DNA from: Gammaproteobacteria bacterium
GTDB lineage: Bacteria > Pseudomonadota > Gammaproteobacteria > SZUA-229
Assembly: GCA_029287435.1 (NCBI GenBank)
Contig: JARFRD010000086.1
Coordinates: forward strand, 1-46,331
Direction of reading: 5' to 3'
Length of the DNA: 46,331 bases
Part shown: piece after piece, positions 1-46,331 of the stretch
How positions within the stretch are numbered: position 1 is the stretch's first letter
Layout of the letters: every line of letters starts with the position of its first letter
The notes under the pieces: model-generated
Database searches by the model: none
The model's input: only the letters and a program-made list of their open reading frames with translations
Told to the model about the DNA's origin: nothing
Made by a program: the position numbers and the translations under genes

Positions 1-879
1 AAGGTCCGGCCCTATCGCCTCGACTACCGGCCCCTGATCGATCGCGACCTGACCGATCGTGCCATCAGCTTCATGAACAAACAGGCAAAGGCGAAGAAGC
101 CGTTCTTTGTCTACTTGCCGTACACGGCCACGCATTTTCCCACCATGCCGCATCCCGATTTCATCGGTAAATCAGGCAATGGACCATGGGGTGACCTGCT
201 GATGCAGATTGACAGCTATGTCGGTGAATTGATGAAAACGGTCGATGAGCTTGGCATCGCGGATAACACGATCTTTATCTTTACCGCCGACAACGGTCCC
301 GAGGCATTGAGTCCCGGTGAAACCTCGCTCACGGTAGAGACCGCGGTACACGGCTCTGCCGGTCCCTGGCGCTCGAGCCTGTTTACCGGCTACGAAGGGG
401 CGCTTCGTGTGCCCTTTGCAGTGCGCTGGCCGGGCAAAATCAAGGCAGGTAGTGTCAGCGATGAAATCGTCCACGAGATGGACCTGTTTCCGACGTTGGC
501 ACGGATTGCCGGAGGCAAGGTTCCCAAGGACCGGGTCATCGACGGTATAGATATGTCTGGGTTCCTCATGGGTAAGAATCAAGAATCCGGACGGGAAGGG
601 TTCATCGTCTACATGGGCAACGATATTTTCGGCGTGAAGTGGGGCAACTGGAAACTCCATTTCAAGGAGCAGACCGGCTGGAATGGCGAACTGCGTGAAT
701 ACACCATGCCGCGCGCCTATAACCTGATGAACGATCCCCAGGAGCTCGATAACGTGCTGTTTCCGCATACCTGGGTACCGAAGGCGGCGTTACCACAACT
801 GGAGGAGCACGCGGCTTCGTTGAAAAACTATCCACCGGTTCCCACCGGGGCACTGGATCCCTACAAGCCGCCTAATTAA
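1..879 (+). CDS. Arylsulfatase, C-terminal part (5' end truncated by window edge)
   Basis: Frame 1 is open from base 1 (KVRPYRLDYRPLIDRDLTDRAISFMNKQ...); sulfatase-type segments PFFVYLPYTATHFP, IFTADNGPE, GYEGALRVPFAVRWPGKI, DLFPTLARIAG. Confidence 0.9.
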   Translation, partial: KVRPYRLDYRPLIDRDLTDRAISFMNKQAKAKKPFFVYLPYTATHFPTMPHPDFIGKSGNGPWGDLLMQIDSYVGELMKTVDELGIADNTIFIFTADNGPEALSPGETSLTVETAVHGSAGPWRSSLFTGYEGALRVPFAVRWPGKIKAGSVSDEIVHEMDLFPTLARIAGGKVPKDRVIDGIDMSGFLMGKNQESGREGFIVYMGNDIFGVKWGNWKLHFKEQTGWNGELREYTMPRAYNLMNDPQELDNVLFPHTWVPKAALPQLEEHAASLKNYPPVPTGALDPYKPPN

Positions 880-966
880 AGCCTTCTGAAATGGTTATTC
901 TATTGTGTTCCTGATTGTGTTTTCAGAAGCATATCTATATATAATAAATTAAAATATATAGAAGAA

Positions 967-1812
967 ATGAAACGAAAACTGCACAAGTTTATATCTTGCA
1001 GTCTTGCATTCTGTGTTTTCCAGAATCTGGCGGCAGGTGATCTTACAGAGGAGTCAATGAATCCCCTGAGCACGGTCATCAGTCTGCCCTTTGAGAACAA
1101 CACCCTGTTCAATCTCGGACCATCAAATTCAACTGCCAATGTACTGAACATCAAGCCTATCTTCCCGGTGAATATGGGTGACTGGAACCTGATTAATCGA
1201 GTTATTGTTCCAATTGCTTATGCTGAAGGTCAAGATGAAATCATTCTCGATGATTACAGCTGGGGTAATGGCAACCCGGGCTCCTTTGGAATAGGTAGTG
1301 CTTTCGGGCTAGGTGATATTACCTACCAGGGCTTTATCACGCCAGGCAAATCTGGAAAATTAGCTTACGGACTCGGAGGGTCTATCGTGTTACCTACTCA
1401 TACTAAAGATCGCTTTGGCTCGAACAAGTGGTCAATGGGCCCTGCGGCTGTCGCATTTGCACCTGTTGGAAACTGGGTTCTGGGAGGGATACTGCAAAAC
1501 ATCTGGTCCGTTGCAGGCGACAGTGATGCCGCTGATGTCAACGTTTTCTCGGCGCAGCTGGCGATTAATTACAAGCTCAAAGATGGCTGGTATCTGACTT
1601 CATCACCACTGATTACGGCGAACTGGGAGTCAGACAAAGACAATCGGTGGACGGTTCCTCTTGGTGGTGGTGTCGGACGCTTGTTCAGGCTTGGAGGAAA
1701 GGCTGTTGCTGTTGATGTAGGCGCCTACTACAATGTCGAGAGTCCTCGTTTTGCGAATGACTGGTATTCACAGGTACTGGTGAACTTCCTGTTTCCGAAA
1801 AAGAAAAGATAG
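967..1812 (+). CDS. Putative outer-membrane/transporter-like protein (similar in style to 'MetA-pathway of phenol degradation' family)
   Basis: 281-aa ORF with N-terminal signal-like segment, NWNLINRVIVPIAYAEGQ, repeated amphipathic beta-strand pattern and C-terminal QVLVNFLFPKKKR. Confidence 0.55.
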   Translation: MKRKLHKFISCSLAFCVFQNLAAGDLTEESMNPLSTVISLPFENNTLFNLGPSNSTANVLNIKPIFPVNMGDWNLINRVIVPIAYAEGQDEIILDDYSWGNGNPGSFGIGSAFGLGDITYQGFITPGKSGKLAYGLGGSIVLPTHTKDRFGSNKWSMGPAAVAFAPVGNWVLGGILQNIWSVAGDSDAADVNVFSAQLAINYKLKDGWYLTSSPLITANWESDKDNRWTVPLGGGVGRLFRLGGKAVAVDVGAYYNVESPRFANDWYSQVLVNFLFPKKKR

Positions 1813-2076
1813 TACAGGAAACCTGTTACATAGCAATTGAACCGTGAATTTACGCTCATGGCCGTGTGCTGACCTCCAGGACACCATGATTAGATGTCAC
1901 CCGATGGCTGACACCAGGCCCTCATAGAACTGCTTCGGGTAATATTTTTATGCGCCTTTCTCAGCTGGTAAAATGACCAATAACGACTTTGAGCCAACTG
2001 GACTAAAAGAAAAAGGGTGTTTATCCTTCTTACCCATCACGCCACACCACATCTATAGAAATCGAGGAGGAGTGTA

Positions 2077-2355
2077 TTGATGGTCGATGTCAACTTTATA
2101 TACCCGCAAGATGCTGGTTATCCCCTGCAGATTGATCAGGCTCGATTTGAGAGCAAGGCGCGTAAATTGATCAATGCCTTCTTCGATGACTGGCAGGAAG
2201 TTATGACACCACCGGCAAGTATAGATCTGCTTGTTGCAGCGAATGGCGAGATGGCCGCTACCCTGCCAGGAGGTGGAGCCATTACCAAACGTGAAACCCT
2301 GCAGGAGGAGCTGGCAAGATTAATCGCCGAAATGAAGAAATTAAACGAGAAGTAA
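2077..2355 (+). CDS. Small conserved-looking hypothetical protein
   Basis: 92-aa ORF preceded by a purine-rich RBS (cgaggaggag) at appropriate distance. Confidence 0.5.
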   Translation: MMVDVNFIYPQDAGYPLQIDQARFESKARKLINAFFDDWQEVMTPPASIDLLVAANGEMAATLPGGGAITKRETLQEELARLIAEMKKLNEK

Positions 2356-2615
2356 TGATTATATGTGCCGCTTATTACCGGCCGGTCAACATGAATTACC
2401 CCTGGACTGAATCCAAAGCATTATGATGAAGCAGCTTGACGAATCTAATCAATAATTCTGTTCAGCCACTAGCGGGTATTCAATAAGGTTTATCTTCTTA
2501 TAACTACAGAGCATATACTCTATAATCGACATTTACGATTGCATGGCATGGTTCTGCTTCAAACCTAAGTTACAATTAGCACGTATTCGATACAAAATTC
2601 TATAGGAGAAATTTA

Positions 2616-3194
2616 ATGGTTCACGAACTTCCGACTTTACCGTATGAACGAGATGCGCTGGCACCTGTAATTTCCAGGGAAACGCTTGATTATCATTATG
2701 GCAAGCATCACCAGACATACGTCACAAATTTAAACAACTTGATCACTGGAACAGAGTACGAAAATTCTACATTAGAAGAGATTATCCGCTCTGCTGATGG
2801 TGGTATATTTAACAATGCTGCACAGGTTTGGAACCATACGTTTTACTGGAATTGCTTGAGTCCAGATGGAGGTGGTGAGCCAGGTGGTGCACTCGCCGAT
2901 GCAATGACAACACGATTCGGCTCATTCGACGCTTTCCGAGAAGTATTTACTAAATCTGCCGCTACGAACTTCGGATCTGGCTGGACATGGCTGGTCAAGA
3001 ACGCTGACGGTGAGCTGGATGTAGTCAATACCTCCAATGCCGGAAATCCGATGACCGATGGCTTGACGCCACTGTTGACGATTGATGTATGGGAGCACGC
3101 CTATTACATTGACTACCGTAATGCACGGCCTCAATATCTGGACGAAATCTGGAAAATTATCAACTGGGACTTCGTATCATCAAACTTCGACTGA
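2616..3194 (+). CDS. sodB: Superoxide dismutase [Fe] (Fe/Mn family)
   Basis: [88 protein letters not shown] taggag upstream. Confidence 0.97.
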
Positions 3195-3266
3195 GCTGCT
3201 GGTCAATATACAGGAGAAGTGAAGGGAATAAGTTCTCGATTCAACGTGTACGTTTTCCAATCTCAA

Positions 3267-3290
3267 GCCTCCCCAGCGGAGGCTTTTTTT
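3267..3290 (+). terminator. Rho-independent terminator downstream of sodB
   Basis: GCCTCC-ccagc-GGAGGC followed by TTTTTTT. Confidence 0.85.
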
Positions 3291-3726
3291 GATTTATGCT
3301 GGTGAGGGCGTGTTTATCCAATAACGGATATTTAACTGCTCGTCTCTAAGATTTATCAGAATGAGGAAGAGGAGGGGACGTAAATCTGTACCGCACCATT
3401 TCACGAATATTATTAAGTGCCGGAATATTAACGAACACAGTCCTGAACGGTTATCTACAGTAGTGAAAATAACAAAGGGCATCACCACCATTAAGTTATA
3501 TAAAACAATTTCTTATGAATGATAGGTCAAGTTGTTAGCGAGGCGGTTGGGCGTGCAATTTGCTTAGAGCGCGCCATATGGCTGGGACAATGCTCTGCAT
3601 TTTGCTGGCAGGGTGATTGTTTTTTTCTTAGCTTCTGTGCTGGATTCCCGTAATACTTCTATGCCTGTTAATCTACATGCTACATGGTCTCTGTGCATCT
3701 GGTATCCCACGAGCGTTTCAGGCACG

Positions 3727-4173
3727 TTAATTATCCATCAATACACGATCGTCATACTCCGATTCAAAGAACAGCTTGTGCTTTGCCTCCTCCTTGGCAA
3801 GGCCGGTGATGACCTCTTTCAGGTGGCTGTCGGGTATATTGGCGGCCATGTCGGTATAAAGTTCGTAGGCAGCCCGTTCCCTTTTCATCGCTATGATCAG
3901 TGCATCCTGATAGGAAATGTCATCAGTAGCGTCAACTTCGACCAGGTAATCGGAAATCTTTAAGTCCAATACTTCTTCTTCTGGAGTCAGTTCGTGTTTA
4001 CCGTTTTTTACTGCCAGTAAACGCTTTTTGTGACTCATTTCCTCATCGGCAAAATCGAGCAATACCTGTTTCATACCGGCTTTTTCTGCACGTAATGCGA
4101 GCTCGGCATAGAAATCAGCCGCCTGCTGTTCCTGTTCGATGGCGTAATCCAGTATTTCATCAACGGTATTCAT
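3727..4173 (-). CDS. Ferritin-like diiron (rubrerythrin-type) protein without rubredoxin domain
   Basis: Two ExxH motifs (EEMSH, EEAKH), ferritin-like helical pattern; last gene of the minus-strand complex I-like operon. Confidence 0.8.
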   Translation of the reverse strand: MNTVDEILDYAIEQEQQAADFYAELALRAEKAGMKQVLLDFADEEMSHKKRLLAVKNGKHELTPEEEVLDLKISDYLVEVDATDDISYQDALIIAMKRERAAYELYTDMAANIPDSHLKEVITGLAKEEAKHKLFFESEYDDRVLMDN

Positions 4174-4201
4174 ATCGAGTTACCTCGTGATCAACTTGAG
4201 C

Positions 4202-5998
4202 TTAATTTTCTGCATAGGCACCTGGCTTCAGGAACCTGTCAATTCCGCGAGCGGCATGGTGGCCATCTTCAATCGCGCTGATGGCATCAGCGGTGCGGTT
4301 AGCTACGTCACCGCCCACAAAAATTTTCTCCAGTTCAGACCGCTGGTATTCGCCGGGGGTAAACTTGCCCCATTCAATGGCCAGCTGCTCCTGTACAGCA
4401 GGCGTGATAAAGTCGAGATTACTTCCCTGGCCAATAGCTGAAATTATACAGTCGTATGTCTCCGTGTGCATGCGGTCTTCTTGCAATACCGGGCGCGGCC
4501 TGCCGCCTTTGGGGTCCTGTACCATTTCAGCTTCTCCCCATTTAATAGTCACCTGTTTTTTGCTGCCGGTGTCCATTATTTCGACCGGGATTGCCTTTTC
4601 GACAAGATTGCACTTCTCTTCCTGCGATTCCTTTATTTCTTCGGGATCGGCCGGCATTTCACTGATCCGGCGGCGGTAGAGGATATCGACATCTGCTCCC
4701 AGGCGTCTTGAAACCCGTGCTGCATCCATTGCCACGTTGCCGCCACCGATGACAGCCACTTTCCTGCCAATCCCCGGGTCTTTTCCCCTGGCGACATCGG
4801 CAAGTACCTGCAGGCCTGATAATACGCGCGGATGATCTTCTCCGTTTATGCGCATGCTTGAAGGCACTGAAAGACCAGTGGAGAGAAAGATGGCATCATA
4901 CTCGCCGAGCAGGTCTTCAAACATGACATCCTTACCGATAATGGTGTTGTACCTGATGTCTACACCAACAGAAATAATGTAGTCTATGTCCTTGTCGAGG
5001 GCATCATCGGGAAGTCGGTAACTCGGAACGCCATAGCGCAACATACCGCCACCCGTTTCCTGGGATTCATAGACCGTGACAGAATAGCCTTTCTTCCTCA
5101 GGTAATAAGCAGCACTAAGCCCACCCGGGCCGGCACCGATGACCGCAACCTTGTGTCCATTCTCGATAATCTCGCTATCAAGAATACGAGCGTAATCTAT
5201 GCTATCGACCTGGTCGACGATGAAGCGTTTCAACCAGCGGATAGCAATGGGCTGGCCCGTGATGCCGACAGGACAGACCTCTTCGCAACGGTGTGTGCAT
5301 ATACGTCCGCAGGTCGCCGGGAACGGATTGGTGCGATACATCAGCTGCAGGCCGGTCTCGAAATCACCGTCGCGTATACTGCGAATATAGTCCGGAACAT
5401 CCATGTGCGCAGGGCAGGTGGCAACGCAGATGCCACATTCGACACAGCGGTCAGCTTCCAGTTTCGCCTGCTCTTCGCTGTAACCATTGACGACTTCATC
5501 GAATGATTGCACGCTTTCATCGGCCGTCAACATATCCATATCAATACGCTTTGGCGGGTACAGGTGATAGCCCTCGGCACGGTGATAGCCCAGTTCGCTG
5601 TCCTGCCAGGGTTTTTCTTCGACGCCGGCAGTAAAGTGGTAATCAGTTGGATCGCGCGCCAGCCAGGTGTACTCGTTGCTCATGTGAAGGGAGTTGGCAG
5701 TACAGATGTCAACGCACAGCGCACACCAGCAGCAGCGACCGTAATCGAAGCGCGGACGCAGGCCACTGTCACCCGGGCGTCCTGAAAACTCCTCAACCGG
5801 TACCATATCAATGGCTTCATTCTGGCAGATGCTGTGGCAACTGCCGCAGCCGATACAGCTATCGGCGAGGTTGATATGAAAGCCCCGGTACGCAGGCGCT
5901 CCAGGTCTTTCCTCGATCGGGCGCATGTTGGTCCACGGCTTTTCAAATGCACGTTGCCAGACGAAGAAGGGGGAGAGCAGGTCTTTCAGACTCATCAT
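4202..5998 (-). CDS. Fusion: NuoI-like 2x[4Fe-4S] ferredoxin + GltD/NfnB-like FAD/NAD(P)-binding oxidoreductase
   Basis: N-term CIGCGSCHSIC and CCWCALCVDIC clusters; GltD-type CVECGICVATCPAHMDVP, FPATCGRICTHRCEEVCPVG; FAD motif VIGAGPGGLSAAYYL; NAD(P) motif VIGGGNVAMDAARVSRR. Confidence 0.92.
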   Translation of the reverse strand: MMSLKDLLSPFFVWQRAFEKPWTNMRPIEERPGAPAYRGFHINLADSCIGCGSCHSICQNEAIDMVPVEEFSGRPGDSGLRPRFDYGRCCWCALCVDICTANSLHMSNEYTWLARDPTDYHFTAGVEEKPWQDSELGYHRAEGYHLYPPKRIDMDMLTADESVQSFDEVVNGYSEEQAKLEADRCVECGICVATCPAHMDVPDYIRSIRDGDFETGLQLMYRTNPFPATCGRICTHRCEEVCPVGITGQPIAIRWLKRFIVDQVDSIDYARILDSEIIENGHKVAVIGAGPGGLSAAYYLRKKGYSVTVYESQETGGGMLRYGVPSYRLPDDALDKDIDYIISVGVDIRYNTIIGKDVMFEDLLGEYDAIFLSTGLSVPSSMRINGEDHPRVLSGLQVLADVARGKDPGIGRKVAVIGGGNVAMDAARVSRRLGADVDILYRRRISEMPADPEEIKESQEEKCNLVEKAIPVEIMDTGSKKQVTIKWGEAEMVQDPKGGRPRPVLQEDRMHTETYDCIISAIGQGSNLDFITPAVQEQLAIEWGKFTPGEYQRSELEKIFVGGDVANRTADAISAIEDGHHAARGIDRFLKPGAYAEN

Positions 5999-6007
5999 AC
6001 TTTCCTG

Positions 6008-7192
6008 TTATCTTTCAATCTCGGGTGGATAGGTATGCAGTGACACCATCAGTCCCGCGATGTCCGCAATATTGGTGCCGACCGCGAGGTTTTCCATGAC
6101 TGCGATGGCATGCGTGTAGCTCGGTCCGCGCACATGCACCCGGCGTATAAATTCAGAACCATCGGTCACCATGAAGTATCCGTATTCACCGCGAGTGCAT
6201 TCTGCCTTGACATAGGTCTGGCCGGGCGGAATTTTCCAGTGCAGCATATTTGGCATCTGCGCCTGGAACGGGCCGTCTGCCGGCATACGGTCAAGGATCT
6301 GGCGAATTAGCGATATGCTCTGTCGTGTTTCCTGCAGACGCACATATGATCGTTCGTAGGCGTCGGAATCAGTGCCGGTAATGGTGTCGAAGTCGAGCTG
6401 GTCATAGACAAGGTAGGGCTCATCCTTGCGCAGGTCGCGCTTGACACCGCAGGCACGGGCATTGGGGCCGACTATTCCATAAGGATCGATCATTTCCGGT
6501 GAAATGACACCCAGACCCTTAGACCGAGTTTTAAAAACAGTGTTGTTGAACATGACCTTTTCTACCTGGTCCAGCAGTTTTTCAGTCTTGTCCATGAGAT
6601 CACGTATACGTTCGTCAAAGCCGTCGGGTAGTGGTGCGCGTACGCCACCCGGAACCATGTACATGTGATAGATGCGCGCACCGGTCATTTCCTCGAACAG
6701 GTCGAGCACATAATCACGGAAGGTAATTGTCCAGTTGGGTACCGTATACTGGCCAAATGCACCGCTCATGCCACCGATCCACATCAGGAAACTGGCCAGT
6801 CGCATCATTTCCAGGTTCAGTGTACGTATCCATTGCGCCCGTTCCGGTGGCTCGATACCACTAAGGTTCTCCAGTGCAGCGGCATAGAGGTATTCGTTGA
6901 AGGCCGGTTCGGGAACCGCAATACGACAGACGACGGTGAAATTCTGGATGAAGGTGCGATGTTCCATCAGTTTTTCAAACCCACGATGGAGATAGCCGAC
7001 GTGGGTCTTGCAGTCGACTATCGTGTCACCATCGAGTACCAGTTCGAGCGACATATTACCAGTGATACCCGGATGCTGGGGCCCCTGCCAGATTTTTACG
7101 TATTTGCCGGATGCCAGGTCAACGGGCCCAGGCTGGGTAAAATCCAGTGAGGCAGCATGCCCGACAGACGTCTTGTTTACAGTCGATGACAT
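6008..7192 (-). CDS. Complex I 49-kDa (NuoD)-like / group-4-hydrogenase-like large subunit lacking NiFe ligands
   Basis: THVGYLHRGFEKLMEHRTF, ERAQWIRTLNLEMMRLASFLMWIG, EEMTGARIYHMYMVPGGVR; no CxxC pair present. Confidence 0.92.
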   Translation of the reverse strand: MSSTVNKTSVGHAASLDFTQPGPVDLASGKYVKIWQGPQHPGITGNMSLELVLDGDTIVDCKTHVGYLHRGFEKLMEHRTFIQNFTVVCRIAVPEPAFNEYLYAAALENLSGIEPPERAQWIRTLNLEMMRLASFLMWIGGMSGAFGQYTVPNWTITFRDYVLDLFEEMTGARIYHMYMVPGGVRAPLPDGFDERIRDLMDKTEKLLDQVEKVMFNNTVFKTRSKGLGVISPEMIDPYGIVGPNARACGVKRDLRKDEPYLVYDQLDFDTITGTDSDAYERSYVRLQETRQSISLIRQILDRMPADGPFQAQMPNMLHWKIPPGQTYVKAECTRGEYGYFMVTDGSEFIRRVHVRGPSYTHAIAVMENLAVGTNIADIAGLMVSLHTYPPEIER

Positions 7193-7731
7193 TAATTATC
7201 ACCTCCACGTGTCGGGTACAGCTGGGCCTTCATGTGCTCACGCGGGTCTTCACTGACTCGGCCCTCCCGGTGTCCAAATGTTTCTGTACTGTATGTCTTG
7301 GTGTTAAATTCACGGCGCATCGGAGGTATGTCATCCCAGCCTTCCAGGCAAAAATCTTCTTCCTGCCGCGGGCTGCCGGGGAAATTGATGCCAAACATTT
7401 CCCGCAGTTCCCGTTGATAGGTCCAGGCCTGTGCCCACAGCGTGTGAATGGACGTCATCTCGGCATTCTCGCGATCGATATCCACCTCGACGCCCAGTGT
7501 GCTCTTATCACCGTAGTTGTGCAGCATGTATACCAGCGTAAATATTCCCTGCTCGATGTAGTCAATACAGGTAATGAAGTTCAGGTGGGTATAACCCTCA
7601 CGGTCACGCAATTCCCGGATTAACCTTTCGGCCTGTTGTTTTTCGACCTTTAACGTCGTTATCGCGGGTTTACGATCTGATATATCGTAAATACCAAAAT
7701 CGGTAGCCAGTCTGTCGAGCAGAGTATTCAT
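7192..7731 (-). CDS. Complex I 30-kDa (NuoC)-like subunit
   Basis: DREGYTHLNFITCIDYIE, HTLWAQAWTYQRELREMFGINFPG, CLEGWDDIPPMRREF. Confidence 0.9.
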   Translation of the reverse strand: MNTLLDRLATDFGIYDISDRKPAITTLKVEKQQAERLIRELRDREGYTHLNFITCIDYIEQGIFTLVYMLHNYGDKSTLGVEVDIDRENAEMTSIHTLWAQAWTYQRELREMFGINFPGSPRQEEDFCLEGWDDIPPMRREFNTKTYSTETFGHREGRVSEDPREHMKAQLYPTRGGDN

Positions 7732-7737
7732 AAAATA

Positions 7738-8370
7738 TCACCAGTTATAGTCGGGCATATCCCAGTTCTTGATCACCTTTTTCTGGTTGGCCTTGTACCA
7801 GTCGAGGTTTTCTACGTAGCGATTCGCACCGTCACAATTGCCGGCCTTGATGTCTTCTTTAAGCTCCATGATCGCGGCAAGCAGTGCTTCGGGTCTTGGC
7901 ATGCAGCCGGTTACATACATATCTACAGGAAGGTAGAGATCAAACTGGTTGATGGTATTGTAACTGTCGAAATACATGCCGCCGTTGGCCGGGCAGGAGC
8001 CGAGCGCAATGATGAATTTGGGACCCTGCATCTGTTCATAACTGCGGATGATCCGCTTCAGGGTCTTGACCGAAACATAGCCACCAATGATGAAAACTGA
8101 AGATTGCCGTGGTGTCGGTCGTCCGGCAATGCCAAAGCGGCTGATGTCAAAGCGTGCGGTCATCAACGGGCGAAGTTCAATAGAGCAGCAACCGGTACCA
8201 AAGGCCAGAATCCAGAGCGAGTTTGCTCTTGCCCAGTTGGCAAAATCTTCGACCGCTTTTATCGAATAGGGCTTGTAGGGTTCGGGCCGTGCGTTGCAAA
8301 ACAGTAGCTGTTCGTCCGCACTCAGGCCGGAATTTTCCATTGTGTTTTTCGAGGAACGGTCTTTACTCAT
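7738..8370 (-). CDS. Complex I 20-kDa (NuoB)-like subunit with N2-type cluster ligands
   Basis: GTGCCSIELRPLMTARFDISRFGI, ALGSCPANGGMYFDSYNT, LPVDMYVTGCMPRPEALL. Confidence 0.93.
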   Translation of the reverse strand: MSKDRSSKNTMENSGLSADEQLLFCNARPEPYKPYSIKAVEDFANWARANSLWILAFGTGCCSIELRPLMTARFDISRFGIAGRPTPRQSSVFIIGGYVSVKTLKRIIRSYEQMQGPKFIIALGSCPANGGMYFDSYNTINQFDLYLPVDMYVTGCMPRPEALLAAIMELKEDIKAGNCDGANRYVENLDWYKANQKKVIKNWDMPDYNW

Positions 8371-8400
8371 AGTAAGAACTCCTGGCTTGCAGGTTTATAT

Positions 8401-9336
8401 TCATGCAAGCACCATCTGTACATAAACGATAGACATGATGCCGATCAGGGTTGGAATCTTGAAGAAAAAACGTATCCCCTGGTCAACACGGAAGCGCGGG
8501 AACGCAACACCAACGACAATCGCAACCATGTATATCAAAAGTGTCTTGATCATCAGTTCGACCCAGCCGGTGGCACCGCCAAAGAACAGGTTCATAAACA
8601 GCACCAGCTTGGTCGCACCAAACAGGGCACGATTGATCTGCAGAAAACTGAGGTAGGCGCTGTGAAACTCGGTAGGCGGCCCGATCGGTATTTCCTGCGG
8701 CGCGAGGAAGATATCAAACGGTGAATATCCCGTCATGCCGAGAAACGCCAGCATGGCAGCCAGCGTGGCTACCCAGTTCGTAATCACGGTCCAGTTCTGC
8801 CAGCCACCCTGCTGGGCAGCTACGATTTCGGTAATCGACAGGGTGTCGTACTGGATCACTATGGAAATGACGGCAAGGGCAAACGGCACTTCGTAGGCCG
8901 TCATCTGCGACAGACCGCGGGCAATACCGATTGCGCTGTAGGGATGCCCGCTTTCACCGGCGCCAAGTGCCATGCCGAGCTGACCAAAAAACATAAAGTA
9001 GATCACCAGGAACAGGTCGCCAGCCATACTGAAGTTTGAGAACATCTCGCTACCGTAGATGACCGGGATGAAGGCCAGGGTGCCGATGCCACCCGCAATG
9101 CGAAAGACCGGCCCAAGGTAGAACATGATGCCATGGCTTACGGCGGTGCGTTTGAAAAAAGTCTTGGCAATATTGATGAACGGCTGCGAGTAGGGGATGC
9201 CGACACGTCCCTGGACCTTGGCAATAATACGCTCAATCAGGGCACCCACCAGCAGGCCATAAACAGTAACGATCAACAGGGTCAGGCCGAAGTAGCCAAC
9301 CCTGCCGAACCACTCTGACATACTTGCATAGATCAC
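8401..9336 (-). CDS. Complex I NuoH-like membrane subunit
   Basis: ERIIAKVQGRVGIPYSQPFINIAKTFFKR, multiple TM segments, ARGLSQMTAYEVPFALAVISI, FPRFRVDQGIRFFFKIPT. Confidence 0.92.
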   Translation of the reverse strand: MIYASMSEWFGRVGYFGLTLLIVTVYGLLVGALIERIIAKVQGRVGIPYSQPFINIAKTFFKRTAVSHGIMFYLGPVFRIAGGIGTLAFIPVIYGSEMFSNFSMAGDLFLVIYFMFFGQLGMALGAGESGHPYSAIGIARGLSQMTAYEVPFALAVISIVIQYDTLSITEIVAAQQGGWQNWTVITNWVATLAAMLAFLGMTGYSPFDIFLAPQEIPIGPPTEFHSAYLSFLQINRALFGATKLVLFMNLFFGGATGWVELMIKTLLIYMVAIVVGVAFPRFRVDQGIRFFFKIPTLIGIMSIVYVQMVLA

Positions 9337-12300
9337 AGTTCAAGCCCTCCGTTGACCAGGAACATACCGATGAAATACATGATGATGAACAGCGCATATG
9401 TCTGGCCGTTGCCGGTATAGAAAATTCTTAGCGATGAACCGAAGGTATGCGTCCATTCAACAGTCGCATTCCAGAACGCCGTCGCTCTCGGCCTGACAAG
9501 AAAACCGATCGCGCGATCGTAATGGGCAAAGAAATTGTAGGCGAAATGGGTTTCTTCGGGACGCCGGGGGCGTTCGGCTGCAAACACGATATTGAACTGT
9601 TCGACTTTTTGTATCTTCAGGGTAAGAGAAACCAGTAGGAGAATGATCAGCGGTATCATCCACACGCCGCCGACAATCGCCATGATCATGGGTGCGTTCC
9701 AGTTGCCGTAATGCGATACCAGCGAAGTGCCTTCCCACACCAGGGTGCTCGCGATCCAGGGGTCGATGGTTGCGGACAACGGGTCCAGCAACAATTTAGG
9801 ATAGGCCGAAATAACCATGATTGCTGCAATGAGTATGACTTGCGGTGCCAGCAGGATGGCCGGTGCCTCGCGCAGTTTTGCGTGTTCCAGTTTGCGTTGT
9901 CCGAGAAAAACTGTCTGCAGCAGGCGGAACATGTAGAGAAAGGCGACCGCGCTGGAAAAGAAGGCTAGCGCCGCGATCCAGTACCAGCCCTTGTCCATAA
10001 GGGCGTTGAACAACATCCACTTGCCGCCATACCCGGACAGGGGTGGCACACCTGACATTGCAATGATCGCAATCATGGTAAAGGTAAATGTCACCGGCAT
10101 GTTCTTGATCAGGCCGCCCATTTTATACATCAGGCGCTCATTGGTACGCAGGATAATGCCGGCAACGGCGAGGAACAGGATGCCTTTGAAAAGAAAATGA
10201 TTCACGGTGGTATACAGAGCCGAGATCCAGCCAAGATGGCTCATCAATGCGACCCCGGTGACGATGTAGCCCAGCTGTCCCATGCTGGAATAGGCAACCA
10301 GGCGCTTGATATCTTCCTGGAACACCGCCATCAGTGCACCGAAAGTCGCCGTTAATATGCCAATCCAGCCCAGTACATAGGCCGGGTCGAGACCTATATC
10401 GGCCTGTACGCCGAGATAGGCGGCAATGGTGACCAGTCCAAATATCCCTGCCTTGCTGACCACGGATGACAGGATGGCCGTGAAGTCATCATCGGCTTCA
10501 GCATAACTGCCCGGCAGCCAGATGTGGAGACCAAAGCCCCCCAGTTTGATCACGAAACCGGCAGCTAGCAGCCCAAAAACAAGCCCCGCCTGTTCGCCCG
10601 CGTCGCCCAGGTCAGCTAGCAGCAGGCTGCCAGTCGCGGCAAAAGCGACGGCAAAGCCGGCAAAAATAAAGTAGGCAGCACCGAGTGAAAACAGCAGGTA
10701 TGACAAAGCCGGTTTGAGGCCGTTTCGTCCAACAGCGATAAGCAGGTAGGACGAAAGTGTCATCAATTCCCAGCTAAAGAAAAACTCCAGTGATGTTCTT
10801 GCACGCAGTAATGCGGCCAGTGAAACGAGCAGCACTGCCAGTAATGGGTAAAATCCCCTGCGATTGTCTTTGCGGTAAAGTGCGCCGATGCTAATCAGTA
10901 GTCCCCCGCCGACAAGCAGGTAACTGAAGAGCAGGTTAATGCCAGTCAGGTTGTGGGTCAGCCCGATGCCGAAAAAGCCGACAATCAGCAACATCACTAT
11001 ATTTTTCAGTCTCCCGGGCAAACCATCGACCAGTAACATTGCCAGGCCGGCAGCAAGCGGCAGCAGGAAAGCCGGTACGGTAACGTCCATCAGCGTGGCC
11101 ATGCCGCTGCCCATAACGTATAACAGGAAAACGGCGATACCGACCGTTGCGGGTTGCCAGAAACGAATCCTCAGTGCCGGTAAGCCTGCAGTCCCCGTGG
11201 TGATATCGCCTTGCCATGCACGCGTGAACCAGCGGAACAGGTAAGCCGCTTCCAGCAGTGAACCGGCAAGCACCAGCAGGATCCAGCCGTAATAGTCGGC
11301 AGTTGCCAGCTGCATGATGAGCTCCCATTTACCCCAGAAACCGGGGAAGGGTGGCAGGCCAATCAGTGCGGCAATCATGCTGCCGAAGAGGAACAGCAGC
11401 CACGGGTGCTGACTTAATGCAGACCAGTCGTTTATTTGTTCACGGTTGACAATACCGGCAAGCCAGAATAGACCGGCCTTTGCCAGCAGGTGATTGATAA
11501 ACAGGCCACCAACAACAATGATTGCCATATCCATCGCGTCGAGCTGCTGCAGCATGACGAGCGCCATGGTCAGCAGTCCCATCTGTCCTATTGACGAGTA
11601 GCCGAGCAGTCGCCTGGCATTGCCCTGTTTAAGTCCAATGATGTTCGAGGCAAGGAAAGTGACGCCGCTGATGAGAGCAATACTGGGGAGGAAATCGCCC
11701 ATCAAAGGCAGCAGCTTGTAAAGTGCAAAGAGTACACCTGAAGAGACGCCGACAGAAATCAGTGATGCGATACCGCTGGGTGCTGTTTCATAGACATCCA
11801 GTCCCCAGCCATTAGCAGGGTAGGGCTTGAGCTCGATTAACAGACTGGTGAGTAGAAACAATGATGCAATTAAACCGATAGGCCCCTGAATCAGGTCACT
11901 GTGTACTATGATGTCATCAATATTCAGCGTACCGGTCTGGTAATAAATGAAAACAGTGCCGAGCAGAAAGAAGGCCGATGCTATCGATGTCGCAATAATA
12001 TATTTAAAACCCGCCGCAAGAACGCTCCCGGTACGTTCCATCCCGATCAGGGCATAGGTCGCAAGCGAAGTTATCTCGATGAAGATAAACAGGTTGAACA
12101 GGTCTCGGGTCATGATCATGCCGTTGATTCCCATCACCATGATCAGGTAGAGCAGGAGAGCGGAGGCGTGCTTGCGCAAACTACCGAGGAGATGCAGGGC
12201 CGCCAGGAATGCCACGCTGTTTAAGGCAAAGACGACACCCCCTTCAAACAGACCAAAGCGCATGTTGATTGAAAAAGGAGGAGATATGCCTGCCGTTTCG

Positions 12301-12503
12301 ATAAATATGGGTGGCGCACCTTTGATAATGGCAAGCAGGTTTACACCGGCAATAGTGGCAAGCGCCGCAAGTGCAGCGATGAACAGCAACACAGCTGACC
12401 CACGGTGTGCACGGTCGAACAGCGGAATGAGAAAGCCGGCGCCTAGAGCAATGACATAGATGCCGAGTGGATGAAGCAGCATATCAAGCAGGCTGTTCAT
12501 CAT
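9333..12503 (-). CDS. Fused double antiporter-like subunit (two MrpD/NuoL-M-N-type domains in one 1056-aa protein)
   Basis: Two successive proton-conducting transporter domains: NLFIFIEITSLATYAL...ELKPYPANGWGLDVYETAP...LLGYSSIGQMG and LEFFFSWELMTLSSYLL...FVIKLGGFGLHIWLPGSYAEAD...RLVAYSSMGQLGYI. Confidence 0.92.
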   Translation of the reverse strand: MMNSLLDMLLHPLGIYVIALGAGFLIPLFDRAHRGSAVLLFIAALAALATIAGVNLLAIIKGAPPIFIETAGISPPFSINMRFGLFEGGVVFALNSVAFLAALHLLGSLRKHASALLLYLIMVMGINGMIMTRDLFNLFIFIEITSLATYALIGMERTGSVLAAGFKYIIATSIASAFFLLGTVFIYYQTGTLNIDDIIVHSDLIQGPIGLIASLFLLTSLLIELKPYPANGWGLDVYETAPSGIASLISVGVSSGVLFALYKLLPLMGDFLPSIALISGVTFLASNIIGLKQGNARRLLGYSSIGQMGLLTMALVMLQQLDAMDMAIIVVGGLFINHLLAKAGLFWLAGIVNREQINDWSALSQHPWLLFLFGSMIAALIGLPPFPGFWGKWELIMQLATADYYGWILLVLAGSLLEAAYLFRWFTRAWQGDITTGTAGLPALRIRFWQPATVGIAVFLLYVMGSGMATLMDVTVPAFLLPLAAGLAMLLVDGLPGRLKNIVMLLIVGFFGIGLTHNLTGINLLFSYLLVGGGLLISIGALYRKDNRRGFYPLLAVLLVSLAALLRARTSLEFFFSWELMTLSSYLLIAVGRNGLKPALSYLLFSLGAAYFIFAGFAVAFAATGSLLLADLGDAGEQAGLVFGLLAAGFVIKLGGFGLHIWLPGSYAEADDDFTAILSSVVSKAGIFGLVTIAAYLGVQADIGLDPAYVLGWIGILTATFGALMAVFQEDIKRLVAYSSMGQLGYIVTGVALMSHLGWISALYTTVNHFLFKGILFLAVAGIILRTNERLMYKMGGLIKNMPVTFTFTMIAIIAMSGVPPLSGYGGKWMLFNALMDKGWYWIAALAFFSSAVAFLYMFRLLQTVFLGQRKLEHAKLREAPAILLAPQVILIAAIMVISAYPKLLLDPLSATIDPWIASTLVWEGTSLVSHYGNWNAPMIMAIVGGVWMIPLIILLLVSLTLKIQKVEQFNIVFAAERPRRPEETHFAYNFFAHYDRAIGFLVRPRATAFWNATVEWTHTFGSSLRIFYTGNGQTYALFIIMYFIGMFLVNGGLEL

Positions 12504-12874
12504 AATTTAGACTCCGTCAATTCATCGATCATGAGCGTCTTGCGTGCTTTGTATATGCGCACGGCAAATGACAGCATGACCGATGTGACACCCAGCCCGA
12601 TGACGATTGCTGTCAGCACCAGGGCAGAGGGCACCGGGTCAACGATGCGCTTTACCGCCTCGGCCAGCGGCACTGAATCATTGATAATCGGGGCTGTTCC
12701 ACCGGTGACGTAGCCAATCGAAACCATGACCATGTGAATGCCCGTGTCGATCAAAGAAAACCCTATGATTATGCGAATCATGTTGCGCTGGGTCAGCATG
12801 CCCCAGAGCCCGATAAGAATCAGTGCCAGGCCGCAGCAGAGAGCTATGAGTGAAATCGGAATATCTGGAATCAT
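12500..12874 (-). CDS. mrpC: Na+/H+ antiporter subunit C (MrpC/MnhC, NuoK-like)
   Basis: IGLWGMLTQRNMIRIIIGFSLIDTGIHMVMVSIGYV..., DPVPSALVLTAIVIGLGVTSVMLSF. Confidence 0.9.
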   Translation of the reverse strand: MIPDIPISLIALCCGLALILIGLWGMLTQRNMIRIIIGFSLIDTGIHMVMVSIGYVTGGTAPIINDSVPLAEAVKRIVDPVPSALVLTAIVIGLGVTSVMLSFAVRIYKARKTLMIDELTESKL

Positions 12875-13617
12875 GTCTTTTCCGGCCCCGTGTCGTCCTT
12901 GCGAAATCGGTCCAGTACGGCACTCAGTTCAAAACCGACCTTGAGCCCGATGAAACAATAGATAAGCGGAATCGCACCGGCACTGAACAGGTCACCATAT
13001 TCGCCCAGTCCGAGTATGCGGTTGTCGAGAAAGCCACCCGCAAGTATCACGCCAAGTACCCCGATGACGACATAGCTGAATCCCGATAGTGATTCCGTGA
13101 CCGCGATCAGGATGCGGCTGATGTGTGACTCGGGCAATGCCAGCAGCAGGAACATTGTTCCGGAAGCAATAATTGCGCCGCCCTGGAAACCGCCGCCAGG
13201 TGACAGATGGCCATTGATGAAAACATAAATACCGAAAAGAATAACCATCGGCAGCAGCAACTGCGTGGCAGTCTCCACAATTTCACTGGCGGGTTTGTGA
13301 ACACCGGCACGTTCTTCTCTACGGTCGGCTTTTTCCAGGTCTTCATCGTTCTGCTTACGGCGAGTACGTCGCAACAGCAGACCAACCCCGGCAGCGGAGA
13401 TGAAGAGCACGGTAACTTCGCCGAGTGTATCGAGTCCACGGTAGGTGACTACCACGGCAGTCACCAGGTTAGGCGCACCAAGTTCCTGTGGGCCCTTCTC
13501 GGCATAGTAACGTCCAAGCTTGAGCAGTGATTCGTTCTCGACATAGTTTGACGCAAGATTAAAGAAGATCATGGCCATCAGTCCCAGCATGATAAAAATA
13601 ATAATACGCTTTATCAT
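12871..13617 (-). CDS. mrpB: MbhE-like + MrpB/MnhB fusion subunit
   Basis: N-term GAPNLVTAVVVTYRGLDTLGEVTVLFISAAGVGLLL (MrpA C-terminal/MbhE-like) then INGHLSPGGGFQGGAIIASG (MrpB). Confidence 0.9.
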   Translation of the reverse strand: MIKRIIIFIMLGLMAMIFFNLASNYVENESLLKLGRYYAEKGPQELGAPNLVTAVVVTYRGLDTLGEVTVLFISAAGVGLLLRRTRRKQNDEDLEKADRREERAGVHKPASEIVETATQLLLPMVILFGIYVFINGHLSPGGGFQGGAIIASGTMFLLLALPESHISRILIAVTESLSGFSYVVIGVLGVILAGGFLDNRILGLGEYGDLFSAGAIPLIYCFIGLKVGFELSAVLDRFRKDDTGPEKT

Positions 13618-14009
13618 TTTCCGGTTTTCTCCGGTGGCGTTTGATCCACGTGCTCGCGCTCTTGTGTTACCGCGGCAGGACTGTCTTGCTGATCCATATG
13701 ATCGATAACCGTGGCATCTGTTTCATGAATGCCGATCGCATGGGAAGCGCGTGCCAGTGCATGCGAAGACACCGGGTTGGTCAGCATGACAAAAAATATC
13801 AGGATGATGAGTTTGAAAGTCCATGCCGGGTGCAGGAAAGCGAGACCGATGAGTAGCAGTATCGTTCCCAGCGTCGTTGCCTTGGTGCCTGTCTGGATGC
13901 GGTTGTACGTATCTGGCATGCGCAATACGCCCAGTCCCGCGGAGAACAGGAAAAAGCTGCCGCAGATCAACAAAATGTTACCGATGATTTCGTTGAGACC
14001 GAGACTCAT
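13614..14009 (-). CDS. mrpG: Na+/H+ antiporter subunit G (MrpG/MnhG)
   Basis: GSFFLFSAGLGVLRMPDTYNRIQTGTKATTLGTILLLIGLAF, FVMLTNPVSSHALARA. Confidence 0.9.
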   Translation of the reverse strand: MSLGLNEIIGNILLICGSFFLFSAGLGVLRMPDTYNRIQTGTKATTLGTILLLIGLAFLHPAWTFKLIILIFFVMLTNPVSSHALARASHAIGIHETDATVIDHMDQQDSPAAVTQEREHVDQTPPEKTGK

Positions 14010-14278
14010 TTATTTTCCCTGGAGGTCGTATCAATGCCCTGGGTTTTGCGTATGGCATAAAGAAAGATCATCGTTGTAAGGCCGGAGCCGATAGACGCCT
14101 CGGTCATGGCAACGTCCGGTGCCGCGAGGACGACGTATACGACCGAGGCGAAAAGACTGGCTAACCCGGCGCTGACAATAGCCCCCACATTGTTCTTAAG
14201 TATGACGGCCAGCAGGGCACTCAGCAGGATGCCTGCACAGAGCACAAGTGTGAGCAAAACCAGGATTGATATGTACAT
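14006..14278 (-). CDS. MbhD-like / DUF4040 subunit (MrpA C-terminal-type)
   Basis: NNVGAIVSAGLASLFASVVYVVLAAPDVAMTEASIGSGLTTMIFLYAI. Confidence 0.85.
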   Translation of the reverse strand: MYISILVLLTLVLCAGILLSALLAVILKNNVGAIVSAGLASLFASVVYVVLAAPDVAMTEASIGSGLTTMIFLYAIRKTQGIDTTSRENK

Positions 14279-14283
14279 GATGG

Positions 14284-14559
14284 TCAGAGTCCTCCTTCCA
14301 GATAGCGCGCCACGGCCAGTACCCCGAGAAAACTCAGTAATCCGTATACCAGTCCAACATCCAGGTAGATATAGCGTTCCGCCTGGTGTGCCAGCAGTGC
14401 AATTAATGCGATCGTGACGATAGTCAACAGGTCGATAGCAACCACGCGGTCAACTGTGTCGGGCCCGATCACCAGGCGAACAATACCGAACACGATGCTG
14501 AAAAAAATGAGAACAGCAGAAATAATAACCGTGAGTTCCGTGAAGCCAATTTCAGTCAT
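14284..14559 (-). CDS. mrpF: Na+/H+ antiporter subunit F (MrpF/MnhF)
   Basis: RLVIGPDTVDRVVAIDLLTIVTIALIALLAHQAERYIYLDVGLVYGLLSFLGVLAVARYLEGG. Confidence 0.9.
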   Translation of the reverse strand: MTEIGFTELTVIISAVLIFFSIVFGIVRLVIGPDTVDRVVAIDLLTIVTIALIALLAHQAERYIYLDVGLVYGLLSFLGVLAVARYLEGGL

Positions 14560-14565
14560 AGATAC

Positions 14566-15096
14566 TTACCCGTAAATAACCTTGAGGTATTTTTCGAAGC
14601 GGCCGGAGATGGCTTCGGCCGCGGCAACAGGATCGGTTGTGCTTATGTTGATCCAGTGCACAAAGAGAGAATCGTCCTGGATGTCGACCACCAGTGTCCC
14701 GGGGGTTAAGGTGATCGTGTTGGCAAGTGCCAGCCTTCCCATTGGAGATTTAAGCTCTGTTTTGATTTCAACGATAGCGGGACTGATGTTGATGCGCGGT
14801 GAGAATACTAGCAACATCACATTAAGATTGGCTTTCACCAGTTCGTAAAAAAATACGCTCAGGTATATCAGGTAGTAATAGATAACTCTTGGTGACCAGC
14901 GCACCACACTGTATACCTGAGCAAAGGCAGCAAATGCCAGTGCGATAACAGCCGATATAGATACACCTGCAATGATTGTATGCGACGCTAGTGAGCCATT
15001 AGCTAATAGCCAGATAATTAACAGCGTCAACCAGAGGTTGATAAACTGCAGCGGCAGGTTGATTGTATTTTTCATATGATTGCTTGTTTTTGTCAA
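14566..15096 (-). CDS. mrpE: Na+/H+ antiporter subunit E (MrpE/MnhE); start could also be at 15075
   Basis: FINLWLTLLIIWLL, ELVKANLNVMLLVFSPRINISPAIVEIKTELKSPMGRLALANTITLTPGTLVVDI. Confidence 0.9.
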   Translation of the reverse strand: MTKTSNHMKNTINLPLQFINLWLTLLIIWLLANGSLASHTIIAGVSISAVIALAFAAFAQVYSVVRWSPRVIYYYLIYLSVFFYELVKANLNVMLLVFSPRINISPAIVEIKTELKSPMGRLALANTITLTPGTLVVDIQDDSLFVHWINISTTDPVAAAEAISGRFEKYLKVIYG

Positions 15097-15152
15097 ACAA
15101 CACAGCTCATCATAATGATTTGCTGCTTAACTGAAAAAGCTGATCCCGGGTC

Positions 15153-15461
15153 TTATTTGAGCATCGCTTCAATTTCCTCTTCCGCTTCTATCCAGTGTTT
15201 ATAATCCTCGCCATGAGGAAACCCGGCTTTCTCCCATTTGTAATAAGCACGCATGGCAATCATCATCCGTTTTTCATTGTCTGAGATTGCAACAGCTTTG
15301 TTTTGTGCTTTACTATTGTCGGCTTTTTTGTTCTTTGCAGTAGTCTTTGCTGCTGTTTTTTTCTTTACAACTTTCTTTTTTACTGCCTGTTTTTTTACTG
15401 ATTTCTTCCTGGTCGCTTTCTTTTTGGTCGGATTAGATTTTACTGTTTTTTTCGTCGCCAT
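15153..15461 (-). CDS. Lysine-rich (histone H1-like) N-terminus with DUF2934-like C-terminal domain
   Basis: KKATRKKSVKKQAVKKKVVKKKTAAKTT tail followed by IAMRAYYKWEKAGFPHGEDYKHWIEAEEEIEAML. Confidence 0.7.
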   Translation of the reverse strand: MATKKTVKSNPTKKKATRKKSVKKQAVKKKVVKKKTAAKTTAKNKKADNSKAQNKAVAISDNEKRMMIAMRAYYKWEKAGFPHGEDYKHWIEAEEEIEAMLK

Positions 15462-16013
15462 GGTTTATTCCTCGCAGTGAATAAATTTGTCGTTGAGAGT
15501 GATATTTTTTGTTAGGCAATATGATCGTAAGTAGAAGCGCAATACTGGATGCATGGACAGCAATGCGTTTAACTGTAATAACATAAAAGACCATGAGCTG
15601 GTTTTAGGTGTAACTTTAATTTGCACATAACTTAATAATTCATTTCCAGTAAATTTAGAATTTCCTTTCTGTCTTTAATTCTCTGTTGATATCAAGAGCG
15701 ACAAACTGATGCATTGAATTATTCAGTGCACAGTATTAGTGCTATTAAAATTATTTAGAAATCTACCGAAGGATTGTTTAACCATACCATTGTTTTATCC
15801 CATGAATTCTAAATTAATAGTGTAAGTAACTGAAATATATATTGATACTGAAATTGCATGGAAACTGGTCCAGGTCTTCATGTATTCATCTACAGCATAA
15901 GGTTCAGTTGTTACAGTAGATACCTAGCAAGATGTCTGCCAACCTGTAAACCAGGTACAAAACTCATCGTATATTTCAGGACGTTCATTCCACCCACATG
16001 TAAATTGTGTACC

Positions 16014-17741
16014 TTATTCATTCACCATGGATATATAACCAGTTGGACACTCGCTGGCGCATAGGCCGCAACCCTTACAGTAGTCATAGTCAAATACATA
16101 GAAGGAACCATCAAAAGTAACTTCATTGGTTTTCAGTACGGCACTATCAGGGCAGAGAGTCCAGCAGTTATCACAACGCAGGCAGTTACCGCAGGCGAAA
16201 CAACGATTGGCTTCATGGGCGGCCTGAAGCCCTGAAATACCTCCTTCGATTTCTGTTTCGCATGTACGCTCTTCAACAGAGAGAATTACCTGTTCTACGC
16301 GCGAACTGGGCTCAAAATATTCCATATTGAGACTATTGAAATGAACAGGCTCTGATTTATTTATTGTCGGCAGTTGTTGCTGCCTCAGTTTTGCAGCGAT
16401 AGCTTCTGCGGCAATTCTGCCGTTACCAATAGCCTCAGTGACAGTGCCACCATTACCTTCTACTGCATCACCGCCAGCGTAGATGTTTTCTTTGCCTTCA
16501 ATCTGTCCCCAGTCATCTACGCTGAAATAGGATTTGCCATCGAGTAAAGTTTCCATGCCAGCTGCATCAACCACCTGCCCAATGGCCGGAATAACCTGGT
16601 CAACGTGGAGTATACTTTCCGTTCCTTCAAAGGCTACGCGATGCAGACGGCCTTCCTCATCGGGTAACTTGCGCATACGCAGGATTTCTATGCCGGTCAG
16701 TTTTTCACCGCGCAGGATCAAGCGCTTAACGCCATGATGATCATGTATTTGCACACCTTCTTCGAGTGCCTGCTCGATCTCCCGTGGAATAGCGCGCATG
16801 TCATCTGCTGCAGGCTTATCTGGATCTGGCAGGCTACTGTGAATGACGATATGTGTGTCGACACCGTTACGATTCAGAATGCGTGCGATGTCAATAGCAG
16901 TATTACCACCGCCAATGACGGCGGCACTTTTCATCGCTGGCAGGCTTGCTACATCACTCCATTGTTTGAGCAGGTGTAGTCCTTCATGCAGATCATAGGG
17001 TGTAACACCATCCACACTCCATTCGTTACTTTTCATTACACCGGGAGCGAGAAATACTGCTGCATACTCTTGCTGAAGTTCAGGTAAGTGGATTTCACGC
17101 CCCAGCTTATGCCTTGATTTAAACGAGATGCCGGTATCCAGCAGACGTTCAATCTCTTTTCTTACGATCTCACGGGGGAGACGATAGTCCGGGATAGTGA
17201 ACAGGGTGCCGCCGGCTTCGGAAAGTTCATCGAATACCGTTACCTGCAGTCCATGGCGAATCAGATGATAGGCTGATGCCAGTCCTGCCGGTCCGGCTCC
17301 GACGACAGCAACGTGAGGTGCATTTTCAGCAGCAGGTGATACCGGGTATGCCCAGTTTTTTGCGAGCGCCTGATCACCTAGATAGCGTTCAATACTGTGA
17401 ATAGCTAACGGCTCATCGTATTGCCCGCGGTTGCATACTGATTCACAGGGATGAGGACAGACTCTGCCAGTGATAGCAGGGAGCGGATTGATGCTAACCA
17501 GTAATTCCCACGCTTCACGCGGCTTGTCTTCGTCCAGCAGAGCAAGGTATGCCTGGGGGTCTTCACCTGCCGGGCATGCAGAATGGCACGGAGCATTCCT
17601 GTGTGTGTGAACAGGCCGCTGAATGCGCCATGAACCAGTTTTGTATACCAGTGTGGTACCGGGATATGCGAAGCCGCCACGGGTTAGTTTCGATTCCATA
17701 CTGCTGATCCTGTTTATGCCCAGCGCATGCCGCCACGACAA
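16014..17741 (-). CDS. GltD-like FAD/NAD(P) oxidoreductase with C-terminal 2x[4Fe-4S] PorD-like ferredoxin domain (probable start at 17699)
   Basis: APCHSACPAGEDPQAYL, VVGAGPAGLASAYHL, VIGGGNTAIDIARIL, C-term CFACGNCLRCDNCWTLCPD and CKGCGLCASECPTGYISM. Confidence 0.9.
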   Translation of the reverse strand: MSWRHALGINRISSMESKLTRGGFAYPGTTLVYKTGSWRIQRPVHTHRNAPCHSACPAGEDPQAYLALLDEDKPREAWELLVSINPLPAITGRVCPHPCESVCNRGQYDEPLAIHSIERYLGDQALAKNWAYPVSPAAENAPHVAVVGAGPAGLASAYHLIRHGLQVTVFDELSEAGGTLFTIPDYRLPREIVRKEIERLLDTGISFKSRHKLGREIHLPELQQEYAAVFLAPGVMKSNEWSVDGVTPYDLHEGLHLLKQWSDVASLPAMKSAAVIGGGNTAIDIARILNRNGVDTHIVIHSSLPDPDKPAADDMRAIPREIEQALEEGVQIHDHHGVKRLILRGEKLTGIEILRMRKLPDEEGRLHRVAFEGTESILHVDQVIPAIGQVVDAAGMETLLDGKSYFSVDDWGQIEGKENIYAGGDAVEGNGGTVTEAIGNGRIAAEAIAAKLRQQQLPTINKSEPVHFNSLNMEYFEPSSRVEQVILSVEERTCETEIEGGISGLQAAHEANRCFACGNCLRCDNCWTLCPDSAVLKTNEVTFDGSFYVFDYDYCKGCGLCASECPTGYISMVNE

Positions 17742-18736
17742 ACTGTATCGGCTCCATCTGAGTCTTGAGCATCCATGCCTTCGCCACGTAGTTTGAAGTG
17801 TTTAATGTTGTGATCAGCCAGTGCCTGTATATGTGCGAGTTCTTCAATAGCACGAACATCACCTTGCTGAAACAGGTGCCGGAACCGCTGTTGCAGTACC
17901 AGATAATCGGTCACAGGTTTGGGGTTACGGATTGGCATGCTACCAATCATTTCCCTGCTTTCAAGCTCAATGACCGGGAATAGTCCGGTCTGGACAGCCA
18001 GGCGCGCAACCTTGATGCTATCTGCTCCGTCATGGCCCCAGCCCAGCGGGCAGGGACTATGGATCTGGATAAATGTCGGCCCTTCTATTTCCATTGCACG
18101 ACGAATTTTCTTGCGAAGATCAGAGGGGTATGCGACTGATGCTGTGGCAGCGTAGGGTATATGATGTGCAGCGACAATAGAGAGGATATCTTTCTTAAGA
18201 TTCTGTTTACCCATACGTGCACTGCCCGGCGGCGATGTCGTTGTCATGGCCGCATGCGGTGTCGAACTGGAACTTTGAATACCGGTGTTCATATATGCTT
18301 CGTTATCGAAGCAGACAAAAAGAACATTGTGTCCTCGCTCCAGCATACCCGAAAGTGACTGGAAACCGATATCAAAAGTACCGCCATCGCCAGCGAAGGC
18401 TAATACTTTGGTGGGTTTCCCCTGGGCCTTGAGTGCGGCTTCCATACCTGCTGCAATAGCGCCTGTATTTTCGAATAAGGAATGCATCCATGGTAGTCGC
18501 CATGCAGATTCTGGCCATGGTGTAGTAAAAATCTCCAGGCAACCTGTCGCATTTGCAATCATCACATCAGGGCCTGCGGCTTCAGTGACCAGCCTGGCGG
18601 CAAGTGCTTCACCACAACCCAGGCAGGCACGATGGCCGGATTCAAGGCCTTCAAAGCGCGGCTGGTTTTTTCGCAACTGCATGAGTGTCTCGGGCGTGAC
18701 TGTTTGTGTATCTTCATTCATATCAGTTTTACTCAA
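17714..18736 (-). CDS. 2-oxoacid:acceptor (ferredoxin-type) oxidoreductase, beta (TPP-binding) subunit
   Basis: HRACLGCGEALAARLV, AGDGGTFDIGFQSLSGMLERGHNVLFVCFDNEAYMNTGIQSSSSTP. Confidence 0.92.
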   Translation of the reverse strand: MSKTDMNEDTQTVTPETLMQLRKNQPRFEGLESGHRACLGCGEALAARLVTEAAGPDVMIANATGCLEIFTTPWPESAWRLPWMHSLFENTGAIAAGMEAALKAQGKPTKVLAFAGDGGTFDIGFQSLSGMLERGHNVLFVCFDNEAYMNTGIQSSSSTPHAAMTTTSPPGSARMGKQNLKKDILSIVAAHHIPYAATASVAYPSDLRKKIRRAMEIEGPTFIQIHSPCPLGWGHDGADSIKVARLAVQTGLFPVIELESREMIGSMPIRNPKPVTDYLVLQQRFRHLFQQGDVRAIEELAHIQALADHNIKHFKLRGEGMDAQDSDGADTVCRGGMRWA

Positions 18737-18747
18737 TACATCCCTGT

Positions 18748-19941
18748 TTAATTTGTAGCGGCACCAGTACCATGGTCTTCGGCTGACAGTTTCTCCAGCT
18801 CCACATCTATGATTGAAAAAGGTGCTGGCACGGCTACTTCGACCTGCTTGTGCAGTTTGCGGTAGATTTCCAGTGGCATATCACGCCCACCAAGACCGAC
18901 AGCAAAACTGTGCACTCTTACCTCGCTTGCCATATGTGTCAGTGCTGCCTGCACTTCCGATGAAACGATACCCCCGAAACCGGGTGACAGTGCGCGCTCA
19001 AGAACAATGAGATCAGTTAGTTCAGAACATGCCTGGCGAAGAGCATCGACAGGGAATGGCCTGTAGGAACGCAGTTTGATTAATTTAGTAGCGGGCAGTT
19101 CTGTGAAGGTATCACGTGCCGCGCATAATGTGCCAAAAATCGATCCCAATGTCAGGATTCCGATGTGTGCATCTGCAGGCCCGTCAACACTGAGTAGACT
19201 GCCCGCAGAACGACCGGAGAGCTGTTGCCAGTCAGTATCGGCTGCAACGATTTCATTGATGGCATCAAGTAGTGCATGGTGATGTGAATGCCTTGCTTCA
19301 GAATAGTGATCCGGAGAAACCAGAGTACCGACACTGGTTGGTTTCAATGGATCGAGTGCACGAGAGAAGTTGAATGGCGGCAGATACGTATCGACCATTT
19401 TCTGGTCAGGGATATCGATCGGTTCAAGAGTATGCGTCAGCGTGAAGCCGTCCATGCAAACCATCACAGGCAGCTCGGTTGCTTCTGAAATTCGATAGGC
19501 CTGGATAGTGGTATCAACAGCCTCCTGATTGTCTGAGCAGTAAAGCTGTATCCAGCCGGCATCTCTTACAGCCATTGAATCCTGCTGGTCATTCCAGATT
19601 GAAAGTGGGGCTGATATTGCCCGGTTAGCGCAGGTCATCACCATCGGTATACGAAGTCCGGCGATATTGTAGAGCACCTCGCTCATTAACAGGATGCCCT
19701 GTGAAGCACTCGCGGTATAGGTCCTTGAACCGGCACTGGCTGCGCCGAGGACTAGCGATGCGGCAGAGAACTCACTCTCCACACTCACCAGTTCGCATTC
19801 CATTTTGCCATTGGCGACGAGTTTGGCTATGTTTTCCACGATATGGGTCTGTGGCGTAATAGGATAGGCTGCCACAACTTGTGGACGGCATAGCGCGACT
19901 GTCTGGGCAATGGCCTGTGATCCTTCTAGTGCTTTACGCAT
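18748..19941 (-). CDS. 2-oxoacid:acceptor oxidoreductase, alpha subunit (ORF track start 20001; MRKALEGSQ start at 19941 preferred)
   Basis: MRKALEGSQAIAQTVALCRPQVVAAYPITPQTHIVENIAKL, ESEFSAASLVLGAASAGSRTYTASASQGILLMSEVLYNIAGLRIPMVMTCANRA. Confidence 0.92.
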   Translation of the reverse strand: MRKALEGSQAIAQTVALCRPQVVAAYPITPQTHIVENIAKLVANGKMECELVSVESEFSAASLVLGAASAGSRTYTASASQGILLMSEVLYNIAGLRIPMVMTCANRAISAPLSIWNDQQDSMAVRDAGWIQLYCSDNQEAVDTTIQAYRISEATELPVMVCMDGFTLTHTLEPIDIPDQKMVDTYLPPFNFSRALDPLKPTSVGTLVSPDHYSEARHSHHHALLDAINEIVAADTDWQQLSGRSAGSLLSVDGPADAHIGILTLGSIFGTLCAARDTFTELPATKLIKLRSYRPFPVDALRQACSELTDLIVLERALSPGFGGIVSSEVQAALTHMASEVRVHSFAVGLGGRDMPLEIYRKLHKQVEVAVPAPFSIIDVELEKLSAEDHGTGAATN

Positions 19942-20506
19942 TGGCTGTTTGTTTCCACAAATTTGCTGGTATAGTTTTAGATGCAGCTTCAATAAGTGCA
20001 ATATTTTTTTCCAGTACTTCGCCTTTGAAGCGTTCTTTCAGTGAATCAGTTAATGAAGACACAGGAAGCAAATCCGTGAGCTGAAGAAAAGCTGACAATA
20101 GTGCCGTATTGGGTACTGGGCGCCCCAGGTACTGCAGCGCCAGTTGTGTAGCCGGCAAGGTTACCAGACTGCTGTGGACAATGTCTTCACTGGCATAGGC
20201 TTCGCTGCTTTTCGATGTGTTCAACAAAATACTGCCGCCGCTTTTCAGGCCTTCCGTGATACCGGGGACATTCATCAGGGCATCATCCTGAATAATGAGA
20301 AAGTCTGGAGATGCAACCTGACAGCGGCGCCTGATTGGTTCATGATTGAGTCGCACGAATGCGACTACTGGTGCACCGCGGCGTTCCGCGCCAAAAGCGG
20401 GAAATGCCTGTGCGTGCCATCCTTCATTGATGGCAGAGGTCGCAAGCAGGTAGGCTGCGACGACATTTCCCTGTCCGCCACGGCCATGTATTCTTACCTC
20501 AATCAT
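19934..20506 (-). CDS. 2-oxoacid:acceptor oxidoreductase, gamma subunit
   Basis: MIEVRIHGRGGQGNVVAAYLLATSAINEGWHAQAFPAFGAERRGAPVVAFVRL. Confidence 0.93.
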   Translation of the reverse strand: MIEVRIHGRGGQGNVVAAYLLATSAINEGWHAQAFPAFGAERRGAPVVAFVRLNHEPIRRRCQVASPDFLIIQDDALMNVPGITEGLKSGGSILLNTSKSSEAYASEDIVHSSLVTLPATQLALQYLGRPVPNTALLSAFLQLTDLLPVSSLTDSLKERFKGEVLEKNIALIEAASKTIPANLWKQTANA

Positions 20507-20759
20507 TATTGATATCCCAATTCAGCAAAGCGTGGTTTGGCCATGTGCTAATTAGGCAGCTGACACTTTTAGTATTCATTTTATTTGCAAATTCATTTCT
20601 TTTAAGCGCATCTTGATAGTTAGTTACAGCAGAGAGATCTAAATTATTATGACTGGATTCAGTGCCATCAATTCTTCGGCCAGTGTCAAACAGGATAAAG
20701 CCGGACAGTATAATAATCACAGCTGCTGAGATAATCGGTGACTGCGCCGGTCTCTGCAT
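20499..20759 (-). CDS. Small hypothetical protein with one predicted TM, coupled to the gamma subunit gene
   Basis: 86-aa ORF; its stop overlaps the ATG of the gamma subunit (AATGATTGA). Confidence 0.3.
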   Translation of the reverse strand: MQRPAQSPIISAAVIIILSGFILFDTGRRIDGTESSHNNLDLSAVTNYQDALKRNEFANKMNTKSVSCLISTWPNHALLNWDINND

Positions 20760-20962
20760 GAACAGGCTGGCGGCAGGTGTGTTGAATCATCGTGAAATCT
20801 GATACCAATTTTTCTCTCCGGCTTACCTGTAACGAGCTAGCTCTATAAATTTTCTCATGTGGTATGAAAGACTAGAATTTTGAACTGCTGTTGTCAGACG
20901 ATAACAGCCCCCAATATATATGTTTTCGAATTCTTTACTGTCTCATCAATAGTGTTTTATCG

Positions 20963-21934
20963 CTATTGGTGCTGTCTAAATTTATATATCTTCGGCGAGA
21001 CTTCCTTGCCTTCGAAATAGCTGTAAGTTAGCTCATCATTTAAATCATATAATATTAGCTGTAATTCATTGATGAATTCGTTCAATCTTCCACCAACAAT
21101 CTTAGTAATATCGATATTGTCAATCTTTCGTTGTGCGCGCACAAGGGCATACTGTGGTGCTTCATTTAACGGCAGGTTACGCAGACACAGTTCAACCTGA
21201 GTGAGGCAGTGCCTGATTGCACGCGGAAAATAAGTATCCTGTAATAAAAAACGCAATACCTCTACACCACGTACACGCACATGCACATAGCGTCTGTACA
21301 TCTGGTATCCGGCAAGAGAATCAAGCACACTTTTCCACTGGATGTCATCAAATGGCTTGAGTTCTTCATCATGCTTAGGTAATAGATTGTCGGCCCTTAC
21401 ATCTATTACGCGCGAAGTCATATCGGCTCGCTCGATATTACGACCCAGACGCACGAACTCGTATATCTGGTCATGGCTCATAGATGCTGACAACTTCCCC
21501 GTTATCAGGTGGCAGGAATCAATAACATGGCTCAAAAACTCATAACGACTGCGGCGGGTCAGAACCGCAGACTTGTTGGCTTTTGCATAGCTGTAAAGAT
21601 CGTTTAGTGTTTCCCAGACGCCGCGTGGGAAAATTGCCCTTGATGTGCGCAGGTTCTCGCGCGAATTTTTCAATGAGCAGAGCATGCAGCTCTGGTTATT
21701 GGTATCCATCACGAGAAACCGCATTACGTTACGTTCACTGGCCTCCTTGTAAGTGTCATAAAATATTTCTGACTTACCGGTAATCGATACAAGTGGTGCC
21801 CAGCCCAGAGTAGCGTTGCGCGGCATATCCAATAACAGGTTATTGTTGACCAGCACCATACGTGCCGTATTCTCGACACGCTCGACATAACGTGCAAACC
21901 AGTAAACACGCTCAGCTACACTTGATAGCAACAT
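20963..21934 (-). CDS. Alpha-E domain (DUF403) protein
   Basis: MLLSSVAERVYWFARYVERVENTARMVLVNNNLLLDMP...; GRNIERADMTSRVIDVRADNLL. Confidence 0.92.
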   Translation of the reverse strand: MLLSSVAERVYWFARYVERVENTARMVLVNNNLLLDMPRNATLGWAPLVSITGKSEIFYDTYKEASERNVMRFLVMDTNNQSCMLCSLKNSRENLRTSRAIFPRGVWETLNDLYSYAKANKSAVLTRRSRYEFLSHVIDSCHLITGKLSASMSHDQIYEFVRLGRNIERADMTSRVIDVRADNLLPKHDEELKPFDDIQWKSVLDSLAGYQMYRRYVHVRVRGVEVLRFLLQDTYFPRAIRHCLTQVELCLRNLPLNEAPQYALVRAQRKIDNIDITKIVGGRLNEFINELQLILYDLNDELTYSYFEGKEVSPKIYKFRQHQ

Positions 21935-21936
21935 GT

Positions 21937-23385
21937 TTATGCTCCTCCTGTTTCAACAATCCATGTATCCTTGCTACCACCTCCCTGTGATGAATTAACA
22001 ACCAGGGAACCTTTGTTGAGTGCCACACGTGTCAGTCCGCCACGCGTGACATGCATACTATCACCAGAAAGAATAAATGGTCTCAAATCAACATGACGTG
22101 GTTCTATTTCCCCATCACATAATGTTGGCACTGTCGATAATGATAATGTCGGCTGTGCAATATAGTTGCGAGGGTTCTTCTTTATCAGTGCTGCAAATTC
22201 CCGGTGCATGCGTTTACTGGCAGCAGGACCCACCATCATGCCATATCCGCCAGATTCGTTTGCTGGTTTGACGACCATATTCTCGAGGTTGGCGAGCACA
22301 TGCTCACGTTGTTTATCATCCATGCACAGGTAGGTCGGTACGTTTGGCAGGATGGCATCTTGATCCAGGTAGTAACGAATCATATCCGGCACATATGCAT
22401 AAACAACCTTGTCATCGGCAACACCTGCACCAGGCGCATTGGCAATGGCCACGTTGCCTTTTCTCCATGCGTTCATTATGCCGGGTACGCCTAACATGGA
22501 ATCCGGGTTGAATACTTGAGGGTCCAGAAACAGATCATCAACCCTTCGATAAATGACATCGACACGGGAACGACCATTGATTGTTTTCATAAACACAATA
22601 TCATCTTCAACGATCAGATCACTGCCGCTAACAAGTTCAACACCCATTTGTTGGGCCAGGTATGAATGTTCAAAATAGGCTGAGTTATAGATACCCGGTG
22701 TCAGCACAACGATAGATGGATACTCTGTTGGCTGTGCAGACAGAGAAGCCAGCATATCGAACAGGCGCGTCGAATAGCCGTCGATAGGCAGGATGCTGTG
22801 ATCCTCAAACAGTTCGGGAAAAACGCGCTTCATAACGAGGCGATTTTCCAGCATATATGAAACACCCGACGGTACTCTCAAGTTATCTTCTAATACATAC
22901 ATGGTGCCGTCAAAATCACGAACCAGGTCACTCCCGCAGATGTGAGCCCAGACTCCATGGGCAGGTTTTATTCCCATGCATTGTTCACGAAAGTTAACAG
23001 ATTGTTTGAGTACTTCTGCCGGAAATATTCCGTCTTTGATGATTTTCTGTTTATCGTAAATATCGGCGATGAACATATTCAGCGCCTGAGCGCGTTGTAT
23101 GAGTCCTTCTTCTATACGTTGCCACTCGCGAGCCGATATAATGCGCGGGATAATATCAAACGGCCATACCCTGTCGATACCACCTTCTTCACTATAGACT
23201 GTAAAGGTAATGCCCATTACATGCATGGCCAGTTCTGCAGCTTCTCTCCGCTCCTTGAGGTCTTCTTCACTGAGGTTGCGAAGATAATGCATTACTTTGC
23301 CGGCACCACTACGAGCGCGCCCACTGGATGTTAATAGTTCATCGTAAGTGTCTTTGCTTGAATAATGTTTCCAGTCAATAGTCAT
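21937..23385 (-). CDS. Circularly permuted ATP-grasp type 2 protein (DUF404/DUF407)
   Basis: DIYDKQKIIKDGIFPAEVL, GTMYVLEDNLRVPSGVSYMLENR, VVLTPGIYNSAYFEHSYLAQQMGVELVSGSDL, VVKPANESGGYGMMVG. Confidence 0.93.
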   Translation of the reverse strand: MTIDWKHYSSKDTYDELLTSSGRARSGAGKVMHYLRNLSEEDLKERREAAELAMHVMGITFTVYSEEGGIDRVWPFDIIPRIISAREWQRIEEGLIQRAQALNMFIADIYDKQKIIKDGIFPAEVLKQSVNFREQCMGIKPAHGVWAHICGSDLVRDFDGTMYVLEDNLRVPSGVSYMLENRLVMKRVFPELFEDHSILPIDGYSTRLFDMLASLSAQPTEYPSIVVLTPGIYNSAYFEHSYLAQQMGVELVSGSDLIVEDDIVFMKTINGRSRVDVIYRRVDDLFLDPQVFNPDSMLGVPGIMNAWRKGNVAIANAPGAGVADDKVVYAYVPDMIRYYLDQDAILPNVPTYLCMDDKQREHVLANLENMVVKPANESGGYGMMVGPAASKRMHREFAALIKKNPRNYIAQPTLSLSTVPTLCDGEIEPRHVDLRPFILSGDSMHVTRGGLTRVALNKGSLVVNSSQGGGSKDTWIVETGGA

Positions 23386-23446
23386 ATGAACAACGGTATT
23401 CAGTGTTAAGTCAGTAACAGGTGTTTCTTATGATATGCATTAATAA

Positions 23447-23462
23447 GCAAGCTATATGCCAA
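23447..23462 (-). promoter_or_regulatory. Putative sigma-54 promoter (-24/-12) for the ATP-grasp/alpha-E operon
   Basis: Minus strand TTGGCATATAGCTTGC: GG-N10-GC, 62 bp upstream of the start at 23385. Confidence 0.55.
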
Positions 23463-23561
23463 TATCAAGCGCACAGGATGTTGCTAGTTAACTAAAGAAA
23501 TGGAGCATACGCTAATTGATTCATGATTACTTGCACCATTTCGGGCACTCTACGATTGCAT

Positions 23562-23582
23562 ATTGCACTCATTAAGTGCAAT
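23562..23582. promoter_or_regulatory. NtrC-like palindromic enhancer (UAS) candidate
   Basis: ATTGCACT-catta-AGTGCAAT, perfect 8-bp arms; contains TGCAC-N7-GTGCA, the NtrC-type arrangement. Confidence 0.55.
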
Positions 23583-23673
23583 TGCTTTATTTCGAAAAGA
23601 GCCAGGCATTTGAAGGTATACATAATCATCAAAATACTAAAGAGTTTGTTGATTAGATTGTAACAATAAAAAA

Positions 23674-23689
23674 TGGCGCATTTATTGCA
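23674..23689 (+). promoter_or_regulatory. Putative sigma-54 promoter (-24/-12) for the HPPD-like gene
   Basis: TGGCGCATTTATTGCA: GG-N10-GC, 47 bp upstream of the ATG at 23737. Confidence 0.55.
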
Positions 23690-23736
23690 TTTTAAATTAG
23701 CAATTTCAATCTACATCTCTAATTTACATCTAGTTA

Positions 23737-24990
23737 ATGCATAGAAAAATGACAGAATCATTAATTTTCCCGAGGCAGGGAGACAAACAAAACTCGGATT
23801 TTTTTGAAGAATACCTGGTGCGTCTACTTGAAGAACGCGATCATAGTGGGCTGACTGATATCATTCACGAAATAGAAGCAATCATGATAACGGTTGATCC
23901 TGGGCACTCGATTCGCTATATCGGCGAACTGTCCTTAATGACCCCTTATCACTACCTCGTTACACTGGAAAGTGAGGATCACTGGACGCACATTCTTCGT
24001 GTCGACATGAACTCACCGGATTTTCTCGTGCGCGAAGTTAAAGACCCGTCCATCCAGGGGGTTTTCCGCAGTCTTAATGAGATTTACCCAATAGGAATGC
24101 GGAAACCGAATAGTCGCTACATGGGCGAGATTTTACGTGTCGACAATCTACATGAAGTTGTTGAAAAACAGAAAGAACGTGAATTTCGATTTTTTTCACA
24201 GGATCAGATACGCCGCATGCAACTTCCCGGTAATCTTGCCATCAGCAAACCTTCTCCCTATACACATAATATCGTGTCATACATGGAGAGACCACTGGAT
24301 CAGATACGTACCTATGCACTGGGTGTAAGTGCCATTCGCGATGATGTACAGGAAGTCTACCTTGCTGCTAAATCCATGCAGAAAGAACTGGGAATCAATG
24401 ATTTAATCATGCCGATAGACCATCTTGCGACACGTATATACAGTCAGAACCGTGAAGTAGCAATACTGGAATGGCTGTCCTTGTCCAGCTATTACTATTG
24501 GGGTTCATATGATATAACCGACCAGAACTCCTCAACCAATGTCACTAAAAGTGTGCATTGCCCAAATGAAATGCAGTCCCCGGCAAAGGTCTTTACAGCC
24601 AACAACACCCCTTACTTCGTGAACCATCTGGAAAAACTGCCTTCACCAACAGAGACATTTGTGCGTAACTATGGACCTCGACTGCATCATATTGCACTGG
24701 CCGTTGCCGACGGTGAACGCAACGGTATGGAAAATATCGATTATGTAGTAAAACAGATTGCATCGCAGGGACGGGACTTTTTGCTAGATGTGATTGGATC
24801 AAAAGATGATGGCCTGAAGCAGATATTCTCCAGCGCGTCGGAACATTCATCTCTGATAATCGAATATGTCCAGCGTTTTGGTGACTTCAACGGTTTCTTT
24901 ACCAAGCACAACGTTGCGGAGCTCACTCACGCTGCCGGCGTTGAAGAGGAACTGCTGGAAATGCAGGCAGAATCAGAAATTACGCATTAG
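23737..24990 (+). CDS. VOC-fold, 4-hydroxyphenylpyruvate dioxygenase-like protein of unknown substrate
   Basis: C-terminal half shows a His/His/Glu pattern: MPIDHLATRIY, RLHHIALAV, SLIIEYVQRFGDFNGFFTKHNVAEL; N-terminal ~200 aa not recognised. Confidence 0.65.
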   Translation: MHRKMTESLIFPRQGDKQNSDFFEEYLVRLLEERDHSGLTDIIHEIEAIMITVDPGHSIRYIGELSLMTPYHYLVTLESEDHWTHILRVDMNSPDFLVREVKDPSIQGVFRSLNEIYPIGMRKPNSRYMGEILRVDNLHEVVEKQKEREFRFFSQDQIRRMQLPGNLAISKPSPYTHNIVSYMERPLDQIRTYALGVSAIRDDVQEVYLAAKSMQKELGINDLIMPIDHLATRIYSQNREVAILEWLSLSSYYYWGSYDITDQNSSTNVTKSVHCPNEMQSPAKVFTANNTPYFVNHLEKLPSPTETFVRNYGPRLHHIALAVADGERNGMENIDYVVKQIASQGRDFLLDVIGSKDDGLKQIFSSASEHSSLIIEYVQRFGDFNGFFTKHNVAELTHAAGVEEELLEMQAESEITH

Positions 24991-25030
24991 GAGTCTGGAA
25001 TAAGCTTGTTTGCGCAACGATAGTCACAGG

Positions 25031-25828
25031 TTAAAACTCACTGTCATCTATACATTGCACGCTAACCTGCTGCCCTAACGCATAGATTGCAGGCCCAAAT
25101 TGATTATAGACAGCAACATCGGCTGCATCACGACCATAACCGATTGCGACATATCCCCCCGTCAACTCTGCCTGTGTTGCATCGAAGGTGTACCAGCGTC
25201 CTCCCACGTAGGCCTCGAACCAGGCATGAAGGTCCATCGGCTCAAGTCCATAGAAATAGCCCACGACCATGCGCGCAGGTATCGTCAGGCTGCGGCATAA
25301 TGCGATACCAAGATGAGACAAGTCCCGACAGACACCGGTTTTCCTGTTGTTTACTTCCACTGCTGACAACGCGATGTCGCTGCTGCCAGGCTGGTAACTG
25401 ATTGTACTGCGTAACCATGCTACGATAGCCGTGACCTGATCATAACCTGTCAACTGGTTTGCCGTAATTTCGGTCGCTAACTGACCAAAACGGTCCGACT
25501 CACAGTAGCGACTGGGCAACAGGTAACTGAGCACGGCTTCGGGCAGGTTCTGGACCTCGACGTACGGTGCCCCGGGTTCCTGGTCCATGTTATCCGTAAT
25601 CATTACATCTGCGGCGGTTCGTACAACGAAGATGCCAGGCGGGGCAATCAGTCGTTGACAGAGATTGCCGTAGTTGTCGGTGAATTCAACTACGGGAACG
25701 CTAGGCTCCAGTCTGTATTCTTCACGTGCGATCCATTGCTGTGAGCCACTGCGCGGGCGCAGCATCAACACAAAAGGCGTTGATTCAGCAATGTCAAAGG
25801 TTAAACAACAGCTTGTGCGTAACCACAT
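25031..25828 (-). CDS. Transglutaminase-like cysteine peptidase-fold protein
   Basis: Cys/His/Asp motifs: [48 protein letters not shown]. Confidence 0.88.
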
Positions 25829-25880
25829 CTATTTAACACCATATAAAAATGACAGTAGGATTTATAGAGCTTTCATTGAT

Positions 25881-26762
25881 CTATGTTTTGATGCGCTCGA
25901 CATCAACTGAAACATCTAGTCTGTTTTTCTTACCACCGCCAAAAATAATGCCCTTTAGTGGAGCAACATCTGCATAATCCCGTCCCCATGCTACAGTGAT
26001 ATGTTGCTCTTTCGGGATTTTTGCATTGGTGGGATCAAAATCAACCCAGCCCAGATGTGGGACGTAGACACTGAACCACGCATGTGATGCATCAGCGCCT
26101 ACAAGTTTTTCCTTGCCTTGCGGGGGTATCGTTTCAAGGTAGCCGCTGACATATCGTGCCGCCAGGCCCTGCATGCGTAGACAGGTGATGGCCAGGTGTG
26201 CGAAATCCTGGCACACACCTTTTTTGTGCTTCAATACTTCTTTCAAAGGTGTAGCGATGGTGCTGAACCCCGGATCATATTTAAAGTCCTGGTGTATGCG
26301 GTGCATCAGATTTTCAACAGCATCCAGCAACGGTCTGTCCTTGCGGAATGATGGCTTGCTATAGCTTACAACATCCATGATGAAATCGGTAAAATCTGAT
26401 TCGAGCACATAAAGCCTGTTATCAATAATATCCGGATCAGATGTAGTATTAATATATTCAACTGCCTGTTCCCAGCCTATAGATGTCTCGCCGGGCGGCA
26501 GTGTGCTGGAAAACACTTCTACTTCACTGATAGCCGTAACGCTTAGCTCTTTGTGTGGCATTTGAATACTGAAACTGGCCCGACGGTTGCCAAACAGGTC
26601 CGACCACTCATTCACGTTGGCAGGCAAAGGATCGATGAGCAGTTGACTCAGTTGGCAGCTCTGGTTCGGTGTGATCCGCGGCAGCAAATGGGCAATGTTA
26701 TGGCACAGTGTTACGTTCTCGCTGTAGGTGTATTTCGTGGTATGTGTCACACGGTATTTCAT
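25881..26762 (-). CDS. Transglutaminase-like protein with bacterial transglutaminase N-terminal domain
   Basis: MKYRVTHTTKYTYSENVTLCHN, KKGVCQDFAHLAITCLRMQGLAARYVSGY, ASHAWFSVYVPHLGWVDFDPTN. Confidence 0.93.
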   Translation of the reverse strand: MKYRVTHTTKYTYSENVTLCHNIAHLLPRITPNQSCQLSQLLIDPLPANVNEWSDLFGNRRASFSIQMPHKELSVTAISEVEVFSSTLPPGETSIGWEQAVEYINTTSDPDIIDNRLYVLESDFTDFIMDVVSYSKPSFRKDRPLLDAVENLMHRIHQDFKYDPGFSTIATPLKEVLKHKKGVCQDFAHLAITCLRMQGLAARYVSGYLETIPPQGKEKLVGADASHAWFSVYVPHLGWVDFDPTNAKIPKEQHITVAWGRDYADVAPLKGIIFGGGKKNRLDVSVDVERIKT

Positions 26763-29329
26763 GTGGTAGACCTCGAACGCAGCTGCACAAGCTGATGTGG
26801 TGCTTTTGTTGTGTGGAAATATGTTACGGTTAATGAATCTGCCAATGCCGGCAACCTGACCGCTAGAATATCCAGAAAATTATCCAGTGTATCGCGACGG
26901 TTGCTTTCCTTGTTTGGCACGCTCAGCCTGTTCACGTCGGCCAGTCTAACCAGAGAGGCGGCTTCCTGGGCAACTCGTACGAGTTCACTTTGAATATCTG
27001 ATTCCTCTTTATGCGGCAGGGCGGCAATGTGTTCTTCCAGCCTGGAAAACTGATAAGCCAGTGAACGTGGATTGTTTTCATCACACAGAACGAGATCAAG
27101 CAATTGGGGAATCTTGACACCATAGCGGTAGCGTCGACGATAAGTCATCAGACTATCTACGATCGTAAGCATTGAATCCGACAACAGGGTTTCATCCTCT
27201 CCACTGGTTACTGTGGCGACCGTCGATTTTGTCAGTCGAATAATTTGCAGTGCACGCTCAATCCGACGTCCAGTATCAAGGAAACTCCAGCTGCGGCCGC
27301 GCACCATGTTTTCCAGCGTCAGGCCTGTAAAAGCCGTTAAAGCGGTAATCAGGTTGTCCAGTTCATCCAGTGCGTCAACAATTCGATCCTGACTAATGTC
27401 GGACAGTGAGCGAAGTTCTTTATCGATATCGTTGATTACACGCCAGGTGTCTGATGATAAACGATCACGTACCGAGCGCGCTGAACGCAGCAATGCGCTC
27501 AGCGTCTGTGAAAGACTGCCGGCTTTCTGTTGATTGGAAATTACAGTCAGTAATTCTGCTTCCAGCATCTCGACATTATCGGTGTCAGTCAGAGCAGTAA
27601 AGCCGGGGTAGGTCGTGGTCTGGTTGGTTACTGCAATTAGCAGCTGTTTGAATGCGGTCGAGCCTGCACCTTCTCCTGTTTCGAGGAACTGCAGGGCCAA
27701 TCGTAACAGACGGCTGCTGAACTCAGCCCGTTCAGCATAACGACCAACCCAGAACATATTGTCCGCAACGCGACCCGGTACTTCGCCGCCCCTGTCGGGT
27801 GCAAGCCTTGCCTGTCTTCTTTCAGAAAGCAGGCTGATATGTTTTTCCGGTTCTGTAGCAAGCACCCATGTATCCTTACTGATGCCTCCCGCCTGGTTGG
27901 AGACCATCAGTGTGTCTTCACTGGATGAAACGCGCGTCAAGCCTCCCGGCATTACCATATAATCACTTTCACCTGCGATAAGGAAACCACGCAGAACTGA
28001 ATGGCGGGGCCTGAGACCGGTTTTGTCCAACACCGGAACAGTGGACATGGAGACACTTTCCTGTCCAACATACAGATGTGGCCTGGCACTGATGCTTTGC
28101 TTCAGTTCATCCAGTTGCTGCCTGGATAATTCAGCGCCAAAATGGACCCTGAAACCGATACCCGGATGAACCGGTTTTATCACCAGGCGATGCAAATTAG
28201 CCAGCACATGCTCACGCTGGGCTGGTATGCCGCACCACCAGGTCTGCAATGATGGAATCCGCAGGTCTTCACCGAGGAAATATTTTGACAGTGTGGGCAG
28301 GAAAGCCAACAGCGCAGGATTTTCCAGTATACCACTGCCAAGCGGGTTGGCGATGCTGACATTGCCCATTCGCGCTACATTGGTCAAACCGGGCACACCC
28401 AGATAGGAATCATCGCGCAATTCAACCGGGTCACAATAGCTATCATCCATGCGCCGCATAATGACATCGACCGGACGTAAGCCTTCCAGTGTGCTCAGCC
28501 AGACCCGGTTGTCGCGCACGGTTAGATCTTCACCTTCTACAAGCGTATAACCGAGATAATTGGCCAAATAGGCATGCTCAAAATAGGTCTCGTTTGCGGG
28601 ACCCGGGCTCAACAGCACAATATTGGGCTCTTCTCCTTCGCGCGGAGACAGTGTGTTCAGGGTGTTGCGTGTGGTGCGAAAAAAGTTTGCCAGCCTGTGG
28701 GTATGTGAATCCCTGAACAGGCTAGGTAACACGCGTGATATCACCAGTCTGTTTTCCAGCGCGTAACCGGTGCCGGAGGGTGCCTGTGTTCGGTCACTTA
28801 ACACATTGATCTGCCCGTCGGTGTCTCTGACCAGGTCAGCCGCATAGAATGTTAATGCGCGTGAACCCGGCATCGGTATGTTTGCGCAGGGATATAGAAA
28901 ACCGGGATGCGAATAAAGCAGCTCTGGCGGCAGAATGCCATTTCTGACCAGGTGACGGGGGCCGTAGAAGTCCTCTAGCACAAGGTTGAGCAATTCTGCA
29001 CGCTGCATCAAACCAGCTTCGATTGTTTGCCACTCTTTACTCTCGATCAGCAGTGGAACCAGGTCAAGCTTCCAGGGCCTGCCCATACCGCCCGGGTCAC
29101 CGTAGATGTTGTAGGTACCATCATTTTCGCGAATCAGACGCCAGGCTTCCTCCCGCCGATGTTGCAGCTCAGCACTGCCCATTCCATCGAGTGCTTCCAT
29201 CAGGTAATGCCAGTGAGAGCGAATGCCGCCATCGTGCATGCACATTTCATCATGGCTACCAGAGGCTTTATACTCATGGCACAGCCTTGCTGGATTATTA
29301 GTGATGTTTTCTGGTGAGCTCTGTTTCAA
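26759..29329 (-). CDS. Fused circularly permuted ATP-grasp + alpha-E protein
   Basis: N-term half DFYGPRHLVRNGILPPELLYSHPGFLYPC...LLSPGPANETYFEHAYLANYLGYTLVEGEDL; C-term half VADNMFWVGRYAERAEFSSRLLRLAL. Confidence 0.93.
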   Translation of the reverse strand: MKQSSPENITNNPARLCHEYKASGSHDEMCMHDGGIRSHWHYLMEALDGMGSAELQHRREEAWRLIRENDGTYNIYGDPGGMGRPWKLDLVPLLIESKEWQTIEAGLMQRAELLNLVLEDFYGPRHLVRNGILPPELLYSHPGFLYPCANIPMPGSRALTFYAADLVRDTDGQINVLSDRTQAPSGTGYALENRLVISRVLPSLFRDSHTHRLANFFRTTRNTLNTLSPREGEEPNIVLLSPGPANETYFEHAYLANYLGYTLVEGEDLTVRDNRVWLSTLEGLRPVDVIMRRMDDSYCDPVELRDDSYLGVPGLTNVARMGNVSIANPLGSGILENPALLAFLPTLSKYFLGEDLRIPSLQTWWCGIPAQREHVLANLHRLVIKPVHPGIGFRVHFGAELSRQQLDELKQSISARPHLYVGQESVSMSTVPVLDKTGLRPRHSVLRGFLIAGESDYMVMPGGLTRVSSSEDTLMVSNQAGGISKDTWVLATEPEKHISLLSERRQARLAPDRGGEVPGRVADNMFWVGRYAERAEFSSRLLRLALQFLETGEGAGSTAFKQLLIAVTNQTTTYPGFTALTDTDNVEMLEAELLTVISNQQKAGSLSQTLSALLRSARSVRDRLSSDTWRVINDIDKELRSLSDISQDRIVDALDELDNLITALTAFTGLTLENMVRGRSWSFLDTGRRIERALQIIRLTKSTVATVTSGEDETLLSDSMLTIVDSLMTYRRRYRYGVKIPQLLDLVLCDENNPRSLAYQFSRLEEHIAALPHKEESDIQSELVRVAQEAASLVRLADVNRLSVPNKESNRRDTLDNFLDILAVRLPALADSLTVTYFHTTKAPHQLVQLRSRSTT

Positions 29330-29403
29330 AATTTAACTGGCATGCCTGGTAAGCAAAGGTAAATACTTTACGCAACCACCCGCGGACTGGCAAATATGTC
29401 TAC

Positions 29404-32400
29404 TCAGCATGTTGGGGCTTTTCGAAGATCCAGCGTGAACGGATATTCCAGCGATTTCTCTTCAGCTGGAATGTCGATGGGTCCTGGCGTATGGCCGATG
29501 TCTTTGAAACGAGCAATTCGGCGTGATTCCGCTTCATTCGCGTTTACCGGAAAGGTTTCATAATGACGGCCGCCAGGGTGTCCGGAATAATAGGTGCAGC
29601 CACCAATTGAACGGCCATTCCAGCTATCCACGATATCAAACACCAATGGGGTGTGTACTGCTATCGTCGGATGCAAACCTGACGGCGGCTGCCATGCCTT
29701 GAAGCGCACACCGGCTATATATTCACCGCGACGTCCAGTTGGGCGCAAAGGTACACGTCTACCATTACAGGCAACAATATGACGCCCGCCTGTCATGCCA
29801 TTTACCCTGACCTGTATGCGTTCGACTGCTGAGTCGACGAACCTGGATGTCCCCTGTGCAGTGACTTCTTCACCCAGCACATGCCAGGGTTCAACTGCAG
29901 TGCTGAGCTGCAGCTGGATATCATCATATGTCACTTCTCCAATATGCGGGAAACGAAATTCGTGGAATGGTGAAAACCACTCCAGTTTCAGAGCATAGCC
30001 AGCATCCTGAAGATCGCAGATTACATCCTGCATATCCTGCCAGACATAATATGGCAGCAGAAAGCGATCGTGCAATTCTGTACCCCAGCGAACCGGGTTT
30101 TTCCGGTAAGGATTGTTCCAGAAACGGGCGACCAGAGATCTCAATAGCAACATCTGCACGATGCTCATTCTCGCATGCGGCGGCATTTCAAATGCACGAA
30201 ATTCAACTAAACCGAGTCGTCCGCTGGTACTCTCCGGGGAATAGAGCTTGTCGATACAGAACTCAGAGCGGTGGGTGTTGCCGCTGACATCGATCAGCAG
30301 GTTACGTAACAATCGGTCGACGATCCAGGGAGATGGTGTTTCACCTTCAGGAATCTGCTGGAATGCGATTTCAAGTTCATACAGACTATCGTCGCGCGCT
30401 TCATCGACTCTTGGTGCCTGGCTGGTTGGGCCAACAAATAGGCCTGAAAACAGGTAAGACAGGCCGGGGTGATGTTGCCAGTAGGTGACCAGACTCTGCA
30501 GCAGATCTGGTCTTCTCAACATTGGACTGTCTGCAGGCGTTGGTCCGCCCAGTGTTACGTGGTTGCCGCCGCCAGTACCGGTATGTCGGCCGTCGAGCAT
30601 GAACTTTTCTGTGCCCAGCCGGGACAATCGTGCTTCCTCGTATATGGCTTCAGTATTTGAAACCAGTTCGTTCCAGTCATGTGCTGGATGAATGTTAACT
30701 TCAATGACCCCGGGGTCAGGAGTAATAGCAAAGCGCTTAAGGCGATGATCATGCGGCGGTTCATAGCCTTCAAGAAACACCGGTATTTTCAGTTCTGCCG
30801 CTGTCGTTTCGATTGAATGCAGCAGATCCAGGTAATGTTCCAGGTGTGTGACAGGGGGCATGAATATGTAGAGATGGCCATCGCGCGGTTCCATGCACAA
30901 AGCTGTGTGTATGATTTCGTGTCTCTTTTCCGAGCTGTCTTCAACCGCCTCCTGCTGCTGCAAGCCAGCCTGTTTCGCAGGTTCGTTCCTGAACTCTGCA
31001 TAACGCCTGGCAACTTCGCCGTAAATGTCTCCCAGTGGTGGACGGGGCTCGAAGGTACTGCGTTCCGGGTCGGTCTCACGCTCGCGTTTCTTCTTGTCGA
31101 CCCACGGCAGGGAATCCAGTGGAAGGCGGTAGCCCATGGGGGAATCGCCAGGTAATAAAAACAGGTGACCACGCCTAAATGACCACGCACCTGAACGCCA
31201 GCACTCTACATCTCCAGAACTGTCCCACTTGATTGGCAGCACATAGCCAGTTACTTTATCAATGCCTTTATCGAACATCCGTTGTAAGCGCTTTCTTTCT
31301 ACTGGATCTTCCAGTTTGTTGTCCAGGGCATCGACATTGTCGGGAAGGTTTGCCTCCTTCCACATGTAGTAGTAAACATCTTCGTATGCCGGCTGAATAG
31401 CATCTTCAGCAACATCCAGATAACGGCTTAATACTTTTGTGAAGCGGTGCGCATCTTCTGCGCTATAGTTCTGCTCGCTGTCTTCCTTTGCGATCCATTG
31501 TGGATCATGCCAGACCGGCACACCATCTTCGCGCCAGTAACAACCCAGTGCCCAACGAGGCAGGACCTCGCCCGGGTACCATTTACCCTGACCGAAATGC
31601 AAGGCAGCCCCTGCAGCAAAACGCTGCTTGAGTCGCTGCAGCAGATTGCCGGCGAGTTTACGTTTATCTTCGCCAAGAGCAGCGATATTCCATTCAGCAC
31701 CATCCATGTCGTCGATTGAAACGAATGTCGGTTCACCCCCCATGGTTAGGCGAACATCATTGTCCTTGAGATCCCTGTCTACTTGCTGTCCAAGTGCCAT
31801 AATTTCCGTCCACTGGAATTCGGAGTAGGGCAGAGTCACTCTCGGATCTTCGTGAATGCGCTGTACTTCATTGTGAAAGTAAAACTCGACCTCAGCTTTA
31901 TCTGTCGCTCCAGAAATTGCTGCCGCACTGACTGGACTGGGGGCACAGGCAAGCGGTATATGTCCTTCGCCGGCAAACAAACCTGATGTCGGATCCAGCC
32001 CGACCCAGCCGGCGCCCGGTAGGTAAACTTCGGTCCAGGCATGCAGATCAGTGAAATCTTTTTCAGTTCCTGAAGGCCCGTCCAGAGATTTTGAGTCAGC
32101 TTTTAACTGGATCAGGTAACCGGAGACAAACCTGGCGGCAAATCCTAGATGTCGCAGTATCTGTACGAGTAGCCACGCAGTATCGCGACAGGAACCCCGT
32201 CTCAGTGTAAGGGTCTCATCACACCTCTGGATGCCTTCCTCCATGCGAATATTATAGTCAATGTCTTTTTGCAGCCTCTGGTTAAGTGCAACTAGAAAAT
32301 CATTCGTTTGAGTGCGCGAACGATCGACTACGGCCAGCCATTTCTTTAGTAATGGGCCATTCGCAGAGATGGCCATGTATGGTGCCAGCTCCTTGGCAAG

Positions 32401-32727
32401 ACGTTTTGGATATTTAAATGGATAATGTTGTGCATATTCATCAAGGAAGAAGTCGAATGGGTTTATCACAACCATTTCAGCAATAAGATCAACCTCCACG
32501 GAAAGGCGTCTGGTTTTTTCAGGGAACACCAGCCGTGCCAGAAAATTTCCAAAAGGATCCTGTTGCCAGTTTAAGAAATGTTCTTCTGGCTGAACTTTCA
32601 AAGAGTAACTATGAATTGGTGTTCGCGTATGAACGGCAGGGCGCAAACGTACTGTATGCGGTGACAGCTTTACCGGTCTGTCGTATCGATATTCAGTTTT
32701 GTGATTAATCGCAACGCGAATTGCCAT
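29404..32727 (-). CDS. Large transglutaminase-like/DUF2126 protein (1107 aa)
   Basis: N-term MAIRVAINHKTEYRYDRPVKLSPHTVRLRPA, RRGSCRDTAWLLVQILRHLGFAARFVSGYLIQL, DLHAWTEVYLPGAGWVGLDPTSGL; C-term LTMGGEPTFVSIDDMDGAEWN, DGRHTGTGGGNHVTLGG. Confidence 0.94.
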   Translation of the reverse strand: MAIRVAINHKTEYRYDRPVKLSPHTVRLRPAVHTRTPIHSYSLKVQPEEHFLNWQQDPFGNFLARLVFPEKTRRLSVEVDLIAEMVVINPFDFFLDEYAQHYPFKYPKRLAKELAPYMAISANGPLLKKWLAVVDRSRTQTNDFLVALNQRLQKDIDYNIRMEEGIQRCDETLTLRRGSCRDTAWLLVQILRHLGFAARFVSGYLIQLKADSKSLDGPSGTEKDFTDLHAWTEVYLPGAGWVGLDPTSGLFAGEGHIPLACAPSPVSAAAISGATDKAEVEFYFHNEVQRIHEDPRVTLPYSEFQWTEIMALGQQVDRDLKDNDVRLTMGGEPTFVSIDDMDGAEWNIAALGEDKRKLAGNLLQRLKQRFAAGAALHFGQGKWYPGEVLPRWALGCYWREDGVPVWHDPQWIAKEDSEQNYSAEDAHRFTKVLSRYLDVAEDAIQPAYEDVYYYMWKEANLPDNVDALDNKLEDPVERKRLQRMFDKGIDKVTGYVLPIKWDSSGDVECWRSGAWSFRRGHLFLLPGDSPMGYRLPLDSLPWVDKKKRERETDPERSTFEPRPPLGDIYGEVARRYAEFRNEPAKQAGLQQQEAVEDSSEKRHEIIHTALCMEPRDGHLYIFMPPVTHLEHYLDLLHSIETTAAELKIPVFLEGYEPPHDHRLKRFAITPDPGVIEVNIHPAHDWNELVSNTEAIYEEARLSRLGTEKFMLDGRHTGTGGGNHVTLGGPTPADSPMLRRPDLLQSLVTYWQHHPGLSYLFSGLFVGPTSQAPRVDEARDDSLYELEIAFQQIPEGETPSPWIVDRLLRNLLIDVSGNTHRSEFCIDKLYSPESTSGRLGLVEFRAFEMPPHARMSIVQMLLLRSLVARFWNNPYRKNPVRWGTELHDRFLLPYYVWQDMQDVICDLQDAGYALKLEWFSPFHEFRFPHIGEVTYDDIQLQLSTAVEPWHVLGEEVTAQGTSRFVDSAVERIQVRVNGMTGGRHIVACNGRRVPLRPTGRRGEYIAGVRFKAWQPPSGLHPTIAVHTPLVFDIVDSWNGRSIGGCTYYSGHPGGRHYETFPVNANEAESRRIARFKDIGHTPGPIDIPAEEKSLEYPFTLDLRKAPTC

Positions 32728-32769
32728 TGTGTTTTCCGGTTAGGTGTTTTCTTATATCTGCATATTTCA

Positions 32770-32785
32770 GCAAGAACCGTACCAA
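32770..32785 (-). promoter_or_regulatory. Putative sigma-54 promoter (-24/-12) upstream of the DUF2126 operon
   Basis: Minus strand TTGGTACGGTTCTTGC: GG-N10-GC, 43 bp upstream of the start at 32727. Confidence 0.5.
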
Positions 32786-33276
32786 CTAATTAGTTATTAT
32801 TGACAGGCATTGCTGCTGATTTCTACTACTAACTTCTCAATAAATAATTTTATTTAACTGCATAGTTAAAAATTCATGCACTAATTTGATACGCGAATTG
32901 CAGATTGGATACCGTGAGCGTTTGATTTTGGTGCAACCCAGACTGATTTATGATTTTACTCATGGTCTATGATCTATGCGTGAGACTATCATATAAAATT
33001 ACGGGATGTATGGAATCCTACTACGAAGTCCTACATGACGTGCCATTTGAACAATATGTCTATCTATACCGACGAGTAATTTGTCACAGCGTTAACACAG
33101 TATATCATTCGTAGAACACAGTGCTTCACTGATCAATTAATTTTGCATAGGAAAGGAGAATCAGAGGAATACAGGTAGATGTTGTCCGGCCAGAGGATCA
33201 GAATACTTGCATGGAGGTGTTTAATGAAAAGCTATAGGGATATTAGCCAGGCAAACAAGAAAGGGGTTAGAAACTT

Positions 33277-33807
33277 TTGCCGTTGTTGCAGCCAATGAAT
33301 ACTTATCAAAAAATCACGTCAAAAAACGGATGGCGTTTAAATGAAACAATCATGGAAGCTTTTCTCAACAACTACCAACGTGACGATATTCGAAAAACCC
33401 ATTTATTTGGAGGTCGCTACGAAAATATTTATTTGGATGAACAGCACATTCCAGCAATGGGCCCATTAATTGCTGAAGCAACTCATCATGCTGAAGAAAT
33501 CTTGCAGCTTAAAAACTTACGTGCAGGATTCTGGTTCAATTTCATGCCTCCTGGATCAATGACTACCCTGCATACCCATGATGACGATGATGAACTTCTG
33601 TCAGCGGTATATTATGTAGCGGTTACAGAAAATTCAGGTAATCTGATCATTTATGAAAAATCGAATACGCCTGCTCCACGAAAGATTGAGATTACACCGG
33701 TAGCGGGTGAGTTTATTTTTTTCAAACCCGACGTTGCGCATGAAGTAAGCAGGAACAACAGCCCGCAATCTCGCCTTTCCATCGGCTTTAATTTCGGTCA
33801 ATCATGA
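33277..33807 (+). CDS. Putative 2OG-Fe(II) oxygenase superfamily protein
   Basis: HxD...H...R pattern: MTTLHTHDDDDELLSAVYYVAV, GEFIFFKPDVAHEVSRNNSPQSRLSIGFNF. Confidence 0.75.
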   Translation: MPLLQPMNTYQKITSKNGWRLNETIMEAFLNNYQRDDIRKTHLFGGRYENIYLDEQHIPAMGPLIAEATHHAEEILQLKNLRAGFWFNFMPPGSMTTLHTHDDDDELLSAVYYVAVTENSGNLIIYEKSNTPAPRKIEITPVAGEFIFFKPDVAHEVSRNNSPQSRLSIGFNFGQS

Positions 33808-33826
33808 GTTAGTGAAACCTTATGAC

Positions 33827-33854
33827 AAAAAAAGGAGCCCTGAGGCCCCTTTTT
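33827..33854. terminator. Bidirectional rho-independent terminator between convergent genes
   Basis: AAAAAAAGGAGCCC-tga-GGCCCCTTTTT; one-mismatch stem flanked by A-run and T-run. Confidence 0.75.
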
Positions 33855-33877
33855 AGATATTGATTGCAGAGTTGGAA

Positions 33878-34201
33878 TTAATATCCGCCTTTGCGTGTGC
33901 TCTGTGGGCAGCCGCCAATTTTCAGGCCTTGTTTGGAAGGCATTAACGGGAACATTTCGTACATGAGTTTTGATGTAACCTTTTCACCCCAGAGTTTACC
34001 CATGGCTTTCATAATGCCACGCTCATTCGGTTCGTTACCGTCCAGGGTCTCCTGGCGGACGTACTTTACAATATCCCAGTGTCTCTCGGTTGGCACGATC
34101 CCTTCTTCGGCAAACAGCGCCTCAGCACTTTCTTCGTTCCAGTCATTTGCGTTGACCAGGTAACCATTCCCGGTCCTTTCTACGGAGTCAAGTACTGACA
34201 T
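33878..34201 (-). CDS. DsrC/TusE-family sulfur-relay-like protein, atypical C-terminus
   Basis: GNGYLVNANDWNEESAEALFAEEGIVPTERHWDIVKYVRQ, MYEMFPLMPSKQGLKIGGCPQSTRKGGY. Confidence 0.85.
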   Translation of the reverse strand: MSVLDSVERTGNGYLVNANDWNEESAEALFAEEGIVPTERHWDIVKYVRQETLDGNEPNERGIMKAMGKLWGEKVTSKLMYEMFPLMPSKQGLKIGGCPQSTRKGGY

Positions 34202-34448
34202 CGATTTATCCTCATCTATGTTTTAAATGATTGATATATGGCAATAGCTCCAGTTGGCTTTGCCAGCCAAATATGTGGGTGCTAATGATAGATCAGAATT
34301 TGCTTAAATTCTACTGAATAGGGCAATCTAAAACAATGATTAAGGATTCTAGCCCCATCTTGTCAGGAGTACGGAGGAATACAGCCCTGGCAATTACCAC
34401 TTCATTCGTCGCCTCATAGCAGTCAATCAGTGATAGAAATGACTTGAT

Positions 34449-34552
34449 CCTGATTGAAGTGACAAGTTTACCAATTCACATCAGGAGATTGATTGACCTT
34501 GAGTCAGAAAAAATGAATCATGATATATCATTCGCATAGGTAAACTTGTCAC
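34449..34552. repeat. Nested inverted-repeat element: 14-bp perfect inverted repeat plus an overlapping hairpin and a 12-bp palindrome
   Basis: GTGACAAGTTTACC at 34459-34472 and GGTAAACTTGTCAC at 34539-34552; CCTGATTGAA / TTCAcATCAGG at 34449-34458 / 34475-34485; ATGATATATCAT at 34520-34531. Confidence 0.8.
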
Positions 34553-34678
34553 GATCAACTGATAATTAGCAACTGATTACAGATTTTGTTTAATGGGAAA
34601 TTGAATAGCTCTTATATCTGCTAACAAAACCATAGAGATAAACAATAAAAAGACCGCATACCTTACAAAGGATAAGCA

Positions 34679-36409
34679 ATGAAATTCAAATGTATCGATA
34701 AGACGATGATCACGGCGCTGGTTTTTGTTTGCTTAATGATGACATCTACTGCATGGGCGGAAGGTGATAAAGCTACCCAGGCTGATAAACAACCAAAGCT
34801 AATCTTACAGATCACCGTTGATGCCCTGCGTGGTGATCTGCCAAACCGCTTTGCCGATGTGCTGGGCGACGGTGGCTTCCGTTACCTGATGGAACAGGGT
34901 GTATATTACACCAATGCCCACTACCAGCACGCCAACACGGAGACTATTGTTGGACACGTATCGCTGGCGACTGGTGGCACGCCTGCAGCACACGGGATGG
35001 TCGCCAATGTCTGGTTTGACCGGGAACTGGAGCGTCTCGCCTATAACATCGAGGATGCCAGGTACAAACTGCTTACGGTCGGTGCTGATGTGGATCAGAA
35101 GTCTGAGATTGACCCGACACAAAAGGCGGCCAAAGTGGAAGGGCGTTCACCGGACAACATCCTGACATCTACGCTGAGCGATGAAATGGCAATCCACTTT
35201 GCTGGAAAATCTAAAATCTTTGCCGTGTCAGTGAAGGACCGGGGAGCAGTATCACTGGCCGGACATGCAGGCAAGGCTTTCTGGTTCTCTAAAGCCAGTG
35301 GTGAATTCGTCACCAGCAATTATTACTATGACCAATACCCCGAGTGGATAAATGAGTGGAATGCACGTAAACCTGCTATGGCCTATTCCGGCAAGTCTTG
35401 GGATCTGTCACATCCTGCAGACATATATGTGTTTGGCAACGCCGACGATAAAGCGTATGAAACTGACCTTGCAGGTTTTGGCAGGGTTTTTCCCCATGCC
35501 TACGGTAACGGGGATGACAAGTACTTCACTACAAAACTGACATTGAGTCCCGCTGGCGACGAACTGACGCTGGATTTTGCCAAGACCTTGTTGGACAAGG
35601 AAAAACTTGGCCAGGATGCAGTGCCTGATTATCTGTCTATCAGTTTTTCATCGACCGATTATGTCGGTCATATTTTTGGTGCGTCCAGCCTGGAGTCAGA
35701 AGATAATATCGCGCGTCTCGACCGGACACTGGCAGATCTGTTCGCCTATGTTGATAAAAAGGTTGGACTGGACAACACGTTGATCGTGCTCTCTGCTGAT
35801 CATGGACAACCGGAAGTGCCGGGGTACCTGCACGAACTTGGTATCAAGAATGCGCATCACTTTGACACCAGGGCACTGGATAAAACACCGGCCATTGAGG
35901 CCTTGAAAAAGCAATTTGGCATTGGCGAGGAACTGATTGAAGCCTACTTTCAACCTTATATTTACCTTAACAATGAACTGATACGTAAAAAGGGGCTGGA
36001 TCAGGTCGCCGTAGAGCAAGCCGTAGCCTCAGAGCTAATGAAGTTTGACGGTGTCGCTTACGCGGTTTCCAGTAGCGCGCTACGCACAAATAGACTGCCT
36101 GACAATCTGCTGACGCGTTCAATACTGCATAATTTTCATCCGAAGCGCTCTGGTGACATCTACCTGGTGTTTGAACCATATGTGTTTATCAACGATTTCG
36201 ATGGTTTGACGGTTGCCTCAACGCATGGTTCGATATGGCGCTACGACACATTCGTACCGGTAATTTTTGCCGGGGCAGGCCTGCCTGCTGCAAAAGTAAA
36301 CCGCCTGGTCACGCCATATGATATTGCACCCACATTAGCAGCCTATCTCAACATAAAAACGCCATCCGGTGCCTTTGGCACTCCTTTGCCGGAGGTATTA
36401 GGCCAGTAA
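34679..36409 (+). CDS. Secreted alkaline phosphatase/phosphodiesterase superfamily protein (PhoV/nucleotide pyrophosphatase-like)
   Basis: Signal peptide; LILQITVDALRGDLPNRF, HANTETIVGHVSLATGGTPAAHGMVANVWFD, LSADHGQPEVPGYL, STHGSIWRYDTFVPVIFAGAGL. Confidence 0.88.
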   Translation: MKFKCIDKTMITALVFVCLMMTSTAWAEGDKATQADKQPKLILQITVDALRGDLPNRFADVLGDGGFRYLMEQGVYYTNAHYQHANTETIVGHVSLATGGTPAAHGMVANVWFDRELERLAYNIEDARYKLLTVGADVDQKSEIDPTQKAAKVEGRSPDNILTSTLSDEMAIHFAGKSKIFAVSVKDRGAVSLAGHAGKAFWFSKASGEFVTSNYYYDQYPEWINEWNARKPAMAYSGKSWDLSHPADIYVFGNADDKAYETDLAGFGRVFPHAYGNGDDKYFTTKLTLSPAGDELTLDFAKTLLDKEKLGQDAVPDYLSISFSSTDYVGHIFGASSLESEDNIARLDRTLADLFAYVDKKVGLDNTLIVLSADHGQPEVPGYLHELGIKNAHHFDTRALDKTPAIEALKKQFGIGEELIEAYFQPYIYLNNELIRKKGLDQVAVEQAVASELMKFDGVAYAVSSSALRTNRLPDNLLTRSILHNFHPKRSGDIYLVFEPYVFINDFDGLTVASTHGSIWRYDTFVPVIFAGAGLPAAKVNRLVTPYDIAPTLAAYLNIKTPSGAFGTPLPEVLGQ

Positions 36410-36506
36410 CTGGATTTACACGTTATGTGATCAAGGCCTCATATTAGGGTTGATTGCCTGATTATGAATGATCACAGTTGGCTGAAACTAGACATCGAGC
36501 CGCACT

Positions 36507-38246
36507 ATGATTCGTAGCTTTATTTTCCTGGCATTAGCGATGCTCACGGGTTTGCTGACGCCCACAGCTCATGGCCAAAAGACAGCAGATATTGAGATTA
36601 CAGGCCTCGATGATGTCCTGCTGGAGCAGGCAATCGCAAACATAACGGTTGGCAGTTCACTTGCAACTGCCGCATCGCAACGCTCATTGAACCGCAGAGT
36701 GCGCCAGGCCGTTACTCAGATAGACAATGCCCTGAAGGCCAACGGTTATTATTCTGCCGTCATTACGCCTCATATTGAAGGAAAGGCTGATGAACGAAAG
36801 TTCCGCTTCGAGGTCGACAAGGGCGATCCTGTCAGGGTTGCCAGTGTACAGCTGGAAGTAATGGGTGATGGAAAAGAATTCGAAGCATTCCAGAAATGGC
36901 GTACAGCATTTCCGTTAAAGGCCGGAGATATCCTCGTCGATAGGCATTACGAGGAAGCGATAACTGAACTTCAGCGCACAGCCAGAAAGTACGGCTTCTT
37001 TGACAGCCAGATCAGCACACGCCAAATTCGCCTCGACAGAACAACGAAACAGGCCGATATCCTGATCAACTTTGACACCGGGGTGCGCTATCGATTAGGC
37101 GAAATTCGCATTAAAGAGGATTACTTCTCTTCCGATTTTCTGCTGCGCTTTTTAAACATCGAGAAAAGCCAGTCTTTCAACAATGATGACTTGCAAACCC
37201 TTCATCAGCGCTTTTCGGCAAGCAACTACTTTGGCAGCATACGAGTAACACCGGTGCTGGATGAACGAGCTGATGGTGAAGTCCCGATATCAATCAGCCT
37301 TGAACGTCGCAAGCGTGACCGCTATAGCGCCGGAATCGGCTACTCGACCGATCTCGGTGTGCGCGGCAAACTTGGTATGGAAAGACGTTATGTCAATAAA
37401 AGCGGGCACAGCTTTACTGCTTCTATTGATTACGCAGAACTGAAACGCCTGGCGCGTATCAACTATGATATACCATTGTCGCGCCCCCACGCAGAAAAGC
37501 TGGTTTTATCCTATCAGTACAGTGATCGCCGCGATGAAGATCTGAAAAGCCGCGTGAACGGCATTCAGGCCAGCCATGTCTGGAAACTCGGTCTCAGTGA
37601 CTGGCAATACGGCCTGTGGCTCTTTACTACTGACAATGAGCTGGATGATCAACTCACCGAAGGAACCTTTCTCTCACCAACAGCAGGCTGGTCATATGCC
37701 CGGGGAGATAACCTCCTGTTCCCAAGACGTGCATGGCAGCTTGCAATAAACCTGGTTGCTGCATCGGAGAGTGTAGTTTCTACCGAATCATTTCTGCAGG
37801 CAGAGCTCAACACAACACTGATCCTGCCTCTGTTTGAGCGCGATCGTTTATTGCTGCGCGGTGAGCTCGGCAGAACACTGATTGATGACTTCAGTGTGCT
37901 GCCCAAGCAGTTGCGCTTCTATGCTGGTGGGGACAATTCCGTGCGTGGTTATAAATATCAGTCGCTGGCACCGCGCAACGAGAACGGCAGCCTTACCGGC
38001 GGCGATGCGCTCGTTTTTGGCTCTGCCGAATACGAACATTATTTTACGCCCATAATTGGTGCAGCAGTTTTCTGGGATGCCGGGAATGCCTTCTTTGCTG
38101 GTGACGCCATGCAGCTTTCTCACGGTGCCGGTATCGGCCTGCATCTGAATCTGCCGTTTGGTGTTTTCAGGTTCGATGTTGCCAATGCCTTGAGTAAGCC
38201 GGATCGACCCTGGCGCTTTCACCTCACACTGAGGCCGGATCTGTGA
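36507..38246 (+). CDS. tamA: Translocation/assembly module outer-membrane protein TamA (Omp85 family)
   Basis: Signal peptide, POTRA-like N-term, surface-antigen C-term LRFYAGGDNSVRGYKYQSLAPRNENGSLTGGDALVFGSAEYEH; directly coupled to tamB. Confidence 0.92.
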   Translation: MIRSFIFLALAMLTGLLTPTAHGQKTADIEITGLDDVLLEQAIANITVGSSLATAASQRSLNRRVRQAVTQIDNALKANGYYSAVITPHIEGKADERKFRFEVDKGDPVRVASVQLEVMGDGKEFEAFQKWRTAFPLKAGDILVDRHYEEAITELQRTARKYGFFDSQISTRQIRLDRTTKQADILINFDTGVRYRLGEIRIKEDYFSSDFLLRFLNIEKSQSFNNDDLQTLHQRFSASNYFGSIRVTPVLDERADGEVPISISLERRKRDRYSAGIGYSTDLGVRGKLGMERRYVNKSGHSFTASIDYAELKRLARINYDIPLSRPHAEKLVLSYQYSDRRDEDLKSRVNGIQASHVWKLGLSDWQYGLWLFTTDNELDDQLTEGTFLSPTAGWSYARGDNLLFPRRAWQLAINLVAASESVVSTESFLQAELNTTLILPLFERDRLLLRGELGRTLIDDFSVLPKQLRFYAGGDNSVRGYKYQSLAPRNENGSLTGGDALVFGSAEYEHYFTPIIGAAVFWDAGNAFFAGDAMQLSHGAGIGLHLNLPFGVFRFDVANALSKPDRPWRFHLTLRPDL

Positions 38247-41200
38247 AATTTATTGGGCGATCAATTCTCATGCTGATTATCGGGCTTCTGGCCGGACTGG
38301 TGATTCTGCTTGGAACGACCGCCGGGCTCAGAGGTGTACTGCTGATAGCAGATCGCCTGACCGGTCCGCAAATCTCTATAAGCGCCGATGTAATGGAAGG
38401 TCGGATCCTTGGAAATTTCGTACTGCATGACGTACGGGTAGAAACGCCTGCGATGGACCTTCAGCTGAGCAGGGCTTCACTGGCATGGCATCCTTCGAGT
38501 TTGTTCAGTGGAGTAATCGACATCCAGCAGCTTAAGCTATCTGACGGTCAGCTCAGGATCTTTGCCAGTGAACCTGAAGATACCCCAGCAGCTGATGGAG
38601 TCGGCTGGCTGCCTGATGTCACCCTCAAGGCTCTGGATATAGATACGCTGAAGGTAATGCGTGATGACCAGGTGCTGAAGATTGAACGCTTCAGCGCCGA
38701 GGCGTCTCTGCTATCGCAACAGCTTGCACTAACACGCGCTGAATTGCAGCTGCCGCAACTCACGGCCAATGCTAGTGGTGCAGTAGACCTGCCGACCCTT
38801 TCAGTGACAGAGGTGCAGCTGCAGTGGAACTGGCAGACTGCTGAGTTATTGCAGCCGGTTGCCGGAACAGCAGCACTGAATGGAGATATTGACAAGATGC
38901 AGCTTGCAGTGACGCTCATGAGCCCCACGAAGACTGTGCTGAACATTGAGCTCGAGAATCTTTTAACTACACCGTACTGGCGTGCCGAGTTCTCCATCGC
39001 GCAGATGAATCTGCAGCGTGATGTGCTTGCCAGGCTTCCCGATGTAGAAATTGTGCTGAAAGGCAGCAGTACAGGCAACAGTGATAATGCGGAGCTCAAT
39101 GCGACTGGCAATATTTTATTTGGCGGAAATGTGCACCCCTGGAAGCTCGATGCCAGCATCCCATTGGCGGGCGATGCTGCCCCCACGCTTGACATCATAT
39201 CAGGACAGGCCCGAGCAAGTGTGCAGCCAGACAGTACAGATGCAAACCTTGCTCATGTCCTGCTTGATATACCGGATTTTGCTGAGTTGTGGCCTGGCCT
39301 GGCTGGCCAGCTTAATGCCCAGCTGACAACAAGGGGCAGCCTGGCTGATGATGAGATGAACGCTGATATCACGCAGCTGTCATTCAATCATCAACAGCTG
39401 GGTGAATGGCAAATCGACACTTCTAGTGCCTTGAGCATCAGCAGCGACAGCGGCAAGCTGAGCGGGTTGTGTCTGACGCAGAATAAAGCCAGCCTCTGTA
39501 CCGACCTTGTATGGCAGGGCAGTCAAATTGATGCCCACATGGATGTCAAAACACTGCATCTCGAGATGATTCCACTGCTGACGCAGCATGATGAATACCA
39601 CCTTAGTGGGCGGCTGAACGGACAGTTGAAAGTGACGCTGGACAGCACACTCGTCAAACAGCTGGAGATGGACTTAAGCATGAACGATGGGATGCTGCTG
39701 CACTCCCTGGAATCAGGTGGCAGCAATGTGATGAAGTTCCAGTCAGTAACATTGAATGGATCAGAACAGGGTGGTCAACTTCAGCTGCAGTTGAACCTGG
39801 ACGATGATTTTGACGGCAGCTTACATGCCAGGCTGATGTTACCGGCAGATCTGCAAACACTGCAACTACCGGAGACGCCTCTGCAAGGACAAATCGAAGC
39901 CAAATTGCAGCAACTGGACAGCATTGGTGTCTTTCTGCAGAAAATCACTCTACCAGCTGGCAATTTGACTGCCTCTATCCAGCTTGGTGGATCCATGCAG
40001 GCCCCGCACTTTACTGGCAAAGCTGTCCTGCAGGTGCCACTATTCGAAACCGGCGAGCCGGCCACGGTATTCAGGCAGACGAAGTTGGATATGCAGCTCG
40101 ATGGAGTGGATATCAGTCTGACTGGCCAAAGTGAGCTGGCCGGTCAGCTGCTGAAGTTGAACGGCCAGGCTAGCATTGCCAGCATCGAAGACTGGCATGC
40201 CAGTCTGACACTGAAGGCGGAAGACGTAGCCGTGTCCGCTATACCGGCTATCAGTCAGCTGGAGGAAGTGACAGTTGCAGGGCTACTAGGCCTGAATCTC
40301 AACCTGACTTTGAACAGTACACTGGAAGTTGAACACCTCGACGGCGAACTGCTGCTAAAAAATGGGATGCTGACACGCATCTTTATCGATGGCGACATGG
40401 AGGAACTTGCAATACGAGACCTGCGTATAACGGCGGCCAAGAAAAAAGAAATGTTGACGATTAGCGGAAAGTTGCAGGATGCCTACGACGGAAAACTAAA
40501 GGTGGACATGACACTCCCGGCACAACTCAGGAGTCTGGGTAAAACTGATTTGCCATTAAAGGGGAGCCTGACCGCTGATTTCCCACGCCTGCAGGCCTTT
40601 GGAATCTTTCTAGACGATATCACATTACCGGAAGGTACATTCTCAGCAAATATCAATGTAGAAGGGACCCGTGCAGCGCCGTTGCTTAAAGGGCGTGCTG
40701 CTCTACAGGTACCGAAGCTTGAGCTGACTGAACCGGTCATCAGTTTTGATGATACCAGGCTCGATATCGAGCTTGTCGGCACAGCATTGAATGCAAAAGG
40801 TGGTAGCTATATTGGAGGCCGTCCACTGATGCTCGAAGGGACTGCGATGCTGCAGGATTTCGATGACTGGAAGGCAAGTATGAAGCTGGCGGGCGACTCC
40901 ATCAAGCTGGAAGATGTGTTTGGGTCAAGCCTGCAAACTAGCTCGGAGCTGAACCTTGCAATAGCTCCTGGACAGGTAAAGCTGACTGGCGATGTCATAC
41001 TTGAAGGTAGTGAGATATTTATCCGTGACCTTTCTTCGACTGTAAGACCCTCCAGTGATGTAAGGTTTGTCGATGAAGAAAAAACTGCTGCAATTCCCTG
41101 GCACATAACTACCGACCTGAGTCTCCGTCTGACCGGTGACAACCGTCTGCGTGTCGCCGGGTTCAACGGTCTGCTTGGCGGTAATGTAACGGTGCGCAGC

Positions 41201-41800
41201 GAATCGGGGAAACTTGCATCTGGTGCAGGTTCGCTGACTGTCATGGAAGGCGAATACCGGGCCTTTGGTGCTACTGTACCAATAAGGCGGGGCAGGCTGG
41301 AATTTATTGGTGGTGCATTAGACGACCCGGCTATTCAGATAGAAAGTCGACGTCGTATTGAGCAGAGGGAAGTCGGTTTCGATGTAACTGGAACGCTGCA
41401 GTCTCCCGTAGTCACACTGGTGTCCAGTCCCGCAATGGACCAGTCCGAGATACTTTCCTGGTTGCTGTATGGGCGTGCAGCAGGCGTAACTGATGGTGCA
41501 TCAACAGCGCTGCTGGCCGGTTCAATCAATCAGCTGCTAGGCAAGGAAGAAGAAGAATCGTTTATGCAGCAGATGCTTGGCCGCATGGGCCTGACGGGTT
41601 TGGGCGTCGAAGCTGATCTTACCAGCGGCCTCAGGGTCAGCAGGCAGCTTAGCCCAAGGCTGTTCGTCAAGTACCAGGTGGACGTCTGGGAGCAAACCAA
41701 CCGCCTTATTCTGCGTTATCTACTGAGTGAACATTGGGCATTGGAAGGCATAAGTGGAGATGAAGGTGGTGCCGATATACTGTATGAGCGTGAACGTTAA
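38243..41800 (+). CDS. tamB: Translocation/assembly module protein TamB (GTG start overlapping tamA stop)
   Basis: Single N-terminal TM, long beta-helical AsmA/DUF490-type protein; C-term IQIESRRRIEQREVGFDVTGTLQSPVVTLVSSPAMDQSEILSWLLYGR, LSPRLFVKYQVDVWEQTNRLILRYLLSEHWALEG. Confidence 0.93.
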   Translation: MKFIGRSILMLIIGLLAGLVILLGTTAGLRGVLLIADRLTGPQISISADVMEGRILGNFVLHDVRVETPAMDLQLSRASLAWHPSSLFSGVIDIQQLKLSDGQLRIFASEPEDTPAADGVGWLPDVTLKALDIDTLKVMRDDQVLKIERFSAEASLLSQQLALTRAELQLPQLTANASGAVDLPTLSVTEVQLQWNWQTAELLQPVAGTAALNGDIDKMQLAVTLMSPTKTVLNIELENLLTTPYWRAEFSIAQMNLQRDVLARLPDVEIVLKGSSTGNSDNAELNATGNILFGGNVHPWKLDASIPLAGDAAPTLDIISGQARASVQPDSTDANLAHVLLDIPDFAELWPGLAGQLNAQLTTRGSLADDEMNADITQLSFNHQQLGEWQIDTSSALSISSDSGKLSGLCLTQNKASLCTDLVWQGSQIDAHMDVKTLHLEMIPLLTQHDEYHLSGRLNGQLKVTLDSTLVKQLEMDLSMNDGMLLHSLESGGSNVMKFQSVTLNGSEQGGQLQLQLNLDDDFDGSLHARLMLPADLQTLQLPETPLQGQIEAKLQQLDSIGVFLQKITLPAGNLTASIQLGGSMQAPHFTGKAVLQVPLFETGEPATVFRQTKLDMQLDGVDISLTGQSELAGQLLKLNGQASIASIEDWHASLTLKAEDVAVSAIPAISQLEEVTVAGLLGLNLNLTLNSTLEVEHLDGELLLKNGMLTRIFIDGDMEELAIRDLRITAAKKKEMLTISGKLQDAYDGKLKVDMTLPAQLRSLGKTDLPLKGSLTADFPRLQAFGIFLDDITLPEGTFSANINVEGTRAAPLLKGRAALQVPKLELTEPVISFDDTRLDIELVGTALNAKGGSYIGGRPLMLEGTAMLQDFDDWKASMKLAGDSIKLEDVFGSSLQTSSELNLAIAPGQVKLTGDVILEGSEIFIRDLSSTVRPSSDVRFVDEEKTAAIPWHITTDLSLRLTGDNRLRVAGFNGLLGGNVTVRSESGKLASGAGSLTVMEGEYRAFGATVPIRRGRLEFIGGALDDPAIQIESRRRIEQREVGFDVTGTLQSPVVTLVSSPAMDQSEILSWLLYGRAAGVTDGASTALLAGSINQLLGKEEEESFMQQMLGRMGLTGLGVEADLTSGLRVSRQLSPRLFVKYQVDVWEQTNRLILRYLLSEHWALEGISGDEGGADILYERER

Positions 41801-42010
41801 ATAATAAACAAATGATTATATAAAACAATAACATATAATACATAGTTCAAGCTATGAAACAGGCGGTTGTTACCGCTAGACTGAAATCATGCGTACCATA
41901 GCAGCTGATATCCAGTATATTGCACCCAGTATAAAGTAGTTCGCTAGTCCTGTTCGCTTTTACTGGCGGCGTTCAGAAAACGTCAGAATTATGTCTTCTG
42001 TGGAGTATTC

Positions 42011-42523
42011 ATGGGCAAGATTGGAACAGTCGTGGTGAAGGAAATCAGGGAAGCCCTGCCGGCAATGATCTTTTTCCTGTTCCTGTTTCATATGATTGCG
42101 CTGACCAGGGCCGTGTCGATTGATGATTACAGCATCACTGCGCTGCGCGCTGTCGGCGCGACAGTAGGCGCCCTTATTGTGGCCAAAGCGATCCTCATCG
42201 TCGAGGCACTGCCAATCTCGAGACTTTCTTCAAACAAACCTGCGGTACAGGTTCTATGGAAGACCGTCCTGTACAGTATCGTGGTGTTCCTATTCAAAGT
42301 CGTTGAAGAAGTAATTCCTTTGCTTTTAAAGCATCAGAGCGTGATGTCAGCTACTAAGGCGATGTACCACGAAGTATCCTGGCCATTGTTCGTAGTCCTG
42401 GCACTGTGGATTATTGGCGGTCTGTTTTTCTATTGTTCTGTATCAGAACTGGTTCGTATCATAGGCCCAGGTAGAGCCAGGGGGATATTTTTTGGCACTG
42501 GCAACAGAAAAACAGATAAGTGA
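42011..42523 (+). CDS. Hypothetical integral membrane protein (~4 TM)
   Basis: 170-aa ORF with several hydrophobic segments. Confidence 0.65.
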   Translation: MGKIGTVVVKEIREALPAMIFFLFLFHMIALTRAVSIDDYSITALRAVGATVGALIVAKAILIVEALPISRLSSNKPAVQVLWKTVLYSIVVFLFKVVEEVIPLLLKHQSVMSATKAMYHEVSWPLFVVLALWIIGGLFFYCSVSELVRIIGPGRARGIFFGTGNRKTDK

Positions 42524-42660
42524 TTTCACCCCATGGTTACGCTATGTGCAGGTCCTACTCACATTGAAAATTAATGGCATGCAGCAGGTGGTCACTCAAT
42601 AATTTAATTCATGCAAGGTCTTGTAGACTTTTCCTGATTGACTGCCAATGATCATCGCAG

Positions 42661-43758
42661 TCACACGTTTTGCCCGGAGTTGGTGACTTTGTGGTTGCTC
42701 TGCCTGCGCCATTCTGATGGCGTGACATTTGACCAGCGCCTGAAAGCCCGCGTGAATTCACTTGCGTCGGCATAACCGAGTGTGTTCGAAATATTGATGA
42801 TAGGTAAGTCTTTATCTGTAAGCAGCTGCTGTGCGATCTCGTAACGTATTTTACCAACGAGTTCCCGATATGACGTCCCGTACTGTTTCAGTCGTCTGTT
42901 CAGAGTCCGTGGATGCATCGACAGTATCCTTGCGACATTATCCAGTTTACAGGAATTTGAAACAACCAATGGTCGTATAACAGAACGCATTTCTTCGAGC
43001 AGGTTATTGCCCATATTAATCTCAATCCTGTTCATTTCGTTGACGATAATGTCGTGCTGCTGCTTGTCTGCATCGGGTAACGGCTGTCGCAGCCAGTGCT
43101 CAGGAAATACCAGTGCATCTTCACCGGCCTGAAAATCAAGAGGGGTGCGAAAGAAATCTTTATAGGGTCTAATGTTTTCAGGGCGTGTATTGGAAAACAG
43201 TACTTCTGTAGGTGTCCAGTCACGTCCACACATCGATCGCATAAGATTGCAGATGTTTGCAATCGATAAGCTATAGATGTGCCGAAGCCCTTGCTGTGCG
43301 GGTACATAGATTGCGTATCCCAGCTTGGCCTGTCCATTGTTAACGGAAAGTGTGGCGACGCCACCACGGTCATTCATGCATATGTGAACAATCATGCTGT
43401 AAAGTGCCGACCCGACATTGGGTGCATACAGGGCAAGCTTGCCGAGGTTTCCCAGCGCGGCAAGGTCTATCTGTTGCCCCACAAGTAACCCGAAATGCTG
43501 TATTCCTGTTCGGTCAGCGCACACTTCAAGTAATCTACCCGCGCGGTTGAAGGAAATATAGTTTTCCGGGTCGTTGAACAGCGCAAGCTCAACACCGCAT
43601 TGTGCGAGTATGTCTTCAGCGCGTTCGTCTGCGTATCTGTCCAGCAAGACAGGAATCGACCGCAACGGGCCAACACGTACAGACCCGACTTCAGGAACAC
43701 TTGATACCAGGCTAATCGTTCTGTTTTTCTTATTAGGCGTCATCTTATTAGGCGTCAT
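42661..43758 (-). CDS. AraC-family transcriptional regulator (Arabinose-binding-like N-term)
   Basis: C-terminal double HTH: CKLDNVARILSMHPRTLNRRLKQYGTSYRELVGKIRYEIAQQLLTDKDLPIINISNTLGYADASEFTRAFRRWSNVTPSEWRRQ. Confidence 0.94.
   Translation of the reverse strand: MTPNKMTPNKKNRTISLVSSVPEVGSVRVGPLRSIPVLLDRYADERAEDILAQCGVELALFNDPENYISFNRAGRLLEVCADRTGIQHFGLLVGQQIDLAALGNLGKLALYAPNVGSALYSMIVHICMNDRGGVATLSVNNGQAKLGYAIYVPAQQGLRHIYSLSIANICNLMRSMCGRDWTPTEVLFSNTRPENIRPYKDFFRTPLDFQAGEDALVFPEHWLRQPLPDADKQQHDIIVNEMNRIEINMGNNLLEEMRSVIRPLVVSNSCKLDNVARILSMHPRTLNRRLKQYGTSYRELVGKIRYEIAQQLLTDKDLPIINISNTLGYADASEFTRAFRRWSNVTPSEWRRQSNHKVTNSGQNV
43729..43758. repeat. 15-bp perfect tandem duplication at the 5' end of the AraC-family gene
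   Basis: CTTATTAGGCGTCAT x2, giving MTPNK-MTPNK at the N-terminus. Confidence 0.9.
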
Positions 43759-43879
43759 AAAAACATCGTGACAATGTCGTAAAATGTTAAGACACTATAT
43801 TAAAAATAAGTCACAATCATTAAAGGGCTTTTCTCTAAACAAAAAAAATTATTTTTACATGCACATTCAACAGGGAGAA

Positions 43880-44089
43880 ATGGTAATGCTCAAGAATGAG
43901 TTTATAAGGACTATAGCCGGCAGTGCAATTGCTCTGCTGGGTATCGACTGGCACGTATCCAACTCCATCGCGCTGCGCGGCGGCTATCGCTGGCTCGATT
44001 ATGATCTCGATAAGGACGATGCATCGGTGGAGGAGAAACTCGATATCTCCATGAGTGGTCCATTCCTGGGTGTCGGGTTTCAATGGTAA
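43880..44089 (+). pseudogene. Truncated outer-membrane beta-barrel remnant (signal-peptide start joined to barrel C-terminus)
   Basis: MVMLKNEFIRTIAGSAIALLG runs directly into IDWHVSNSIALRGGYRWLDYDLDKDDASVEEKLDISMSGPFLGVGFQW. Confidence 0.6.
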
Positions 44090-44115
44090 TGGCTTAATAG
44101 GCAAAGGAGAGATTT

Positions 44116-44889
44116 ATGCGTAGTATAAAAAATAGAATAACTGCAAGGCTGTTAGCTATCGCTGCATTAACGACCCTATCGAACCTGGTCCCGGCATATG
44201 CACAGTCTCCGGCTGTCGATCCATCTGCTGTTGAGATACTGAAAAGCATGACAGATTACCTCGGTGGCCTGAAGCAGTTCAGCGTGGATACACAGAACAC
44301 TCTTGAGCATGTGCTCGATTCAGGACAACGAATCGATGAAGACATTTCAGTGAGTGTGATTATCAGCCGACCCGGCAAACTGAAGTCCAGGCGTCTTGGC
44401 GAGCTGATCGACCAGGCGTTTTACTATGATGGAAAAACCCTGACCCTCAATAATAAGAATGCCAATGTTTACGCAACTGAAAAAGCACCTGCGACAATCG
44501 AGCAAATGCTCGACTTTGCGCGTGAATCGTTGGGACTTATTATTCCAGCATCTGACCTGGTCTATCGTAATGTCTATGCACTGATGATGCAGGATGTGAC
44601 TTCGGCCACCGTCGTCGGCAAAGCAGTTATCAATGGCAGGACCTGTAATCATCTTGCATTCAGGCGTCCGGATGTTGATTTCCAGGTATGGGTTGCAGAC
44701 GCTGACGAACCATTGCCATGCAAATATGTCGTCACCGATAAAAGTACTCCCGAGCTGGTAAGCACAATATCGGTGATGAGTAACTGGAACGTAAAGCCAC
44801 CTGTTACAGACAATACCTTCAGCTATGTGCCGGGTAAGGGGACCACGCTGGTCGAATTCATGCCACTCGAATCAGGAGCAAGCAAATGA
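44116..44889 (+). CDS. DUF2092 family secreted protein
   Basis: Signal peptide; SAVEILKSMTDYLGGLKQFSVDTQNTLEHVLDSGQRIDEDISVSVIISRPGKLKSRRLG, FYYDGKTLTLNNKNANVYATEKAPATIEQMLDF. Confidence 0.85.
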   Translation: MRSIKNRITARLLAIAALTTLSNLVPAYAQSPAVDPSAVEILKSMTDYLGGLKQFSVDTQNTLEHVLDSGQRIDEDISVSVIISRPGKLKSRRLGELIDQAFYYDGKTLTLNNKNANVYATEKAPATIEQMLDFARESLGLIIPASDLVYRNVYALMMQDVTSATVVGKAVINGRTCNHLAFRRPDVDFQVWVADADEPLPCKYVVTDKSTPELVSTISVMSNWNVKPPVTDNTFSYVPGKGTTLVEFMPLESGASK

Positions 44890-45320
44890 AGACACTTATT
44901 AAAACAGCAATTGTCGGTATTGGCCTGGCCCTTCTAGCGACAGTAGATGTAACAGTCGTTGAAGGTCCCACTGGTTCAGCGATAAACGTGCATTTCATGT
45001 CAGAAGCAGAAGCAGTTGCAGGCCGGCAGAGAAGGACGCGCCGTCGTGGTCTTGCTGTAGGTTTCGCAGCAGGCTCAGCTTCCGGGGCTGCAGCAGCCTC
45101 TGCAGCTGCCGCTCCTGCCGCGGCTCCAGCACCAGCTCCAGCACCAGCACCAGCAGCGCAACCTGCGGGTGCACCGCCGATTGGAAGCATCGTCACCACC
45201 CTGCCAGCAGGTTGCGTAACGACAACCAAGGGCGGCGTGCAATACTTTAACTGCAATAATGTTTTCTACAGGGCAGCCTTTCAGGGCAGCAATCTGGTTT
45301 ATGTGGTCGCTCAACCCTGA
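44886..45320 (+). CDS. Small secreted Ala/Pro-rich protein
   Basis: Start overlaps the DUF2092 stop (ATGA); (A/P)-rich linker and C-term GSIVTTLPAGCVTTTKGGVQYFNCNNVFYRAAFQGSNLVYVVAQP. Confidence 0.8.
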   Translation: MKTLIKTAIVGIGLALLATVDVTVVEGPTGSAINVHFMSEAEAVAGRQRRTRRRGLAVGFAAGSASGAAAASAAAAPAAAPAPAPAPAPAAQPAGAPPIGSIVTTLPAGCVTTTKGGVQYFNCNNVFYRAAFQGSNLVYVVAQP

Positions 45321-45429
45321 ACGATTGACCTGCATTTAGCGATAGAAGCAAAACACGACAATTATCTCGATTCAGGAACAGAAAAATTTCAATACCTGAG
45401 CAGAAAAATACCGCAGAGGAGAAATTAAC

Positions 45430-46331
45430 ATGAATCCTATCCGTTCAATGCTTGCCGTCGCAGCGTCAATTTTTTTCACAATTGTATTTCTAGCACAGGC
45501 ACACGCTGTGCAGACCACTGGTGTAGCGGGCTCACCGAGCGCCACCACCACCATCGACGGCAGGCAGCTGCCGCCGCCACCGGACAAGCACTTCGGCGGC
45601 AAGATTGAAAAAACTGTTGGTCAATCGACTCCCTACTGGCCGCCCCGTGTGGTACCGAAGAAGGGTGCGCCTAATATTGTTCTGATCATGACCGATGACG
45701 CGGGTTATGGGGTGTCCGGCACCTTCGGGGGCGTCATACCGACGCCGGCCATGGATCGTATTGCCAGCAACGGCCTGCGCTACACCCACTTCCATTCCAC
45801 GTCTGTGTGCTCGCCGACGCGGGCCGCTCTGCTTACCGGTCGCAATCACCACCAGATGGGCTCGGGTGCTATTCCGGAATTATCGACCGGCTACCCCGGC
45901 TACAACTTCATGATGACCAAGGATAACGCGACGATTGCAAGAATCCTCAAGGGCAACGGCTACGTGACCTCCTGGTTCGGCAAGAACCACAATACACCTG
46001 ATCTGCAGACCAGCAAGATCGGGCCCTACGATCAGTGGCCGATCGGCATGGGCTTCGACTATTTCTACGGCTTCATGGGCGGTGACACCACCCAGTGGCA
46101 GCCGGGCAATCTGGTTCGTAACACGACCTATATCTACCCCTACGAGGGCAATCCCGGTTGGAACCTGGTCACCGCAATGGCGGATGATGCGATTGATTAC
46201 ATGAAGACCGTTGATGCATTGAATCCGGACCAGCCTTTTTTCCTTTACTATGCACCCGGCGCAACCCATTCACCGCATCACCCGACACCGGAATGGATCG
46301 AAAAGATCAGCGAGATGCATCTTTTCGACGA
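45430..46331 (+). CDS. Arylsulfatase, N-terminal part (3' end truncated by window edge)
   Basis: Signal peptide MNPIRSMLAVAASIFFTIVFLAQAHA; APNIVLIMTDDAGYG; sulfatase motif SVCSPTRAALLTGRNHH (CxPxR formylglycine site). No stop before window end, hence absent from the ORF track. Confidence 0.94.
   Translation, partial: MNPIRSMLAVAASIFFTIVFLAQAHAVQTTGVAGSPSATTTIDGRQLPPPPDKHFGGKIEKTVGQSTPYWPPRVVPKKGAPNIVLIMTDDAGYGVSGTFGGVIPTPAMDRIASNGLRYTHFHSTSVCSPTRAALLTGRNHHQMGSGAIPELSTGYPGYNFMMTKDNATIARILKGNGYVTSWFGKNHNTPDLQTSKIGPYDQWPIGMGFDYFYGFMGGDTTQWQPGNLVRNTTYIYPYEGNPGWNLVTAMADDAIDYMKTVDALNPDQPFFLYYAPGATHSPHHPTPEWIEKISEMHLFD

Follow-up and report, generated by a model that had tools for sequence, protein, structure and literature searches.

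The operon and its complex class

Located at 4202-5998 on the minus strand of the window (the whole stretch of 46,331 nucleotides analyzed here) is one intact ORF of 598 aa with an ATG start. It encodes a fusion of an MbsN (NuoI)-type ferredoxin with an NfnB-type flavoprotein, a proposed NAD(P)H input subunit. Upstream of it and on the same strand lie the genes of NuoD/MbsL (6008-7192), NuoC/MbsK (7192-7731; Pfam Complex1_30kDa), NuoB/MbsJ (7738-8370), NuoH/MbsM (8401-9336) and a 1056-aa fusion of two antiporter-like subunits, MbsH and MbsH' (9333-12503). These are followed by MrpC/MbsG (12500-12874; NCBIfam subunit C), an MrpB-type, MbsE-like subunit (12871-13617; NCBIfam subunit B), MrpG/MbsC (13614-14009; TIGR01300, over the cut-off), a DUF4040/MbsD-like subunit (14006-14278; NCBIfam PRK08378 and PRK12504), MrpF/MbsB (14284-14559; NCBIfam subunit F) and MrpE/MbsA (14566-15096; TIGR00942). 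The last gene of the operon, at 3727-4173 on the same strand, encodes a rubrerythrin-like diiron protein (PF02915) without a rubredoxin domain, which is conserved after the fusion in gammaproteobacterial loci and is more diverged in L034-L037, L045 and L046. The gene order is kept in the loci with a complete region, apart from a swap of G and DUF4040 in some distant loci; L014 and L046 have two separate genes in place of the double antiporter.

Searches against solved structures placed the subunits searched nearest to the MBS of Pyrococcus furiosus (6u8y). NuoD matched 6u8y_L (MbsL) with 328 bits, the top-scoring NDH-1/complex I chain reaching 230; NuoB matched 6u8y_J with 211 bits (best competitor 139) and NuoH matched 6u8y_M with 145 bits, followed by MBH with 61 and NDH-1/complex I with 57. 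The double antiporter matched 6u8y_H from residue 18 and 6u8y_X over residues 506-1044, with MBS chains first, and the N-terminal domain of the fusion matched MbsN (6u8y_N) with 68.6 bits versus 42.5 for the best NuoI of complex I. The 12 genes preceding and including the fusion account for all 13 subunits listed for MBS, Mrp unit included (PMC8415708). Since the searched subunits match 6u8y best and the MBS subunit list is fully covered, the encoded complex is, judging from sequence, a member of the MBS/MBX class, and the fusion is assigned the place of MbsN/NuoI, adjoining NuoD.

Genes for NuoE, NuoF and NuoG were absent from the operon according to the ORF list, Pfam and NCBIfam; to our knowledge, the known members of the MBS class also lack NuoEFG. 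The first-pass annotation had suggested that the ORF could be a one-protein NAD(P)H/Fd input in place of the whole NuoEFG module. A one-protein input in a Nuo/Mrp complex without NuoEFG is indeed what the operon points to, whereas the idea of a lost NuoEFG falls, as the complex is of the MBS class and the fusion stands in for MbsN/NuoI. A complex I deprived of NuoEFG, or a replacement for complex I, was rejected on the MBS-class match and on the NuoF-type genes found in most genomes of the order; because these are retained, the complex is an additional one. The window genome (2.62 Mb, 77% complete) is that of a marine sediment bacterium, and the two NuoF-profile matches in this incomplete assembly had lengths suggestive of RnfC and a HoxF-type protein.

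Domain organization of the fusion

All coordinates of the fusion refer to the minus strand. The NuoI/MbsN-type domain with two [4Fe-4S] clusters (residues 6-121, at 5636-5983), whose best solved relative is MbsN 6u8y_N, bears the motifs CIGCGSCHSIC (Cys48/51/54/58) and CCWCALCVDIC (Cys89/92/95/99 in CxxCxxCxxxC spacing, Cys90 being extra). Pfam Fer4_7 was detected over residues 47-102 and the NuoI profile TIGR01971 (NCBIfam) aligned to residues 13-121. A two-cluster Fer4_20 domain follows (residues 164-264, at 5207-5509; Pfam E-value = 1e-29) with eight conserved cysteines, found in a third motif, CVECGICVATCP (Cys185/188/191/195), and a fourth, CGRICTHRCEEVCP (Cys230/234/238/242). The flavoprotein half, covered by Pyr_redox_2 over residues 283-579 (E-value = 5e-29), includes the N-terminal part of the FAD-binding half (residues 280-375, at 4874-5161) with the first Rossmann motif, GAGPGG, near residue 288, and an NAD(P)-binding domain (residues 405-515, at 4454-4786) with the second, GGGNVAMDAARVSRRLGADVDILYRRR, near residues 418-444. 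The ferredoxin motifs, the additional Cys-rich segment and the separate FAD and NAD(P) Rossmann motifs had been noticed in the first reading of the 598-aa ORF and all were recovered here. The clusters, whose number had been put forward as a check, are two of the NuoI type and two of the Fer4_20 type, and the 16 cluster cysteines are unchanged across 20 aligned members, one row having N masking at Cys230.

The structure of the fusion predicted from 12 sequences had a mean pLDDT of 63, with the NuoI part poor (most of the NuoI half <50) and the flavoprotein half usable and matching NfnL (5jca). Foldseek and sequence searches grouped the flavoprotein half with NfnL/NfnB, NfnABC, StnC, GltD and DPD. 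The whole protein was matched by NCBIfam PRK13984 (NF010590) over residues 2-591 with 673 bits (E-value = 3e-202), below the curated cut-off of 946 bits. Given the same architecture and operon place and a score below that cut-off, the fusion is best described as a divergent relative of PRK13984.

Relatives and distribution

The fusion is not an unprecedented protein, as its full-length architecture is already an NCBI family, PRK13984, which includes Thermotoga maritima; among 14 control genomes searched, T. maritima carried a member above the cut-off. The architecture is thus known and unnamed, the family being labelled only 'putative oxidoreductase'. No description of the fusion, PRK13984 or TM1217 was found in the open-access literature; subscription-only reviews may treat it. 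A search for the same fusion next to Mrp/Nuo genes in other genomes, as had been suggested, was productive, with the fusion adjoining NuoD in about 20 loci. Identity was 74-81% within Gammaproteobacteria and about 38-48% for fusions from elsewhere in the phylum, while Caldisericaceae, Omnitrophota and Bacteroidales also have the in-frame fusion at about 40% identity. It was found in nine of the 54 genomes of the order and in six out of a phylum-wide sample of 399; the window genome is included in these counts.

Compared with gammaproteobacterial relatives, the fusion had a dN/dS of about 0.05-0.07 over its whole length, and the linker gave 0.07-0.11 in comparisons free of saturation; dN was about 0.14-0.16 and synonymous change was near saturation. 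A frameshift or an assembly artefact joining two ORFs was rejected, because the in-frame fusion occurs in about 20 other loci of several phyla and purifying selection extends across the junction. A remnant was also observed in L010 (CP070738, near 9950-11531), where an N-terminally truncated fusion has the rubrerythrin gene alone beside it and the Nuo/Mrp operon is missing.

The flavoprotein half: nucleotide loop, K257 and mosaic history

NAD(P)H is well supported by sequence as the donor class of the complex. The loop that is expected to set nucleotide specificity (residues 441-444, at 4667-4678) reads YRRR in the window clade, its basic residues following strand 2 of the nucleotide domain and resembling YRRT of the NADP(H)-binding NfnL/NfnB, while position 443 is acidic in the other full family members examined (ALED, SLED, ALEP, ALEQ, CLEE), so that ED, EP, EQ or EE stands at this place in all relatives outside the clade. 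In thioredoxin reductase and AhpF, the contrast between a basic and an acidic loop predicts NADPH and NADH, respectively. The loop motif accordingly predicts an NADPH-type enzyme in the window clade and NADH-like ones elsewhere. This contrast with every other member found is the feature that appears to be new here, and it makes donor specificity directly testable. Acidic-loop fusions were also seen in L045 (G419, same genus) and L046 (G410), both of the same order; both loop types therefore occur in the lineage.

For NfnB, it has been proposed that a Glu ligand keeps the potential of the FAD-proximal cluster low. At this position, which is occupied by Glu in NfnL/NfnB, Lys was aligned in 20/20 fusion members (K257, at 5228-5230, predicted to serve the cluster as a ligand or gate). 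The same Glu-to-Lys change is present in StnC (K170), whose FAD no longer bifurcates (PMC10482914). Neither was a gene for an NfnA-type partner (FAD, [2Fe-2S]) detected in the operon. Flavin-based bifurcation, which the first-pass annotation had offered as an option, thus finds no support and appears unlikely; because of the Glu-to-Lys change shared with StnC and the lack of NfnA in the operon, linear electron transfer is the better reading.

The two parts of the flavoprotein seem to differ in history. In the NuoD tree, the window clade is sister to L034-L037 (support 100/100). Residues 164-375 of the fusion are compatible with this grouping (p-AU 0.36), whereas residues 405-590, tested after removal of the specificity loop, are in conflict with it (p-AU 0.0007), which sets the NAD(P)-binding domain apart. 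In a 31-row tree the C-terminal half stays inside the fusion family (support 96/94), though at a different place, while in a reduced tree it adjoins the NfnB group with a branch length close to zero. A simple domain swap from NfnB was not borne out, given the placement within the fusion family. Either the nucleotide half was exchanged or it evolved very fast on the branch of the window clade, and the length of that branch is compatible with fast divergence.

The NuoD/NuoB region

MBS is devoid of the quinone residues corresponding to H38 and Y87 of Nqo4, and one iron of its proximal cluster has no cysteine ligand (PMC7684303). NuoD of the window has T and V at the positions of H38 and Y87, which are lost in MbsL too. 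It also lacks both NiFe-remnant cysteines of MbsL, which are not catalytic in MBS (PMC7684303). In NuoB, the cluster is bound by three cysteines in most relatives, which is the open-site arrangement of MBS. An extra adjacent cysteine (GTGCC), as in complex I, was found in the window, the near-identical L001, the second operon copy, L002 and L005, while NuoB of other close relatives reads GTGCG, both forms being within one clade. This cysteine looks derived, since more distant relatives do not have it. It might block the iron site on which MBS relies, and to that extent argues against an exactly MBS-like mechanism; the GTGCC/GTGCG variation within one clade is a natural test of the open-iron-site mechanism.

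Second operon copy and genomic neighborhood

A second complete copy of the operon is present on another contig (L024/L025, G000:C177), between 6PGDH and the genes of 6PGL, G6PDH, glycogen phosphorylase, glycogen synthase and branching enzyme. Upstream of this copy are PPDK and a pyruvate oxidoreductase paralogous to that of the window. The latter, also located upstream of its operon, consists of PorB, PorA and PorG (17714-20506, minus strand; NCBIfam), all of the same 2-oxoacid oxidoreductase, and of a GltD-PorD fusion (16014-17741, minus strand; PRK12771, TIGR02179) joining an NAD(P)-type flavoprotein to the delta subunit, with a paralogue beside the second copy. With PorD fused to a GltD-type flavoprotein, this pyruvate oxidoreductase may hand over NAD(P)H rather than free ferredoxin. 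Among relatives, 6PGDH is located upstream in L004, L007 and L015 and phosphoglucomutase downstream in L004, L007, L012 and L015. NAD-linked hydrogenase-type genes are present in L015, as a NuoE/NuoF-type fusion and a NuoG-type N-terminal protein (Pfam), and were recognized by eye in L004, together with a small-subunit-like protein.

In the order, 37/54 genomes have dsrA and 44/54 have RuBisCO. The window genome has dsrA, and RuBisCO was not found in its incomplete (77%) assembly. A link of the fusion with Dsr-dependent sulfur oxidation was considered and dropped, since dsrA is not enriched in fusion carriers (6/9 versus 31/45 non-carriers). On another contig of the window genome (G000:C212, about 9731-18018), dsrA was seen with a 659-aa GltD-type flavoprotein, probably DsrL, about 6 kb away.

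Comparison with known systems

MBS/MBX complexes are regarded as standing between hydrogenases and complex I and as being driven by ferredoxin. A member of this pump family equipped with an NAD(P)H flavoprotein shows a second route to a pyridine-nucleotide arm, independent of NuoEFG. With the MBS of P. furiosus (6u8y, PMC7684303) the window complex shares the subunit complement, the best matches, the absence of the quinone residues and the Mrp Na+ unit; it differs in having MbsN fused to an NfnB module, MbsH fused to MbsH' and an extra cysteine beside the NuoB cluster, and in lacking the two remnant cysteines of MbsL. The MBX of T. maritima is up-regulated with sulfur and has been modelled as ferredoxin-driven (PMC9431562). 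Its genome shares the fusion family, a likeness drawn from the family match, and this puts the ferredoxin assignment of the Thermotoga MBX in question. A putative Mrp-Mbx has also been mentioned for the Riftia symbiont Endoriftia, likewise among sulfur-oxidizing Gammaproteobacteria, with its direction given as unknown (PMC11636981); here the likeness is one of description. The StnC/NfnABC large subunit (8oh5, 9bov, 9n5u; PMC10482914) similarly combines an NfnB-like NADPH module with an iron-sulfur domain and has Lys for Glu, but its fused domain is NuoG-like and feeds a soluble bifurcating module, in contrast with the NuoI domain and membrane pump of the window. With NfnB/NfnL of NfnAB the fusion has in common the fold, the FAD and NADPH sites and the YRR loop, while it differs by Lys in place of the Glu ligand, by the NuoI extension and by the lack of NfnA.

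Proposed function and alternatives

We propose, giving it an even chance, that the fusion is the electron-input subunit of an Mrp-type complex of the MBS/MBX class that pumps H+/Na+ at the expense of NADPH and passes the electrons to a sulfane-type acceptor. In archaeal MBS, MbsN is reduced by ferredoxin (PMC7684303). In the window complex, NADPH would instead reduce the FAD of the NfnB/GltD-type extension on MbsN, from where electrons would pass through the two Fer4_20 clusters and the two NuoI clusters to the N2-type cluster of NuoB. They would leave into the NuoB/NuoD/NuoH chamber, and the change there would power the two antiporter-like units and the Mrp Na+ unit. The acceptor would most likely be polysulfide or another sulfane; as electron transfer from NADPH to polysulfide is only mildly exergonic, a low pumping yield is expected. 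A sulfur-oxidizing autotroph could in this way reoxidize, when better acceptors are missing, the NADPH obtained from stored glycogen via the pentose phosphate pathway and pyruvate oxidoreductase, and the complex is a concrete candidate for O2-free energy conservation from stored glycogen in sulfur-oxidizing bacteria. In favor of this reading are the MBS-class matches and subunit complement, the missing quinone residues, the three-cysteine NuoB site of most relatives, K257, the YRRR loop, the pentose-phosphate and glycogen genes around the second copy and the related genes near the operon in relatives, and the prevalence of dsrA and RuBisCO in the order. Weighing against it are the extra NuoB cysteine of the window and its second copy, the lost MbsL remnant cysteines, the lack of dsrA enrichment in carriers, the low expected yield, the motif-based nature of the NADPH assignment and the poor model of the NuoI part. 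More tentatively, the nucleotide half may have been exchanged in one gammaproteobacterial lineage, turning an NADH-type MBS-class complex into an NADPH-driven ion-pumping enzyme for sulfane (or another acceptor) that is dedicated to anoxic glycogen use by sulfur oxidizers; we consider this possible, and less probable than not.

Complex I relatives are reversible, and the same complex may work backwards, the ion gradient pushing electrons to NADP+ from a donor at the NuoB/NuoD site, be it reduced sulfur or some other compound, and so supplying NADPH for CO2 fixation. An order mostly positive for dsrA and RuBisCO is in line with such a role, and an NADPH-type loop would suit biosynthesis; yet the second copy sits beside NADPH-producing pentose-phosphate and glycogen-degrading genes and not beside Calvin-cycle genes, and we regard reverse working as rather unlikely. 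Exchange of both ferredoxin and NAD(P)H at the fusion is another reading, to which we also assign a low probability: the complex would be an ion-pumping ferredoxin:NADP+ oxidoreductase, or would have two donors and be fed by the pyruvate oxidoreductase as well. The entry of ferredoxin at MbsN in MBS (PMC7684303), the early proposal of P. furiosus Mbx as a ferredoxin:NADP+ oxidoreductase (PMC6349859), the ferredoxin donor in the T. maritima MBX model (PMC9431562) and the pyruvate oxidoreductase cluster beside both copies all speak for it. Nevertheless, that oxidoreductase has its own fused GltD-type flavoprotein and may deliver NAD(P)H itself, and direct transfer from ferredoxin to NADP+ inside the fusion would bypass the coupling site.

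The complex I-like vicinal Cys pair of the window NuoB and the clear homology of NuoD with Nqo4 could be taken to indicate an alternative NADPH:quinone oxidoreductase, that is, a form of complex I having a less elaborate input arm. This is improbable when set against the T and V that replace the quinone head-group residues H38 and Y87 and the closer match of all searched subunits to MBS than to complex I. Least credible, and in our estimate very improbable, is that the NfnB module bifurcates NADPH electrons between ferredoxin and the membrane complex. Its fold is that of the bifurcating NfnB/NfnL and it retains the Arg of the FRLP/YRLP motif, but this Arg is non-diagnostic, being present in StnC too, and the invariant Lys and the missing NfnA-type subunit point the other way.

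Other genes in the window

A Lys-rich protein of 102 aa with a C-terminal DUF2934 is encoded at 15153-15461, in the interval separating the Mrp operon from the genes of pyruvate oxidoreductase. Further along, at 20963-32727, inspection by eye pointed to clustered genes of the alpha-E, circularly permuted ATP-grasp and transglutaminase-like types.

Follow-up and report, generated by a model that had tools for sequence, protein, structure and literature searches.

The 351-bp region between the divergent ATP-grasp and HPPD-like genes in the window (the whole stretch of 46,331 nucleotides analyzed here) is very likely a divergent sigma-54 control region, activated by NtrC under nitrogen shortage. 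What the DNA shows directly is the motifs with their spacing, the conservation of both in relatives, and that rpoN and ntrBC are encoded in the genome. Since the organism is known here from a draft genome alone, the nitrogen control itself is what we infer.

Two sigma-54 elements, a palindrome and a degenerate second site had been noted in a preliminary description of this region, and all four were found at the positions given there (Table 1). Both sigma-54 promoters faced outward. From the minus-strand promoter to the start codon of the ATP-grasp gene (23385) the distance was about 76 bp, and from the plus-strand promoter to the first ATG (23737) of the HPPD-like frame it was 63 bp. The palindrome had been placed between the promoters at about 100 bp from each; the placement was confirmed, and the distances, counted from the TGG of the -24 box to the distal end of the NtrC core, were 110 bp for the plus promoter and 119 bp for the minus promoter. 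Both fall in the range of about 80-140 bp upstream in which the palindromic YGCAC-N7-GTGCR site of an NtrC-activated promoter is expected. The weak second site lay 32 bp from the palindrome; its distances to the plus and minus promoters were 142 and 87 bp. Such promoters usually carry NtrC sites in tandem with a spacing of about 30-32 bp, as was seen in glnK-amtB and in the cluster promoters.

Table 1 Positions of genes, promoters and candidate NtrC sites in the window
Feature	Positions	Strand	Details
Alpha-E protein (DUF403)	20963-21934	minus	PF04168, 263 bits
Circularly permuted ATP-grasp type 2 protein (DUF404/DUF407)	21937-23385	minus	PF14403, 563 bits
Sigma-54 promoter, ATP-grasp/alpha-E operon	23447-23462 / 23446-23461	minus	TTGGCATATAGCTTGC / TGGCATATAGCTTGCT; GG-N10-GC; 10/12 to TGGCACGN4TTGCW
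Weak second candidate NtrC site	23532-23547 / 23532-23548		TGCACCATTTCGGGCA / TGCACCATTTCGGGCAC; 4.9 bits with glnK-derived matrix
21-bp palindrome	23562-23582		ATTGCACTcattaAGTGCAAT; perfect 8-bp arms
Shared candidate NtrC-type enhancer (17-bp palindrome core, TGCAC-N7-GTGCA)	23564-23580		TGCACTCATTAAGTGCA; 14.3 bits with glnK-derived matrix
Sigma-54 promoter, HPPD-like gene	23674-23689	plus	TGGCGCATTTATTGCA; GG-N10-GC; 10/12
HPPD-like protein	23737-24990	plus	no Pfam or NCBIfam model
DUF2126 operon	25031-32727	minus
Two transglutaminases	25881-26762, 25031-25828	minus
ATP-grasp/alpha-E fusion	26759-29329	minus
DUF2126 gene	29404-32727	minus
Third sigma-54 promoter	32769-32784	minus	TGGTACGGTTCTTGCT; 11/12; 57 bp upstream of DUF2126 gene
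NtrC-type site at third promoter	32877-32893		CGTATCAAATTAGTGCA (minus-strand reading); 15.2 bits; 109 bp from third promoter
Weaker NtrC-type site at third promoter	32919-32935		9.6 bits

The glnK-amtB operon is a standard NtrC target. No promoters other than those of glnK-amtB in the same bacterial family went into the matrix for NtrC sites, which makes the motif independent of the locus under study. In these sigma-54 promoters, YGCAC-N7-GTGCR sites were situated about 92 bp, and often also 122 bp, from the TGG; the site of the genome itself was CGCACCAATCTGGTGCG at 92. The glnA gene of the genome was left out as a reference, its promoter lying beyond the contig end. The matrix scan, one of the checks proposed in advance, was performed with this lineage-specific matrix and gave the palindrome the score listed in Table 1. 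The draft genome (77% complete, contamination 4.5%) encoded rpoN (PF04552, E 1.8e-68) and NtrC, which scored 732 bits with TIGR01818 against the NCBIfam equivalog cut-off of 559. The ntrC gene was encoded after an NtrB-like kinase frame, with glnA on the same contig. A lack of rpoN or ntrC, which the preliminary description had regarded as evidence against its proposal, was looked for, and rpoN, ntrB and ntrC were all in the genome.

The sigma-54 promoters could be real and the enhancer read by another activator, such as an AtoC-like response regulator, in which case the signal would not be nitrogen. Seven full sigma-54 activators, NtrC among them, were encoded in the genome, and the remaining activators scanned, several of them of AtoC-like types, scored under the NtrC cut-off. 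However, the motif and its spacing match those of the glnK-amtB sites in the same family, and the homologous Burkholderia genes are known to be NtrC-dependent (PMC5491218). This alternative was therefore considered unlikely, although it is the strongest of those weighed here.

With 11 sigma-54 matches of 10/12 in 46 kb, such elements by themselves were not rare in the window, and the case therefore rests on the combination of motifs and on conservation. The relatives were drawn from 195 stretches of the genome collection that encode an HPPD-like relative, of which 80 loci were fetched. The intergenic DNA was barely alignable among the near relatives that share the divergent layout (L021, L022, L024 and G002). 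In all four, the minus promoter matched 11-12 of the 12 consensus positions; the plus promoter was kept at -47 to -104 of the orthologues, and the sigma-54 matches in relatives improved to 11-12/12. The spacing of the shared enhancer in near relatives was 110-113 and 119-120 bp. The NtrC site of G002 at 120 bp reached 12.1 bits, with another at 88 bp; both promoters were strong in L022 with a weak NtrC site (7.5 bits), and L066 had the promoters without a good NtrC site. In longer intergenic regions (L026, L029, L039, L041 and L046), the minus promoter had a separate NtrC site, 80-81 bp away. The conservation in orthologous intergenic regions that had been proposed as a check was accordingly borne out for the promoters and for the enhancer spacing. 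These comparisons also bear on the reading that one direction is used and the opposite sigma-54-like element is a chance match with no co-regulation. The abundance of 10/12 sites in the window favors it, but in relatives both elements keep their position and reach 11-12/12 while the rest of the intergenic DNA has diverged, and such a reading was judged improbable.

The conservation extended to other promoters of the cluster. A total of 29 NtrC sites of at least 9 bits were detected in the expected stretch of 40 cluster promoters, compared to 0.34 in single-base shuffles. Sigma-54 sites preceded 38 of 47 ATP-grasp genes, many of them with 12/12 matches, and perfect 12/12 matches were found before the ATP-grasp genes of betaproteobacterial operons. 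Other arrangements were also observed. In the Methylococcaceae-type loci L081, L082, L087 and L090, the HPPD-like gene was divergent from an NAD-malic enzyme-like gene, with opposed sigma-54-like promoters in most. In L032 (1242-3340), one of the divergent neighbors resembled an isoaspartyl peptidase/asparaginase and the other a possible ATP-grasp protein of 372 aa. Sigma-54/NtrC-like sites were paired there at 3394 and 3614, and this arrangement is suggestive of nitrogen-rich peptide turnover.

Shuffle controls were applied to the motifs and their combination. When the intergenic region was shuffled 200 times with dinucleotides preserved, the palindrome scored above every shuffle. Exact copies of TGCAC-N7-GTGCA numbered 4 in the 2.62-Mb genome; besides the one studied here, one of the 4 precedes a second HPPD-like gene (contig C78). 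The copies in C82, inside a coding frame, and in C108, ahead of an ATP-binding (ABC-F-like) gene, were not obviously regulatory. When a pair was defined as a sigma-54 match of at least 10/12 and an NtrC site of at least 9 bits, 78-126 bp apart, 3 pairs were observed in the window compared to a mean of 0.03 and a maximum of 1 in 100 dinucleotide shuffles, the expectation of 0.03 being approximate because the range was chosen after inspecting glnK and relatives. Across the 80 loci, the 200 bp directly upstream of cluster genes make up 4.4% of the sequence and contained 28 of 37 promoter/enhancer pairs; several of the other 9 were the promoters facing the other way in these intergenic regions. 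Elsewhere in the window, a minus-strand sigma-54-like site (10/12) lay at 15941; the NtrC-like site near it (15727, 13.0 bits) was downstream of it, and the pair is probably a chance occurrence. That all three motifs are chance resemblances is extremely improbable: consensus matches by themselves are weak evidence, but the shuffle controls and the conserved spacing contradict it.

One of the three pairs in the window belonged to a third sigma-54 promoter, before the DUF2126 operon, which was absent from the preliminary description (Table 1). The same layout of DUF2126 promoter and NtrC site was found in G030 (L191) at 112 bp. With this third promoter, the cluster as a whole resembles a single regulon. 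Directly downstream of the alpha-E gene and on the same strand were genes resembling a 2-oxoacid:ferredoxin oxidoreductase set with an FAD/NAD-linked subunit (16014-20506). The same genome also contained a separate Anbu-like locus (contig C72, L194, 388-4514), in which genes for ATP-grasp, alpha-E and a putative third protein converge with an Anbu gene. Its sigma-54 promoter (11/12) was accompanied by a 21.8-bit NtrC-like palindrome downstream of the promoter and 17 bp before the start codon, a position as if for repression or another start.

The HPPD-like protein was highly conserved, with 69-89% identity across 25 orthologues, and its conserved first residues (MT.SL.FPR) suggest that the true start is likely ATG 23749. 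No match was obtained with TIGR01263 or the Pfam VOC models, Glyoxalase_4 appearing at E 0.13 only, and no HPPD (4-hydroxyphenylpyruvate dioxygenase) match was found in the genome itself. Profile comparison with true HPPD (TIGR01263) gave a low-probability alignment that covers 138 columns at about 25% identity (single-comparison p 0.006). In this alignment, IDHLAT, LHHIAL and IEYVQR pair with three iron-ligand segments, which we take to carry the H...H...E iron ligands of HPPD. The aligned residues H229, H318 and E376 were invariant in the family, and the N-terminal half had no match. Given the low probability of the alignment, the iron site is put forward as a hypothesis. The label "HPPD-like" of the preliminary description thus has weak sequence support, and the family matches no Pfam or NCBIfam model. 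A profile search of solved structures with the family returned nothing, no relative was found in the plasmid collection, and structure prediction with 26 orthologues was unsuccessful (mean pLDDT 41).

The HPPD-like gene was linked to the cluster in other genomes. In 39 of 56 loci with full flanks, no more than about 4 kb separated it from a stand-alone ATP-grasp gene, a DUF2126 gene or the ATP-grasp/alpha-E fusion; in 27 of these it was downstream of the ATP-grasp gene on the same strand, and in 8 divergent from it. The second HPPD-like gene of the same assembly (L133, C78, 4245-5675) was 89% identical and had an 11/12 sigma-54 promoter with its exact NtrC palindrome 110 bp away. The C78 contig could be a contaminant, given the contamination level of the assembly. 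An HPPD-like partner of the cluster was not found in the literature searched, which is not proof of absence.

Taken as a divergent NtrC/sigma-54 control region, the locus would work as follows. Under nitrogen shortage, NtrB would phosphorylate NtrC, which may then bind the palindrome, aided by the weak site 32 bp away. Bound NtrC would form an ATPase assembly and, through DNA looping, open the sigma-54 RNA polymerase poised at each of the two promoters, turning on the ATP-grasp/alpha-E genes on the left and the HPPD-like gene on the right. The third NtrC/sigma-54 promoter would simultaneously turn on the operon of DUF2126, ATP-grasp/alpha-E and transglutaminase genes. That NtrC binds and activates here, and that nitrogen is the signal, are predictions of this scheme; any product or target of the proteins is likewise inferred. 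The nitrogen co-regulation of the ATP-grasp/alpha-E operon and the HPPD-like gene proposed in the preliminary description was supported by the matrix scan, the conservation, rpoN and ntrBC, and the papers on B. cenocepacia and P. putida discussed below, and the mechanism proposed there is very probably right.

This kind of regulation is already known; what is new here is the divergent layout with a shared candidate enhancer and the predicted joining of the HPPD-like family to the regulon. There is perhaps an even chance that this family is an undescribed iron-dependent enzyme of the ATP-grasp/alpha-E/transglutaminase peptide-making or protein-modifying system, a partner under nitrogen scarcity in many gamma- and betaproteobacteria. 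Conserved predicted NtrC/sigma-54 control over several promoters indicates when the widespread ATP-grasp/alpha-E/transglutaminase genes would act, and the highly conserved, unannotated HPPD-like family becomes a likely partner of this poorly understood peptide-ligase cluster. The system is thereby made testable in culturable relatives, e.g. Methylomonas or Methylotenera.

Compared to known systems, the HPPD-like protein has three invariant residues that fall on the iron-ligand segments of HPPD in the low-probability alignment, and it differs in its low identity, its unmatched N-terminal half and its lack of a Pfam or NCBIfam match. The control region shares with the glnK-amtB promoters of the same family a sigma-54 promoter and YGCAC-N7-GTGCR sites, often in tandem about 30 bp apart; glnK-amtB is read in a single direction, whereas the window has one site shared at 110/119 bp. 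In B. cenocepacia H111, I35_5080-5083 (DUF404/407, DUF403 and two transglutaminase-like proteins) are common targets of NtrC and sigma-54, and the list of NtrC targets gives them changes of -6.0 to -9.4 (PMC5491218). That cluster is like the one in the window in its ATP-grasp, alpha-E, transglutaminase-like and large transglutaminase-like proteins under NtrC/sigma-54, a control established by experiment in B. cenocepacia and predicted for the window; no HPPD-like gene is named there, and it is one numbered cluster, in contrast to the divergent units with a common enhancer in the window. In P. putida, PP_2685-2688 rise under nitrogen limitation and are assigned to NtrB/NtrC (PMC7801951, PMC8050072), and the Anbu operon has been described with its function unknown (PMC6376114, PMC5666114). 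The window cluster has in common with this operon the ATP-grasp, alpha-E and transglutaminase genes, the induction by nitrogen shortage being that of P. putida; the P. putida operon contains the proteasome-like Anbu, whereas the window cluster is without Anbu nearby and has the HPPD-like gene instead.
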